NCBI RefSeq assembly: GCF_002354895.1
Contig: NZ_CP023439.1
Span: 930,001-994,000 of the forward strand
From: Thauera sp. K11
GTDB taxonomy: Bacteria; Pseudomonadota; Gammaproteobacteria; Burkholderiales; Rhodocyclaceae
Length of the DNA: 64,000 nucleotides
Reading direction: 5' to 3'
Below are positions 1 through 64,000 of this stretch, in pieces. The notes below the pieces were generated by a model. It did no database searches. It was given only the letters and a program-made list of their open reading frames with translations, and was not told the origin of the DNA. Made by a program: the position numbers and the translations under genes. How positions within the stretch are numbered: the first letter of the stretch is position 1; the number at the start of each line of letters is the position of its first letter.

Positions 1-1110
1 ATCGACCAGGACACGCTGCTCGATCCGCAGCGTCTGGCGGGGGCGCTGGGCGATCGCGCGGTGAGCGTGCTGTGGCTGACGGTGGGCCTGTTCAACCAGT
101 ACGAGCGGGTGCTGGGCCCGGTGCTGCCGGGGCTGCGCTACCTGATCATCGGCGGTGACGCGCTGGACCCGCGGGTGGTGCGCAAGGTGCTGCGCGAGCA
201 CCGTCCGCAGCACCTGCTCAACGGCTACGGCCCGACCGAGAGCACGACGTTCGCGATCACGCACGAGATCGAATCGCTGGCGGAAGAGGCGGCCAGCGTG
301 CCGCTGGGCCGCCCGATCGGCAACACGCGGATCTACATCCTGGACGGCCACGGCCAGCCGGTGCCGATCGGGGTGGCAGGCGAGCTGTACATCGGCGGCG
401 ATGGCGTGGCACGCGGCTACCTGAACCAGCCGGAGCTGACGGCCGAGCGCTTCGTCGCGGACCCGTTCGCCACCGTGGCCGAAGGCGACGCCCCGGCGCG
501 CATGTACCGGACGGGCGACCTGGGCCGGTGGCTGTCGGACGGGACGATCGAATACCTGGGCCGCAACGACTTCCAGGTGAAGGTGCGGGGCTTCCGCATC
601 GAACTGGGCGAGATCGAGGCGCACCTGGCGCAGGCCGCGGACGTGAGCGACGTGGTGGTGATCGCGCGGGCGGACGGCGACACCGACACCAAGTACCTGG
701 TGGCGTACTACGTGGGCGAGGCCGCGGCCGAGGCGCTGCGCGCGCACGCGGGCGACGGGCTGCCGTCGTACATGGTGCCGTCGGCCTTCGTGCGCCTGGC
801 GCGCCTGCCGCTGACCCCCAACGGCAAGCTCGACCGGGCGGCACTGCCGGCCCCCGAAGGCGACGCCTTCGTGCGCCGCGGCTATGAAGCACCGCAAGGC
901 GACGTCGAACAGACGCTGGCGCGGCTGTGGAGCGAACTGCTGGGGGTGGCGCAGGTCGGCCGCCACGACAACTTCTTCGAACTGGGCGGGCATTCGCTGC
1001 TGGCGGTGAGCCTGATCGAGCGCATGCGCCAGGCCGGGCTGCAGGCCGACGTGCGCGCGCTCTTCACCAGCACGAGCCTGGCCGAACTGGCCGCGAGCGT
1101 GGGCGCGGGG
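1..1110 (+). other. NRPS-1 module 1 (partial): A(Val)-T
   Basis: The window opens inside the adenylation domain, after the FDAS motif. The remaining specificity positions read W278, I299, G301, G322, T330, F331 and K517. They match the complete Val modules elsewhere in the window (code DALWIGGTFK), and the DNA is near-identical to those copies. The carrier domain (about 886-1105) is of the form that precedes dual C/E domains here (SLIERMRQAGLQADVR), so this Val is predicted to become D. Confidence 0.85.
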
Positions 1111-4100
1111 CCGGCACGGATCGAAGTGCCGCCGAACGGCATCCCGGCCGACGGCAGCGCCGAACGCATCACGCCGGAGATGGTGACGCTGGCCACGCTG
1201 ACGCAGGACGAACTGGACCGGCTGGTGGCGCAGGTGCCCGGCGGGGTGCGGAACATCCAGGACATCTACCCGCTGGCGCCGCTGCAGGAAGGCATCCTGT
1301 TCCACCACCTGATGGCCGAGGACGGCGACCCGTACCTGCTGCCCAGCGTGTATGGCTTCAAGCAGCGCGAAGCGGTGTCGCGCTTCGTGGACACGGTGCA
1401 GCAGGTGATCGGGCGGCACGACATCCTGCGCACGGCGGTGTACTGGGAAGGGCTGTCGCAGCCGGTGCAGGTGGTGCAACGCGAAGCGCGGCTCGAGCTG
1501 GTCGAACTGGACGCGGGCGACTTCGGCACGGAAGACCTGGCCGCGGCGCTGGAAGCGCGCTTCGACCCGCAGCACACGCGGCTGGACCTGGGCCACGCGC
1601 CGCTGCTGCGCGCGCACCTGGTGGAGGACGCGCGGAACGGTCGCTGGCTGCTGCACATCCTGGCGCACCACCTGGCGATCGACCACACGACGCTGGACCT
1701 GCTGGTCGAGGAAGCCGAGCTGATCGAACAGGGCCGCGAAGCGGAACTGCCCGCGCCGGTCCCGTTCCGCCACTTCGTGGCGCAGGCGCGGCTGGGGGTG
1801 AGCCAGGAAGAGCACGAAGCCTTCTTCCACGACATGCTGGGTGACATCGACGAACCGACGGCGCCGTTCGGGCTGCTGGACGTGCAGGGCGACGGCAGCG
1901 GGATCGAGGAAGCACGGCTGCGGCTGGACCCGGCGCTGGCGCAGACGGTCCGTGCCCAGGCGCGCCGGCTGGGGGTGAGCGCGGCGAGCCTGATGCACCT
2001 GGCGTGGTCGCTGGTGCTGGCGCGCACGACGGGTCGCGAGGACGTGGTGTTCGGGACGGTGCTGTTCGGGCGCATGCAGGGCGGCGAAGGCGCGGACCGG
2101 GTGATGGGGATGTTCATCAACACGCTGCCGGTGCGCCTGGGCGTGGGCGAAGTAGGCGTGGAAGCGGCGCTGCGGCAGACGCACGCGCGGCTGGCGCAGT
2201 TGCTGCGTCACGAACACGCCCCGCTGTCGCTGGCGCAGCGCTGCAGCGCGGTCGACGCGCCGGCGCCGCTGTTTACGTCGCTGCTCAACTACCGCTACAG
2301 CCCGGGCATGCAGGCCGTGCTCGACGGCACGGCCGAGCGCGACGACGAGATCGTGGAACTGGGCGGGCATGACCGCACCAACTACCCGCTGACCCTGTCG
2401 GTCGACGACCTGGGCCAGGACTTCCTGCTCTCCGCCCAGGCCGTCGCCGGGCTGGACCCGCTGCGTGTCTGCCACTTCATGCAGCGCGCGCTGGCGGGCC
2501 TGGCCGACGCGCTGGCGCGCGATCCGCAGCGGGCGCTGAACAGCCTGGGCATCCTGCCCGAGGCCGAGCGCGCGCAGGTGGTGGACGGCTGGAACGCCAC
2601 GCACCGGCCGTACGCCCTGGAACAGGGCACGGCACGACTCATCGAAGCGCAGGCCGCGCGCACGCCGCAGGCGGTCGCGCTGCAGCAGGACGAAACGTCG
2701 CTGACGTACGCCGAACTGGACGCCCGCGCGAACCGCCTGGCGCACCACCTGCGCACGCTGGGCGTGGGGCCGGACGTGCGGGTGGCGGTATGCCTGGGGC
2801 GCAGCGTGGAACTGGTGGTGGCGGAACTGGCCGTGCTCAAGGCCGGCGGCGCCTACGTACCGCTGGACCCGGCCTACCCGGGCGAGCGGCTGGCCTACAT
2901 GCTCGAAGACTGCGAACCGGGGGTGATCCTGACCGACGGGGGGCTGGAGGCGGAGCTGCAGACGCTGATCGCGATCGCCGCGGCACGCCACGAACCGGCG
3001 CTGCCGGTGCTGGACCTGCGCCAGGACGGCGCCTGGCGCGCCCTGCCCGAGGACGCGGTGACGGTCGCCGGGCTGAGGCCGCATCACCTGGCCTACGTGA
3101 TCTACACCTCGGGTTCGACGGGCCGCCCCAAGGGGGTGATGATCGAACAGCGCAGCCTGAACAACCTGATCGGCTGGCACATCGAGCGCTTCGGACTGGA
3201 GGCGGGCAGCCGCAGCAGTTGCACGGCGGGGGTGGCGTTCGACGCCTGCGCGTGGGAGACCTGGCCGGTGCTGGCCGCGGGCGGCACGCTGCTGCTGGCG
3301 CCGGCGGCGAGCGAAGGGGACCCGCAGGCGCTGCTGGCATGGTGGCAGTCGCAGGCGCTGGACGTGAGCTTCCTGGTGACGCCGCTGGCCGAGCACGCGC
3401 TCGCGCACGGCCAGGCCAACGGCGGGGTGCGCAGCCTGCTGATCGGCGGCGACCGGCTGCGGCGCTGGCCGTCGGGCCTGCCGTCGGGGCAGGCGCTGGT
3501 GAACAACTACGGCCCGACCGAGAACACGGTGGTGGCCAGCTCGGGGACACTGAGCGCGGACGGCGTGCTGCACATCGGCCGTCCGATCGGCAACACGCGG
3601 ATCTACATCCTGGACGGCCACGGTCAGCCGGTACCGATCGGGGTGGCGGGGGAGCTGTACATCGGCGGCGACGGCGTGGCGCGCGGCTACCTGAACCAGC
3701 CGGAGCTGACGGCCGAGCGCTTCGTCGCGGACCCGTTCGTCACCGTAGCCGAGGGCGACGCCCCGGCGCGCATGTACAAGACGGGCGACCTGGGCCGGTG
3801 GCTGTCGGACGGAACGATCGAATACCTGGGCCGCAACGACTTCCAGGTGAAGGTGCGGGGCTTCCGCATCGAACTGGGCGAGATCGAGGCGCACCTGGCG
3901 CAGGCCGCGGACGTCAGCGACGTGGTGGTGATCGCCCGTGCGGATGGCGACACCGACACCCAGCATTTGGTGGCGTACTACGTGGGCGAGGCCGCGGCCG
4001 AGGCGCTGCGCACGCACGCGGGCGACGGGCTGCCGTCGTACATGGTGCCGTCGGCCTTCGTGCGCCTGGCGCGCCTGCCGCTGACCCCCAACGGCAAGCT

Positions 4101-7100
4101 CGACCGGGCCGCACTGCCGGCCCCCGAAGGCGACGCCTTCGTGCGCCGCGGCTATGAAGCACCGCAGGGCGACGTCGAACAGACGCTGGCGCGGCTGTGG
4201 AGCGAGTTGCTCGGCGTGGCGCAGGTCGGCCGCCACGACAACTTCTTCGAACTGGGCGGGCATTCGCTGCTGGCGGTGCAACTGGTATCGCGGCTGCGCA
4301 GCGAAGTCGCACTCGAACTGAGCCTGTCCGAACTGTTCGACACGGCGAGCCTGTCCGAACTGGCGGCGCGGATCGAGGCGCGGCGCGCGGCGGGCGAAGC
4401 CGGTGCGGTGCTCGAGGCGATCGGCCGGGCCGACCGCGCCGCGCCGCTGCCGCTGTCGCTGGCGCAGCAGCGGCTGTGGTTCCTGGGCCGCCTGGGCGGG
4501 GCGAGCGAGGCGTACCACATCGCCGGCGCGGTCGCGCTCGAAGGCGAACTGGACGCCGCGGCGCTCGCGCAGGCGCTGTGGCGGGTGCAGGCGCGCCACG
4601 AAGCGCTGCGCACGCGCTTCGGGGTGGACGGACAGGGCCAGCCGGTACAGGTGATCGACGGCCCCGACAGTGCGCTGGCATGGCACACGGAAGACCTGTC
4701 GGGGCTGGCGGGCGAAGCGCAGGACGCGGCGCTGCAGGCGAGCCTGGGGTCGGAAGCGTCGGCGCCGTTCGACCTGGAACGCGGCCCGCTGCTGCGGGCG
4801 CGGCTGATGCGCCTGGGCGAAGGGCATCACGTGCTGTCGCTGTGCATGCACCACATCATCTCGGACGGCTGGTCGATCGGGGTGCTGCTCGACGAGTTGA
4901 GCACGCAGTACGGCGCCTGCGTGGCGGGCGAAGACGACCCGCTGCCGGCGCTGGCGGTGCAGTACGCGGACTACGCGGCGTGGCAGCGGCAGTGGCTGAG
5001 CGGGGGTGCGCTGGCGGCGCAGCAGGCGTACTGGCAGGCGACGCTGGCGGCGCGTCCGCGGCTGCTGAGCCTGCCGCTGGACCACGCGCGCCCGGCGCAG
5101 CAGGACTACCGGGGCGACACGGTGCCGGTGTGGCTGCCGGAGGCGCTGACGCAGCGGCTGCAGGCGCTGGCGCAGCGCGAAGGGGTGACGCTGTACATGG
5201 TGCTGCTGGCCAGCTGGGGCGTGCTGCTGGGCCGGCTGGCGGGACAGGACGAAGTGGTGATCGGCACGCCGGTGGCCGGCCGCACGCGCCAGGAAGTGGA
5301 AGGGCTGATCGGGTTCTTCGTGAACACGCTGGCGCTGCCGGTGGACCTGCGCGCGGCGGGCGCGGGCGAAGGACAGGACGAAGGAGCGGACGAAGGACCG
5401 GACACGCGCGACCTGCTGGCGCGGGTGAAGGCGCAGGTGCTGGGAGCGCAGGCGCACCAGGCGCTGCCGTTCGAGCAGGTGGTGGACCTGGTGCAGCCGC
5501 CGCGCAGCCTGTCGACCACGCCGCTGTTCCAGGCGGTGCTGGCGTGGCAGAACACGCCGGAAGGAGAACTGAGCCTGCCGGGTCTGACGCTGCGCCCGCT
5601 GGCAAGCCCGCAGGCGACGGCGCAGTTCGACCTGACGCTGAACCTGATGCCGCTGGAAGGGGGCGTGGGCGGGGGTCTGAACTACGCGACGGCGCTGTGG
5701 TCGCGGGCGACGATGGAACGGATGGTGGGCGGCTGGCAGGTGCTGCTCGAAGCGATGCTGTCGCAGCCGGAGGTGGCGGTGAGCCGGCTGGCGATCCTGC
5801 CCGAGGCCGAGCGCGCGCAGGTGGTGGACGGCTGGAACGCGACGGCGCGGGACTATCCGCCGGGCCGCTGCCTGCACGAACTGATCGAGGCGCAGGCCGA
5901 TCGCACGCCGCAGGCGGTCGCGGTGCGGCAGGACGGGGCGTTGCTGACGTACGCCGAACTGAACGCCCGCGCGAACCGCCTGGCGCACCACCTGCGCACG
6001 CTGGGGGTGGGGCCGGATGCGCGGGTGGCGGTGTGCCTGGGGCGCAGCGTGGAACTGGTGGTGGCGCTGGTGGCGGTGCTCAAGGCAGGCGGGGCGTACG
6101 TGCCGCTGGACCCGGGCTATCCGGGCGAGCGGCTGGCCTACATGCTCGAGGACTGCGAACCGGCGGTGGTGATCAGCGCGGCCGAACTGGCCGGGCGCAT
6201 CGGCGCGGAGCGGCCCGGAGCGGTGCTGCTGGACATGGCGCAGCCGTCCGCCTGGGCGGATGCCAGTGCGGCCAACCCCGAGCCGTTCGCGGGCAACGAG
6301 GCGCACCTGGCCTACGTGATCTACACCTCGGGCTCGACGGGCCGTCCGAAGGCGGCGCAGGTCTGGCGGCGGGGGCTGCAGAACCTGCTGGGGTGGTACG
6401 TCGAGGACGCGGGCCTGAGCGGTGAGGACCGTGTCCTGCTGCTGAGTTCGCACAGCTTCGACCTGACGCAGAAGAACATCTTCGGTCCGCTGGTGGTGGG
6501 GGGCTGCCTGCACCTGGGGGCGGAACCGTTCGATCCGCAGCGCATCCTCGCGCAGATCGAGGCCGAAGGCATCACGTGGCTCAACCTGGCGCCGAGCGCG
6601 TTCCATGCGCTGATCGAGGCGGGTGCGGGGGTGCTGCAGCGGCTGGGGACGGTGGTGCTGGGCGGGGAGGCGGTCCAGGCGGGCAGGCTGCAGCAGATTC
6701 CATCGCCGCGGCCGCGGTTCATCAACAGCTATGGCCCGACCGAGTGCAGCGACGTGGTGGTGTGGCACGGGCTGGAGGCGGAGCTGGGCGGGTACGCGCA
6801 GGGGGTGCCGCTGGGCCGTCCGGTCCGCAACACGCGGCTGTATGTGCTGGACGAGCATCGGGCGCCGGTGCCGATCGGGGTGGTGGGCGAGATCTGGATC
6901 GGGGGCCGGTGCGTGGGCGCGGGCTACCTGAACCAGCCGGAGCTGACGGACGAGCGCTTCATGGCGGACCCGTTCGTCACCGTGGCCGAGGGCGAGGCCC
7001 CGGCGCGCATGTACCGGACGGGCGACCTGGGCCGCTGGCTGGCGGACGGAACGATCGAATACCTGGGCCGCAACGACTTCCAGGTGAAGGTGCGGGGCTT

Positions 7101-10100
7101 CCGCATCGAGTTGGGCGAGATCGAAGCGCACCTGGCGCAGGCCGCGGACGTGAGCGACGTGGTGGTGATCGCGCGCGAATCGGGCGAAGGCGAAGCCAAG
7201 CACCTGGTGGCGTACTACGTGGGCGAGGCCGCGGCCGAAGCACTGCGCGCGCACGCAGGCGACGGGCTGCCGTCGTACATGGTGCCGTCGGCCTTCGTGC
7301 GCCTGGCGCGCCTGCCGCTGACCCCCAACGGCAAGCTGGACCGGGCCGCACTGCCGGCCCCCGAAGGCGACGCCTTCGTGCGCCGCGGCTATGAAGCGCC
7401 GCAAGGCGAGGTCGAACAGACGCTGGCGCGGCTGTGGAGCGAACTGCTGGGCGTGGCGCAAGTCGGCCGCCACGACAACTTCTTCGAACTGGGCGGGCAT
7501 TCGCTGCTGGCGGTGCAACTGGTATCGCGGCTGCGCAGCGAAGTCGCACTCGAACTGAGCCTGTCCGAACTGTTCGACACGGCGAGCCTGTCCGAACTGG
7601 CGGCGCGGATCGAGGCGCGGCGCGCGGCGGGCGAAGCCGGTGCGGTGCTCGAGGCGATCGGGCGGGCCGACCGCGCCGCGCCGCTGCCGCTGTCGCTGGC
7701 GCAGCAGCGGCTGTGGTTCCTGGGCCGCCTGGGCGGGGCGAGCGAGGCGTACCACATCGCCGGCGCGGTCGCGCTCGAAGGCGAACTGGACGCCGCGGCG
7801 CTCGCGCAGGCGCTGTGGCGGGTGCAGGCGCGCCACGAAGCGCTGCGCACGCGCTTCGGGGTGGACGGACAGGGCCAGCCGGTGCAGGTGATCGACGGGC
7901 CCGACAGTGCGCTGGCGTGGCACACGGAAGACCTGTCGGGGCTGGCGGGCGAAGCGCAGGACGCGGCGCTGCAGGCGAGCCTGGGGTCGGAAGCGTCGGC
8001 GCCGTTCGACCTGGAACGCGGCCCGCTGCTGCGGGCGCGGCTGATGCGTTTGGGAGAAGGGCATCACGTGCTGTCGCTGTGCATGCACCACATCATCTCG
8101 GACGGCTGGTCGATCGGGGTGCTGCTCGACGAGTTGAGCACGCAGTACGGCGCCTGCGTGGCGGGCGAAGACGACCCGCTGCCGGCGCTGGCGGTGCAGT
8201 ACGCGGACTACGCGGCGTGGCAGCGGCAGTGGCTGAGCGGGGGCGCGCTGGCGGCGCAGCAGGCGTACTGGCAGGCGACGCTCTCAGAGCGTCCGCGGCT
8301 GCTGAGCCTGCCGCTGGACCACGCGCGCCCGGCGCAGCAGGACTACCGGGGCGACACGGTGCCGGTGTGGCTGCCGGAGGCGCTGACGCAGCGGCTGCAG
8401 GCACTGGCGCAGCGCGAAGGGGTGACGCTGTACATGGTGCTGCTGGCCAGCTGGGGCGTGCTGCTGGGCCGGCTGGCGGGACAGGACGAAGTGGTGATCG
8501 GCACGCCGGTGGCCGGCCGCACGCGCCAGGAAGTGGAAGGGCTGATCGGGTTCTTCGTGAACACGCTGGCGCTGCCGGTGGACCTGCGCGCGGCGGGCGC
8601 GGATGAAGGACAGGGCGAAGGACCGGACACGCGCGACCTGCTGGCGCGGGTGAAGGCGCAGGTGCTGGGGGCGCAGGCGCACCAGGCGCTGCCGTTCGAA
8701 CAGGTGGTGGACCTGGTGCAGCCGCCGCGCAGCCTGTCGACCACGCCGCTGTTCCAGGCGGTGCTGGCGTGGCAGAACACGCCGGAAGGAGAACTGAGCC
8801 TGCCGGGGCTGACGCTGCGCCCGCTGGCGAGCCCGCAGGCGACGGCGCAGTTCGACCTGACGCTGAACCTGATGCCGCTGGAAGGGGGCGTGGGCGGGGG
8901 TCTGAACTACGCGACGGCGCTGTGGTCGCGGGCGACGATGGAACGGATGATGGGCGGCTGGCAGGTGCTGCTCGAAGCGATGCTGTCGCAGCCGGAGGTG
9001 GCGGTGAGCCGGCTGGCGATCCTGCCCGAAGCCGAGCGCGCGCAGGTGGTGGACGGCTGGAACGCGACGTCCTACGCCTACCCGCGGGAGAGCGGGGTGG
9101 GCGAGCTGTTCGCACAGATGGTGCAGGCCACGCCGTCCGCGCCGGCGGTGCTCGACGGCGAGCGGACGCTGAGCTACGCGGAACTGGACGCGTGGTCGAA
9201 CCGCCTGGCACACGCGCTGCTCGATGCTGGGCTGCAGGCGGGCGAGGCGGTGGCGCTGAGCCTGCCGCGCTCGGCCGAACTGGTGGCGGCGGAACTGGCG
9301 GTGCTCAAGGCGGGCGGAGCGTACCTGCCGCTGGACACGGTGCTGCCGGGCGAGCGCCAGGCGCTGATGGCGCAGGACGCGGGGGTGCGCCTGCTGATCG
9401 GGCGCGCCGGCGAAGCGGCGGCCGCGGAACTGTCCGGCCTGCAGCGGCTCGACGCGGACGGCGAGGCGCTGTCGTCGCAGCCGTCCGGCACGCCGGACGT
9501 ACGCACGGGCGGCGACGCGCTGGCCTACGTCATGTACACCTCGGGCTCGACGGGCCGCCCGAAAGGGGTGGAGATCCTGCACCGGGGGATCGTGCGGCTG
9601 GTGCGCAACAACGGCTACGCGGCGTTCGGCGCGGATGACCGGGTGGCGCTGGCGGCGAACCCGGCGTTCGACGCGAGCACGCTGGAAGTGTGGGCGGCGC
9701 TGCTCAACGGTGGTGCGGTGGTGGTGATCGACCAGGACACGCTGCTCGATCCGCAGCGTCTGGCGGGGGCGCTGGGCGATCGCGCGGTGAGCGTGCTGTG
9801 GCTGACGGTGGGCCTGTTCAACCAGTACGAGCGGGTGCTGGGCCCGGTGCTGCCGGGGCTGCGCTACCTGATCATCGGCGGTGACGCGCTGGACCCGCGG
9901 GTGGTGCGCAAGGTGCTGCGCGAGCACCGTCCGCAGCACCTGCTCAACGGCTACGGCCCGACCGAGAGCACGACGTTCGCGATCACGCACGAGATCGAAT
10001 CGCTGGCGGAAGAGGCGGCCAGCGTGCCGCTGGGCCGTCCGATCGGCAACACGCGGATCTACATCCTGGACGGCCACGGCCAGCCGGTACCGATCGGGGT

Positions 10101-13100
10101 GGCGGGCGAGCTGTACATCGGCGGCGACGGCGTGGCACGCGGCTACCTGAACCAGCCGGAGCTGACGGCCGAGCGCTTCGTGGCGGACCCGTTCGCCACC
10201 GTGGCCGAAGGCGACGCCCCGGCGCGCATGTACCGGACGGGGGACCTGGGCCGGTGGCTGGCGGACGGAACGATCGAATACCTGGGCCGCAACGACTTCC
10301 AGGTGAAGGTGCGGGGCTTCCGCATCGAACTGGGCGAGATCGAAGCCCACCTGGCGCAGGCCGCGGACGTCAGCGACGTGGTGGTGATCGCGCGGGCGGA
10401 CGGCGACACCGACACCAAGTACCTGGTGGCGTACTACGTGGGCGAGGCCGCAGCCGAAGCACTGCGCGCGCACGCAGGCGACGGGCTGCCGTCGTACATG
10501 GTGCCGTCGGCCTTCGTGCGGCTGGCACGCCTGCCGCTGACGCCGAACGGCAAGCTGGACCGGGCCGCGCTGCCGGCCCCCGAAGGCGACGCCTTCGTGC
10601 GCCGCGGCTATGAAGCGCCGCAAGGCGACGTCGAACAGACCCTGGCGCGGCTGTGGAGCGAGTTGCTCGGCGTGGAGCCAGTCGGACGCCACGACAACTT
10701 CTTCGAACTGGGCGGGCACTCGCTGCTGGCGGTGAGCCTGATCGAGCGCATGCGCCAGGCCGGGCTGCAGGCCGACGTGCGCGCGCTCTTCACCAGCACG
10801 AGCCTGGCCGAACTGGCCGCGAGCGTGGGCGCGGGGCCGGCGCGGATCGAGGTACCGCCGAACGGCATCCCGGCCGACGGCAGCGCCGAGCGCATCACGC
10901 CGGAGATGGTGACGCTGGCGGCGCTGACGCAGGACGAACTGGACCGGCTGGTGGCGCAGGTGCCCGGGGGCGTGCGGAACGTCCAGGACATCTACCCGCT
11001 GGCGCCGCTGCAGGAAGGCATCCTGTTCCACCACCTGATGGCCGAGGACGGCGACCCGTACCTGCTGCCCAGCGTGTACGGCTTCCGGCAGCGCGAAGCG
11101 GTGTCGCGCTTCGTGGACACGGTGCAGCAGGTGATCGGGCGGCACGACATCCTGCGCACGGCGGTGTACTGGGAAGGGCTGTCGCAGCCGGTGCAGGTGG
11201 TGCAGCGCGAAGCGCGGCTCGAGCTGGTCGAGCTGGACGCGGAAGAATTCGGCACGGCAGAGCTGGCCGCGGCGCTGGAAGCGCGCTTCGACCCGCAGCA
11301 CACGCGGCTGGACCTGGGCCGCGCGCCGCTGCTGCGCGCACACCTGGTGGAGGACGCGCGGAACGGTCGCTGGCTGCTGCACATCCTGGCGCACCACCTG
11401 GCGATCGACCACACGACGCTGGACCTGCTGGTCGAAGAGGCCGAACTGATCGAACAGGGCCGGGAGTCGGAACTGCCGGCGCCGGTGCCGTTCCGGCACT
11501 TCGTGGCGCAGGCGCGGCTGGGGGTGAGCCAGGCAGAACACGAAGCCTTCTTCACCCAGATGCTGGGCGACATCGACGAGCCGACGGCGCCGTTCGGGCT
11601 GCTGGACGTGCAGGGCGACGGCAGCGGGATCGAGGAAGCACGGCTGCGGCTGGACCCGGCGCTGGCACAGACGGTCCGCGCGCAGGCGCGCCGGCTGGGG
11701 GTGAGCGCGGCGAGCCTGATGCACCTGGCGTGGTCGCTGGTGCTGGCGCGCACGACGGGGCGCGCGGACGTGGTGTTCGGGACGGTGCTGTTCGGTCGCA
11801 TGCAGGGCGGCGAAGGCGCGGACCGGGTGATGGGGATGTTCATCAACACCCTGCCGGTACGCTTTTCCGTGGACGGATCGGGCGTGGAAGCGGCGCTGCG
11901 GCAGACGCATGCGCGGCTGGCGCAGTTGCTGCGTCACGAACACGCCCCGCTGTCGCTGGCGCAGCGCTGCAGCGCGGTCGAAGCGCCGGCGCCGCTGTTT
12001 ACGTCACTGCTCAACTACCGCTACAGCCCGGGCATGCAGGCCGTGCTCGACGGCACGGCCGAGCGCGACGACGAGATCGTGGAACTGGGCGGGCATGACC
12101 GCACCAACTACCCGCTGACCCTGTCGGTCGACGACCTGGGCCAGGACTTCCTGCTCTCCGCCCAGGCCGTCGCCGGGCTGGACCCGCTGCGTGTCTGCCA
12201 CTTCATGCAGCGCGCGCTGGCGGGCCTGGCCGACGCGCTGGCGCGCGATCCGCAGCGGGCGCTGAACAGCCTGGGCATCCTGCCCGAGGCCGAGCGCGCG
12301 CAGGTGGTGGACGGCTGGAACGCCACGCACCGGCCGTACGCCCTGGAACAGGGCACGGCACGACTCATCGAAGCGCAGGCCGCGCGCACGCCGCAGGCGG
12401 TCGCGCTGCAGCAGGACGAAACGTCGCTGACGTACGCCGAACTGGACGCCCGCGCGAACCGCCTGGCGCACCACCTGCGCACGCTGGGCGTGGGGCCGGA
12501 CGTGCGGGTGGCGGTATGCCTGGGGCGCAGCGTGGAACTGGTGGTGGCGGAACTGGCCGTGCTCAAGGCCGGCGGCGCCTACGTACCGCTGGACCCGGCC
12601 TACCCGGGCGAGCGGCTGGCCTACATGCTCGAAGACTGCGAACCGGGGGTGATCCTGACCGACGGGGGGCTGGAGGCGGAGCTGCAGACGCTGATCGCGA
12701 TCGCCGCGGCACGCCACGAACCGGCGCTGCCGGTGCTGGACCTGCGCCAGGACGGCGCCTGGCGCGCCCTGCCCGAGGACGCGGTGACGGTCGCCGGGCT
12801 GAGGCCGCATCACCTGGCCTACGTGATCTACACCTCGGGTTCGACGGGCCGCCCCAAGGGGGTGATGATCGAACAGCGCAGCCTGAACAACCTGATCGGC
12901 TGGCACATCGAGCGCTTCGGACTGGAGGCGGGCAGCCGCAGCAGTTGCACGGCGGGGGTGGCGTTCGACGCCTGCGCGTGGGAGACCTGGCCGGTGCTGG
13001 CCGCGGGCGGCACGCTGCTGCTGGCGCCGGCGGCGAGCGAAGGGGACCCGCAGGCGCTGCTGGCATGGTGGCAGTCGCAGGCGCTGGACGTGAGCTTCCT

Positions 13101-16100
13101 GGTGACGCCGCTGGCCGAGCACGCGCTCGCGCACGGCCAGGCCAACGACGGGGTGCGCAGCCTGCTGATCGGCGGCGACCGGCTGCGGCGCTGGCCGTCG
13201 GGCCTGCCGTCGGGGCAGGCGCTGGTGAACAACTACGGCCCGACCGAGAACACGGTGGTGGCCAGCTCGGGGACGCTGAGCGCGGACGGCGTGCTGCACA
13301 TCGGCCGCCCGATCGGCAACACGCGGATCTACATCCTGGACGGCCACGGCCAGCCGGTACCGATCGGGGTGGCGGGGGAGCTGTACATCGGCGGCGACGG
13401 CGTGGCGCGCGGCTACCTGAACCAGCCCGAGCTGACGGCCGAGCGCTTCGTGGCGGACCCGTTCGCCGCGGCCACGGCCGGGAACCCGGCCCCGCGCATG
13501 TACCGGACGGGCGACCTGGGCCGGTGGCTGGCGGACGGGACGATCGAGTACCTGGGCCGCAACGACTTCCAGGTGAAGGTGCGGGGCTTCCGCATCGAAC
13601 TGGGCGAGATCGAAGCGCACCTGGCGCAGGCCGCGGACGTCAGCGACGTGGTGGTGATCGCCCGTGCGGATGGCGACACCGACACCCAGCACCTGGTGGC
13701 GTACTACGTGGGCGAAGCCGCGGCCGACGCGCTGCGCACGCACGCGGGCGACGGGCTGCCGTCGTACATGGTGCCGTCGGCCTTCGTGCGCCTGGCGCGC
13801 CTGCCGCTGACCCCGAATGGCAAGCTGGACCGGGCGGCGCTGCCGGCCCCCGAAGGCGACGCCTTCGTGCGCCGCGGCTATGAAGCGCCGCAGGGCGAGG
13901 TCGAACAGACGCTGGCGCGGCTGTGGAGCGAACTGCTCGGGGTGGCGCAGGTCGGCCGCCACGACAACTTCTTCGAACTGGGCGGGCATTCGCTGCTGGC
14001 GGTGCAACTGGTGTCGCGGCTGCGCAGCGAAGTCGCACTGGAGCTGAGCCTGTCCGAACTGTTCGACACGGCGAGCCTGTCCGAACTGGCGGCGCGGATC
14101 GAGGCGCGGCGCGCGGCGGGCGAAGCCGGGGCGGTGCTCGAGGCGATCGGGCGGGCCGACCGCGCCGCGCCGCTGCCGCTGTCGCTGGCGCAGCAGCGGC
14201 TGTGGTTCCTGGGCCGCCTGGGCGGGGCGAGCGAGGCGTACCACATCGCCGGCGCGGTCGCGCTCGAAGGCGAACTGGACGCCGCGGCGCTCGCGCAGGC
14301 GCTGTGGCGGGTGCAGGCGCGCCACGAAGCGCTGCGCACGCGCTTCGGGGTGGACGGACAGGGCCAGCCGGTACAGGTGATCGACGGGCCCGACAGTGCG
14401 CTGGCATGGCACACGGAAGACCTGTCGGGGCTGGCGGGCGAAGCGCAGGACGCGGCGCTGCAGGCGAGCCTGGGGTCGGAAGCGTCGGCGCCGTTCGACC
14501 TGGAACGCGGCCCGCTGCTGCGGGCGCGGCTGATGCGCCTGGGCGAAGGGCATCACGTGCTGTCGCTGTGCATGCACCACATCATCTCGGACGGCTGGTC
14601 GATCGGGGTGCTGCTCGACGAGTTGAGCACGCAGTACGGCGCCTGCGTGGCGGGCGAAGACGACCCGCTGCCGGCGCTGGCGGTGCAGTACGCGGACTAC
14701 GCGGCGTGGCAGCGGCAGTGGCTGAGCGGGGGCGCGCTGGCGGCGCAGCAGGCGTACTGGCAGGCGACGCTGGCGGCGCGTCCGCGGCTGCTGAGCCTGC
14801 CGCTGGACCACGCGCGTCCGGCGCAGCAGGACTACCGGGGCGACACGGTGCCGGTGTGGCTGCCGGAGGCGCTGACGCAGCGGCTGCAGGCGCTGGCGCA
14901 GCGCGAAGGGGTGACGCTGTACATGGTGCTGCTGGCCAGCTGGGGCGTGCTGCTGGGCCGGCTGGCGGGGCAGGACGAAGTGGTGATCGGCACGCCGGTG
15001 GCCGGTCGCACGCGCCAGGAAGTGGAAGGGCTGATCGGGTTCTTCGTGAACACGCTGGCGCTGCCGGTGGACCTGCGCGCGGCGGGCGCGGGCGAAGGAC
15101 AGGACGAAGGAGCGGGCGAAGGACCGGACACGCGCGACCTGCTGGCGCGGGTGAAGGCGCAGGTGCTGGGGGCGCAGGCGCACCAGGCGCTGCCGTTCGA
15201 ACAGGTGGTGGACCTGGTGCAGCCGCCGCGCAGCCTGTCGACCACGCCGCTGTTCCAGGCGGTGCTGGCGTGGCAGAACACGCCGGAAGGAGAACTGAGC
15301 CTGCCGGGTCTGACGCTGCGCCCGCTGGCAAGCCCGCAGGCGACGGCGCAGTTCGACCTGACGCTGAACCTGATGCCGCTGGAAGGGGGCGTGGGCGGGG
15401 GTCTGAACTACGCGACGGCGCTGTGGTCGCGGGCGACGATGGAACGGATGGTGGGCGGCTGGCAGGTGCTGCTCGAAGCGATGCTGTCGCAGCCGGAGGT
15501 GGCGGTGAGCCGGCTGGCGATCCTGCCCGAGGCCGAGCGCGCGCAGGTGGTGGACGGCTGGAACGCCACGCACCGGCCGTACGCCCTGGAACAGGGCACG
15601 GCACGACTCATCGAAGCGCAGGCCGCGCGCACGCCGCAGGCGGTCGCGCTGCAGCAGGACGAAACGTCGCTGACGTACGCCGAACTGGACGCCCGCGCGA
15701 ACCGCCTGGCACACCACCTGCGCACGCTGGGCGTGGGACCGGACGTGCGGGTGGCGGTATGCCTGGGGCGCAGCGTGGAACTGGTGGTGGCGGAACTGGC
15801 GGTGCTCAAGGCCGGCGGCGCCTACGTACCGCTGGACCCGGCCTACCCGGGCGAGCGGCTGGCCTACATGCTCGAAGACTGCGAACCGGGCGTGATCCTG
15901 ACCGACGGGGGGCTGGAGGCGGAGCTGCAGACGCTGATCGCGATCGCCGCGGCACGCCACGAACCGGCGCTGCCGGTGCTGGACCTGCGCCAGGACGGCG
16001 CCTGGCGCGCCCTGCCCGAGGGCGCGGTGACGGTCGCCGGGCTGAGGCCGCATCACCTGGCCTACGTGATCTACACCTCGGGTTCGACGGGCCGCCCCAA

Positions 16101-19100
16101 GGGGGTGATGATCGAACAGCGCAGCCTGAACAACCTGATCGGCTGGCACATCGAGCGCTTCGGACTGGAGGCGGGCAGCCGCAGCAGCTGCACGGCGGGG
16201 GTGGCGTTCGACGCCTGCGCGTGGGAGACCTGGCCGGTGCTGGCCGCGGGCGGCACGCTGCTGCTGGCGCCGGCGGCGAGCGAAGGGGACCCGCAGGCGC
16301 TGCTGGCATGGTGGCAGTCGCAGGCGCTGGACGTGAGCTTCCTGGTGACGCCGCTGGCCGAGCACGCGCTCGCGCACGGCCAGTCCAACGGCGGGGTGCG
16401 CAGCCTGCTGATCGGCGGCGACCGGCTGCGGCGCTGGCCGTCGGGCCTGCCGTCGGGGCAGGCGCTGGTGAACAACTACGGCCCGACCGAGAACACGGTG
16501 GTGGCCAGCTCGGGGACACTGAGCGCGGACGGCGTGCTGCACATCGGCCGCCCGATCGGCAACACGCGGATCTACATCCTGGACGGCCACGGCCAGCCGG
16601 TACCGATCGGGGTGGCGGGCGAGCTGTACATCGGCGGCGACGGCGTGGCACGCGGCTACCTGAACCAGCCGGAGCTGACGGCCGAGCGCTTCGTCGCGGA
16701 CCCGTTCGCCACGGCCACGGCCGGGAACCCGGCCCCGCGCATGTACAAGACGGGCGACCTGGGCCGGTGGCTGTCGGACGGGACGATCGAATACCTGGGC
16801 CGCAACGACTTCCAGGTGAAGGTGCGGGGCTTCCGCATCGAGCTGGGCGAGATCGAGGCGCACCTGGCGCAGGCCGCGGACGTCAGCGACGTGGTGGTGA
16901 TCGCCCGTGCGGACGGCGCCGACGACACCCAGCACCTGGTGGCGTACTACGTGGGCGAGGCCGCAGCCGAGGCGCTGCGCGCGCACGCGGGCGACGGGCT
17001 GCCGTCGTACATGGTGCCGTCGGCCTTCGTGCGGCTGGCGCGCCTGCCGCTGACCCCCAACGGCAAACTGGACCGGGCGGCGCTGCCGGCCCCCGAAGGC
17101 GACGCCTTCGTGCGCCGCGGCTATGAAGCGCCGCAGGGCGAGGTCGAACAGACCCTGGCGCGGCTGTGGAGCGAACTGCTGGGGGTGGCGCAGGTCGGCC
17201 GCCATGACAACTTCTTCGAACTGGGCGGGCATTCGCTGCTGGCGGTGAGCCTGATCGAGCGCATGCGCCAGGCCGGGCTGCAGGCCGACGTACGCGCGCT
17301 CTTCACCAGCACGAGCCTGGCCGAACTGGCCGCGAGCGTGGGCGCGGGGCCGGCGCGGATCGAGGTGCCGCCGAACGGCATCCCGGCCGACGGCAGCGCC
17401 GAACGCATCACGCCGGAGATGGTGACGCTGGCGGCGCTGACGCAGGACGAACTGGACCGGCTGGTGGCGCAGGTGCCCGGGGGCGTGCGGAACGTCCAGG
17501 ACATCTACCCGCTGGCGCCGCTGCAGGAAGGCATCCTGTTCCACCACCTGATGGCCGAGGACGGCGACCCGTACCTGCTGCCCAGCGTGTATGGCTTCAA
17601 GCAGCGCGAAGCGGTGTCGCGCTTCGTGGACACGGTGCAGCAGGTGATCGGGCGGCACGACATCCTGCGCACGGCGGTGTACTGGGAAGGGCTGTCGCAG
17701 CCGGTGCAGGTGGTGCAACGCGAAGCGCGGCTCGAGCTGGTCGAACTGGACGCGGGCGACTTCGGCACGGCAGACCTGGCCGCGGCGCTGGAAGCGCGCT
17801 TCGACCCGCAGCACACGCGGCTGGACCTGGGCCGCGCGCCGCTGCTGCGCGCGCACCTGGTGGAGGACGCGCGGAACGGGCGCTGGCTGCTGCACATCCT
17901 GGCGCACCACCTGGCGATCGACCACACGACGCTGGAGCTGCTGGTCGAGGAAGCCGAGCTGATCGAACAGGGCCGCGAAGCGGAACTGCCGGCACCAGTG
18001 CCGTTCCGCCACTTCGTGGCGCAGGCGCGGCTGGGGGTGAGCCAGGAAGAGCACGAAGCCTTCTTCACCCAGATGCTGGGCGACATCGACGAACCGACGG
18101 CGCCGTTCGGGCTGACGGAAGCCCTGGGCGGGCTGGACGAACACCATGTGCTGCTGCCGCGCACGCTGGCGCAGTCGGTGCGGGCGCAGGCGCGCCGGCT
18201 GGGGGTGAGCGCGGCGAGCCTGATGCACCTGGCGTGGTCGCTGGTGCTGGCGCGCACGACGGGTCGCGAGGACGTGGTGTTCGGGACGGTGCTGTTCGGG
18301 CGCATGCAGGGCGGCGAAGGCGCGGACCGGGTGATGGGGATGTTCATCAACACGCTGCCGGTGCGCCTCGGTATAGGCGACGCGGGCGTGGAAGCGGCGC
18401 TGCGGCAGACGCACGAACGGCTGGCGCAACTGCTGCGGCACGAGCATGCGCCGCTGGCGCTGGCGCAGCGCTGCAGCGCGGTGCAGACGCCGGCGCCGCT
18501 GTTCACCTCGCTGCTCAACTACCGGCACAGCGCGGTGGCGGTGGGCGACGCGGCGGCGGACGGCGTGCCGGCCGAGGGCGGGAACGACGTCGAATCGCTG
18601 GGAGCGAGCGAGCGCACGACCTATGCGCTGACGCTGACGGTCGATGACCTGGGCGAAGACTTCGTGCTCGGCGCGCAGGTGATGGAGGCGCCGCTGGCCG
18701 CGCGGGTGTGCGGCTTCATGCAGCGCGCGCTGGAGGTCGTGGCGGCGGCGCTGGAGCGCGACCCGCAGCAGGCGCTGCGTGCGCTGGACGTGCTGCCGGC
18801 GTCCGAGCGGACGCAGGTGCTGGAGGGCTGGAACGCGACGGCGCGGGACTATCCGCCGGGCCGCTGCCTGCACGAACTGATCGAGGCGCAGGTCGATCGC
18901 ACGCCGCAGGCGGTCGCGGTGAGGCAGGACGGGGCGTTGCTGACGTACGCCGAACTGAACGCCCGCGCGAACCGCCTGGCGCACCACCTGCGCACGCTGG
19001 GGGTGGGGCCGGATGCGCGGGTGGCGGTGTGCCTGGGGCGCAGCGTGGAGCTGGTGGTGGCGCTGGTGGCGGTGCTCAAGGCGGGCGGGGCGTACGTGCC

Positions 19101-20724
19101 GCTGGACCCGGGCTATCCGGGCGAGCGGCTGGCCTACATGCTCGAGGACTGCGAACCGGCGGTGGTGATCAGCGCGGCCGAACTGGCCGGGCGCATCGGC
19201 GCGGAGCGGCCCGGTGCGGTGCTGCTGGACATGGCGCAGCCGTCCGCCTGGGCGGATGCCAGCACGGCCAACCCCGAGCCGTTCGCGGGCAACGAGGCGC
19301 ACCTGGCCTACGTGATCTACACCTCGGGCTCGACGGGCCGTCCGAAGGCGGCGCAGGTCTGGCGGCGGGGGCTGCAGAACCTGCTGGGGTGGTACGTCGA
19401 GGACGCGGGCCTGAGCGGTGAGGACCGTGTCCTGCTGCTGAGTTCGCACAGCTTCGACCTGACGCAGAAGAACATCTTCGGTCCGCTGGTGGTGGGTGGC
19501 TGCCTGCACCTGGGGGCGGAACCGTTCGATCCGCAGCGCATCCTCGCGCAGATCGAGGCCGAAGGCATCACGTGGCTCAACCTGGCGCCGAGCGCGTTCC
19601 ATGCGCTGATCGAGGCGGGTGCGGGGGGGCTGCAGCGGCTGGGGACGGTGGTGCTGGGCGGGGAGGCGGTCCAGGCGGGCAGGCTGCAGCAGATTCCATC
19701 GCCGCGGCCGCGGTTCATCAACAGCTACGGCCCGACCGAGTGCAGCGACGTGGTGGTGTGGCACGGGCTGGAGGCGGAGCTGGGCGGGTACGCGCAGGGG
19801 GTGCCGCTGGGCCGTCCGGTCCGCAACACGCGGCTGTACGTGCTGGACGAGCATCGGGCGCCGGTGCCGATCGGGGTGGTGGGCGAGATCTGGATCGGGG
19901 GCCGGTGCGTGGGCGCGGGCTACCTGAACCAGCCGGAGCTGACGGCCGAGCGCTTCATGGCGGACCCGTTCGTCACCGTGGCCGAGGGCGAGGCCCCGGC
20001 GCGCATGTACAAGACGGGCGACCTGGGCCGGTGGCTGTCGGACGGAACGATCGAATACCTGGGCCGCAACGACTTCCAGGTGAAGGTGCGGGGCTTCCGC
20101 ATCGAACTGGGCGAGATCGAAGCCCACCTGGCGCAATGCGAAGGCGTGAGCGACGTGGTGGTGATCGCGCGCGAATCGGGTGACGGCGAAGCCAAGCATC
20201 TGGTGGCGTACTACGTGGGTGACGCCGCGGCCGACGCGCTGCGCACGCACGCGGGCGACGGGCTGCCGTCGTACATGGTGCCGTCGGCCTTCGTGCGGCT
20301 GGACCGCCTGCCGCTGACGCCGAACGGCAAGCTGGACCGGGCGGCGCTGCCGGCCCCCGAAGGCGACGCCTTCGTGCGGCGCAGCTTCGAGGCGCCGCAG
20401 GGCGACGTGGAACAGACGCTGGCGCGGCTGTGGAGCGAGTTGCTGGGGGTGGAGCAGGTCGGCCGCCACGACAACTTCTTCGAACTGGGCGGCCACTCGC
20501 TGCTGGCGGTGCAACTGCTCGTCCGCTTGAGGCAGGACTTCTCCGTCGAGTTGAGCCTCAGCCAGGTGCTCGCCGAGCCGACCGTCGAGGCGCTGGCCAA
20601 GAGCGTGCTGCTCGCCACGGTATCCCACTACGACCCGAACGACGTGGCGCAGGCAATGGCCGAGCTGGAAGGATTGTCGGCCGAAGAGATCGCGGCATTG
20701 CTCGCCAGCGAGAACGAAGACTGA
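1..20724 (+). CDS. Non-ribosomal peptide synthetase 1 (5'-truncated by window), six full modules plus a partial one
   Basis: This multimodular NRPS is open from base 1 and ends at TGA 20722-20724, so at least 6907 residues are visible. It activates amino acids as adenylates, loads them on carrier domains and condenses them in the cytoplasm. Visible order is (A)-T | CE-A-T | C-A-T | C-A-T | CE-A-T | C-A-T | CE-A-T, where CE is a dual condensation/epimerisation domain. Specificity codes read by eye give Val, Leu, Z, Val, Leu, Leu, Z. Every complete A domain has the YTSGSTG, YGPTE and NGKLDR motifs, and every carrier has GGHSLLA. The C-terminus is an acidic docking tail. The N-terminal modules, including any fatty-acid starter domain, lie upstream of the window. 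The domain reading is firm; the product identity is not known. Confidence 0.97.
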   Translation: MDQDTLLDPQRLAGALGDRAVSVLWLTVGLFNQYERVLGPVLPGLRYLIIGGDALDPRVVRKVLREHRPQHLLNGYGPTESTTFAITHEIESLAEEAASVPLGRPIGNTRIYILDGHGQPVPIGVAGELYIGGDGVARGYLNQPELTAERFVADPFATVAEGDAPARMYRTGDLGRWLSDGTIEYLGRNDFQVKVRGFRIELGEIEAHLAQAADVSDVVVIARADGDTDTKYLVAYYVGEAAAEALRAHAGDGLPSYMVPSAFVRLARLPLTPNGKLDRAALPAPEGDAFVRRGYEAPQGDVEQTLARLWSELLGVAQVGRHDNFFELGGHSLLAVSLIERMRQAGLQADVRALFTSTSLAELAASVGAGPARIEVPPNGIPADGSAERITPEMVTLATLTQDELDRLVAQVPGGVRNIQDIYPLAPLQEGILFHHLMAEDGDPYLLPSVYGFKQREAVSRFVDTVQQVIGRHDILRTAVYWEGLSQPVQVVQREARLELVELDAGDFGTEDLAAALEARFDPQHTRLDLGHAPLLRAHLVEDARNGRWLLHILAHHLAIDHTTLDLLVEEAELIEQGREAELPAPVPFRHFVAQARLGVSQEEHEAFFHDMLGDIDEPTAPFGLLDVQGDGSGIEEARLRLDPALAQTVRAQARRLGVSAASLMHLAWSLVLARTTGREDVVFGTVLFGRMQGGEGADRVMGMFINTLPVRLGVGEVGVEAALRQTHARLAQLLRHEHAPLSLAQRCSAVDAPAPLFTSLLNYRYSPGMQAVLDGTAERDDEIVELGGHDRTNYPLTLSVDDLGQDFLLSAQAVAGLDPLRVCHFMQRALAGLADALARDPQRALNSLGILPEAERAQVVDGWNATHRPYALEQGTARLIEAQAARTPQAVALQQDETSLTYAELDARANRLAHHLRTLGVGPDVRVAVCLGRSVELVVAELAVLKAGGAYVPLDPAYPGERLAYMLEDCEPGVILTDGGLEAELQTLIAIAAARHEPALPVLDLRQDGAWRALPEDAVTVAGLRPHHLAYVIYTSGSTGRPKGVMIEQRSLNNLIGWHIERFGLEAGSRSSCTAGVAFDACAWETWPVLAAGGTLLLAPAASEGDPQALLAWWQSQALDVSFLVTPLAEHALAHGQANGGVRSLLIGGDRLRRWPSGLPSGQALVNNYGPTENTVVASSGTLSADGVLHIGRPIGNTRIYILDGHGQPVPIGVAGELYIGGDGVARGYLNQPELTAERFVADPFVTVAEGDAPARMYKTGDLGRWLSDGTIEYLGRNDFQVKVRGFRIELGEIEAHLAQAADVSDVVVIARADGDTDTQHLVAYYVGEAAAEALRTHAGDGLPSYMVPSAFVRLARLPLTPNGKLDRAALPAPEGDAFVRRGYEAPQGDVEQTLARLWSELLGVAQVGRHDNFFELGGHSLLAVQLVSRLRSEVALELSLSELFDTASLSELAARIEARRAAGEAGAVLEAIGRADRAAPLPLSLAQQRLWFLGRLGGASEAYHIAGAVALEGELDAAALAQALWRVQARHEALRTRFGVDGQGQPVQVIDGPDSALAWHTEDLSGLAGEAQDAALQASLGSEASAPFDLERGPLLRARLMRLGEGHHVLSLCMHHIISDGWSIGVLLDELSTQYGACVAGEDDPLPALAVQYADYAAWQRQWLSGGALAAQQAYWQATLAARPRLLSLPLDHARPAQQDYRGDTVPVWLPEALTQRLQALAQREGVTLYMVLLASWGVLLGRLAGQDEVVIGTPVAGRTRQEVEGLIGFFVNTLALPVDLRAAGAGEGQDEGADEGPDTRDLLARVKAQVLGAQAHQALPFEQVVDLVQPPRSLSTTPLFQAVLAWQNTPEGELSLPGLTLRPLASPQATAQFDLTLNLMPLEGGVGGGLNYATALWSRATMERMVGGWQVLLEAMLSQPEVAVSRLAILPEAERAQVVDGWNATARDYPPGRCLHELIEAQADRTPQAVAVRQDGALLTYAELNARANRLAHHLRTLGVGPDARVAVCLGRSVELVVALVAVLKAGGAYVPLDPGYPGERLAYMLEDCEPAVVISAAELAGRIGAERPGAVLLDMAQPSAWADASAANPEPFAGNEAHLAYVIYTSGSTGRPKAAQVWRRGLQNLLGWYVEDAGLSGEDRVLLLSSHSFDLTQKNIFGPLVVGGCLHLGAEPFDPQRILAQIEAEGITWLNLAPSAFHALIEAGAGVLQRLGTVVLGGEAVQAGRLQQIPSPRPRFINSYGPTECSDVVVWHGLEAELGGYAQGVPLGRPVRNTRLYVLDEHRAPVPIGVVGEIWIGGRCVGAGYLNQPELTDERFMADPFVTVAEGEAPARMYRTGDLGRWLADGTIEYLGRNDFQVKVRGFRIELGEIEAHLAQAADVSDVVVIARESGEGEAKHLVAYYVGEAAAEALRAHAGDGLPSYMVPSAFVRLARLPLTPNGKLDRAALPAPEGDAFVRRGYEAPQGEVEQTLARLWSELLGVAQVGRHDNFFELGGHSLLAVQLVSRLRSEVALELSLSELFDTASLSELAARIEARRAAGEAGAVLEAIGRADRAAPLPLSLAQQRLWFLGRLGGASEAYHIAGAVALEGELDAAALAQALWRVQARHEALRTRFGVDGQGQPVQVIDGPDSALAWHTEDLSGLAGEAQDAALQASLGSEASAPFDLERGPLLRARLMRLGEGHHVLSLCMHHIISDGWSIGVLLDELSTQYGACVAGEDDPLPALAVQYADYAAWQRQWLSGGALAAQQAYWQATLSERPRLLSLPLDHARPAQQDYRGDTVPVWLPEALTQRLQALAQREGVTLYMVLLASWGVLLGRLAGQDEVVIGTPVAGRTRQEVEGLIGFFVNTLALPVDLRAAGADEGQGEGPDTRDLLARVKAQVLGAQAHQALPFEQVVDLVQPPRSLSTTPLFQAVLAWQNTPEGELSLPGLTLRPLASPQATAQFDLTLNLMPLEGGVGGGLNYATALWSRATMERMMGGWQVLLEAMLSQPEVAVSRLAILPEAERAQVVDGWNATSYAYPRESGVGELFAQMVQATPSAPAVLDGERTLSYAELDAWSNRLAHALLDAGLQAGEAVALSLPRSAELVAAELAVLKAGGAYLPLDTVLPGERQALMAQDAGVRLLIGRAGEAAAAELSGLQRLDADGEALSSQPSGTPDVRTGGDALAYVMYTSGSTGRPKGVEILHRGIVRLVRNNGYAAFGADDRVALAANPAFDASTLEVWAALLNGGAVVVIDQDTLLDPQRLAGALGDRAVSVLWLTVGLFNQYERVLGPVLPGLRYLIIGGDALDPRVVRKVLREHRPQHLLNGYGPTESTTFAITHEIESLAEEAASVPLGRPIGNTRIYILDGHGQPVPIGVAGELYIGGDGVARGYLNQPELTAERFVADPFATVAEGDAPARMYRTGDLGRWLADGTIEYLGRNDFQVKVRGFRIELGEIEAHLAQAADVSDVVVIARADGDTDTKYLVAYYVGEAAAEALRAHAGDGLPSYMVPSAFVRLARLPLTPNGKLDRAALPAPEGDAFVRRGYEAPQGDVEQTLARLWSELLGVEPVGRHDNFFELGGHSLLAVSLIERMRQAGLQADVRALFTSTSLAELAASVGAGPARIEVPPNGIPADGSAERITPEMVTLAALTQDELDRLVAQVPGGVRNVQDIYPLAPLQEGILFHHLMAEDGDPYLLPSVYGFRQREAVSRFVDTVQQVIGRHDILRTAVYWEGLSQPVQVVQREARLELVELDAEEFGTAELAAALEARFDPQHTRLDLGRAPLLRAHLVEDARNGRWLLHILAHHLAIDHTTLDLLVEEAELIEQGRESELPAPVPFRHFVAQARLGVSQAEHEAFFTQMLGDIDEPTAPFGLLDVQGDGSGIEEARLRLDPALAQTVRAQARRLGVSAASLMHLAWSLVLARTTGRADVVFGTVLFGRMQGGEGADRVMGMFINTLPVRFSVDGSGVEAALRQTHARLAQLLRHEHAPLSLAQRCSAVEAPAPLFTSLLNYRYSPGMQAVLDGTAERDDEIVELGGHDRTNYPLTLSVDDLGQDFLLSAQAVAGLDPLRVCHFMQRALAGLADALARDPQRALNSLGILPEAERAQVVDGWNATHRPYALEQGTARLIEAQAARTPQAVALQQDETSLTYAELDARANRLAHHLRTLGVGPDVRVAVCLGRSVELVVAELAVLKAGGAYVPLDPAYPGERLAYMLEDCEPGVILTDGGLEAELQTLIAIAAARHEPALPVLDLRQDGAWRALPEDAVTVAGLRPHHLAYVIYTSGSTGRPKGVMIEQRSLNNLIGWHIERFGLEAGSRSSCTAGVAFDACAWETWPVLAAGGTLLLAPAASEGDPQALLAWWQSQALDVSFLVTPLAEHALAHGQANDGVRSLLIGGDRLRRWPSGLPSGQALVNNYGPTENTVVASSGTLSADGVLHIGRPIGNTRIYILDGHGQPVPIGVAGELYIGGDGVARGYLNQPELTAERFVADPFAAATAGNPAPRMYRTGDLGRWLADGTIEYLGRNDFQVKVRGFRIELGEIEAHLAQAADVSDVVVIARADGDTDTQHLVAYYVGEAAADALRTHAGDGLPSYMVPSAFVRLARLPLTPNGKLDRAALPAPEGDAFVRRGYEAPQGEVEQTLARLWSELLGVAQVGRHDNFFELGGHSLLAVQLVSRLRSEVALELSLSELFDTASLSELAARIEARRAAGEAGAVLEAIGRADRAAPLPLSLAQQRLWFLGRLGGASEAYHIAGAVALEGELDAAALAQALWRVQARHEALRTRFGVDGQGQPVQVIDGPDSALAWHTEDLSGLAGEAQDAALQASLGSEASAPFDLERGPLLRARLMRLGEGHHVLSLCMHHIISDGWSIGVLLDELSTQYGACVAGEDDPLPALAVQYADYAAWQRQWLSGGALAAQQAYWQATLAARPRLLSLPLDHARPAQQDYRGDTVPVWLPEALTQRLQALAQREGVTLYMVLLASWGVLLGRLAGQDEVVIGTPVAGRTRQEVEGLIGFFVNTLALPVDLRAAGAGEGQDEGAGEGPDTRDLLARVKAQVLGAQAHQALPFEQVVDLVQPPRSLSTTPLFQAVLAWQNTPEGELSLPGLTLRPLASPQATAQFDLTLNLMPLEGGVGGGLNYATALWSRATMERMVGGWQVLLEAMLSQPEVAVSRLAILPEAERAQVVDGWNATHRPYALEQGTARLIEAQAARTPQAVALQQDETSLTYAELDARANRLAHHLRTLGVGPDVRVAVCLGRSVELVVAELAVLKAGGAYVPLDPAYPGERLAYMLEDCEPGVILTDGGLEAELQTLIAIAAARHEPALPVLDLRQDGAWRALPEGAVTVAGLRPHHLAYVIYTSGSTGRPKGVMIEQRSLNNLIGWHIERFGLEAGSRSSCTAGVAFDACAWETWPVLAAGGTLLLAPAASEGDPQALLAWWQSQALDVSFLVTPLAEHALAHGQSNGGVRSLLIGGDRLRRWPSGLPSGQALVNNYGPTENTVVASSGTLSADGVLHIGRPIGNTRIYILDGHGQPVPIGVAGELYIGGDGVARGYLNQPELTAERFVADPFATATAGNPAPRMYKTGDLGRWLSDGTIEYLGRNDFQVKVRGFRIELGEIEAHLAQAADVSDVVVIARADGADDTQHLVAYYVGEAAAEALRAHAGDGLPSYMVPSAFVRLARLPLTPNGKLDRAALPAPEGDAFVRRGYEAPQGEVEQTLARLWSELLGVAQVGRHDNFFELGGHSLLAVSLIERMRQAGLQADVRALFTSTSLAELAASVGAGPARIEVPPNGIPADGSAERITPEMVTLAALTQDELDRLVAQVPGGVRNVQDIYPLAPLQEGILFHHLMAEDGDPYLLPSVYGFKQREAVSRFVDTVQQVIGRHDILRTAVYWEGLSQPVQVVQREARLELVELDAGDFGTADLAAALEARFDPQHTRLDLGRAPLLRAHLVEDARNGRWLLHILAHHLAIDHTTLELLVEEAELIEQGREAELPAPVPFRHFVAQARLGVSQEEHEAFFTQMLGDIDEPTAPFGLTEALGGLDEHHVLLPRTLAQSVRAQARRLGVSAASLMHLAWSLVLARTTGREDVVFGTVLFGRMQGGEGADRVMGMFINTLPVRLGIGDAGVEAALRQTHERLAQLLRHEHAPLALAQRCSAVQTPAPLFTSLLNYRHSAVAVGDAAADGVPAEGGNDVESLGASERTTYALTLTVDDLGEDFVLGAQVMEAPLAARVCGFMQRALEVVAAALERDPQQALRALDVLPASERTQVLEGWNATARDYPPGRCLHELIEAQVDRTPQAVAVRQDGALLTYAELNARANRLAHHLRTLGVGPDARVAVCLGRSVELVVALVAVLKAGGAYVPLDPGYPGERLAYMLEDCEPAVVISAAELAGRIGAERPGAVLLDMAQPSAWADASTANPEPFAGNEAHLAYVIYTSGSTGRPKAAQVWRRGLQNLLGWYVEDAGLSGEDRVLLLSSHSFDLTQKNIFGPLVVGGCLHLGAEPFDPQRILAQIEAEGITWLNLAPSAFHALIEAGAGGLQRLGTVVLGGEAVQAGRLQQIPSPRPRFINSYGPTECSDVVVWHGLEAELGGYAQGVPLGRPVRNTRLYVLDEHRAPVPIGVVGEIWIGGRCVGAGYLNQPELTAERFMADPFVTVAEGEAPARMYKTGDLGRWLSDGTIEYLGRNDFQVKVRGFRIELGEIEAHLAQCEGVSDVVVIARESGDGEAKHLVAYYVGDAAADALRTHAGDGLPSYMVPSAFVRLDRLPLTPNGKLDRAALPAPEGDAFVRRSFEAPQGDVEQTLARLWSELLGVEQVGRHDNFFELGGHSLLAVQLLVRLRQDFSVELSLSQVLAEPTVEALAKSVLLATVSHYDPNDVAQAMAELEGLSAEEIAALLASENED
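1168..4400 (+). other. NRPS-1 module 2: dual C/E - A(Leu) - T
   Basis: The condensation domain carries the dual C/E hallmark HHLMAEDGD (HH[I/L]xxxxGD) near its start and HHLAIDH at the active site. The A domain begins near 2602 (HRPYALEQ) and its code reads DAWFLGNVVK, the well-known leucine code. The carrier near 4156-4380 leads into an ordinary C domain (QLVSRLR type), so this Leu should stay L. Confidence 0.88.
4441..7640 (+). other. NRPS-1 module 3: C - A(Z, unassigned) - T
   Basis: This is an ordinary LCL-type C domain (SLAQQRLWFLG, HHIISDGWS). The A domain begins near 5845 and its code reads DLKNVGSDVK. I do not recognise the substrate with confidence; Lys239 and Asp330 suggest a polar side chain. 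The A3 core motif is unusual, with STGRPKAAQ in place of STGxPKG. The carrier precedes another LCL domain, so the residue should stay L. Confidence 0.8.
7681..10860 (+). other. NRPS-1 module 4: C - A(Val) - T
   Basis: An LCL C domain is followed by an A domain starting near 9070 (SYAYPRES). Its code reads DALWIGGTFK, a standard valine code. The C-domain acidic loop is 12 bases shorter than in the sister modules. The carrier is the SLIERMR type and the next domain is dual C/E, so this residue should become D-Val. Confidence 0.87.
10894..14140 (+). other. NRPS-1 module 5: dual C/E - A(Leu) - T
   Basis: The C domain has HHLMAEDGD and HHLAIDH. The A domain (from about 12328) is almost identical in DNA to that of module 2, with code DAWFLGNVVK for Leu. 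The carrier (from about 13882) is the QLVSRLR type and leads into an LCL domain, so an L-Leu is predicted. Confidence 0.87.
14170..17390 (+). other. NRPS-1 module 6: C - A(Leu) - T
   Basis: An LCL C domain with HHIISDG is followed by another near-identical copy of the Leu A domain (from about 15571, code DAWFLGNVVK). The carrier (from about 17122) switches to the SLIERMR type and precedes a dual C/E domain, so a D-Leu is predicted. Confidence 0.87.
17407..20616 (+). other. NRPS-1 module 7: dual C/E - A(Z) - T
   Basis: The dual C/E domain keeps HHLMAEDGD and HHLAIDH but has a distinct middle (TEALGGLDEHHVLL), shared only with NRPS-3 module 3. The A domain (from about 18841) is a near copy of module 3 with code DLKNVGSDVK, substrate unassigned. 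The carrier has a divergent second half (LLVRLRQDFSVELSLSQVLAEP) before the docking tail. Confidence 0.8.
20617..20721 (+). other. C-terminal docking segment of NRPS-1
   Basis: After the last carrier the protein ends in a short acidic tail containing MAELEGLSAEEIAALL and finishing in ENED. Tails of this kind are common at NRPS C-termini that hand over to a partner with a short helical N-terminus, which NRPS-2 has. The pairing is inferred, not shown. Confidence 0.6.
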
Positions 20725-20771
20725 GCGCCGTACCGTCCCAGTCATCAACCAACATTGAATATGTGTCTTTC

Positions 20772-20890
20772 ATGACCAAGCCTGCGAACAGCAATCTCGA
20801 CGCCAGACAACTCGAACTCCTGCTGCGTCGACTGAAGCAAAAGGGAGCGGTGGCCGCATCGCCCGCCGTTTCAGTCATTCCGCATGCGGA
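20772..20890 (+). other. N-terminal docking segment of NRPS-2
   Basis: The first residues form a short charged amphipathic helix (LDARQLELLLRRLKQKG), then a flexible linker before the C domain motif VSLAQARLWFI. Short N-terminal helices like this act as communication segments in many NRPSs. The likely partner is the acidic tail of NRPS-1, encoded just upstream. Confidence 0.55.
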
Positions 20891-23800
20891 TCGCACACAG
20901 GCGATACCGGTGTCCCTGGCGCAGGCGCGCCTGTGGTTCATCGACCGTCTGGATCCGGAGGGGAGCAAGGCTTATCACCTTGCCACGGCATTCCGCCTCG
21001 AAGGCCGCCTGCAGCGCGATGCACTGATCGCCGCGCTGGATGCGATCGTGGGCCGCCACGAAAGCTTGCGCACCACCTTCGCCATGGAGGACGGCGAAGC
21101 GCGTGCCGTGATTGCGCCGGCCGGCTCCACCTTCGCCCTGAGCGAGGAGGATCTCGGCGCGCTGCCCGAGGCGGCCCGGCAGGCGCGCGTGGACGAGATC
21201 GCCGCCAGGGAAGTCGGCGACCCCTTCGATCTGGCGACGGGACCGCTGTGCCGCGGCCGCCTGCTGCGCCTGGGCGACGACGAGCACGTGCTGCTGATCA
21301 CGCTGCACCACATCGTTTCCGATGGCTGGTCGATCGGGGTGTTCGCCTCGGAAATGAGGGAGCTATACACCGCCTTCGCGACCGGCCGGGACGACCCGCT
21401 CCCGCCGCTTCCCGTCCAGTACGCGGATTTCGCGGCCTGGCAGCGGACGCGCCTGGCGGGGGCTGCCCTCGACGAGCAGATCGGCTTCTGGCGCGGCTAC
21501 CTGGAAGGCGCGCCGGCCGTGCTCGATCTGCCCTTCGATCGCCAGCGCAGGGACGATCAGACCTTCGATGGCGACGTGCTGCGCTTCGAGATCCCCGAGC
21601 AGACGGCCCAGGGCCTGCGCGTCTTCGCGCAACGCGGCAAAGGCACGCTGTTCATGGTGCTGCTGACGGCCTGGGCCGCCCTGCTGTCGCGCTTGAGCGG
21701 CCAGCAGGATCTCGTGATCGGAACGCCTGTCGCCGGACGGGAACGCGCCGAACTCGAGCCCCTGATCGGCTTCTTCGCCAACACGCTCGTGCTTCGCATC
21801 CGGATCGATCCCGAGGCGACGGCCATCGGCCTGATGGAACAGGTGCGGGCTTCGGTGACGCAGGCTTTCGCGCATCAGGAACTGCAGTTCGAGCAGATCG
21901 TCGAGGCCGTCAAACCCGAGCGCAGTCTGGCCTACAACCCGATCTTCCAGGTCATGCTGGCGTTCAACAACACGCCGGACGGCGGCAACGAGGATCTGCC
22001 CGGACTGCGTCTTTCCGCGATCGAGCAGCGGCAGACCACGGCGCATTTCGATCTGATGCTCAACCTCACCGACGGCGGCGACCGGCTGGGCGGCGCCCTG
22101 ACCTACCGCACCGACCTGTTCGACAGGGAGAGCATCGAACGCTACGCCACCTATCTGCTGGGCCTGCTCGAAGCGATGCTGTCGCAGCCGGAGGTGGCGG
22201 TGAGCCGGCTGGCGATCCTGCCCGAAGCCGAGCGCGCGCAGGTGGTGGACGGCTGGAACGCGACGTCCTACGCCTACCCGCGGGAGAGCGGGGTGGGCGA
22301 GCTGTTCGCACAGATGGTGCAGGCCACGCCGTCCGCGCCGGCGGTGCTCGACGGCGAGCGGACGCTGAGCTACGCGGAACTGGACGCGTGGTCGAACCGC
22401 CTGGCACACGCGCTGCTCGATGCAGGGCTGCAGGCAGGCGAGGCGGTGGCGCTGAGCCTGCCGCGCTCGGCCGAACTGGTGGCGGCGGAACTGGCGGTGC
22501 TCAAGGCGGGCGGAGCGTACCTGCCGCTGGACACGGTGCTGCCGGGCGAGCGCCAGGCGCTGATGGCGCAGGACGCGGGGGTGCGCCTGCTGATCGGGCG
22601 CGCCGGCGAAGCGGCGGCCGCGGAACTGTCCGGCCTGCAGCGGCTCGACGCGGACGGCGAGGCGCTGTCGTCGCAACCGTCCGGCACGCCGGAGGTGCGC
22701 ACGGGCGGCGACGCGCTGGCCTACGTCATGTACACCTCGGGCTCGACGGGCCGCCCGAAAGGGGTGGAGATCCTGCACCGGGGGATCGTGCGGCTGGTGC
22801 GCAACAACGGCTACGCGGCGTTCGGCGCGGGCGACCGGGTGGCGCTGGCGGCGAACCCGGCGTTCGACGCGAGCACGCTGGAAGTGTGGGCGGCGCTGCT
22901 CAACGGCGGCGCGGTGGTGGTGATCGACCAGGACACGCTGCTCGATCCGCAGCGTCTGGCGGGGGCGCTGGGTGATCGCGCGGTGAGCGTGCTGTGGCTG
23001 ACGGTGGGCCTGTTCAACCAGTACGAGCGGGTGCTGGGCCCGGTGCTGCCGGGTCTGCGCTACCTGATCATCGGCGGTGACGCGCTGGACCCGCGGGTGG
23101 TGCGCAAGGTGCTGCGCGAGCACCGTCCGCAGCACCTGCTCAACGGCTACGGCCCGACCGAGAGCACGACGTTCGCGATCACGCACGAGATCGAATCGCT
23201 GGCGGAAGAGGCGGCCAGCGTGCCGCTGGGCCGCCCGATCGGCAACACGCGGATCTACATCCTGGACGGCCACGGCCAGCCGGTACCGATCGGGGTGGCG
23301 GGCGAGCTGTACATCGGCGGCGACGGCGTGGCACGCGGCTACCTGAACCAGCCGGAGCTGACGGCCGAGCGCTTCGTGGCGGACCCGTTCGCCACCGTGG
23401 CCGAAGGCGACGCCCCGGCGCGCATGTACCGGACGGGGGACCTGGGCCGGTGGCTGGCGGACGGAACGATCGAATACCTGGGCCGCAACGACTTCCAGGT
23501 GAAGGTGCGGGGCTTCCGCATCGAACTGGGCGAGATCGAAGCCCACCTGGCGCAGGCCGCGGACGTCAGCGACGTGGTGGTGATCGCGCGGGCGGACGGC
23601 GACACCGACACCAAGTACCTGGTGGCGTACTACGTGGGCGAGGCCGCAGCCGAAGCACTGCGCGCGCACGCAGGCGACGGGCTGCCGTCGTACATGGTGC
23701 CGTCGGCCTTCGTGCGGCTGGCACGCCTGCCGCTGACGCCCAACGGCAAGCTGGACCGGGCCGCGCTGCCGGCCCCCGAAGGCGACGCCTTCGTGCGCCG

Positions 23801-26800
23801 CGGCTATGAAGCGCCGCAGGGCGACGTCGAACAGACGCTGGCGCGGCTGTGGAGCGAACTGCTCGGCGTGGCGCAGGTCGGCCGTCATGACAACTTCTTC
23901 GAACTGGGCGGGCATTCGCTGCTGGCGGTGAGCCTGATCGAGCGCATGCGCCAGGCCGGGCTGCAGGCCGACGTGCGCGCGCTCTTCACCAGCACGAGCC
24001 TGGCCGAACTGGCCGCGAGCGTGGGCGCGGGGCCGGCGCGGATCGAGGTACCGCCGAACGGCATCCCGTCCGACGGCAGTGCCGAACGCATCACGCCGGA
24101 GATGGTGACGCTGGCGGCGCTGACGCAGGACGAACTGGACCGGCTGGTGGCGCAGGTGCCCGGGGGCGTGCGGAACGTCCAGGACATCTACCCGCTGGCG
24201 CCGCTGCAGGAAGGCATCCTGTTCCACCACCTGATGGCCGAGGACGGCGACCCGTACCTGCTGCCCAGCGTGTACGGCTTCAAGCAGCGCGAAGCGGTGT
24301 CGCGCTTCGTGGACACGGTGCAGCAGGTGATCGGGCGGCACGACATCCTGCGCACGGCGGTGTACTGGGAAGGGCTGTCGCAGCCGGTGCAGGTGGTGCA
24401 ACGCGAAGCGCGGCTCGAGCTGGTCGAACTGGACGCGGAAGAATTCGGCACGGCAGACCTGGCCGCGGCGCTGGAAGCGCGCTTCGACCCGCAGCACACG
24501 CGGCTGGACCTGGGCCGCGCGCCGCTGCTGCGCGCGCACCTGGTGGAGGACGCGCGGAACGGACGCTGGCTGCTGCACATCCTGGCGCACCACCTGGCGA
24601 TCGACCACACGACGCTGGAACTGCTGGTCGAAGAGGCCGAACTGATCGAACAGGGCCGCGAAGCGGAACTGCCGGCACCGGTGCCGTTCCGGCACTTCGT
24701 GGCGCAGGCGCGGCTGGGCGTGAGCCAGGCAGAGCACGAAGCCTTCTTCCACGACATGCTGGGCGACATCGACGAGCCGACGGCGCCGTTCGGGCTGCTG
24801 GACGTGCAGGGCGACGGCAGCGGGATCGAAGAAGCACGGCTGCGGCTGGACCCGGCGCTGGCACAGACGGTCCGCGCGCAGGCGCGCCGGCTGGGGGTGA
24901 GCGCGGCGAGCCTGATGCACCTGGCGTGGTCGCTGGTGCTGGCGCGCACGACGGGGCGCGAGGACGTGGTGTTCGGGACGGTGCTGTTCGGGCGCATGCA
25001 GGGCGGCGAAGGCGCGGACCGGGTGATGGGGATGTTCATCAACACCCTGCCGGTGCGCCTGGGCGTGGGCGAAGTAGGCGTGGAAGCGGCGCTGCGGCAG
25101 ACGCACGCGCGGCTGGCGCAACTGCTGCGTCACGAACACGCCCCGCTGTCGCTGGCGCAGCGCTGCAGCGCGGTCGAAGCACCGGCGCCGCTGTTTACGT
25201 CGCTGCTCAACTACCGGCACAGCGCGGAAGTGCATCTCGAGCAGGGCGGCGAGGAGTCGGCGAACGATGCCGAGCTGCTGCATGCGCACGACCGTACCAA
25301 CTATCCGCTCATCATCTCCGTGGATGATCTGGGCGAGGGTTTCCTGCTCTCCGTACAGTCCGTTTCGCCGCTTGCGCCGCAACGTATCTGCGAGTTCATG
25401 CGGCGCGCCATCGAAGGCGTGGCCGACGCGCTGGCGCATGCACCGCAGCGGCCGATCGGCACGCTCGGCGTGCTCCCCGAGGCGGAGCGCCACCAGGTGC
25501 TGGAAGCCTGGAACGATACCGTCCTGCCCTATCCGCGCACGCTGTGCCTGCACCAGCTCTTCGAGGCCCAGGCCGGGCGCACGCCGGACGCCTGCGCGTT
25601 GCGCCATGGTTCATCCAGTCTCACCTATGCCGAACTGAATGCGCGCGCCAACCAGCTTGCACACCATCTGCTGAGTCTCGGCGTGAAGCCGGACAGCCGC
25701 GTCGCACTGAGTCTTTCGCGCACGGCCGACATGGTGGTCGGCATGCTGGCGGTGCTCAAGGCCGGCGGCGCCTACGTGCCGCTGGACCCGGCCTACCCGG
25801 GCGAGCGGCTCGCCTACATGCTCGATCACAGCGCCCCCACGGCGGTGCTGGTCGACGCCGTCGGGCGCGAGATGCTCGCATGCCATGCGCCGGAAGCGGC
25901 GGCTGCCCTGCATCTGCTGGACGTCGAGCAGGATTCGGCGAAGTGGCTGGAGAGCGGGGCCTGCCCCGCGACGAATCCCGTGGTACCGGATCTCGCCAGC
26001 ACGCATCTGTCCTATGTGATCTACACCTCGGGTTCGACCGGCCGGCCGAAGGGGGTGGCCATCGAGCACCGCAACGCGGTGAACTTCGTCACCTGGGCGC
26101 AGCACGCATTTCGCGCCGAAGACCTGCAGCGCACCCTGTTCGCGACATCGATCAACTTCGACCTCGCGGTGTTCGAGTGCTTCGTCCCGCTGGCGACAGG
26201 TTGCAGCATCGACCTGGTGGACAATGCGCTTGCGCTGCTCGATGGCCCGCGCGACGTCACGCTGATCAACACCGTGCCCTCCGCGATGTCCGCACTCGTC
26301 GGCGATGGTGCGGTGCCTGCGCGGGTGAGCGTGGTCAACCTTGCCGGCGAAGCACTCAAACGCGTGCTGGTCGAGCGCATCTTCGAGCGCACCGGGGTGC
26401 ACCGCGTGTGCAACCTGTATGGCCCGACCGAGACCACGACCTATTCCACCTGGGTGTCCATGTCGCGGGAGACGGGATTCGTCTCCCACATCGGCCGCCC
26501 GATCGGCAACACGCGGATCTACATCCTGGACGGCCACGGCCAGCCGGTGCCGATCGGGGTGGCGGGGGAGCTGTACATCGGCGGCGACGGCGTGGCGCGC
26601 GGCTACCTGAACCAGCCGGAGCTGACGGCCGAGCGCTTCATGGCGGACCCGTTTGTCACCGTGGCCGAGGGCGACGCCCCGGCGCGCATGTACCGGACGG
26701 GCGACCTGGGCCGGTGGCTGTCGGACGGGACGATCGAATACCTGGGCCGCAACGACTTCCAGGTGAAGGTGCGGGGCTTCCGGATCGAACTGGGCGAGAT

Positions 26801-29800
26801 CGAAGCGCACCTGGCGCAGGCCGCGGACGTGAGCGACGTGGTGGTGATCGCGCGCGAATCGGGCGACGGCGAAGCCAAGCATTTGGTGGCGTACTACGTG
26901 GGCGAGGCCGCGGCCGAGGCGCTGCGCACGCACGCGGGCGACGGGCTGCCGTCGTACATGGTGCCGTCGGCCTTCGTGCGCCTGGCGCGCCTGCCGCTGA
27001 CGCCCAACGGCAAGCTCGACCGGGCCGCACTGCCGGCCCCCGAAGGCGACGCCTTCGTGCGCCGCGGCTATGAAGCACCGCAGGGCGAGGTCGAACAGAC
27101 CCTGGCGCGGCTGTGGAGCGAACTGCTCGGCGTGGCGCAGGTCGGCCGCCACGACAACTTCTTCGAACTGGGCGGGCATTCGCTGCTGGCGGTGCAACTG
27201 GTGTCGCGGCTGCGCAGCGAAGTCGCACTGGAGCTGAGCCTGTCCGAACTGTTCGACACGGCGAGCCTGTCCGAACTGGCGGCGCGGATCGAGGCGCGGC
27301 GCGCGGCGGGCGAAGCCGGGGCGGTGCTCGAGGCGATCGGGCGGGCCGACCGCGCCGCGCCGCTGCCGCTGTCGCTGGCGCAGCAGCGGCTGTGGTTCCT
27401 GGGCCGCCTGGGCGGGGCGAGCGAGGCGTACCACATCGCCGGCGCGGTCGCGCTCGAAGGCGAACTGGACGCCGCGGCGCTCGCGCAGGCGCTGTGGCGG
27501 GTGCAGGCGCGCCACGAAGCGCTGCGCACGCGCTTCGGAGTGGACGGACAGGGCCAGCCGGTGCAGGTGATCGACGGCCCCGACAGTGCGCTGGCGTGGC
27601 ACACGGAAGACCTGTCGGCGCTGGCGGGCGAAGCGCAGGACGCGGCGCTGCAGGCGAGCCTGGGGTCGGAAGCGTCGGCGCCGTTCGACCTGGAACGCGG
27701 CCCGCTGCTGCGGGCGCGGCTGATGCGCCTGGGAGAAGGGCACCACGTGCTGTCGCTGTGCATGCACCACATCATCTCGGACGGCTGGTCGATCGGGGTG
27801 CTGCTCGACGAGTTGAGCACGCAGTACGGCGCCTGCGTGGCGGGCGAAGACGACCCGCTGCCGGCGCTGGCGGTGCAGTACGCGGACTACGCGGCGTGGC
27901 AGCGGCAGTGGCTGAGCGGGGGCGCGCTGGCGGCGCAGCAGGCGTACTGGCAGGCGACGCTGGCGGCGCGTCCGCGGCTGCTGAGCCTGCCGCTGGACCA
28001 CGCGCGCCCGGCGCAGCAGGACTACCGGGGCGACACGGTGCCGGTGTGGCTGCCGGAGGCGCTGACGCAGCGGCTGCAGGCGCTGGCGCAGCGCGAAGGG
28101 GTGACGCTGTACATGGTGCTGCTGGCCAGCTGGGGCGTGCTGCTGGGCCGGCTGGCGGGACAGGACGAAGTGGTGATCGGCACGCCGGTGGCCGGCCGCA
28201 CGCGCCAGGAAGTGGAAGGGCTGATCGGGTTCTTCGTGAACACGCTGGCGCTGCCGGTGGACCTGCGCGCGGCGGGCGCGGATGAAGGACAGGACGAAGG
28301 AGCGGGCGAAGGACCGGACACGCGCGACCTGCTGGCGCGGGTGAAGGCGCAGGTGCTGGGAGCGCAGGCGCACCAGGCGCTGCCGTTCGAGCAGGTGGTG
28401 GACCTGGTGCAGCCGCCGCGCAGCCTGTCGACCACGCCGCTGTTCCAGGCGGTGCTGGCGTGGCAGAACACGCCGGAAGGAGAACTGAGCCTGCCGGGCT
28501 TGACGCTGCGCCCGCTGTCGAGCCCGCAGGCGACGGCGCAGTTCGACCTGACGCTGAACCTGATGCCGCTGGAAGGGGGCGTGGGCGGGGGTCTGAACTA
28601 CGCGACGGCGCTGTGGTCGCGGGCGACGATGGAACGGATGATGGGCGGCTGGCAGGTGCTGCTCGAAGCGATGCTGTCGCAGCCGGACGTGGCGGTGAGC
28701 CGGCTGGCGATCCTGCCCGAGGCCGAGCGCGCGCAGGTGGTGGACGGCTGGAACGCCACGCACCGGCCGTACGCCCTGGAACAGGGCACGGCACGACTCA
28801 TCGAGGCGCAGGCCGCGCGCACGCCGCAGGCGGTCGCGCTGCAGCAGGACGAAACGTCGCTGACGTACGCCGAACTGGACGCCCGCGCGAACCGCCTGGC
28901 GCACCACCTGCGCACGCTGGGCGTGGGGCCGGACGTGCGGGTGGCGGTATGCCTGGGCCGCAGCGTGGAACTGGTGGTGGCGGAACTGGCCGTGCTCAAG
29001 GCCGGCGGCGCCTACGTACCGCTGGACCCGGCCTACCCGGGCGAGCGGCTGGCCTACATGCTCGAAGACTGCGAACCGGGCGTGATCCTGACCGACGGGG
29101 GGCTGGAGGCGGAGCTGCAGACCCTGATCGCGATCGCCGCGGCACGCCACGAACCGGCGCTGCCGGTGCTGGACCTGCGCCAGGACGGCGCCTGGCGCGA
29201 CCTGCCCGAGGGCGCGGTGACGGTCGCCGGGCTGAGGCCGCATCATCTGGCCTACGTGATCTACACCTCGGGTTCGACGGGCCGCCCCAAGGGGGTGATG
29301 ATCGAACAGCGCAGCCTGAACAACCTGATCGGCTGGCACATCGAGCGCTTCGGACTGGAGGCGGGCAGCCGCAGCAGTTGCACGGCGGGGGTGGCGTTCG
29401 ACGCCTGCGCGTGGGAGACCTGGCCGGTGCTGGCCGCGGGCGGCACGCTGCTGCTGGCGCCGGCGGCGAGCGAAGGGGACCCGCAGGCGCTGCTGGCATG
29501 GTGGCAGTCGCAGGCGCTGGACGTGAGCTTCCTGGTGACGCCGCTGGCCGAGCACGCGCTCGCGCACGGCCAGGCCAACGGCGGGGTGCGCAGCCTGCTG
29601 ATCGGCGGCGACCGGCTGCGGCGCTGGCCGTCGGGCCTGCCGTCGGGGCAGGCGCTGGTGAACAACTACGGCCCGACCGAGAACACGGTGGTGGCCAGCT
29701 CGGGGACACTGAGCGCGGACGGCGTGCTGCACATCGGCCGCCCGATCGGCAACACGCGGATCTACATCCTGGACGGCCACGGCCAGCCGGTACCGATCGG

Positions 29801-32800
29801 GGTGGCGGGGGAGCTGTACATCGGCGGCGACGGCGTGGCGCGCGGCTACCTGAACCAGCCGGAGCTGACGGCCGAGCGCTTCGTGGCGGACCCGTTCGCC
29901 ACGGCCACGGCCGGGAACCCGGCCCCGCGCATGTACAAGACGGGCGACCTGGGCCGGTGGCTGGCGGACGGGACGATCGAGTACCTGGGCCGCAACGACT
30001 TCCAGGTGAAGGTGCGGGGTTTCCGCATCGAACTGGGCGAGATCGAGGCACACCTGGCGCAATGCGAAGGCGTGAGCGACGTGGTGGTGATCGCCCGTGC
30101 GGACGGCGCCGACGACACCCAGCACCTGGTGGCGTACTACGTGGGTGACGCCGCGGCCGACGCGCTGCGCGCGCACGCGGGCGACGGGCTGCCGTCGTAC
30201 ATGGTGCCGTCGGCCTTCGTGCGCCTGGCGCGCCTGCCGCTGACGCCCAACGGCAAGCTCGACCGGGCGGCGCTGCCGGCCCCCGAAGGCGACGCCTTCG
30301 TGCGCCGCGGCTATGAAGCGCCGCAAGGCGAGGTCGAACAGACGCTGGCACGGCTGTGGAGCGAACTGCTCGGGGTGGCGCAGGTCGGCCGCCACGACAA
30401 CTTCTTCGAACTGGGCGGGCATTCGCTGCTGGCGGTGAGCCTGATCGAGCGCATGCGCCAGGCCGGATTGCAGGCCGACGTACGCGCGCTCTTCACCAGC
30501 ACGAGCCTGGCCGAACTGGCCGCGAGCGTGGGCGCGGGACCGGCGCGGATCGAAGTGCCGCCGAACGGCATCCCGGCCGACGGCAGTGCGGAGCGCATCA
30601 CGCCGGAGATGGTGACGCTGGCGGCGCTGACGCAGGACGAACTGGACCGGCTGGTGGCGCAGGTGCCCGGGGGCGTGCGGAACGTCCAGGACATCTACCC
30701 GCTGGCGCCGCTGCAGGAAGGCATCCTGTTCCACCACCTGATGGCCGAGGACGGCGACCCGTACCTGCTGCCCAGCGTGTACGGCTTCAGGCAGCGCGAA
30801 GCGGTGTCGCGCTTCGTGGACACGGTGCAGCAGGTGATCGGGCGGCACGACATCCTGCGCACGGCGGTGTACTGGGAAGGGCTGTCGCAGCCGGTGCAGG
30901 TGGTGCAGCGCGAAGCGCGGCTCGAGCTGGTCGAACTGGACGTGGCCGACTTCGACACGGAAGACCTGGCCGCGGCGCTGGAAGCGCGCTTCGACCCGCA
31001 GCACACGCGGCTGGACCTGGGCCGCGCGCCGCTGCTGCGCGCGCACCTGGTGGAGGACGCGCGGAACGGGCGCTGGCTGCTGCACATCCTGGCGCACCAC
31101 CTGGCGATCGACCACACGACGCTGGACCTGCTGGTCGAGGAAGCCGAGCTGATCGAACAGGGCCGCGAAGCGGAACTGCCGGCGCCGGTGCCGTTCCGGC
31201 ACTTCGTGGCGCAGGCGCGGCTGGGGGTGAGCCAGGCAGAGCACGAAGCCTTCTTCCACGACATGCTGGGTGACATCGACGAACCGACGGCGCCGTTCGG
31301 GCTGACGGACGTGCAGGGCGACGGGCGGGGCCTCGGCACGGCGCGCGCCCTGCTGCCTCACGATCTCGCATGCGCGCTGCGGGCCCAGGCTCGCGCCCTG
31401 GGGGTGAGTGCAGCCAGCCTGATGCACCTGGCGTGGGCGCTGGTGCTGGCGCGCGCAACCGGGCGGAAGGATGTCGTATTCGGCACCGTTCTGTTCGGGC
31501 GCATGCAGGGCGGCGGACAGAGCGACCGCATGATGGGGATGTTCATCAACACGCTGCCGGTGCGCCTCAGTGTGGATGAAGGAAGTGCCGGGACACGCCT
31601 CAAGGATGCGCACACCCTGCTCGCACGGCTGCTGCGCCACGAGCATGCGCCGCTGACGCTGGCGCAGCGCTGCAGCGCGGTCGACGCGCCGGCGCCGCTG
31701 TTCACCTCGCTGCTCAACTACCGGCACAGCCCGATCGAACCGGGCGTGGAGGCTGCACAGGCTTTTCTGCAGGCCGTGGAGCAATCCGGGATGCGCGAAA
31801 AGACCAACTACCCCCTGTGCCTGGACGTAGACGATCTTGGCGAGGACTTCCTGCTGACGGCGCAGGTGAGCCGGACGGTGGAGGCGGAACGGGTGTGCGC
31901 CTTCATGGCACAAGCGCTGCATGCGCTGTCGTCGGCGCTGTCGAGCGGAGGCGGGACCTCGCTGAACGCCCTGGACGTGCTGCCGGCCGCGGAGCGCGAG
32001 CAGGTGGTGTCGGGGTGGAACGCGACGGCGAAGCCGTACCCGCTGGCGCGCTGCGTGCATGAACTGTTCGAATCGCAGGCGGCGCGCACGCCGCAGGCGC
32101 CGGCGGTACGGTTCGGGGGCGAATCGCTGGGCTACGGCGAACTGAATGCACGGGCGAACCGCCTGGCGCACCACCTGGCGAGCCTGGGGGTGGGCCCGGA
32201 AGTGCGGGTGGCGCTGTGCGTGGAGCGCGGGTTCCACATGGTGACGGGCCTGCTGGCGGTGCTCAAGGCGGGCGGCGCGTACGTGCCGCTGGACCCGGCC
32301 TACCCGGGCGATCGGCTGGCCTACATGCTGGCCGACAGCGAACCGGCGGTGGTGCTCAGCCAGGGCGCGGCGCGCCCGGTGATCGAAGCGCAACTGGCGG
32401 CGCTGGCCGCGGCCGGGCAGCGCGTGCCGGCGCTGCTGGACCTGGCGGCCGACGCCGGAGCGTGGGCCGGGGCGCCGGAGACGAACCGCGTGCCGGATGA
32501 TCTCGGACTGGACGCGCGGCACCTGGCCTACGTGATCTACACCTCGGGTTCGACGGGCCGCCCCAAGGGGGTGATGATCGAACACCGCGGGCTGGTGAAC
32601 TACACGCTGGAGGCGATCGGCTGGTTTGGTCTGCAGGCGGGCGAGCGGGTGCTGCAGCAGAACTCGCTGAACTTCGACCTCTCGCTGGAAGAGACGCTGC
32701 CGGCGCTGCTGGGCGGGGCGACACTGGTGCCGGGCAACGACCTGTTCGGCGTGGGCGAGGCCGGGGCGCCGGAGCGGGTGCGTCCGGACGTGGTGCACCT

Positions 32801-35800
32801 GACGGCGGCGCACTGGCACACGCTGGTGGGCGAATGGCAGGTGTCGCCGGAACAGGGTCTGGCCTGGCTGGAAGGCGTGCGGCTGATCAACGTCACGGGC
32901 GATGCGCTGTCGGCGCACGCGCTGGCGCAGTGGGAGGCGCTGCAGGGCGGTCGGGCGGCGCCGACGCGGCTGATCAACACCTACGGCCCGACCGAGATCA
33001 CGATCTCGTGCAGCGCGGCCTACGTGCGCCACGTGCCGGGGGTGAGCCGGGTGAGCATCGGCCGTCCGTTCGCCAACATGCGGCTGTACCTGCTGGACGG
33101 GCAGGGGCAGCCGGTGCCGGTGGGGGTGGCGGGGGAACTGTACATCGGCGGGGTAGGGGTGGCGCGCGGCTACCTGAACCTGGAAGAACAGACGCGGGAA
33201 CGCTTCGTGGCGGACCCGTTCGCGGCGGCCACGGCGCTGGAGCCGGCGCCGCGGATGTACCGGACGGGGGACCTGGCGCGCTGGCGTCCGGACGGCGAAG
33301 TCGAATTCATCGGGCGCAACGACTTCCAGGTGAAGGTGCGGGGCTTCCGGATCGAACTGGGGGAAGTGGAAGGCAGCCTGGCGGCGGTGGCTGGCGTACA
33401 GGAAGTGGCGGTGCTGGCGCGCGAGGACGGGCCGGGCCAGAAGCGGCTGGTGGCGTACCACGTGGGCGAGGCGCCGGTGGAAGCGCTGCGCGCGCACGCG
33501 GTGGCCGCGCTGCCGTCGTACATGGTGCCGTCGGCGTTCGTGCGGCTGGCGCGCTTCCCGCTGACCCCGAACGGCAAGCTGGACCGGGCGGCGCTGCCGG
33601 CGCCCGAAGGCGGCGGGGCGAGCCGCGCGTTCGAGGCGCCGCAAGGCGAGGTGGAACAGACGCTGGCGCGGCTGTGGAGCGACCTGCTCAAGGTGGAGCA
33701 GGTCGGGCGCCACGACAACTTCTTCGAACTGGGCGGTCACTCGCTGCTGACGGTGAGCCTGATCGAGCGGCTGCGCCGCGAAGGGCTGTACGCGGACGTG
33801 CGCACGCTGTTCGCGGCGCCGAGCCTGGCCGAACTGGCGCAGCAACTGGGGCGGGAAGGCAGTGAAGTGCGGGTGCCGCCGAACGGCATCCCGTCCGACG
33901 GCAGTGCCGAACGCATCACGCCGGAGATGGTGACGCTGGCGGCGCTGACGCAGGACGAGATCGACGCGCTGGTGGCGCAGGTGGCGGGCGGCACGCCGAA
34001 CATCCAGGACATCTACCCGCTGGCGCCGCTGCAGGAAGGCATGCTGTTCCACCATCTGGTGGACCCGGAGCACGACGCCTACGTCGAGGCGAGCCTGATC
34101 AGCAGCCCGAGCCGGGCGCGGCTGGACAGCCTGCTGGCGGCGATCCAGCGCGTGATCGACCGTCACGACATCCTGCGCACGAGCCTCGTGTGGCAGGGCG
34201 TACCCGAACCGCTGCAGGTGGTCAGCCGGCAGGCGCGGCTCGTGATCGAGGAGATCGCGCTGGACCCGTCGCAGGGCGAGGCGGCGGCGCAGCTCGAAGC
34301 GCGGCTGGACCCGCGCAACACGCGCTTCGACCTGACGCAGGCGCCGCTGATCCGCGCCTGGGTGGCCGAGGACGTGCGGAACGGGCGGTGGCTGTTGCGC
34401 ATCCTGTCGCACCACCTGGTGCTGGACCACACGACGCAGGACCTGCTGGTCGAAGAGGCGGCGCTGATCGAGGCGGGCCGGGCATCGGCGCTGCCGGCGG
34501 CGGTGCCGTTCCGCAACTTCGTGGCGCAGGCGCGGCTGGGGGTGAGCGAGGCCGAGCACGAAGCCTTCTTCCGCGACATGCTGGGGACATCGACGAACCG
34601 ACGGCGCCGTTCGGGCTGCTGGATGTGCAGGGCGACGGCAGCGGGATCGAGGAAGCGCGGCTGCGGCTGGACCCGGCGCTGGCGCTGGCGATACGGGCGC
34701 AGGCGCGCCGGCTGGGGGTGAGCGCGGCGAGCCTGATGCACCTGGCGTGGTCGCTGGTGCTGGCGCGCACGACGGGCCGCGCGGACGTGGTGTTCGGGAC
34801 GGTGCTGCTGGGCCGCATGCATGCGGGCGAGCAGGCCGGGCGGATCATGGGTCTCTTCATCAACACCCTGCCTTTCCGCGTCAGCATCGATCGGCGCGAC
34901 GTTCCGGGCGCGCTGCGCCAGGTCCAGGCACTGCTCGGGGAACTGATCGCGCACGAGCATGCGCCGCTGGCGCTGGCGCAGCGCTGCAGCGCGGTCGATG
35001 CGCAAGTGCCGCTGTTCACCTCGCTGCTCAACTATCGCCATGCCAAGGCCATGCCGTCGGCGGCGGCGGACGAGGAGGCCGGCGAGGACGACGGCATCGA
35101 ACTGCGCGTCAGCGAGGATCGCACGAACTATCCGCTCACCTTCTCGATCGACGATCTCGGGGACGAGTTCGTGTTCACCGCGCAGGTGAGCGCCCCGGTC
35201 GATCCGCAGCGCGTGTGCGACTTCATGCAGACGGCGGTCACCGCCTTGCTGGCAGCGCTGGAGCAGACCGCGCCGGCGCCGCTGCAAGCCCTGTCGGATC
35301 TGGACGTGCTGCCGGCTGCGGAGCGCGAGCGGGTGCTTCCGCAACAGGGCGCCCTGCCGCCCGCCGCGCCGGTGGGCGAGTGCCTGCATACGCTCTTCGA
35401 AGCCTGCGTGCAGCGCGATCCGCAGGCGACGGCCGTGCGCCTGGGCGAGGGCAGCCTGAGCTACGACGCGCTCAACCGCCAGGCCAACCGCCTGGCCCGC
35501 CACCTGCGCGGGCTGGGCGTGGGGCCGGATACGCCGGTGGCGATCTGCGTGGAACGCGGATTCGACATGATCGTCGCGCTGCTCGCCGTGCTGAAGGCCG
35601 GCGGCGCGTACGTGCCGCTCGACCCGGCCTACGCATCGGAGCGCCTGCATTTCACGGTCGAGGACAGCCGGCCGGTGGCGATCCTGGCCGATGCCGTCGG
35701 CCGCGCGGCGCTGGGCGAGGACTTCCTTGCCGCGCAGCCGGCCCGCGTGGTCGACCTGGGGGCCGATGCAGCCGCATGGGCGGATGCGCCGGACGGGAAC

Positions 35801-37255
35801 TTGCCCGCCGCGGGACCCGGCGCCGCCGCGCCCGCGCACCTGGCCTACGTGATCTACACCTCGGGCTCGACGGGCCGTCCGAAGGGGGTGATGGTGGAGC
35901 ACCGCAACGTGGTGCGCCTGTTCGACGCGACCGCGCATTGGTTCCGTTTCGACGAGACCGACGTATGGACGCTGTTCCACTCCTTCTCGTTCGACTTCTC
36001 GGTGTGGGAGATCTGGGGGCCGCTGCTCCACGGCGGCAGCCTCGTGATCGTGCCGCTCGAGACCGCGCGCTCGCCGCGGGACTTCCATGCGCTGCTGTGC
36101 GAGCAGCGCGTCACCGTGCTGAACCAGACTCCCAGCGCTTTCCTGCAGCTCTCCGCGGCGCAGGGGCAGGCGATGGATGAAGGGGAGGCGGGACGCCACA
36201 GCCTGCGCTACGTCGTGTTCGGCGGCGAGGCGCTGGAATTGCGCACGCTGAAACCCTGGTACGAGCGCAATGGCCACGACACCGTACTGATCAACATGTA
36301 CGGCATCACGGAGACCACGGTCCACGTCACGTACCGCCCGCTGGCGGCCGCCGATACCGCCCGCCCGGGGCCCAGCCCCATCGGCGAGCCCATTCCCGAC
36401 CTGCGGCTCTACGTGCTGGACGGGCAGTGCCGGCCGGCGCCGGTCGGCACGATCGGCGAACTCTACGTGGGCGGCGCGGGCGTGGCGCGCGGCTACCTGA
36501 ACCGCCCGGAACTGACGAGCGAACGCTTCATCGCCAACCCCTATGCGGATGGCGAACGCCTCTACAGATCCGGCGACCTCGGGCGCTGGCTGCCGGATGG
36601 AACAGTCGAGTACCTGGGTCGCAACGACTTCCAGGTGAAGATCCGGGGGTTCCGCATCGAGCTGGGCGAAATCGAGGCCAAGCTCGCGCACTGCCCCGAG
36701 GTGCAGGAAGTGGTCGTGCTGGCGCGCGAGGACCAGCCGGGCGAAAAGCGGCTCGTGGCGTATTACATCGGCACGGCCGCGGCGGAGGAACTGCGGACGC
36801 TCGCGTCGGCGAACCTGCCGCCGTACATGGTGCCGGTGGCCTACGTGCGGCTCGACGGCTTCCCGCTCACGCCGAACGGCAAGCTGGACCGCCGCGCGCT
36901 GCCGGCCCCCGAAGGCGGTGCCTTCGTCCAGCGCGCGTACGAGGCGCCCGAGGGCGAGACCGAGGAAAAGCTGGCTGCGATCTGGGCCGAACTGCTCAAG
37001 CTCGAGCGCGTCGGCCGACACGACAACTTCTTTGATCTGGGCGGCCATTCGCTGCTGGTGGTGCGGTTGGTCGAACGCATGCGGAGCCAGTCGATGTTTG
37101 CCGACATACGCATCCTGTTCACGGCGCCGACGCTGGCCGAACTGGCTGCGGCGGTGAGCTTCGAGAGCAGCGAGGTGGAGGTGCCCGCGAACCTGATTCC
37201 GGAGCTGCCCGAAGAGGCGGTATCCGATGGCGAATTCGAGGAGTTTAGGCTGTGA
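20772..37255 (+). CDS. Non-ribosomal peptide synthetase 2, five modules, frameshifted near 34585
   Basis: This NRPS would be about 5494 residues if the frame is restored. Order is dock-C-A(Val)-T | CE-A(Ala)-T | C-A(Leu)-T | CE-A(X)-T | CE-A(Thr)-T-dock. I chose ATG 20772 because the first C domain needs about 40 residues before it; an in-frame GTG at 20763 is possible. No convincing ribosome binding site precedes it in the 47-base gap after NRPS-1. Inside module 5 a base is missing relative to paralogous modules: CTGGGGACAT against CTGGGTGACAT or CTGGGCGACAT. As written, the first frame stops at 34721 and the rest (the end of C5, then A5, T5 and the tail) continues in another frame to TGA 37253-37255. 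Sequencing error or true inactivation cannot be told apart here. Confidence 0.93.
20901..24040 (+). other. NRPS-2 module 1: C - A(Val) - T
   Basis: The LCL C domain (SLAQARLWFIDRL, HHIVSDGWS) is clearly diverged from the homogenised C domains of the other modules. From about 22165 (LLEAMLSQPEVAVSRL) the sequence rejoins the common family. The A domain (from 22266) has code DALWIGGTFK for Val. The carrier is the SLIERMR type, so a D-Val is predicted. Confidence 0.86.
24090..27300 (+). other. NRPS-2 module 2: dual C/E - A(Ala) - T
   Basis: The dual C/E domain has HHLMAEDGD. The A domain (from about 25526) has a diverged core whose code reads DLFNNALTYK, a well-known alanine code. At about 26490 (HIGRPIGNTRIYIL) the sequence switches abruptly back to the shared family. 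The carrier is the QLVSRLR type, so an L-Ala is predicted. Confidence 0.86.
27360..30550 (+). other. NRPS-2 module 3: C - A(Leu) - T
   Basis: An LCL C domain is followed by the common Leu A domain (from about 28761, code DAWFLGNVVK). The carrier near 30312 precedes a dual C/E domain, so a D-Leu is predicted. Confidence 0.87.
30597..33880 (+). other. NRPS-2 module 4: dual C/E - A(X, possibly Dab) - T
   Basis: The dual C/E domain has HHLMAEDGD. The A domain (from about 32028) is diverged and its code reads DLEHNTTISK. Glu239 fits a basic substrate. I loosely associate this code with 2,4-diaminobutyrate in pyoverdine-type synthetases, which needs checking. The carrier has GGHSLLTVSL and precedes a dual-like C domain. 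Confidence 0.75.
33915..37170 (+). other. NRPS-2 module 5: dual-like C - A(Thr) - T, broken by a 1-base deletion
   Basis: The C domain has HHLVDPEHD where the others have HHLxxxxGD, and HHLVLDH at the active site. The deletion near 34585 falls in this domain. The A domain (from about 35350) has code DFWNVGMVHK, the standard threonine code, with the NMYGITETTVH variant typical of Thr domains. The carrier is DNFFDLGGHSLLVV. Confidence 0.82.
34581..34590 (+). other. Frameshift site in NRPS-2 (one base missing)
   Basis: Paralogous positions in other modules read CTG GGT/GGC GAC ATC (Leu-Gly-Asp-Ile). Here the bases read CTG GGG ACA TC, so one base after GG is absent. Protein homology continues without loss in the next frame (GDIDEPTAPFG). 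No heptamer of the X-XXY-YYZ kind is present, so a programmed shift is unlikely. Confidence 0.9.
37190..37252 (+). other. C-terminal docking tail of NRPS-2
   Basis: The tail after the last carrier ends in ELPEEAVSDGEFEEFRL. A short acidic-hydrophobic end of this type is the usual partner of TubC-type N-terminal docking domains, and such a domain begins NRPS-3. The coding DNA also contains the ribosome binding site of NRPS-3. Confidence 0.6.
37238..37254 (+). promoter_or_regulatory. Ribosome binding site and GTG start of NRPS-3
   Basis: GAGGAG (37238-37243) lies eight bases before GTG 37252. The start overlaps the NRPS-2 stop as GTGA. The strong site and the intact TubC-like N-terminus fix this start and imply translational coupling. 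Confidence 0.8.
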
Positions 37256-37425
37256 CCCTGGAAACCCTGTTTCGTGATCTGGATGAAAAGAACATCCAGG
37301 TCCTGCTGGAGAACGACGAGCTTGTCATCCGCGCGCCGCGCGGCGCGATGGACGCCGAGCTGGCGGCCCGGCTCAGGACGCACAAGGGCGACCTGCTGGC
37401 GTTCCTGAAGGAGGCTCCCCGGGAG
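37252..37425 (+). other. TubC-type N-terminal docking domain of NRPS-3
   Basis: The first 55 or so residues (ETLFRDLDEKNIQVLLENDE, then IRAPRGAMDAELAARLRTHK) match the beta-hairpin/helix docking fold first described in TubC: a helix, two strands around RAP, and a final helix ending GDLLAFLKE. It is expected to bind the tail of NRPS-2. Confidence 0.8.
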
Positions 37426-40400
37426 ACCGGCGCCGCCGCCGGCAGGCGCCCGTTCCGCATCACGCCGGAAATGCTGACCCTGGTAAGCCTCACGCAGGAC
37501 GAGATCGACCGCGTCGTGGCCACGGTGCCCGGCGGTGCGGGCAACGTGCAGGACATCTACCCGCTGGCGCCCTTGCAGGAAGGCATCCTGTTCCACCACC
37601 TCGTGACCGAGGAGGGCGACCCCTACCTGCTCCCCAGCCTGCTCGCATTCCCGCGCCGCGAACGCCTGGAGCGGTTCCTGGCCGCCCTGCAGAGGGTCGT
37701 GGATCGCCACGACATCCTGCGCACCGGCCTCGCGTGGGAAGGGCTCCCCGAGCCGGTGCAGGTCGTGCGGCGCAAGGCCGCGCTGCCGGTCGAGCATCTG
37801 CAGATCGATCCCGCGGACGGCGACGCCGTGCAGCAGATCGAGGCGCGCTTCGACCCGCGCCATGCACGCCTGGACCTGACGCAGGCTCCGATGCTGGCAT
37901 GCCACGTCGCCGAGGATGCCGCCAATGGCCGGTGGCTGCTGCACATCCTGGCGCATCACCTGGCGATCGACCACACGACGCTGGAACTGCTGGTCGAAGA
38001 GGCCGAACTGATCGAACAGGGCCGCGAATCCGAGCTGCCCGTGCCGGTGCCGTTCCGCAACTTCGTGGCGCAGGCGCGCCTGGGCGTGAGCCAGGAAGAG
38101 CATGAGACCTTCTTCCGGCAGATGCTGGAGGACATCACCGAGCCGACGGCGCCCTTCGACATCCTCGACATCCAGGGCAACGGCGGGGATATCCACGAGG
38201 CAAGCGAAGCCGTGCCGGAGGATGTCGCCCGTGCGATCCGCCGGATCGCCCGTACGCTGGGTGTCAGCGCGGCGAGCATGATGCATCTGGCGTGGGCCGT
38301 GGTGCTCGCGCGCCTCACCGGCAGGCAGGATGTCGTCTTCGGGACGGTGCTGTTCGGCCGCATGCAGGGCGGCGAAAGCGCGGACCGGGTCCTGGGCATG
38401 TTCATCAACACGCTGCCGATCCGCCTCAGCGTCGATCAGGAGAGCGTGGAAACACGGCTCAAGGACGTGCACGCCTTGCTCGCGCGCCTGCTGCGGCACG
38501 AGCACGCGCCGCTGTCGCTGGCGCAGCGCTGCAGCGGCGTGCAGCCGCCGGCTCCCTTGTTCTCGACGCTGCTGAATTTCCGCCATGCCGGCGGTGCGGC
38601 GGCGGATCTGCCGGACACCGGGCCGGCGGCGGCCGATGCCGCGCAGGACCGGGACGGCGACTTCGAAGTGCTTTCCGGCCACGAACGCACGAACTACCCG
38701 CTGACGTTCTCGGTGGACGACCTGGGCGAAGGCTTCCTGCTGACGGCGCAGGTGAGCCGCCCGCTGGAGGCCGCGCGGGTGTGCAGCTTCATGCAGAGCG
38801 CGCTGTCGGGCCTGGTGGAGGCGCTGTCGTCGCATCCGCAGGCGCCGCTGAGCGGCGTGGGCGTACTGCCGGCCTCCGAGCGTGCGCAGGTGGTGCAGGG
38901 CTGGAACGCGACGTCCTACGCCTACCCGCGGGAGAGCGGGGTGGGCGAACTGTTCGCACAGATGGCGCAGTCCACGCCGTCCGCGCCGGCGGTGCTCGAC
39001 GGCGAACGGACGCTGAGCTACGCGGAACTGGACGCGTGGTCGAACCGCCTGGCACACGCGCTGCTCGATGCAGGGCTGCAGGCAGGCGAGGCGGTGGCGC
39101 TGAGCCTGCCGCGCTCGGCCGAACTGGTGGTGGCGGAACTGGCGGTGCTCAAGGCGGGCGGGGCGTACCTGCCGCTGGACACGGTGCTGCCGGGCGAGCG
39201 CCAGGCGCTGATGGCGCAGGACGCGGGGGTGCGCCTGCTGATCGGGCGCGCCGGCGAAGCGGCGGCCGCGGAACTGTCCGGCCTGCAGCGGCTCGACGCG
39301 GACGGCGAGGCGCTGTCGTCGCAGCCGTCCGGCACGCCGGAGGTGCGCACGGGCGGCGACGCGCTGGCCTACGTCATGTACACCTCGGGCTCGACGGGCC
39401 GCCCGAAAGGGGTGGAGATCCTGCACCGCGGGATCGTGCGGCTGGTGCGCAACAACGGCTACGCGGCGTTCGGCGCGGGCGACCGGGTGGCGCTGGCGGC
39501 GAACCCGGCGTTCGACGCGAGCACGCTGGAAGTGTGGGCGGCGCTGCTCAACGGCGGCGCGGTAGTGGTGATCGACCAGGACACGCTGCTCGATCCGCAG
39601 CGTCTGGCGGGGGCGCTGGGCGATCGCGCGGTGAGCGTGCTGTGGCTGACGGTGGGCCTGTTCAACCAGTACGAGCGGGTGCTGGGCCCGGTGCTGCCGG
39701 GTCTGCGCTACCTGATCATCGGCGGTGACGCGCTGGACCCGCGGGTGGTGCGCAAGGTGCTGCGCGAGCACCGCCCGCAGCACCTGCTCAACGGCTACGG
39801 CCCGACCGAGAGCACGACGTTCGCGATCACGCACGAGATCGAATCGCTGGCGGAAGAGGCGGCCAGCGTGCCGCTGGGCCGCCCGATCGGCAACACGCGG
39901 ATCTACATCCTGGACGGCCACGGGCAGCCGGTACCGATCGGGGTGGCGGGGGAGCTGTACATCGGCGGCGACGGCGTGGCACGCGGCTACCTGAACCAGC
40001 CCGAGCTGACGGCCGAGCGCTTCGTCGCGGACCCGTTCGCCACCGTGGCCGAGGGCGAGGCCCCGGCGCGCATGTACAAGACGGGCGACCTGGGCCGGTG
40101 GCTGGCGGACGGAACGATCGAATACCTGGGCCGCAACGACTTCCAGGTGAAGGTGCGGGGCTTCCGCATCGAACTGGGCGAGATCGAAGCGCATCTGGCG
40201 CAGGCCGCGGACGTGAGCGACGTGGTGGTGATCGCGCGGGCGGATGGCGACACCGACACCAAGTACCTGGTGGCGTACTACGTGGGCGAGGCCGCGGCCG
40301 AGGCGCTGCGCGCGCACGCGGGCGACGGGCTGCCGTCGTACATGGTGCCGTCGGCCTTCGTGCGCCTGGCGCGCCTGCCGCTGACGCCCAACGGCAAGCT

Positions 40401-43400
40401 CGACCGGGCGGCGCTGCCGGCCCCCGAAGGCGACGCCTTCGTGCGCCGCGGCTATGAAGCGCCGCAAGGCGAGGTCGAACAGACCCTGGCGCGGCTGTGG
40501 AGCGAGTTGCTCGGGGTGGCGCAAGTCGGCCGCCACGACAACTTCTTCGAACTGGGCGGGCATTCGCTGCTGGCGGTGCAACTGGTGTCGCGGCTGCGCA
40601 GCGAAGTCGCACTCGAACTGAGCCTGTCCGAACTGTTCGACACGGCGAGCCTGTCCGAACTGGCGGCGCGGATCGAGGCGCGGCGCGCGGCGGGCGAAGC
40701 CGGTGCGGTGCTCGAGGCGATCGGCCGGGCCGACCGCGCCGCGCCGCTGCCGCTGTCGCTGGCGCAGCAGCGGCTGTGGTTCCTGGGCCGCCTGGGCGGG
40801 GCGAGCGAGGCGTACCACATCGCCGGCGCGGTCGCGCTCGAAGGCGAACTGGACGCCGCGGCGCTCGCGCAGGCGCTGTGGCGGGTGCGGGCGCGCCACG
40901 AAGCGCTGCGCACGCGCTTCGGGGTGGACGGACAGGGCCAGCCGGTGCAGGTGATCGACGGACCCGACAGTGCGCTGGCATGGCACACGGAAGACCTGTC
41001 GGGGCTGGCGGGCGAAGCGCAGGACGCGGCGCTGCAGGCGAGCCTGGGGTCGGAAGCGTCGGCGCCGTTCGACCTGGAACGCGGCCCGCTGCTGCGGGCG
41101 CGGCTGATGCGCCTGGGCGAAGGGCATCACGTGCTGTCGCTGTGCATGCACCACATCATCTCGGACGGCTGGTCGATCGGGGTGCTGCTCGATGAGTTGA
41201 GCACGCAGTACGGCGCCTGCGTGGCGGGCGAAGACGACCCGCTGCCGGCGCTGGCGGTGCAGTACGCGGACTACGCGGCGTGGCAGCGGCAGTGGCTGAG
41301 CGGGGGCGCGCTGGCGGCGCAGCAGGCGTACTGGCAGGCGACGCTCTCAGAGCGTCCGCGGCTGCTGAGCCTGCCGCTGGACCACGCGCGTCCGGCGCAG
41401 CAGGACTACCGGGGCGACACGGTGCCGGTGTGGCTGCCGGAGGCGCTGACGCAGCGGCTGCAGGCGCTGGCGCAGCGCGAAGGGGTGACGCTGTACATGG
41501 TGCTGCTGGCCAGCTGGGGCGTGCTGCTGGGCCGGCTGGCGGGACAGGACGAAGTGGTGATCGGCACGCCGGTGGCCGGCCGCACGCGCCAGGAAGTGGA
41601 AGGGCTGATCGGGTTCTTCGTGAACACGCTGGCGCTGCCGGTGGACCTGCGCGCGGCGGGCGCGGGCGAAGGACAGGACGAAGGAGCGGGCGAAGGACCG
41701 GACACGCGCGACCTGCTGGCGCGGGTGAAGGCGCAGGTGCTGGGGGCGCAGGCGCACCAGGCGCTGCCGTTCGAACAGGTGGTGGACCTGGTGCAGCCGC
41801 CGCGCAGCCTGTCGACCACGCCGCTGTTCCAGGCGGTGCTGGCGTGGCAGAACACGCCGGAAGGGGAACTGAGCCTGCCGGGGCTGACGCTGCGCCCGCT
41901 GGCGAGCCCGCAGGCGACGGCGCAGTTCGACCTGACGCTGAACCTGATGCCGCTGGAAGGGGGCGTGGGCGGGGGTCTGAACTACGCGACGGCGCTGTGG
42001 TCGCGGGCGACGATGGAACGGATGGTGGGCGGCTGGCAGGTGCTGCTCGAAGCGATGCTGTCGCAGCCGGAGGTGGCGGTGAGCCGGCTGGCGATCCTGC
42101 CCGAGGCCGAGCGCGCGCAGGTGGTGGACGGCTGGAACGCCACGCACCGGCCGTACGCGCTGGAACAGGGCACGGCACGGCTCATCGAAGCGCAGGCCGC
42201 GCGCACGCCGCAGGCGGTCGCGCTGCAGCAGGACGAAACGTCGCTGACGTACGCCGAACTGGACGCCCGCGCGAACCGCCTGGCGCACCACCTGCGCACG
42301 CTGGGCGTGGGGCCGGACGTGCGGGTGGCGGTATGCCTGGGGCGCAGCGTGGAACTGGTGGTGGCGGAACTGGCCGTGCTCAAGGCCGGCGGCGCCTACG
42401 TACCGCTGGACCCGGCCTACCCGGGCGAGCGGCTGGCCTACATGCTCGAGGACTGCGAACCGGGCGTGATCCTGACCGACGGGGGGCTGGAGGCGGAGCT
42501 GCAGACGCTGATCGCGATCGCCGCGGCACGCCACGAACCGGCGCTGCCGGTGCTGGACCTGCGCCAGGACGGCGCCTGGCGCGGCCTGCCCGAGGGCGCG
42601 GTGACGGTCGCCGGGCTGAGGCCGCATCACCTGGCCTACGTGATCTACACCTCGGGTTCGACGGGCCGCCCCAAGGGGGTGATGATCGAACAGCGCAGCC
42701 TGAACAACCTGATCGGCTGGCACATCGAGCGCTTCGGACTGGAGGCGGGCAGCCGCAGCAGTTGCACGGCGGGGGTGGCGTTCGACGCCTGCGCGTGGGA
42801 GACCTGGCCGGTGCTGGCCGCGGGCGGCACGCTGCTGCTGGCGCCGGCGGCGAGCGAAGGAGACCCGCAGGCGCTGCTGGCATGGTGGCAGTCGCAGGCG
42901 CTGGACGTGAGCTTCCTGGTGACGCCGCTGGCCGAGCACGCGCTCGCGCACGGCCAGGCCAACGGCGGGGTGCGCAGCCTGCTGATCGGCGGCGACCGGC
43001 TGCGTCGCTGGCCGTCGGGCCTGCCGTCGGGGCAGGCGCTGGTGAACAACTACGGCCCGACCGAGAACACGGTGGTGGCCAGCTCGGGGACGCTGAGCGC
43101 GGACGGCGTGCTGCACATCGGCCGTCCGATCGGCAACACGCGGATCTACATCCTGGACGGCCACGGTCAGCCGGTACCGATCGGGGTGGCGGGGGAGCTG
43201 TACATCGGCGGCGACGGCGTGGCGCGCGGCTACCTGAACCAGCCCGAGCTGACGGCCGAGCGCTTCGTCGCGGACCCGTTCGCCACGGCCACGGCCGGGA
43301 ACCCGGCCCCGCGCATGTACAAGACGGGCGACCTGGGCCGGTGGCTGTCGGACGGGACGATCGAGTACCTGGGCCGCAACGACTTCCAGGTGAAGGTGCG

Positions 43401-46400
43401 GGGCTTCCGCATCGAACTGGGCGAGATCGAAGCGCACCTGGCGCAGGCCGCGGACGTCAGCGACGTGGTGGTGATCGCCCGTGCGGACGGCGCCGACGAC
43501 ACCCAGCACCTGGTGGCGTACTACGTGGGCGAAGCCGCGGCCGACGCGCTGCGCACGCACGCGGGCGACGGGCTGCCGTCGTACATGGTGCCGTCGGCCT
43601 TCGTGCGGCTGGCACGCCTGCCGCTGACCCCCAACGGCAAACTGGACCGGGCGGCGCTGCCGGCCCCCGAAGGCGACGCCTTCGTGCGCCGCGGCTATGA
43701 AGCGCCGCAGGGCGAGGTCGAACAGACCCTGGCGCGGCTGTGGAGCGAACTGCTGGGGGTGGCGCAGGTCGGCCGCCATGACAACTTCTTCGAACTGGGC
43801 GGGCATTCGCTGCTGGCGGTGAGCCTGATCGAGCGCATGCGCCAGGCCGGGCTGCAGGCCGACGTACGCGCGCTCTTCACCAGCACGAGCCTGGCCGAAC
43901 TGGCCGCGAGCGTGGGCGCGGGGCCGGCGCGGATCGAGGTGCCGCCGAACGGCATCCCGGCCGACGGCAGCGCCGGACGCATCACGCCGGAGATGGTGAC
44001 GCTGGCGGCGCTGACGCAGGACGAACTGGACCGGCTGGTGGCGCAGGTGCCCGGCGGCGTGCGGAACGTCCAGGACATCTACCCGCTGGCGCCGCTGCAG
44101 GAAGGCATCCTGTTCCACCACCTGATGGCCGAGGACGGCGACCCGTACCTGCTGCCCAGCGTGTACGGCTTCAGGCAGCGCGAAGCGGTGTCGCGCTTCG
44201 TGGACACGGTGCAGCAGGTGATCGGACGGCACGACATCCTGCGCACGGCGGTGTACTGGGAAGGGCTGTCGCAGCCGGTGCAGGTGGTGCAGCGCGAAGC
44301 GCGGCTCGAGCTGGTCGAACTGGACGCGAGCGACTTCGGCACGGCAGACCTGGCCGCGGCGCTGGAAGCGCGCTTCGACCCGCAGCACACGCGGCTGGAC
44401 CTGGGCCACGCGCCGCTGCTGCGCGCGCACCTGGTGGAGGACGCGCGGAACGGACGCTGGCTGCTGCACATCCTGGCGCACCACCTGGCGATCGACCACA
44501 CGACGCTGGAACTGCTGGTCGAAGAGGCCGAACTGATCGAACAGGGCCGCGAAGCGGAACTGCCGGCGCCGGTGCCGTTCCGGCACTTCGTGGCACAGGC
44601 GCGACTGGGCGTGAGCCAGGAAGAGCACGAAGCCTTCTTCACCCAGATGCTGGGCGACATCGACGAACCGACGGCGCCGTTCGGGCTGACGGAAGCCCTG
44701 GGCGGGCTGGACGAACACCATGTGCTGCTGCCGCGCACGCTGGCGCAGGCGGTACGGGCGCAGGCGCGCCGGCTGGGGGTGAGCGCGGCGAGCCTGATGC
44801 ACCTGGCGTGGTCGCTGGTGCTGGCGCGCACGACGGGGCGCGAGGACGTGGTGTTCGGGACGGTGCTGTTCGGTCGCATGCAGGGCGGCGAAGGCGCGGA
44901 CCGGGTGATGGGGATGTTCATCAACACGCTGCCGGTGCGCCTGGGCGTGGGCGAGGCGGGCGTGGAAGCGGCGTTGCGGCAGACGCACGAACGGCTGGCG
45001 CAACTGCTGCGGCACGAGCATGCGCCGCTGGCGCTGGCGCAGCGCTGCAGCGCGGTGCAGACGCCGGCGCCGCTGTTCACCTCGCTGCTCAACTACCGGC
45101 ACAGCGCGGTGGCGGTGGGCGACGCGGCGGCGGACGGCGTGCCGGCCGAGGGCGGGAACGATGTCGAATCGCTGGGAGCGAGCGAACGCACGACCTATGC
45201 GCTGACGCTGACGGTCGATGACCTGGGCGAAGACTTCGTGCTCGGCGCGCAGGTGATGGAGGCGCCGCTGGCCGCGCGGGTGTGCGGCTTCATGCAGCGC
45301 GCGCTGGAGGTCGTGGCGGCGGCGCTGGAGCGGGATCCGCAGCAGGCGCTGCGGGCACTGGACGTGCTGCCGGCGTCCGAGCGGACGCAGGTGCTGGAGG
45401 GCTGGAACGCGACGGCGCGGGACTATCCGGCGGGCCGCTGCCTGCACGAACTGATCGAGGCGCAGGCCGATCGCACGCCGCAGGCGGTCGCGGTGAGGCA
45501 GGACGGGGCGTCGCTGACGTATGCCGAACTGAACGCCCGCGCGAACCGCCTGGCACACCACCTGCGCACGCTGGGGGTGGGGCCGGATGCGCGGGTGGCG
45601 GTGTGCCTGGGGCGCAGCGTGGAGCTGGTGGTGGCGCTGGTGGCGGTGCTCAAGGCGGGCGGGGCGTACGTGCCGCTGGACCCGGGCTATCCGGGCGAGC
45701 GGCTGGCCTACATGCTGGGCGATTCGGCGCCGGCCGTCGTGCTGGCCGATGCGGTGGGCCGCGAGGCCCTCGACGGCGCCGGGCTGGCCGGCCGCATCGT
45801 GATCGATCCGGGGGCGGACGCCGCGGCCTGGGCCGCGGCACCTGCGGACAACCTGTCGCCGCAGGAGATCGGCCTGGATGCGCGCCATCTCGCCTACGTG
45901 ATCTACACCTCGGGCTCCACCGGGCAGCCCAAGGGGGCGATGAACGAGCATCGGGGCATCGTCAACCGCCTCGTCTGGATGCAGGAAGAGTATGGCCTGA
46001 CGGCCGATGACGCCGTCCTGCAGAAGACGCCCTTCAGCTTCGACGTCTCGGTCTGGGAGTTCTTCTGGCCGCTGATGACCGGCGCCTCCATCGTCGTCGC
46101 GCGGCCGGACGGCCACCGCGACCCGGCCTACCTGCGCCGCGAGATCTGCGCCTCGGGCGTCACCACCCTGCATTTCGTTCCCTCGATGCTGCAACTGTTC
46201 CTCGAGAGCGAAGGCGTGGGCGAGTGCGCGGCCGTCGTGCGCCGCGTCATGTGCAGCGGCGAGGCCCTGCCCGCGAGCCTCGTGCGGCGCTTCCACGAGC
46301 GCCTGCCGGGGGTCGAACTGCACAACCTCTACGGCCCCACCGAGGCGGCCGTGGACGTCACCTATTGGGCCTGCGAACCCGGCGCGGAGGGGCAGGGCAT

Positions 46401-49400
46401 TCCCATCGGGCGCCCGGTTGCGAACACGCGCATCTACATCCTCGACGAAAGCCTGCGTCCGGCGCCGGTGGGCGTGGCCGGCGAACTCTTCATCGCCGGC
46501 GTCCAGGTCGGGCGCGGCTACCTGAACCGCGAGGAACTGACGGCCGAGCGCTTCGTTAGCGATCCGTACGACCCCGATCCCGCGGCCCGCATGTACAAGA
46601 CCGGCGACCTGGCGCGCTGGACCGCCGAGGGCGTGATCGAGTACCTGGGCCGCAACGACTTCCAGGTCAAGATCCGCGGCCTGCGCATCGAACTGGGCGA
46701 GGTCGAGGCCAGCCTCGCCGGCTGCCCGGGCGTGCAGGACGTGGTCGTGCTGGCACGCGAGGACCAGGCCGGCGACAAGCGCCTGGTGGCCTACTACGTG
46801 GGCGAGGCGGACATCGAAGCCCTGCGTGGGCATGCCTCGGAAAGCCTGCCGCAGTACATGGTGCCGGCGGCCTTCGTGCGGCTCGAGTCCATGCCGGTGA
46901 CGCCCAACGGCAAGCTCGACCGCGCGGCATTGCCGGCGCCCGAGGGCGGTGCCGTCCTGCACCGGGGCTACGCCGCCCCGCAAGGGCCGATCGAGGAGGT
47001 GCTGGCGCGCCTGTGGGCGGAGCAGCTCGGCCTCGAGCGCGTGGGCCGCAACGACAACTACTTCGAGCTGGGCGGCCATTCCCTGATGGCCGTGAGCCTG
47101 ATCGAGCGGATGCGCATGGAGGGCCTGCATGCCGACGTGCGCGCCCTGTTCGCGGCACCGACGCTGGCCGATCTCGCGCAGGCCGTCGGTTCCGTGAGCC
47201 GGGAGGTGGCGGTGCCGCCGAACCTGATTCCGGCCGACGGCAGCGCGGTGCGCATCACGCCGGAGATGGTGACGCTGGCCGAGCCGACGCAGGAAGAACT
47301 CGATGCCCTGGCGGCGCAGGTGCCGGGCGGGGTGGGGAACATCCAGGACATCTATCCGCTGGCGCCGCTGCAGGAAGGCATCCTGTTCCACCACCTGCTG
47401 GCCGAGGAGGGCGATCCGTACCTGCTGCGCAGCCTGTACAGCTTTGCCACGCGGGAACGGCTGGATTCGGTGCTGGAGGCGCTGCAGCGCGTCATCGACC
47501 GCCACGACATCCTGCGCACGGGCATCTACTGGGAGGGGCTTGCCCAGCCGCTGCAGGTGGTGCTGCGCGACGCGCGGCTTCCGGTCGAGTGGATCGCGCT
47601 CGATCCGGCCGACGGGGATCTCGAGCAGCAACTGGAGGCGCGCTTCGATCCGCAGCATGCATGCATCGACCTCGCCGAGGCGCCGCTGCTGCGCTGCCAC
47701 GTCGTCGAGGACGCGGCCGCGGGCCGTTTCCTGCTCCACGTGCTGGCGCACCACCTGATCATCGATCACACCACGGTCGACCTGCTGCTGGACGAGGCGC
47801 AAGCCATCGAGGCGGGCCAGGAGGCGGCGCTGCCGGAGCCGGTGCCGTTCCGCAACTTCGTGGCACAGGCGCGGCTGGGGGTGAGCAGGGAGGAGCACGA
47901 AGCCTTCTTCCGCGGCATGCTGGGCGACGTCGACGAGCCGACGGCGCCGTTCGGGCTGATGGACGTTCAAGGGCAGGGCGACATCGCCGAGGCCCGCCTG
48001 GTGCTCGACGACGCGCTCGCGGACAGCTTGCGCCGGCGTACGCGCGCACTGGGCGTCAGCCTCGCGAGCCTGATGCACCTGGCGTGGGCGCTGGTGCTGG
48101 CGCGGACCACCGGGCGCAGGGACGTGGTGTTCGGCACGGTGCTGTTCGGACGCCTGCAGGCGGGCGCCCACGCCGAACGCATGCTGGGCATGTTCATCAA
48201 TACGCTGCCGGTGCGCATCCGCGTCACGACGCAGGGGGTCGAGCACTGCCTCAGGCAGACGCATGGCCTGCTCGCGCAACTGCTGCGCCACGAACATGCG
48301 CCGCTCGCACTGGCGCAGCGCTGCAGCGGGGTCGATGCCCAGATGCCGCTGTTTACCTCGCTGCTCAACTTCCGGCATACGCCGATCGAGGCGGCAACGG
48401 GCGGCGACGATGCCGCCGGGCAGGAAGGAAGCGCGCCCGCCGGGCGGGACGACGTGGAGGAACTCGGCGCGTCGGAGCGCAGCAACTATCCGTTCGGGAT
48501 ATGCGTCGACGATCTGGGCCTGGCCATCGTGCTCACCGCCCAGGTCAGGGGTTCCATTGCCCCGCAACGCATCTGCGCCCTCCTGGAAACGGCGCTGCGA
48601 GAGCTTGCCCATGCCCTGCAGGAAGCCCCCCTGGCGCCGCTCGCCGGCCTCGACGTGCTGCCGGCGCAGGAGCGGGAGCAGGGACTGTCCGGGTGGGACG
48701 GAACCGCGCAGCCCGAGCCGGAGCAGCACTTCCTGCATGAGCTGTTCGAGGCGCAGGTGGCGCGCGATCCGGAACGCATCGCGCTCGCGTGGCGCGACGG
48801 GCGGATGAGCTATGGCCAGTTGAACGAACGGGCCAATCGCCTTGCCCACTACCTGCGCAACAACGGGGTGGAGCCGGAGAGCCGCGTGGCGATCTGCGCC
48901 GAGCGCGGACCGGCGCTGGTCGGCGCCCTGCTGGCGGTGCTCAAGGCCGGCGGCGCCTACGTGCCACTCGATCCGGCCTATCCGCCCGAACGTCTGGCCT
49001 ACATGATCGAGGACTGCGAGCCGCATGCGATCCTCACCTGCGGCGGTCCGGCGCGGGAGGCGCTGGCCAGGGCCGGCGTTTCCGCGGAACGCCTCTTCGA
49101 TCTCGATGCCGACGCGTGGCGCTGGGCGCCCGCCTCGACGGACAACCTGCCGCGCCGGGTCGTGGGCCTGACTCCGCGCCACCTGGCCTACGTGATCTAC
49201 ACCTCGGGGTCGACCGGGCAGCCGAAGGGCGTGATGAACGAGCATCGCGGCCTGAGCAACCTGGTGGCGGCGCAGATGTCGGCGTTCGGCATCGACTCCA
49301 CCAGTCGGGTACTGCAGTTCGCCTCGCCCAGCTTCGACGCCAGCGTGTCGGAGATCGGCACCGCCCTGGGCTCCGGCGCCAGCCTGTGCCTTGCGTCGAG

Positions 49401-51378
49401 CGACGATCTGATGCCGGGCCGGACGCTGCTGCAGATCCTGCGCCATCTGGACGTCACGCACGTCACCCTGCCGCCCTCGGCCCTGCCGCTGCTCGCCGCC
49501 GAACGCATGCCCTTCGCGCCGTCCACGCTGATCGTGGCCGGCGAGGCGGTGTCGCCGAAGGACGCGAACGCGTGGTCCGGCGCCCTGCGGCTCATCAATG
49601 CCTACGGGCCGACGGAGACGACCGTCTGCGCCACGACGCACGTGTGCGCTCCGGACCCCGGGGCCACGATCGTGCCGATCGGCAGGCCGATCGCGAACAT
49701 GCGCGTGTATCTGCTCGACGCGGACCAGCAGCCGGTCCCCGCCGGGGCGGTGGGCGAGATCTGCATCGGCGGTGTCGGCGTGGCGCGCGGTTACCTGAAC
49801 AAGCCTGCGCTCACGTCCGAGTGCTTCCTTCCCGATCCGTTCGCGGCGCAGCGGGACGGCAGCGGCGGCGACCGGATGTACCGCACGGGCGACCTTGGAC
49901 GCTGGCGCGGGGACGGCACGATCGAGTATCTCGGCCGCAGCGACTTCCAGGTCAAGATCCGCGGTTTCCGCATCGAACCCGGCGAGATCGAGGCGCGCCT
50001 GGCTGCGCATCCGGCGGTGCGGGAGGTTCGCGTCGTGGTGCGCGAATCGGCCAGCGGCGACGCCACCGACAAGCGCCTCGTGGCGTACTACGTCGGGACG
50101 GCGAGCGTCGAGGAGGTTCGTGCGCTCGCCACCGCCAGCCTGCCGCGCCACATGCTGCCCGCGGCGTATGTGTGCATGGAGCGCCTGCCCCTGACGCCGA
50201 ACGGCAAGCTGGATCGCAAGGCCCTGCCGGTACCGGAAGGCGAAGCCTTCGGCCGCCGCGCCTACGAGGCGCCGCAGGGAGAAGTGGAAGTGGAGCTGGC
50301 CGCCATCTGGACGGCCGTGCTGGGCGTGGAGCAGGTGGGGCGGCACGACAACTTCTTCCAGATCGGCGGCCATTCGCTGCTCGCGGTGCAGCTCATCGCC
50401 CACGTGCGCAAGCGCTTCGAGATCGAGCTGCCGCTGTCGGAGCTGTTCCTGCGGCCCACGCTGACCGAACTGGCCGCCAGCATCGAGGCCGGCAGGATGG
50501 CCGCGCTCGGTGCCAGCCTCCTGATTCCGCTGCGCACCGGCGGCAGCGCGATACCGTTGTTCTTCATTCACGCGCTTGAAGGAAACGTTGGGTACGCTGC
50601 CGATCTCGCACGCTGGGTAAACCCGGATGTGCCGGTGTTCGGGCTCGTCGCCAGCGGGTTGAACAAGGGCGAGGAACCATTGCGGAGCGTCGAGGCGATG
50701 GCCGCGCGGTACATCGACGAGATGCTTCGCGTGCAGCCGCAGGGGCCGTACCGGATCGCGAGCTGGTCGGCGGGCGGGCAGGTGGCGTACGAAATCGCGC
50801 ATCAGCTTGCCGCCCGCGGCGAGACCGTGGGTTTCGTCGGCCTGATCGACACGATGTTCAGGGTGACCGCGCTGTCGGACGAGATGCGCAAGTGGCATGG
50901 GCGCGAGCGCGCCGGTCAGGCGCCGCGGGAAGAGCGCGAACGCGCGATGCTGCTGGTGAATCTGCAGCACGTGCTCAACGTTCCGCCCAAGCGCGTCAAG
51001 GAGTTGGCCCAGTTGGGAAGCGTGCCCGAGATCCTTGCCGCGATGGTCGGCGGGGGCGACGACGACCTTTTCGAAATCGAGACGTACGAGCGACACAACG
51101 CGATGCAATGTGCCTTTGTCGAAGCAATCGATGACTATGACCCGCCTGCCGCGACGGTGCCGGTGGTCCTGTTCGCGGCGAGCAAGTCGCAGCGCAAGGA
51201 TGCCTCCCTCGGCTGGCGGCCGCTCGTGGGAGAGCGCCTGCGGGTGGTATCGATCAAGGGCGATCACCAGTCGATATTGCAGGAGCCTCGCATCGCGGAG
51301 CTGGGAGCCGCGCTGTCGCTTGCCCTGCAGCGCCATGGCGAGACGGAGCCTGCCTTGACGGCCGGCGAACCCGCATGA
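37252..51378 (+). CDS. Non-ribosomal peptide synthetase 3, four modules with terminal thioesterase
   Basis: This 4708-residue terminal synthetase reads TubC-dock | CE-A(Val)-T | C-A(Leu)-T | CE-A(Ser)-T | CE-A(Tyr/Phe)-T-TE. It would receive the chain from NRPS-2, add the last four residues and release the product. The start is GTG 37252, preceded by GAGGAG and overlapping the NRPS-2 stop. The stop TGA 51376-51378 overlaps the ATG of the efflux gene (ATGA). The first C domain is dual C/E (HHLVTEEGD), so the Thr loaded by NRPS-2 is expected to become D-configured (D-allo-Thr). A thioesterase at the end makes this the chain-releasing enzyme. The frame is intact throughout. Confidence 0.97.
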   Translation: MTLETLFRDLDEKNIQVLLENDELVIRAPRGAMDAELAARLRTHKGDLLAFLKEAPRETGAAAGRRPFRITPEMLTLVSLTQDEIDRVVATVPGGAGNVQDIYPLAPLQEGILFHHLVTEEGDPYLLPSLLAFPRRERLERFLAALQRVVDRHDILRTGLAWEGLPEPVQVVRRKAALPVEHLQIDPADGDAVQQIEARFDPRHARLDLTQAPMLACHVAEDAANGRWLLHILAHHLAIDHTTLELLVEEAELIEQGRESELPVPVPFRNFVAQARLGVSQEEHETFFRQMLEDITEPTAPFDILDIQGNGGDIHEASEAVPEDVARAIRRIARTLGVSAASMMHLAWAVVLARLTGRQDVVFGTVLFGRMQGGESADRVLGMFINTLPIRLSVDQESVETRLKDVHALLARLLRHEHAPLSLAQRCSGVQPPAPLFSTLLNFRHAGGAAADLPDTGPAAADAAQDRDGDFEVLSGHERTNYPLTFSVDDLGEGFLLTAQVSRPLEAARVCSFMQSALSGLVEALSSHPQAPLSGVGVLPASERAQVVQGWNATSYAYPRESGVGELFAQMAQSTPSAPAVLDGERTLSYAELDAWSNRLAHALLDAGLQAGEAVALSLPRSAELVVAELAVLKAGGAYLPLDTVLPGERQALMAQDAGVRLLIGRAGEAAAAELSGLQRLDADGEALSSQPSGTPEVRTGGDALAYVMYTSGSTGRPKGVEILHRGIVRLVRNNGYAAFGAGDRVALAANPAFDASTLEVWAALLNGGAVVVIDQDTLLDPQRLAGALGDRAVSVLWLTVGLFNQYERVLGPVLPGLRYLIIGGDALDPRVVRKVLREHRPQHLLNGYGPTESTTFAITHEIESLAEEAASVPLGRPIGNTRIYILDGHGQPVPIGVAGELYIGGDGVARGYLNQPELTAERFVADPFATVAEGEAPARMYKTGDLGRWLADGTIEYLGRNDFQVKVRGFRIELGEIEAHLAQAADVSDVVVIARADGDTDTKYLVAYYVGEAAAEALRAHAGDGLPSYMVPSAFVRLARLPLTPNGKLDRAALPAPEGDAFVRRGYEAPQGEVEQTLARLWSELLGVAQVGRHDNFFELGGHSLLAVQLVSRLRSEVALELSLSELFDTASLSELAARIEARRAAGEAGAVLEAIGRADRAAPLPLSLAQQRLWFLGRLGGASEAYHIAGAVALEGELDAAALAQALWRVRARHEALRTRFGVDGQGQPVQVIDGPDSALAWHTEDLSGLAGEAQDAALQASLGSEASAPFDLERGPLLRARLMRLGEGHHVLSLCMHHIISDGWSIGVLLDELSTQYGACVAGEDDPLPALAVQYADYAAWQRQWLSGGALAAQQAYWQATLSERPRLLSLPLDHARPAQQDYRGDTVPVWLPEALTQRLQALAQREGVTLYMVLLASWGVLLGRLAGQDEVVIGTPVAGRTRQEVEGLIGFFVNTLALPVDLRAAGAGEGQDEGAGEGPDTRDLLARVKAQVLGAQAHQALPFEQVVDLVQPPRSLSTTPLFQAVLAWQNTPEGELSLPGLTLRPLASPQATAQFDLTLNLMPLEGGVGGGLNYATALWSRATMERMVGGWQVLLEAMLSQPEVAVSRLAILPEAERAQVVDGWNATHRPYALEQGTARLIEAQAARTPQAVALQQDETSLTYAELDARANRLAHHLRTLGVGPDVRVAVCLGRSVELVVAELAVLKAGGAYVPLDPAYPGERLAYMLEDCEPGVILTDGGLEAELQTLIAIAAARHEPALPVLDLRQDGAWRGLPEGAVTVAGLRPHHLAYVIYTSGSTGRPKGVMIEQRSLNNLIGWHIERFGLEAGSRSSCTAGVAFDACAWETWPVLAAGGTLLLAPAASEGDPQALLAWWQSQALDVSFLVTPLAEHALAHGQANGGVRSLLIGGDRLRRWPSGLPSGQALVNNYGPTENTVVASSGTLSADGVLHIGRPIGNTRIYILDGHGQPVPIGVAGELYIGGDGVARGYLNQPELTAERFVADPFATATAGNPAPRMYKTGDLGRWLSDGTIEYLGRNDFQVKVRGFRIELGEIEAHLAQAADVSDVVVIARADGADDTQHLVAYYVGEAAADALRTHAGDGLPSYMVPSAFVRLARLPLTPNGKLDRAALPAPEGDAFVRRGYEAPQGEVEQTLARLWSELLGVAQVGRHDNFFELGGHSLLAVSLIERMRQAGLQADVRALFTSTSLAELAASVGAGPARIEVPPNGIPADGSAGRITPEMVTLAALTQDELDRLVAQVPGGVRNVQDIYPLAPLQEGILFHHLMAEDGDPYLLPSVYGFRQREAVSRFVDTVQQVIGRHDILRTAVYWEGLSQPVQVVQREARLELVELDASDFGTADLAAALEARFDPQHTRLDLGHAPLLRAHLVEDARNGRWLLHILAHHLAIDHTTLELLVEEAELIEQGREAELPAPVPFRHFVAQARLGVSQEEHEAFFTQMLGDIDEPTAPFGLTEALGGLDEHHVLLPRTLAQAVRAQARRLGVSAASLMHLAWSLVLARTTGREDVVFGTVLFGRMQGGEGADRVMGMFINTLPVRLGVGEAGVEAALRQTHERLAQLLRHEHAPLALAQRCSAVQTPAPLFTSLLNYRHSAVAVGDAAADGVPAEGGNDVESLGASERTTYALTLTVDDLGEDFVLGAQVMEAPLAARVCGFMQRALEVVAAALERDPQQALRALDVLPASERTQVLEGWNATARDYPAGRCLHELIEAQADRTPQAVAVRQDGASLTYAELNARANRLAHHLRTLGVGPDARVAVCLGRSVELVVALVAVLKAGGAYVPLDPGYPGERLAYMLGDSAPAVVLADAVGREALDGAGLAGRIVIDPGADAAAWAAAPADNLSPQEIGLDARHLAYVIYTSGSTGQPKGAMNEHRGIVNRLVWMQEEYGLTADDAVLQKTPFSFDVSVWEFFWPLMTGASIVVARPDGHRDPAYLRREICASGVTTLHFVPSMLQLFLESEGVGECAAVVRRVMCSGEALPASLVRRFHERLPGVELHNLYGPTEAAVDVTYWACEPGAEGQGIPIGRPVANTRIYILDESLRPAPVGVAGELFIAGVQVGRGYLNREELTAERFVSDPYDPDPAARMYKTGDLARWTAEGVIEYLGRNDFQVKIRGLRIELGEVEASLAGCPGVQDVVVLAREDQAGDKRLVAYYVGEADIEALRGHASESLPQYMVPAAFVRLESMPVTPNGKLDRAALPAPEGGAVLHRGYAAPQGPIEEVLARLWAEQLGLERVGRNDNYFELGGHSLMAVSLIERMRMEGLHADVRALFAAPTLADLAQAVGSVSREVAVPPNLIPADGSAVRITPEMVTLAEPTQEELDALAAQVPGGVGNIQDIYPLAPLQEGILFHHLLAEEGDPYLLRSLYSFATRERLDSVLEALQRVIDRHDILRTGIYWEGLAQPLQVVLRDARLPVEWIALDPADGDLEQQLEARFDPQHACIDLAEAPLLRCHVVEDAAAGRFLLHVLAHHLIIDHTTVDLLLDEAQAIEAGQEAALPEPVPFRNFVAQARLGVSREEHEAFFRGMLGDVDEPTAPFGLMDVQGQGDIAEARLVLDDALADSLRRRTRALGVSLASLMHLAWALVLARTTGRRDVVFGTVLFGRLQAGAHAERMLGMFINTLPVRIRVTTQGVEHCLRQTHGLLAQLLRHEHAPLALAQRCSGVDAQMPLFTSLLNFRHTPIEAATGGDDAAGQEGSAPAGRDDVEELGASERSNYPFGICVDDLGLAIVLTAQVRGSIAPQRICALLETALRELAHALQEAPLAPLAGLDVLPAQEREQGLSGWDGTAQPEPEQHFLHELFEAQVARDPERIALAWRDGRMSYGQLNERANRLAHYLRNNGVEPESRVAICAERGPALVGALLAVLKAGGAYVPLDPAYPPERLAYMIEDCEPHAILTCGGPAREALARAGVSAERLFDLDADAWRWAPASTDNLPRRVVGLTPRHLAYVIYTSGSTGQPKGVMNEHRGLSNLVAAQMSAFGIDSTSRVLQFASPSFDASVSEIGTALGSGASLCLASSDDLMPGRTLLQILRHLDVTHVTLPPSALPLLAAERMPFAPSTLIVAGEAVSPKDANAWSGALRLINAYGPTETTVCATTHVCAPDPGATIVPIGRPIANMRVYLLDADQQPVPAGAVGEICIGGVGVARGYLNKPALTSECFLPDPFAAQRDGSGGDRMYRTGDLGRWRGDGTIEYLGRSDFQVKIRGFRIEPGEIEARLAAHPAVREVRVVVRESASGDATDKRLVAYYVGTASVEEVRALATASLPRHMLPAAYVCMERLPLTPNGKLDRKALPVPEGEAFGRRAYEAPQGEVEVELAAIWTAVLGVEQVGRHDNFFQIGGHSLLAVQLIAHVRKRFEIELPLSELFLRPTLTELAASIEAGRMAALGASLLIPLRTGGSAIPLFFIHALEGNVGYAADLARWVNPDVPVFGLVASGLNKGEEPLRSVEAMAARYIDEMLRVQPQGPYRIASWSAGGQVAYEIAHQLAARGETVGFVGLIDTMFRVTALSDEMRKWHGRERAGQAPREERERAMLLVNLQHVLNVPPKRVKELAQLGSVPEILAAMVGGGDDDLFEIETYERHNAMQCAFVEAIDDYDPPAATVPVVLFAASKSQRKDASLGWRPLVGERLRVVSIKGDHQSILQEPRIAELGAALSLALQRHGETEPALTAGEPA
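37459..40690 (+). other. NRPS-3 module 1: dual C/E - A(Val) - T
   Basis: The dual C/E domain (HHLVTEEGD, HHLAIDH) is diverged from the homogenised copies. The A domain (from 38914, SYAYPRES) is the common Val type with code DALWIGGTFK. The carrier is the QLVSRLR type before an LCL domain, so an L-Val is predicted. Confidence 0.86.
40741..43935 (+). other. NRPS-3 module 2: C - A(Leu) - T
   Basis: An LCL C domain (HHIISDG) is followed by the common Leu A domain (from 42145, code DAWFLGNVVK). The carrier is the SLIERMR type before a dual C/E domain, so a D-Leu is predicted. Confidence 0.87.
43981..47200 (+). other. NRPS-3 module 3: dual C/E - A(Ser) - T
   Basis: The C domain has HHLMAEDGD. The A domain (from about 45415) starts as a copy of the Z-type domain, then changes at about 45717 (after GERLAYML) into a diverged core. 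The code reads DVWHMSLVDK, close to the serine code DVWHLSLIDK. The carrier (DNYFELGGHSLMAVSLIERM) precedes a dual C/E domain, so a D-Ser is predicted. Confidence 0.85.
47254..50510 (+). other. NRPS-3 module 4: dual C/E - A(Tyr or Phe) - T
   Basis: The dual C/E domain has HHLLAEEGD and HHLIIDH. The A domain (from about 48706) has code DASTIAAVCK, an aromatic code closest to tyrosine/beta-hydroxytyrosine domains; phenylalanine is the alternative. The carrier is DNFFQIGGHSLLAV. This residue is the C-terminus of the chain. Confidence 0.8.
50524..51350 (+). other. Type I thioesterase domain of NRPS-3
   Basis: This alpha/beta-hydrolase fold begins at IPLRTGGSAIPLFFIHALEG. The nucleophile elbow reads SWSAGGQVAYE, so the usual first Gly of GxSxG is Ser. 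The catalytic His is in GDHQSIL near the end. It should release the peptide by hydrolysis or by attack of an internal hydroxyl. Only one thioesterase domain is present. Confidence 0.88.
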
Positions 51379-52976
51379 ACCGCACGTATCGGCGGGGAAC
51401 GGGCCTGTTCGCGCTTTGCGCCCTGGCGCTGGCGGGGGGCTGCGCCACGGTCGGGCCGGACTACCGGACGCCCGATCCCGGCGCGGCGGGCGTGCCGGAG
51501 CAATGGTCCGCCAGCCTGCCCGAGGGGGAACGGCTGCTCGAACTGAGGAACTGGTGGAGCCAGTTCGGCTCTCCCACCATGGCCGGCCTCATCGACGAGG
51601 CGCTCGAGACGAGCCCCTCCATGGATGCGGCACTGGCGCGCGTCGCGCAGGCCCGTGCCGGCGTGGGCATGGGGATGGCGGCGCTGTTGCCGAAGATCGG
51701 CGTCACGGGGGGCATCGGGCGCGGGCGTTCGAACGAAAAGACCTCGCTGCGCGGCGCCCGCGTCGACACCGACACCGATACCGGTGCCAGGGACGTGCTG
51801 CATGGTCAAGTGGGAACGTTCGAAGGTTCGCTGCTGACGACGCGCAGCCTGTCGACCGACATGAGCTGGGAGATCGACCTCTTCGGCGGACGCCGGCGCA
51901 GCCTGGAAGGGTCGCGGGCGACGTTCGAGGCTCGTCGCGCCGAATGGCGCGGCGCCCGCGTCACGCTGGCGGCCGAGGTCGCGAACGTCTACGTGCTGCG
52001 GCGCCATTGCGAAGGGTTGCTGGCGGTGGCCGACGCAGACCTGGTGTCGCGCACGGAAACGCATCTCCTGACCTTGCAGAAGCGGGACGCGGGATTCGTG
52101 ATCCCGGCCGATGCCGACCGGACGGAAGCGTCGGTGGCGGAGGCGCGCAGCGTCCGGTCCGGCCTGGAAGCCGAATGCACGCAGTACCAGAACCAGTTGG
52201 TCGCGCTGACGGGGCTTCCCTACGGCGAGATCGGGTCGCGGCTGGCGGCCGACCGCGCGAGCCTGCCCACGCCGCCGGACGGAGCCCTCCCGGTCGTGCC
52301 GGCGGAAGCGATTTCGCAGCGGCCGGACGTCGCCGTCAGCGAACGCGTGCTGGCCGCGGCCAGCGCCGACATCGGCGTGGCGAAGGCCGCGGCACTGCCG
52401 TCGATCACGCTCATCGGCTCCATCGGCGTGAACGTGGGCCGCGGCGGCAAGCGCGACACGACCGGGTACAACGGCATCGAGGCGCAGTCGAACAGCGGCA
52501 GCTACCGGGTGACGACCCGCTCCTGGTCGTTCGGTCCCTCGATCTCGCTGCCGCTGTTCGACGGCGGCAAGGCGGCGGCCGACATCGCGTTCGCCAAGGC
52601 CGCGTTCGAGGAAGCCTCCGCGGCGTACCAGAGCAGCGTCCGCAACGCCGTGATGGAGGTGGAGAACGCCCTGGTGCGCGTCGACTCCGCGAGCAGCCGG
52701 CTGAGCGACATCGGGCGCGCGCACGACGGCTATACGCGCTTTTTCGAGGCGACCGAAGCGCAGTACCGGGAGGGCGCGGCGAGCCTGCTCGCCCTCGAGG
52801 ACGCCCGCCGCGTCCTGCTCGCGAGCCGCCAGGCGCAGCTCGGCGAGCGGCTCGCGCAGTTGCAGGCATGGATAACGCTGTTCAAGGCCGTCGGCGGCGG
52901 TTGGCAAAGCGCCGAACCGCCGGCCGAACCGGAAACATTCAACCCTATCCCTCTGGCCACGTCGGCAATGGAATGA
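51375..52976 (+). CDS. NodT-type outer-membrane efflux lipoprotein
   Basis: This 533-residue member of the TolC/NodT outer-membrane factor family forms the exit duct of a tripartite pump. A signal peptide ends in a lipobox (ALAGGC, Cys23), followed by TVGPDYRTPD, the usual start of the mature NodT proteins. Two OEP repeats cover most of the rest; helical stretches such as AALARVAQARAGVGMG and ISQRPDVAVSERVLAAASAD are typical. Its ATG overlaps the stop of NRPS-3 and its TGA overlaps the next ATG, so it is translated as part of the same unit. Context suggests export of the NRPS peptide, but the substrate is not shown by sequence. Confidence 0.93.
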   Translation: MNRTYRRGTGLFALCALALAGGCATVGPDYRTPDPGAAGVPEQWSASLPEGERLLELRNWWSQFGSPTMAGLIDEALETSPSMDAALARVAQARAGVGMGMAALLPKIGVTGGIGRGRSNEKTSLRGARVDTDTDTGARDVLHGQVGTFEGSLLTTRSLSTDMSWEIDLFGGRRRSLEGSRATFEARRAEWRGARVTLAAEVANVYVLRRHCEGLLAVADADLVSRTETHLLTLQKRDAGFVIPADADRTEASVAEARSVRSGLEAECTQYQNQLVALTGLPYGEIGSRLAADRASLPTPPDGALPVVPAEAISQRPDVAVSERVLAAASADIGVAKAAALPSITLIGSIGVNVGRGGKRDTTGYNGIEAQSNSGSYRVTTRSWSFGPSISLPLFDGGKAAADIAFAKAAFEEASAAYQSSVRNAVMEVENALVRVDSASSRLSDIGRAHDGYTRFFEATEAQYREGAASLLALEDARRVLLASRQAQLGERLAQLQAWITLFKAVGGGWQSAEPPAEPETFNPIPLATSAME

Positions 52977-54157
52977 GCACCGCCATGATCACCACGACTG
53001 ACCTAGCAGCCCACCGCCCGCATACCCGGGCGGCACCTTTCCGTTCATTGTTGCTCGCCGCCTTGCCGATGCTGGCGGCGGTGGTCCTGAGCGCATGCGA
53101 CGAGGCGGTTTCTTCGGTGCCATCCGAGGCGGCGCCGAAGCCGGCGCTGACCGTTTCGCTGATCACGCCGCAGCAGCAGGAATGGACCGAGCGCCTCCAT
53201 GCCAGCGGAAACATCCAGCCTTGGCAACTGGTGAGCATCGGCGCCGAGATCAGCGGCGTCCGCGTCGTCGAGGTACCCGTCAAGGAAGGGGACTCCGTAC
53301 GCAAGGGGCAGTTGCTGGCGCGCCTGGACGACGCCAGCGTCACCGTCGAGCTGAATCTTCAGCGCGCGGTCCTCGCCGAGGCCGAGGCCAATCTCGCGCA
53401 GGCGCAACTGTCGCTGGAGCGGGCGCGCAAGCTGGATGTCTCGCGGGCGATCAGCCTGCAGGATCTTCTGCAGTACGAGACCGCGGCCAAGACCGGCGCG
53501 GCCAAGGTGGCCATCGCCCAGGCGCAGGTGAAGGCGCTCGAACTGCGCAAGCGCTACACCCGCATCGTCGCGCCGGACGACGGCGTCATCGCCATCAGCA
53601 GCGCCAGGGTCGGCGCCCTCAGCGAGGCCGAGGGTGACCTCTTCAAGCTCATCCGCAAGGGGCGCGTGGAGTGGCGGGCGGAACTCCGGCCGGAACAGCA
53701 GGCGAAGCTCCAGCCGGGACAGGGGGTCGAACTGCGCGATCCGCTGGGCAACGTCGTGCACGGGAGCGTGCGCCAGATCGCGCCGACGGCCGACCTGGAG
53801 TCGCGCATCTCGCTGGTCTATGTCGACGTCGAGCCGAGCACGGTCATCAAGCCGGGCGTGCTGGTGACCGGGGACTTCCTCGTCGATCGGCGTTCCGCGA
53901 CGACCATTCCCCGGGCTGCGCTGGTGATGCGCGACGGCTTCAACTACGTGATGAAAGTGGACGGCAGCGACATCGTCAAGCCGACCAAGGTGACCGTGGG
54001 CGGCCGGCGCGGCAACGACGTGGAACTGCTCGGCGGGCTGGGGCCGGACGACAGGATCGTCGCCAGCGGGGGCGCATTCCTCGACGAGGGCGACAAGGTG
54101 CGGGTGGTGCAGCAGCCCGGCGCGGATCAACCTCTCGCGGCGACGGATCGGCCATGA
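52973..54157 (+). CDS. RND efflux periplasmic adaptor lipoprotein (membrane fusion protein)
   Basis: This 394-residue adaptor of the AcrA/HlyD family links the RND pump to the outer-membrane factor. I chose ATG 52973 because it overlaps the previous stop as ATGA; ATG 52985 is an alternative. The signal peptide ends in a lipobox (VLSAC, Cys42), so it is probably lipid-anchored. The lipoyl/barrel-sandwich half-motif GNIQPWQLVSIGAEISGVRV is followed by a coiled-coil hairpin (ELNLQRAVLAEAEANLAQAQ and onward), the second half-motif RIVAPDDGVI and a beta-barrel ending near PRAALV. Its stop overlaps the RND gene start. Confidence 0.94.
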   Translation: MSTAMITTTDLAAHRPHTRAAPFRSLLLAALPMLAAVVLSACDEAVSSVPSEAAPKPALTVSLITPQQQEWTERLHASGNIQPWQLVSIGAEISGVRVVEVPVKEGDSVRKGQLLARLDDASVTVELNLQRAVLAEAEANLAQAQLSLERARKLDVSRAISLQDLLQYETAAKTGAAKVAIAQAQVKALELRKRYTRIVAPDDGVIAISSARVGALSEAEGDLFKLIRKGRVEWRAELRPEQQAKLQPGQGVELRDPLGNVVHGSVRQIAPTADLESRISLVYVDVEPSTVIKPGVLVTGDFLVDRRSATTIPRAALVMRDGFNYVMKVDGSDIVKPTKVTVGGRRGNDVELLGGLGPDDRIVASGGAFLDEGDKVRVVQQPGADQPLAATDRP

Positions 54158-57100
54158 ACTTCTCGGCGTGGTCCATCCGCCGGCCGATCCCGGCCCTGCT
54201 TCTCTTCGCCGTCCTGACGATCGGCGGCCTGTTCGGCTTCAACCGCATGCAGATCCAGGATCTGCCGGACATCGAACTGCCGGCGATCACCGTCGGCATC
54301 GTGTTTCCCGGCGCGACGCCGACGCAGATGGAGACCGAGGTCACGCGCAAGATCGAGTCCTCGCTCGCGAACCTGGGCATGGTCGAGCACATCTCGACGA
54401 CGGTCATCGAAGGGGCCTCCGAGACGACGATCACGTTCCGCATCGACAAGGACATGCGCGATGCGATGGAGGAGGTGCGCAACGCGGTCTCGTCCGTGCG
54501 CGGGAGCCTGCCCGCCGACGTGCGCGACCCGTTCATCGCGCGGGTGAAGACCTCCGGTTCGCCGATCCTCACCTTCGCGGTGGAATCCGGGACGATGGAC
54601 GAAGTCGATCTGTCGTGGTTCGTCGACGATACCGTCGGCAAGGCGCTCATGACGGTTTCCGGCATCGGCTCGGTCATGCGCCATGGCGGCGTCCGGCGCG
54701 AGATCCTCGTGGAACTGGACCCGACCCGGCTGCAGTCGATGAACGTGACGGTGGCCGACGTGGCGCAGCAGATCCTGCTGGTCCAGCAGGATGCTGCCGG
54801 AGGGTACGGCAAGGTGGGCGGAGGCGAGCAGTCGCTGCGTTCGGTGGGGCTCGTGGGGTCGGTCGCCGACCTCGCGGCGCTGCCGATCCCGCTGGGCGCC
54901 GGCCTGCACAGCGTGCGCCTCGGCGATCTGGCGAGCGTGCGCGACGGCGTCTCGGAACGGCGCAACATGGCCTTGCTGGACGGCCGCGGGATCGTCAGCT
55001 TCCAGGTGATCAAGGCGCAGGGCACGAGCGAAGTCACGGTGGCGAACGACATCCGCGCCGCCGTTCAGGCGCTGCGGGACAAGTATCCGGCGGTCACGAT
55101 CACGGAGGTCGGCGACACCGTCGCGTTCACTTCCGAGCAGTACGAGACCTCCATGCGCGCGCTCTACGAGGGCGCGCTGCTGACGGTGGTGGTGGTGTGG
55201 CTGTTCCTGCGCGACCGCCGCGCGACCATGATCTCGGCGATCGCGCTGCCGCTTTCCATCATCCCGACGTTCCTCGTGATGTATCTGCTCGACTACACGC
55301 TGAACACGGTGACGCTGCTGGCGCTGACGCTCGTCGTCGGGGTGCTGGTAGACGATGCGATCGTGGAGGTCGAGAACATCGTTCGCCACGTCAGGATGGG
55401 GAAGACGCCCTTCCAGGCGGCGCTCGAGGCGGCCGACGAGATCGGCATGGCGGTCATCGCCACGTCGTTCGCGCTGGTCGCGGTGTTCCTGCCGACGGCC
55501 TTCATCGGCGGCGTCTCCGGGCGCATATTCCAGCAGTTCGGATGGACCACGTCGGTGGCCGTGATCGGCTCGCTGGTGGTGGCGCGCCTGCTCACGCCCA
55601 TGATGTGCGCCTACCTGCTCCGGGCCCCGAAAGCGCTGCCCGAGCAGGCGCACGACGAAGCGGACGAGCCGGGCCGCCTGATGCGCGGCTACCTCGCGAC
55701 CGCCGCCTGGTGTCTCGCCCATCCGCTGAAGACCTGCCTCGCCGCGGGAGCGTTCTTCTTCGTTTCGCTGGTGCTTTCGTCTTCGCTGCCGGTGGATTTC
55801 ATCCCGGCCGACGATTCGCACGAGATCACGATCAACGTCACCGTGCCGCCGGGCGAGGATCTCGCCCACACGGCGTCCGTGGTCGAGGCGGCGCGCGTCG
55901 CGTCGATGCAGGAGCCCGAGGTGAAGAGCGTGTTTGCGTCGATCGGGATGGGTGCCCAGCTCGGCGGCGACAGCAACGGCGGCATCGGCGACGTGGATAC
56001 CGGCGTCATGCTGCTGTCGCTGCACGAGAAGCGCGACCGGACGCGCCAGCAGGTGGAGGATGCGCTGCGCAAGCGTCTGGCCGGCGTCCACGGCGCGCGC
56101 TTCTCGATCGGTTCCGGCGATGCCGGCGAGAGATACGCGGTGGTGCTGGCCGGCGACGATGCCGATCTGCTGCAGAAGACGGCATTCGAGCTTGCGCGCG
56201 AGATGCGCACCTTGTCGGGCTTCGGCAACGTGAACACCTCGGCCAGCCTGCTGCGGCCGGAGATCGTGATTCGCCGCGATCCGGTGCGCGCGTCGGACCT
56301 CGGGGTCTCGACGCTCGCCATCAGCCATGTCCTGCGCGTGGCGACCGGGGGGGACATCGACACCAACCTGTCCAAGCTCAACCTGCCGTCCCGGCAGGTG
56401 CCGATCCGCGTCCAGCTCGACGACAGGTCGCGCCACGATCTCGACACCCTGTCGCAGCTCCGCGTCCCGGCCAAGACGGGCACCGTCCCCCTCTCCAGCG
56501 TCGCGACGCTCGGCATCGAAAGCGGCCCCTCGCGCATCGACCGGCTGGATCGTTCCCGCTACGTCACCGTCGACGTCGAGCTGAACGGCCGGCCGCTCAG
56601 CGACGCGGCAAAGCTCGTGGACGCGCTGCCCGCCATGCAGAAGCTGCCGGGCGGCGTGACCCACATCGCCATCGGCGACCTCGAGGCGCAGCAGGAGCTG
56701 ATGTCGCACTTCGCGCTCGCCATCCTCGCCGGCATCCTGAGCGTGTACATCGTGCTCGTACTGCTGTTCAACGACTTCATGCAGCCCGGCACCATCCTGT
56801 CGGCGCTTCCATTGTCCGTCGGGGGCGCGTTCGCGGCATTGTGGATGCTGGATTTCGGGTTCTCGATGCCCTCCATGATCGGCATCATCATGCTGATGGG
56901 CGTGGTGACGAAGAACTCGATCCTGCTCGTGGACTACTCCATCATGGCGCAGCGCGATCACGGCATGCCGCGGGTCGAGGCGATCCTCGACGCCTGCCGC
57001 AAGCGGGCGCGCCCGATCGTCATGACCACCGTCGCGATGGTCGCGGGGATGCTGCCGATGGCGGTCGGCCTGCAGGGCGATCCCAGTTTCCGTGCGCCGA

Positions 57101-57303
57101 TGGCGGTGGTCGTCATTGGCGGCCTGCTGTCCTCGACCTTCCTGAGCCTGCTGGTGGTCCCCGTCGTCTACGAACTCGTGGACGGCCTGCAGGCACGCAT
57201 CCGGGGCTGGTTCGCAAAGCATCCCAGCCCGCCGGGCCGCACCCTTGCACCCGCCGCTGCGGGCGGCCCGCGTCCGTCATCCGATTCCTTCACACAGGAC
57301 TGA
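54154..57303 (+). CDS. RND family efflux transporter, inner-membrane pump
   Basis: This 1049-residue transporter has the standard RND length and layout: a first membrane helix after MNFSAWSIRRPI, a large periplasmic loop, helices 2-6, a second loop and the last helices. The proton relay is intact: the Asp pair in GVLVDDAIVEVENI (residues about 400-401) and the Lys in GVVTKNSILLVDY (about residue 920). The periplasmic porter motif FPGATPTQMETEVTRKIE is also present. It is the last gene of an ATGA-coupled chain NRPS-3, NodT, adaptor, RND. The neighbourhood resembles lipopeptide clusters in pseudomonads that carry their own RND exporter, so peptide secretion or self-protection is the likely role. 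Confidence 0.95.
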   Translation: MNFSAWSIRRPIPALLLFAVLTIGGLFGFNRMQIQDLPDIELPAITVGIVFPGATPTQMETEVTRKIESSLANLGMVEHISTTVIEGASETTITFRIDKDMRDAMEEVRNAVSSVRGSLPADVRDPFIARVKTSGSPILTFAVESGTMDEVDLSWFVDDTVGKALMTVSGIGSVMRHGGVRREILVELDPTRLQSMNVTVADVAQQILLVQQDAAGGYGKVGGGEQSLRSVGLVGSVADLAALPIPLGAGLHSVRLGDLASVRDGVSERRNMALLDGRGIVSFQVIKAQGTSEVTVANDIRAAVQALRDKYPAVTITEVGDTVAFTSEQYETSMRALYEGALLTVVVVWLFLRDRRATMISAIALPLSIIPTFLVMYLLDYTLNTVTLLALTLVVGVLVDDAIVEVENIVRHVRMGKTPFQAALEAADEIGMAVIATSFALVAVFLPTAFIGGVSGRIFQQFGWTTSVAVIGSLVVARLLTPMMCAYLLRAPKALPEQAHDEADEPGRLMRGYLATAAWCLAHPLKTCLAAGAFFFVSLVLSSSLPVDFIPADDSHEITINVTVPPGEDLAHTASVVEAARVASMQEPEVKSVFASIGMGAQLGGDSNGGIGDVDTGVMLLSLHEKRDRTRQQVEDALRKRLAGVHGARFSIGSGDAGERYAVVLAGDDADLLQKTAFELAREMRTLSGFGNVNTSASLLRPEIVIRRDPVRASDLGVSTLAISHVLRVATGGDIDTNLSKLNLPSRQVPIRVQLDDRSRHDLDTLSQLRVPAKTGTVPLSSVATLGIESGPSRIDRLDRSRYVTVDVELNGRPLSDAAKLVDALPAMQKLPGGVTHIAIGDLEAQQELMSHFALAILAGILSVYIVLVLLFNDFMQPGTILSALPLSVGGAFAALWMLDFGFSMPSMIGIIMLMGVVTKNSILLVDYSIMAQRDHGMPRVEAILDACRKRARPIVMTTVAMVAGMLPMAVGLQGDPSFRAPMAVVVIGGLLSSTFLSLLVVPVVYELVDGLQARIRGWFAKHPSPPGRTLAPAAAGGPRPSSDSFTQD

Positions 57304-57306
57304 ACC

Positions 57307-58170
57307 ATGGTATCGATAACGCGCGGTTCCCCACTTGCCAGACTGCTCGTCGCAACGACAATGGCCGCGCTGGCGGGGTGCGCCGCGGTGCCGGGCTCCG
57401 GCGGCGGAGGCAGCGGCCGGGCGATCGCCGGCCAGAAGGAGACGGCGGCCTACGTCCGCGCGGGTTCCTCCCGCACGCCGGCGATCGTCCTCCAGGCCGG
57501 CCTCCAGGACGACAGAAGCAGTTGGGACAAGCTGATGCCCGGCCTGGCCCGCGAAAACATGGTCATCGCCATCGACCGGCCCGGCCGCGGAGACAATCCG
57601 GCGACCAAGGCAGCGCGCGACCCCTGCACCATCGCGGCAGAGCAGCGGGCGCTGCTCCGGCAGGCGGGGGTCCAGCCACCCTACATCCTGGTCGGCCATT
57701 CGCTGGGAGGCCTGTACCAGTACGTCTATGCCAAGCTCTATCCGGACGACGTGGCCGGGCTCGTCCTGCTGGACCCGACCCATCCGCGCCACTGGGAGAC
57801 GATGCAGAAATCCAGTCCCCGCAGCGCGGATCTCATCAAGGTGCTGAGATTCGCGGCATTCAGCAGCACCGACCGGGCCGAGTTCGATGCCCAGGCCGCG
57901 TGCCTGGACCGTCTCGACCTCGCCAAGCCGCTCGGCCTGCCGACCCGCCTGCTGGTGAGCGGGCGATTCCGTTCCGAGGAGCAGGGCGCGTACCAGGAGA
58001 TGATCAATTCGCTGCGCCGCGACTGGCTGCGCCTGCTCGGCGTGCCTCGCTTGCAGACCGTGTGGGATTCGGGGCACTACATCCAGAAGGACAGCCCGGA
58101 AGAGGTACTGGCCGCCGTCAAGGGGCTGGCCGCCGATCTGCAGAGGAGCCGCCCGAACCATGCGCCTTGA
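57307..58170 (+). CDS. Alpha/beta hydrolase lipoprotein
   Basis: This is a 287-residue predicted lipoprotein with a lipobox (ALAGC, Cys25) and a Gly/Ser linker, then an alpha/beta-hydrolase domain. The nucleophile elbow is GHSLGG (Ser132). A strand ending LVLLDPTHP and the late WDSGHYIQ supply plausible Asp and His triad members. DRPGRGDNP resembles the loop after strand 4 in this family. Its start lies three bases after the RND stop with AGGA (57296-57299) as ribosome site, so it probably belongs to the same operon. The substrate is unknown. Roles in trimming or inactivating an exported peptide, or unrelated lipid/ester hydrolysis, are all possible. Confidence 0.88.
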   Translation: MVSITRGSPLARLLVATTMAALAGCAAVPGSGGGGSGRAIAGQKETAAYVRAGSSRTPAIVLQAGLQDDRSSWDKLMPGLARENMVIAIDRPGRGDNPATKAARDPCTIAAEQRALLRQAGVQPPYILVGHSLGGLYQYVYAKLYPDDVAGLVLLDPTHPRHWETMQKSSPRSADLIKVLRFAAFSSTDRAEFDAQAACLDRLDLAKPLGLPTRLLVSGRFRSEEQGAYQEMINSLRRDWLRLLGVPRLQTVWDSGHYIQKDSPEEVLAAVKGLAADLQRSRPNHAP

Positions 58171-58546
58171 ACTTTCCGGCGCGCGCCGCCGCGCCGCCGC
58201 CGCGATGCTGGCCCTGATGCTGGGGTCCGGAATGTCGGGCTGCGCCAGCACGAGCGCGTCCCGTGCCGTGATGGACGACCCCTCGCGTTCGATCGTCGTC
58301 GGCGTGACCACCCGGGACGACGTCGGCCGCCTGATCGGGGAGGCCAGCGAGCGCTTCGTCGATGACGACGGGAGCCAGGTGTGGATATTCAGCGACGTGC
58401 TGGACGTGCCCCTGCTGGTCAGTTTCATCCCCATCGTCGGCGACGTCACCGATGCAATGCAGATGGTCCATACCGACCGCGAGATGATCGTCCAGTTCGA
58501 CGCGCAGGGCGTCGTCAGGAAGGTCAAGGTCAGAAAGCTGGACTGA
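58160..58546 (+). CDS. Small BamE/SmpA-like lipoprotein
   Basis: This is a 128-residue predicted lipoprotein with lipobox GMSGC (Cys28). The mature part has VGVTTRDDVGRLIGEAS, which resembles the start of the BamE/OmlA fold (GxTxxxVxxLLGxP), and the strand DDDGSQVWIFSD. A central hydrophobic stretch (DVPLLVSFIPIVGD) is unusual for that family. It overlaps the hydrolase gene by 11 bases and has GAGGAG (58143-58148) upstream. Its specific role is unknown; envelope location is likely. Confidence 0.8.
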   Translation: MRLELSGARRRAAAAMLALMLGSGMSGCASTSASRAVMDDPSRSIVVGVTTRDDVGRLIGEASERFVDDDGSQVWIFSDVLDVPLLVSFIPIVGDVTDAMQMVHTDREMIVQFDAQGVVRKVKVRKLD

Positions 58547-58568
58547 TCTGCGGCAACGCTTCCTGCAT

Positions 58569-58595
58569 CCGCCCCGGCAGCCACTGCCGGGGCGG
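58569..58595. terminator. Hairpin between convergent genes, likely bidirectional terminator
   Basis: A perfect 11-bp stem (CCGCCCCGGCA / TGCCGGGGCGG) with a 5-base loop lies 22 bases after the small lipoprotein gene and 14 bases beyond the end of cbiM on the other strand. There is no long T tract, so it is weaker than a textbook intrinsic terminator. Confidence 0.6.
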
Positions 58596-58608
58596 TTCGT
58601 GCGGCGGA

Positions 58609-59289
58609 TCAGGCCGCGGGCTCGTACAGCCGCTTCTCGATCGCGATGCTGCCCTTCAGCCGGTGCAGGGTCTTCGCGGCGGCGAGGACGGCGAGGTCGA
58701 CGAGGGGTTCGAGGATCACGACGCTCATGTAGGCCGCGCCGAAGCTGGCGACGTTCTGCAGGTTTTCGGCGCCCATGCCCTGGCCGTAGAAGGCCCAGAA
58801 GGCGACCCACGCGACGATGCCTCCCTGGTACGCGACGGAAAGCTTGAGAGCCTGGGCGTAGCGGATGTCCACGTAGGCGGTGTCGGCCGGGATGATGCGG
58901 CGGGCGAGCGCGGCGGTGGCGAAGAGCGGCACCAGCAGGGTGGTGACGTTGATGCCGTACTGGGGCAGGTCGAAGGGCGCGAAGAAGAGGCCCTGGGTGA
59001 GCAGGCCGGCGGCCAGCCCGATGGCGGCCGGCGCGGCGCCGAAGAGCAGCAGCAGGGTGGAGCCGAGGATCAGGTGCACTTCGGAGACGCCCACCGGGTG
59101 GTGGGGCAGGACTTCGAAGAAGCTGAACACCAGGACAGTGGCGATCGCCGCGCGCAGGGCGAGGGATGCGGCGCCGTCGCGCCTGATGGTGCCGAAGGCG
59201 AGCTTCGCGGTGTAGCCCAGGGCGGCGGCGGCGGTGCCGTAGCTCAGCAGGAGCTTGGCTCCTTCGACGATTCCGGGTTCGATGTGCAT
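58609..59289 (-). CDS. cbiM: CbiM-type energy-coupling factor permease (cobalt/nickel uptake)
   Basis: This 226-residue integral membrane protein belongs to the CbiM/NikM family, the substrate-binding component of cobalt or nickel ECF transporters. It starts Met-His-Ile; in this family the N-terminal His2 takes part in metal binding. The core GVSEVHLILGSTLLLLFG and DLPQYGINVTTLLVPLFA are strongly family-like. About six hydrophobic segments are visible. ATG 59289 has AGGAG (59298-59302) eight bases upstream. It lies 54 bases after the VWA frame and probably shares its transcript. No CbiN, CbiQ or CbiO is visible, so partner proteins must be elsewhere if it is an ECF transporter. Confidence 0.82.
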   Translation of the reverse strand: MHIEPGIVEGAKLLLSYGTAAAALGYTAKLAFGTIRRDGAASLALRAAIATVLVFSFFEVLPHHPVGVSEVHLILGSTLLLLFGAAPAAIGLAAGLLTQGLFFAPFDLPQYGINVTTLLVPLFATAALARRIIPADTAYVDIRYAQALKLSVAYQGGIVAWVAFWAFYGQGMGAENLQNVASFGAAYMSVVILEPLVDLAVLAAAKTLHRLKGSIAIEKRLYEPAA

Positions 59290-59343
59290 GGTGCTTTCTC
59301 CTGTGGTGAAACGCTGCGGTTGAAGAGGTTCAAGGGGTTTGCG

Positions 59344-60018
59344 TCACCGGCCGCCCGCCGCGGCCAGGCTGCGGGCGGACACGCAGTCCGCATCCCATGC
59401 GTGCGCGAGACGCCGCGCGCGGCCGAGGGCGGCGGGGCCGTCGTCGAAATCGATCACCGTGCAGTGGTCGGCATGCAGCGGACGCGGCGGCAGTTCGGCG
59501 AAGCGCGCGTCCGACAGCAGCCACAGCGCGATGCGCCCGCCCGGCGTGCGGCGCCTGTGCTGCGCCAGCAGCCGGTCGGCCAGGGCCACCGCCGAGGCCG
59601 CCGGCGTTCCGCCGCCGCCGGCGATGGCGGCGATCCAGCCTTCGTTGAAGGCCACCGCCTTGCGCGGCGGCTGCAGTACGTGCGCGGTACTGCCCGCAAA
59701 GCCGATCACCGCGAGCGCTTCGCGGCGCCGGTAGATGCGCGAGGTCCACGCCAGCAGCAGGCCCTTGGCGAGTGCCAGGCGCCGGCCGCGCAGCATGGAG
59801 GCGGAGCAGTCGAGCAGCAGGCAGTGCAGGGTGGCGCTGCCGGCCGGCGGCGGACGGTGGCGCAGATGGCCGCGGCCGAGCCGCGCCGTGCCCTTGGCGG
59901 CAAGCGTGCGTGGCCAGTCGATGCGCAGGCCCGGCAGGCGGGCCGGCCGGCCTTTGCGGGAGGGATTGCCGACGCGTCCGGCGGCGCCCCGGCCGGGCGC
60001 CGCCGGACGCGTCAGTAC
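59344..60018 (-). CDS. chlD: VWA (MIDAS) chelatase domain, -1 frame extension of chlI
   Basis: This frame encodes about 224 residues of a von Willebrand A domain like that of ChlD/BchD-type chelatase subunits. The metal-ion-dependent adhesion site is complete: LLLDCSASM (DxSxS), the Thr in GGGGTPAAS and the Asp in LLSDARF. Family-like sequence already begins at [12 protein letters not shown]. Between the chlI stop and the VWA core there is no ATG, GTG or TTG in frame. The nearest candidate is a GTG at 60090 inside chlI without a clear ribosome site. The most likely expression is by -1 frameshifting from chlI at 60018-60024, giving a fusion of about 565 residues. A separately initiated protein from GTG 60090 is the alternative. 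Confidence 0.82.
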
Positions 60019-60039
60019 TTTTTTGCATGCAGCGGCCTC
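59971..60039 (-). promoter_or_regulatory. Predicted programmed -1 ribosomal frameshift cassette
   Basis: In mRNA order: GAGG (60039-60036) as an internal Shine-Dalgarno-like element; 11 bases; the slippery heptamer A-AAA-AAG in the chlI frame (60024-60018); TAC; the chlI stop TGA (60014-60012); and a perfect 19-bp stem with 5-base loop (arms 60013-59995 and 59989-59971). Spacer from heptamer to stem is four bases. The layout matches the E. coli dnaX signal. A -1 slip leads directly into the VWA frame (GTA CTG ACG). Confidence 0.85.
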
Positions 60040-61040
60040 ACGTTCTTGACGGCCTGGATGGGTACGGCCTGCGGCGGCAGTGCGCCCCACTCGGCGTCGT
60101 CCGCCGGCGGCGGCGCGGCGTCGGACCGCGGTTGTGGTTGCGCCTGCGGGGTGTCGTGCGGGGGCTCGTCCGTCTTCCGCCGGTGGGCGAGCACGAGTTC
60201 GGCCACCGCATCGATGTCTCCATCCTCGATGCGGGTGCGGCCGTCGAGCGCCGCGTGGGCGCGGGCGGCGCGCAGCATGACGAGGTCGGCGCGCACGCCC
60301 TCGACCGCGGCGGCATGGCACAGCGCCGCGACCCGCTGGTGGCTGGCGTCGTCGAAATCCACGGCGGGCAGGGTGGTGCGCGCGGCGGCGATGCGTGCGG
60401 CGAGCGCGCGCTGCGCGGGCTCGAGGCGCGCGGCGAAGGCGGCCGGATCGGCGTCGAAGGCCAGCCGCGCACGCACGATGGCTTCGCGCCCGGCGGGAGG
60501 CAGGGTGTCTCCCAGGCGCACGAAGAGGCCGAAGCGGTCCAGCAGTTGCGGCCGCAGTTCGCCTTCTTCCGCGTTCATGGTGCCGACCAGGGTGATGCGC
60601 GCCGGATGGGCGTGGCTGATGCCGTCGCGCTCGATGCGGTTCACGCCGCTCGCGCAGACGTCGAGCAGCAGGTCGACCAGGCCGTCCGCGAGCAGGTTGA
60701 CCTCGTCCACGTAGAGCACGCCCTCGTGCGCGCGGGCGAGCAGGCCGGGGTGGAAGCGCACCTGGCCGTCCTGCAGCGCGGCTTCGAGGTCGAGCGAGCC
60801 GACGAGCCGTTCCTCGCTGGCGGACAGCGGCAGGTTTACGAAGCGCCCGCCCGGCAGCAGGGCCGCGAGCGCGCGCGCCGCGGTGGATTTCGCGGTGCCG
60901 CGGGGGCCTTCGACGAGCACGCCGCCGATCAGCGGATCGACGGTGGCGATGAGCAGCGCGGTCTGCAGCAGCGGCTGGCCGTGCAGCGCGGTGAAGGGGA
61001 AGGCCGGCGGGAATGCGGCTTCGTGCGGGCTGTCGTTCAT
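60012..61040 (-). CDS. chlI: Chelatase AAA+ ATPase subunit (ChlI/BchI-like), cobalt chelatase partner
   Basis: This 342-residue AAA+ ATPase resembles the I subunit of magnesium/cobalt chelatases and would drive metal insertion by CobN. Walker A is GPRGTAKST (residues 45-53), Walker B is [11 protein letters not shown], and the sensor/arginine region reads [20 protein letters not shown]. The C-terminal 45 residues are low-complexity, rich in Pro, Gln and Asp. ATG 61040 overlaps the cobN stop as ATGA. It ends HAKKY at TGA 60014-60012, immediately after a slippery heptamer, so a fraction of ribosomes is expected to continue into the VWA frame. The short product and the long fusion would then be two subunits of one chelatase. 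Confidence 0.93.
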
Positions 61041-64000
61041 CGTTCTTCCAGATGCCGCTCGGCGGCGAGCAGGTGCTGCTCGATGCGTTCGCGGTAGTCG
61101 CCGGGCTGCTGCCACAGGCCGCGGTCCATGGCTTCGAGCAGGCGTTCGCAGATCTCGCCCAGCGCGTCGGGGTTGTGGCGCTGGAGGAAATCGCGGGTGT
61201 CGGGGTCTTCCAGGTAGGCGTCGGCCACGCGGGCGTACTGGTCGTCGCGCACCACGCGGGCGGTGGCGTCGAAGGCGAAGAGGTAGTCCACGGTGGCCGC
61301 CATCTCGAAGGCGCCCTTGTAGCCGTGGCGCTTCACGCCGGCGATCCATTTCGGATTGGTCGCGCGGCTGCGCACCACGCGGCTGATTTCCTCTTCCAGC
61401 GAGCGGATCGCGGGTGAGCCGGGGTTGCTGTGGTCGCCGAAGTACATCGCCGGCCGGGTGCCGCCGAAGTGGCGCACCGCCGCGGCCATGCCGCCCTGGA
61501 ACTGGTAGTAGTCGTCGGAGTCGAGCAGGTCGTGCTCGCGGTTGTCCTGGTTGTGCATCACCAGTTCGATGCCCGCCAGCCGGCGTGCGAAGGTGGTCCG
61601 CGCCTCGCTGCCGTAGTCGTCGCGGCCGTAGGCGTGGCCGCCCCATTCCAGGTAGGCGCGGGCGAGGTCGGCGTCGCCGTCCCAGTGGCGGCCGTCGATG
61701 AGGCCCTGCAGGCCGGCGCCGTAGGCACCCGGCCTGGCGCCGAACACGCGGTGGCCGGCATGGCGGCGGGCGTCGGCGTCCGCCATGCCTTCGGCCCGCA
61801 GGGCGGCGGTCTCGCGCAGGATGCGGGCGCGGATCGGGTTGACGTCCTCGGGCTCGTCCAGCCCGGCGACCGCCTGCACCGCGGCGTCGAACAGGCGGAT
61901 GACGTTGGCGAAGGCGTCGCGGAAAAAGCCGGATACGCGCAGCGTCACGTCGATGCGCGGGCGGTCGGACAGCGACATCGGCAGGATCTCGAAGTCCGCC
62001 ACGCGGTGGCTGCCGTCCGACCACTTGGGGCGCACGCCGATCAGCGCGAACGCCTGGGCGATGTCGTCGCCGCCGGTGCGCATGGTGGCGGTGCCCCACA
62101 CCGACAGGCCGATGGCGCGCGGGTAGTCGCCGTGCTCCTGGACGTAGCGCTCGACCATGCGCGCGGCCGAGCGCTGGCCCAGTGTCCAGCTCGTCCGCGT
62201 GGGCACGGCGCGGGTGTCGACCGAGTAGAAATTGCGTCCGGTGGGCAGCACGTCGGGGCGGCCGCGGGACGGCGCGCCGCTCGGGCCGGGCGGCACGAAG
62301 CGCCCGGCGAGTCCGCGCATGAGCTGGTGCAGTTCCTGTTCGCCGCAGGCGTCCAGCCGCGGGCGCAGTTCGCCGTCGATGCGTTCCAGCACCGCGCGGG
62401 TGTGTTCCCAGCGGATGCCGGCTGCCGGCAATCCGGCTTCCAGCACGTCGAGCGCGAGGAGTTCGAGGCGTTCGCGGGTGTCGCCGGCGTTGCGCCAGGG
62501 GCTCGGGTCGACGGCCGCGAGCACTGCCGGGCGCGGTCCCTGCCAGGGCTGGCTCCAGTCGGCATCGAGCGGGTCGAAGTCCGCGCCCAGGGCGAGGTCG
62601 GCGGCCAGTGCGCGGGTCAGGCCCTGGCTGGGGCCGCGGCCGTCGCCCACCGGGTGCCGGGCGAGCGCGAGCAGGGTGTCGCGGCGCAGGCGCCCCGCGG
62701 GCGAGGTGCCGAAGACGTGCAGGCCGTCGCGGATCTGCGCTTCCTTGAGTTCGCACAGGTAGGCGTCGGTGCGGTTCAGCAGCAGTTGCTCTTCTTCGGC
62801 GGTGGCGGGCGGCGCGAGGCCGAGGTCGCGGTGCAGGTCGTGGCGCAGGATGTGGTCGAGGATCTGCCGCCGCAGCAGTCCGGCGCGGTTCCCGTCCAGC
62901 ATCAGCGCTTCGTAGTACTCGTCCACCTGGCGTTCGAGATCGCGCGTGGGGCCGTAGCTTTCGGCGCGCGTCAGCGGCGGCATCAGGTGGTCCACGATCA
63001 CCGCCTGGGCGCGGCGCTTGGCCTGCGTGCCTTCGCCGGGGTCGTTGACGATGAAGGGGTAGAGATGGGGCATGGGGCCGAACGCGAGGTCCGGCCAGCA
63101 TTCCCCGGACAGCGCCACGCTCTTGCCCGGCAGCCATTCGAGGTTGCCGTGCTTGCCGACATGCACGATGGCGTCGCAGCGCCACGCCTCGCGCAGCCAG
63201 CAGTAGAAGGCGAGGTAGTGGTGCGGCGGCACGAGGTCGGGGTCGTGGTAGCTCGCCAGCGGGTCGAGCTGGTAGCCGCGCGCGGGCTGGATGCCGACGA
63301 AGATCTGGCCGCAGCGCAGGCCGGCGAGCATGAAGCGGCCCTGGCGCAGCATCGGGTCGGCGTGCGGCTCGCCCCAGCGCGCGACGATGGCCTCGCGGCT
63401 GGCCGCCGGCAGGCGTGCGAAGAAGGCGAGGTAGTCGGCCAGCGCCAGGCTCTGGCGCGCGGGGCGCAGCGCCCAGTGCCCGGGATCGTTGGTGATGCCT
63501 TCCTTGAGCCGTTCCATCAGCGCGTCGCCGTGCGCGGGGATGTCGGCGACGGCGTAGCCTTCGGCGCGCAGGCGTTCGAGGATCGCGATCACCGAGGCCG
63601 GGGTGTCCAGCCCCACGCCGTTGCCGAGCCGGCCTTCGCGCGTGGGGTAGTTGGCGAGGATCAGCGCGAGGCGCTTGTCCGCCTCGGGCAGCGCCCGCAG
63701 CCGGCACCAGCGCCGCGCGAGTTCGGCGACGAACGCCATGCGGCCGGGCTCGGGGCGGTACTGCACGACGTCGCTCTGGGTGCGCTCGCAGTGGTGGTCG
63801 AGGCCCTTGAAGCTCACCGCGCGGGTGATGATGCGGCCGTCCACCTCGGGCAGCGCGATGTGCATGGCGATGTCGCGCGGCGCGAGGCCGTGGGCGTCGG
63901 CACGCCACGCCGCCTCGTTGCCGCCGGAGAGCACGAGCTGCAGCACGGGGATGTCGCCCGCGAGGGCGTGGTCGCCGGGCTCGTCGAGCGCCGATTGCGA
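61037..64000 (-). CDS. cobN: Cobaltochelatase CobN subunit (N-terminus beyond window)
   Basis: This is the C-terminal 987 residues of CobN, the large porphyrin-binding subunit that inserts cobalt into hydrogenobyrinate a,c-diamide in aerobic cobalamin synthesis. Recognisable motifs are [34 protein letters not shown] (the conserved H-motif of CobN/BchH), [20 protein letters not shown] and [20 protein letters not shown] near the end. The frame is open to base 64000 ([12 protein letters not shown] reads through the first codons), so the start lies outside. CobN proteins are usually about 1250-1400 residues, so roughly the first 250-400 are missing. Its stop overlaps the chlI start by four bases. 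Confidence 0.96.

What the first reader, a model, noticed from the sequence alone, without database searches (positions are those of the whole stretch)
59971..60039. Complete programmed -1 frameshift signal joining chlI to a start-less VWA frame
The chlI frame ends GCA AAA AAG TAC TGA, where A-AAA-AAG is the canonical bacterial -1 slippery heptamer. GAGG lies 11 bases upstream and a perfect 19-bp hairpin begins four bases downstream. The -1 frame has no stop and runs into a VWA domain with an intact MIDAS. No ATG, GTG or TTG occurs in that frame between the stop and the VWA core, although family-like sequence ([12 protein letters not shown]) starts well before it. One gene could therefore give a 342-residue ATPase and a fusion of about 565 residues, matching the small and medium subunits a cobalt chelatase needs. 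Layout equals E. coli dnaX. I recall that frameshifting in chlD-type chelatase genes has been reported, so the principle may be known; this locus would be a particularly clean case.
Basis: partly seen in the sequence, partly recalled or inferred. Interest (0 to 1): 0.9.

Follow-up and report, generated by a model that had tools for sequence, protein, structure and literature searches.

The report
Frameshifted chelatase gene makes two subunits
This bacterial gene carries a conserved slippery sequence that is predicted to yield both motor subunits of a likely cobalt-inserting enzyme from one message; the trick is already published, but here the marker genes searched for building the vitamin B12 ring were not found in the genome, so the enzyme likely serves salvaged corrinoids.

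Summary
The only AAAAAAG in 64 kb lies at the end of chlI, in phase as A-AAA-AAG. GAGG sits 11 nt upstream, and the window's only perfect short-loop stem above 12 bp starts 4 nt downstream. The -1 frame encodes a VWA domain with an intact MIDAS. Among 58 frameshift-type loci (window included), 57 have A-AAA-AAR one codon before the zero-frame stop; in 29 of 57 the -1 frame has no start codon before the conserved DW motif. In the Thauera/Azoarcus group the hairpin covaries, and GAGG is kept by a rare AGG codon (7 of 9). The genome has one cobN, no cobS, no cobT and no other ChlD-grade locus.

The principle is published (Antonov 2013, 2020; Kuznetsov 2022; 10-63% frameshifting measured in relatives): a new member of a known kind. 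Two additions: the dnaX-like upstream element, and apparent orphan status. This genome, like 6 of 8 other carriers in that group, lacks the ring marker CbiC/CobH, and no corrin-ring methyltransferase was recognised in it. Yet a cobalamin riboswitch, BtuF-like and BtuC-like transporters, CobW and CbiM surround the chelatase. Its substrate there is an open, testable question.

The parts
61037..63946 (-). cobN, large chelatase subunit (runs out of the window; match over the full gene G000:C1:991058-994807)
   Evidence: PF02514 1223 bits; TIGR02257 over cut-off, 1588 bits over model positions 1-1225; its stop overlaps the chlI start as ATGA
60012..61040 (-). chlI zero frame, 342-aa AAA+ ATPase (predicted small subunit)
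   Evidence: TIGR02442 396 bits, TIGR02030 299 bits, AAA_lid_2; the NCBIfam scores are below the full-length cut-offs, as expected for half of the two-part model TIGR02442
60036..60039 (-). GAGG, internal Shine-Dalgarno-like element 11 nt upstream of the heptamer
   Evidence: the only one of 26 conserved Arg columns that uses AGG
60018..60024 (-). slippery heptamer A-AAA-AAG
   Evidence: only copy in the window; A-AAA-AAR in phase in 58 of 58 frameshift-type loci, most of which were selected for an A-run near the stop
60012..60014 (-). zero-frame UGA stop, one codon after the heptamer
   Evidence: same distance in 57 of 58 loci
59971..60013 (-). downstream stimulatory hairpin, 19 bp, 5-nt loop
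   Evidence: compensatory changes in relatives
59344..60018 (-). -1 frame: linker and VWA domain, 224 codons (predicted C-terminal part of the 565-aa medium subunit)
   Evidence: PF13519 VWA_2 30.8 bits (cut-off 27); TIGR02442 positions 460-583
59797..59811 (-). MIDAS motif DCSAS (D-x-S-x-S)
58609..59289 (-). CbiM-family cobalt uptake component downstream of the chelatase gene
   Evidence: PF01891 59.7 bits, over the Pfam cut-off, NCBIfam CbiM models below theirs; same position in relatives

Best explanation
This is a frameshift-type chlD gene in a cobN operon: a conserved A-AAA-AAG heptamer with a GAGG upstream and a 19-bp hairpin downstream is predicted to make a fraction of ribosomes slip back one base, so that one message would likely give both the 342-residue AAA+ ATPase and a 565-residue ATPase-VWA protein that act with CobN as a likely cobalt chelatase. 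Shown: the anatomy, its conservation, hairpin covariation in the nearest group, purifying selection on both frames, and that searches found no other small or medium subunit gene. Inferred: that slippage happens here, at what rate, and that the two products form the motor of the chelatase. The operon also holds a cobalamin riboswitch, BtuF-like and BtuC-like genes, CobW and CbiM, and this genome has CobB, CobQ, CbiB and CobD but no recognised corrin-ring methyltransferases. The chelatase therefore probably inserts cobalt into a corrinoid taken up from outside rather than one made in the cell; that last step is inference.
For: Heptamer, GAGG and hairpin verified. Of 80 related loci, 54 have the VWA in the -1 frame with an A-run at the ORF end and 15 are in-frame fusions. 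A-AAA-AAR in phase in 58 of 58 and stop exactly one codon later in 57 of 58 (selection caveat under evidence against). No ATG/GTG/TTG in the -1 frame from its previous stop to the conserved DW motif in 29 of 57 loci, including the closest relative G143. AGG at the GAGG site in 7 of 7 Arg-bearing sequences of 9, against no AGA/AGG codon in the other 25 conserved Arg columns. Hairpin: 5 of 18 counted pairs changed on both sides, 88.6% of cells paired against 35-44% when slid. dN/dS about 0.26 for chlI and 0.40 for the -1 frame, window against G143. One cobN, no CobS, no CobT, no second ChlI/ChlD-grade locus. Published reporter assays of three homologous cassettes gave 63, 40 and 10% (PMC3711429, passages).
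Against: No measurement exists for this locus. The window's -1 frame has two upstream GTG codons (60090 and 60321), without an SD-like sequence by my script; in 14 of 57 loci, all Pseudomonas or Stutzerimonas, a start codon recurs 24 codons before the zero-frame stop, 11 of them behind an SD-like sequence, so separate initiation is not excluded there. Loci counted as frameshift-type were mostly chosen by having an A-run near the stop, so the 58 of 58 is partly built in; the fairer count is 54 of 55 loci whose best VWA hit is in the -1 frame (53 with the standard stop spacing), the exception being a VWA about 1.2 kb downstream. GAGG is missing in G057 and A. indigens (2 of 9 in the group) and in Pseudomonas-type loci, so it is not essential to the family. 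Downstream folding with z below -2 was seen in 27 of 58 loci. The outermost A-U pair of the stem fails in 5 of 8 sequences. The apparent absence of the ring pathway makes the chelatase function less certain here than in Pseudomonas.
Confidence: 0.92

Rival explanations
1. The VWA protein is translated on its own, from GTG 60090 or GTG 60321 or by re-initiation after the UGA, and the heptamer is incidental.
For: Both GTG codons lie in the open -1 frame. 28 of 57 loci have at least one ATG/GTG/TTG before the DW motif; in 14 Pseudomonas/Stutzerimonas loci one recurs at codon -24, 11 of them behind an SD-like sequence.
Against: 29 of 57 loci, including the closest relative G143, have no start codon in the whole available stretch. 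The window's GTGs have no SD-like sequence by script, and none of the other eight Thauera/Azoarcus-type loci has a start at the place of GTG 60090. The conserved heptamer, stop spacing and hairpin would be unexplained.
Confidence: 0.04
2. The shift comes from RNA polymerase slippage on the A-run, not from the ribosome.
For: A. indigens has a 10-A run and no GAGG, the kind of run that PMC3711429 (passages) associates with transcriptional realignment.
Against: The window and 48 of the other 57 loci have only 6 A; a conserved hairpin and a GAGG at ribosome-type spacing point to translation. That 6 A are too few for polymerase slippage is recalled.
Confidence: 0.03
3. The frame break is a sequencing error or a decayed gene.
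For: A homopolymer lies exactly at the break.
Against: The same break in dozens of separately sequenced species; dN well below dS in both frames.
Confidence: 0.005
4. The frameshift is real but the enzyme is a relic or acts on something other than a corrin, since the host seems to have no ring synthesis.
For: No CobI over cut-off, only four TP-methylases (two SUMT, RsmI, an RsmI-like protein), no CbiC. PMC6461909 (passage) notes cobalt-chelatase annotations in bacteria lacking most corrin genes. A CobN homologue, HmuS, removes iron from heme (PMC12583661, listing and passages).
Against: CobN is full length at 1588 bits, both frames are under purifying selection, and four ring-less relatives (G143, G033, G130, G154) keep BtuF-like, BtuC-like, CobW, CobN, ChlI/VWA and CbiM in order, three of them with a cobalamin riboswitch upstream.
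Confidence: 0.25

Closest known systems
fs-chlD, frameshifted 'magnesium chelatase' genes (Antonov 2013 PMC3711429; Antonov 2020 MBE, not held; Kuznetsov 2022 PMC9227772)
   Same: Same domains, same -1 shift at A_AAA_AAR, same partner cobN, same proposed purpose: small and medium subunits from one gene; reported in Pseudomonas, Burkholderia, Delftia, Herpetosiphon and archaea (passage)
   Different: The parts I read do not mention Thauera or Azoarcus, nor an upstream SD-like element in this gene; the 2022 stage 8 describes B12 producers, whereas in this genome the ring pathway was not found
E. coli dnaX -1 frameshift signal
   Same: SD-like element, A-AAA-AAG heptamer and downstream hairpin in the same order (PMC3711429, Figure 1 legend)
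   Different: In dnaX the shifted product is the shorter one; here it would be the longer
CobNST cobaltochelatase of the aerobic B12 pathway
   Same: CobN large subunit, AAA+ and VWA partners, CobW next to cobN (PMC7689651, passages)
   Different: No CobS or CobT; ChlI/ChlD-type partners from one gene; no ring synthesis genes found
HmuS/BtuS CobN-like dechelatases
   Same: CobN-type protein in an organism not using it for de novo B12
   Different: Here AAA+/VWA partners, CobW, CbiM and a cobalamin riboswitch accompany CobN, pointing to cobalt and corrinoid

Membership tests
fs-chlD (programmed -1 frameshift chlD) | ChlI-like AAA+ in the zero frame followed by a VWA domain in the -1 frame | tested here: met
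fs-chlD (programmed -1 frameshift chlD) | A_AAA_AAR slippery heptamer at the frame junction, conserved among homologues | tested here: met
fs-chlD (programmed -1 frameshift chlD) | Downstream RNA secondary structure | tested here: met
   weaker in many other loci, 27 of 58 with z below -2
fs-chlD (programmed -1 frameshift chlD) | Genome lacks a separate small subunit gene | tested here: met
   no CobS, no second ChlI; one remote AAA+ protein (29% identity, 28 bits) was not identified further
fs-chlD (programmed -1 frameshift chlD) | Measured frameshifting giving two products | not testable with these tools
   measured only in homologues (PMC3711429, passages)
Aerobic B12 cobaltochelatase (CobNST function) | CobN large subunit over the family cut-off | tested here: met
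Aerobic B12 cobaltochelatase (CobNST function) | CobS and CobT partners | tested here: not met
   none; ChlI/ChlD-type partners instead
Aerobic B12 cobaltochelatase (CobNST function) | Host makes the corrin ring (substrate supply) | tested here: not met
   no CobI/CbiL over cut-off, no ring TP-methylases recognised, no CbiC/CobH
[quoted passage not shown]
   needs purified proteins
dnaX-type three-part -1 signal | Internal SD-like element about 10 nt upstream, under selection | tested here: met
   GAGG at 11 nt; AGG codon test; absent in 2 of 9 group members and in Pseudomonas-type loci; the 10-nt yardstick is recalled

The most novel reading that the evidence does not exclude
A cobalamin-riboswitch operon that imports cobalt-free corrinoids and metallates them: the BtuF/BtuC-like transporter brings in hydrogenobyrinic acid or its diamide made by other microbes, CbiM and CobW supply cobalt, and CobN with the two frameshift products inserts it. 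That would define a salvage type of B12 auxotroph that starts exactly at the chelatase step, with motor stoichiometry set by a three-part frameshift signal.
Probability: 0.2. Interest if true: 0.72.

Novelty: new member of a known kind. Interest (0 to 1): 0.42.

Why it matters
As a frameshift case it is a clean three-part example that adds the Thauera/Azoarcus group and a group-specific upstream element, with a natural comparison: relatives with GAGG and 6 A against a relative with no GAGG and 10 A. More important, it shows the module kept under selection in genomes where I found no corrin-ring synthesis. It turns a loose note in the literature (chelatase annotations in bacteria lacking most corrin genes) into a defined operon with a testable substrate question, relevant to who supplies what in B12-exchanging communities.

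Tried and rejected
Independent start of the VWA, polymerase slippage and sequencing error were considered and ranked low (see rivals). A separate CobS/CobT or second ChlI/ChlD was searched for and not found. De novo B12 supply by the same genome was tested and not supported. Lack of VWA start codons is not a conserved trait by itself: among 45 loci where my first motif matched, 31 had none between the slip and it; over the full -1 frame 29 of 57 had none. My first frame arithmetic failed for loci with 7 or 10 A and was replaced. No structure prediction and no search of the large protein database was run: the comparisons above settled the question.

Papers: PMC9227772 read as parts 1-3 of 4 of the whole text; PMC3711429, PMC5009743, PMC12583661, PMC6461909, PMC11906303 and PMC7689651 seen as found passages only; Antonov 2020 not held, its content recalled and cited through PMC9227772. 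Statements on what I did not see in print rest on paper searches. PMC11906303 (passages) reports a Thauera bin as a de novo cobalamin producer, so ring loss is not a trait of the whole genus.

Full report
Observation. On the minus strand the chlI frame ends GCA AAA AAG TAC TGA. GAGG lies at 60036-60039, the heptamer at 60018-60024, the stop at 60012-60014 and a perfect 19-bp stem with a 5-nt loop at 59971-60013. AAAAAAG occurs once in the window against 0.26 expected. The stem is the only perfect one above 12 bp with a 3-8 nt loop. The -1 frame runs 224 codons to 59344, without a start codon after the zero-frame stop until ATG 59796, inside the MIDAS DCSAS. ChlI is 342 aa; a shifted product would have 341 + 224 = 565 aa.

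Identity. The zero frame is a ChlI-like AAA+ ATPase and the -1 frame a VWA domain; both fall on one model, TIGR02442 putative cobaltochelatase, at positions 88-336 and 460-583. Upstream, cobN overlaps chlI by ATGA and scores 1588 bits over model positions 1-1225. Downstream is a CbiM-family cobalt uptake protein. The whole genome (5.29 Mb, rated 100% complete, 2% contamination) has one cobN, no CobS, no CobT and no other ChlD-grade locus; the remaining ChlD-model hits score 41 bits or less.

Conservation. A scan of one genome per species with ChlI alone gave 80 loci, the best of 94. By frame they divide into 54 with the VWA in the -1 frame and an A-run at the ORF end, 15 in-frame fusions, and 11 others: L003, cut off by its contig but carrying the heptamer; 8 with no VWA hit by my query; 2 with a VWA over 1 kb away. 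The 54 plus the window, G143, G057 and L003 make 58. All 58 have A-AAA-AAR in phase and 57 have the stop exactly one codon later; the exception is L077. The A-run was part of the selection, so the fairer count is 54 of 55 loci with a -1-frame VWA, 53 with the standard spacing. Runs are 6 A in 49, 7 A in 7 and 10 A in 2. In 29 of 57 loci (L077 left out) no ATG, GTG or TTG exists in the -1 frame between its previous stop and the conserved DW motif, and 51 of 57 have no ATG there. Against this, 14 loci, all Pseudomonas or Stutzerimonas, share a start codon 24 codons before the zero-frame stop, 11 of them behind an SD-like sequence, and one Delftia locus has an SD-like start further up. In the window two GTG codons exist (60090 and 60321), neither with an SD-like sequence by script; G143, the closest relative, has none.

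Stimulators. In nine Thauera/Azoarcus-type sequences the hairpin is kept. The outer stem is almost invariant, the inner arm changes length, and 5 of 18 counted pairs show changes on both sides (8 cells); 88.6% of cells pair against 35-44% when the partner is slid. The structure came from the window, so the pairing percentage is favoured; the double changes are the stronger sign. The clearest is G057, where the C-G pair next to the stop has become G-C. The A-U pair outside it fails in 5 of 8 sequences. GAGG is read as GTG AGG: among 26 Arg columns kept in at least 7 of 9 chlI sequences, this is the only one with AGG (7 of 7 Arg), and no AGA or AGG occurs in the other 25. It is absent in G057 (CAG) and in A. 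indigens, which has 10 A instead. Two Burkholderia-group loci have it too, with 7 A. Pseudomonas-type loci lack it. Related sequences are not independent, so this is good but not absolute evidence of selection on the element. Across all 58 loci, folding z after the heptamer is below -2 in 27.

Selection. Window against G143: chlI dN 0.104, dS 0.403; -1 frame dN 0.124, dS 0.308. Both frames are under purifying selection.

Known work. Antonov and colleagues found this gene family computationally and measured 63, 40 and 10% frameshifting in three cassettes (PMC3711429, passages). The Atkins review describes it and leaves the metal open (PMC5009743, passage). [quoted passage not shown] Hence the finding is a new member of a known kind. 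Thauera and Azoarcus do not occur in the main text of PMC3711429, and I saw no upstream element described for this gene in what I read.

Surprise. The host seems not to build the corrin ring. CobI/CbiL: best 52.7 bits against a cut-off of 163. TP-methylases: four, namely two uroporphyrinogen methyltransferases and RsmI over their cut-offs and an RsmI-like protein below it. CbiC/CobH: none. Late genes are present: CobB (over the cut-off of PRK01077, below that of TIGR00379), CobQ, CbiB and CobD, plus BtuB-like, BtuC-like and BtuF-like transport genes that score below their NCBIfam cut-offs. CbiC/CobH was searched in 56 genomes: six G-genomes (one of them, G052, not checked for a frameshift) and those of 50 of 55 frameshift-type loci. 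45 have it. Within the Thauera/Azoarcus group 2 of 9 distinct carriers have it (G057 and T. linaloolentis). Of the ring-less genomes, L005 and L059 are metagenome bins and L080 a draft, of completeness unknown to me; G000, G143, G033 and G130 are rated 99-100% complete.

Operon. A cobalamin riboswitch lies upstream of the operon here. Of six relatives scanned, four have one upstream (G143, G057, G130, G154); in G033 the only one lies downstream of cbiM, the upstream end being cut by the contig; T. terpenica, with only 5 kb upstream held, shows none. Ring-less G143, G033, G130 and G154 keep BtuF-like, BtuC-like, CobW, CobN, ChlI/VWA and CbiM in order. In ring-positive G057 the riboswitch leads straight to cobW, with no BtuF/BtuC match in the 19.9-kb stretch: one data point, but in the direction of the salvage idea. 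Carriage is patchy: 12 of 150 family genomes have any ChlI match at 1e-30, five of these at 76% identity or more, and none of the three other same-genus genomes listed.

Interpretation. The frameshift reading is about as secure as comparison can make it. What the enzyme metallates in a ring-less host is open. CobNST takes hydrogenobyrinic acid a,c-diamide, and CobW supplies cobalt (PMC7689651, passages). CobB, CobN and CobQ without ring genes fit a salvager of cobalt-free corrinoids. CobB alone proves little, since it occurs in 46% of precursor salvagers (PMC6461909, passage). Relic status or another substrate remain possible.

Noticed in passing
window 61-51378 (+): Three very long ORFs (6887, 4763 and 4708 aa); the two stretches sampled (34190-37255 and 37252-40251) hold Condensation and AMP-binding domains, and short identical segments recur along the region, so this looks like a large non-ribosomal peptide synthetase cluster.
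   Followed up: partly
window 51375-57303 (+): Outer membrane efflux protein and AcrB-type RND transporter directly after the synthetase genes, plausibly its exporter.
   Followed up: partly
L103:2408-3607 (-), G000 upstream of cobW: DUF1636 protein between the BtuC-like gene and CobW, found in the same place in G143 and G130 but not matched in G033, G057 or G154.
   Followed up: no
L108:7884-11057 (-): In A. indigens the cobN match is split into two pieces in tblastn; I did not check whether this is an insertion or only a weak stretch.
   Followed up: no
L035 (Pseudomonas MAG): The -1 frame is longer than in its neighbours, with the MIDAS-like motif at residue 119 instead of 71 and sequence unlike theirs after the DW motif.
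   Followed up: no
L077 (Desulfofustis MAG), 212-1384: A 10-A run in a ChlI-like gene with the VWA in the -1 frame, but the zero-frame stop lies 21 nt later and no strong hairpin follows; possibly a separate frameshift design.
   Followed up: no
Pseudomonas/Stutzerimonas fs-chlD loci (for example L012, L033, L044): A start codon 24 codons before the zero-frame stop recurs in 14 loci, 11 with an SD-like sequence; separate initiation might add to frameshifting there.
   Followed up: no
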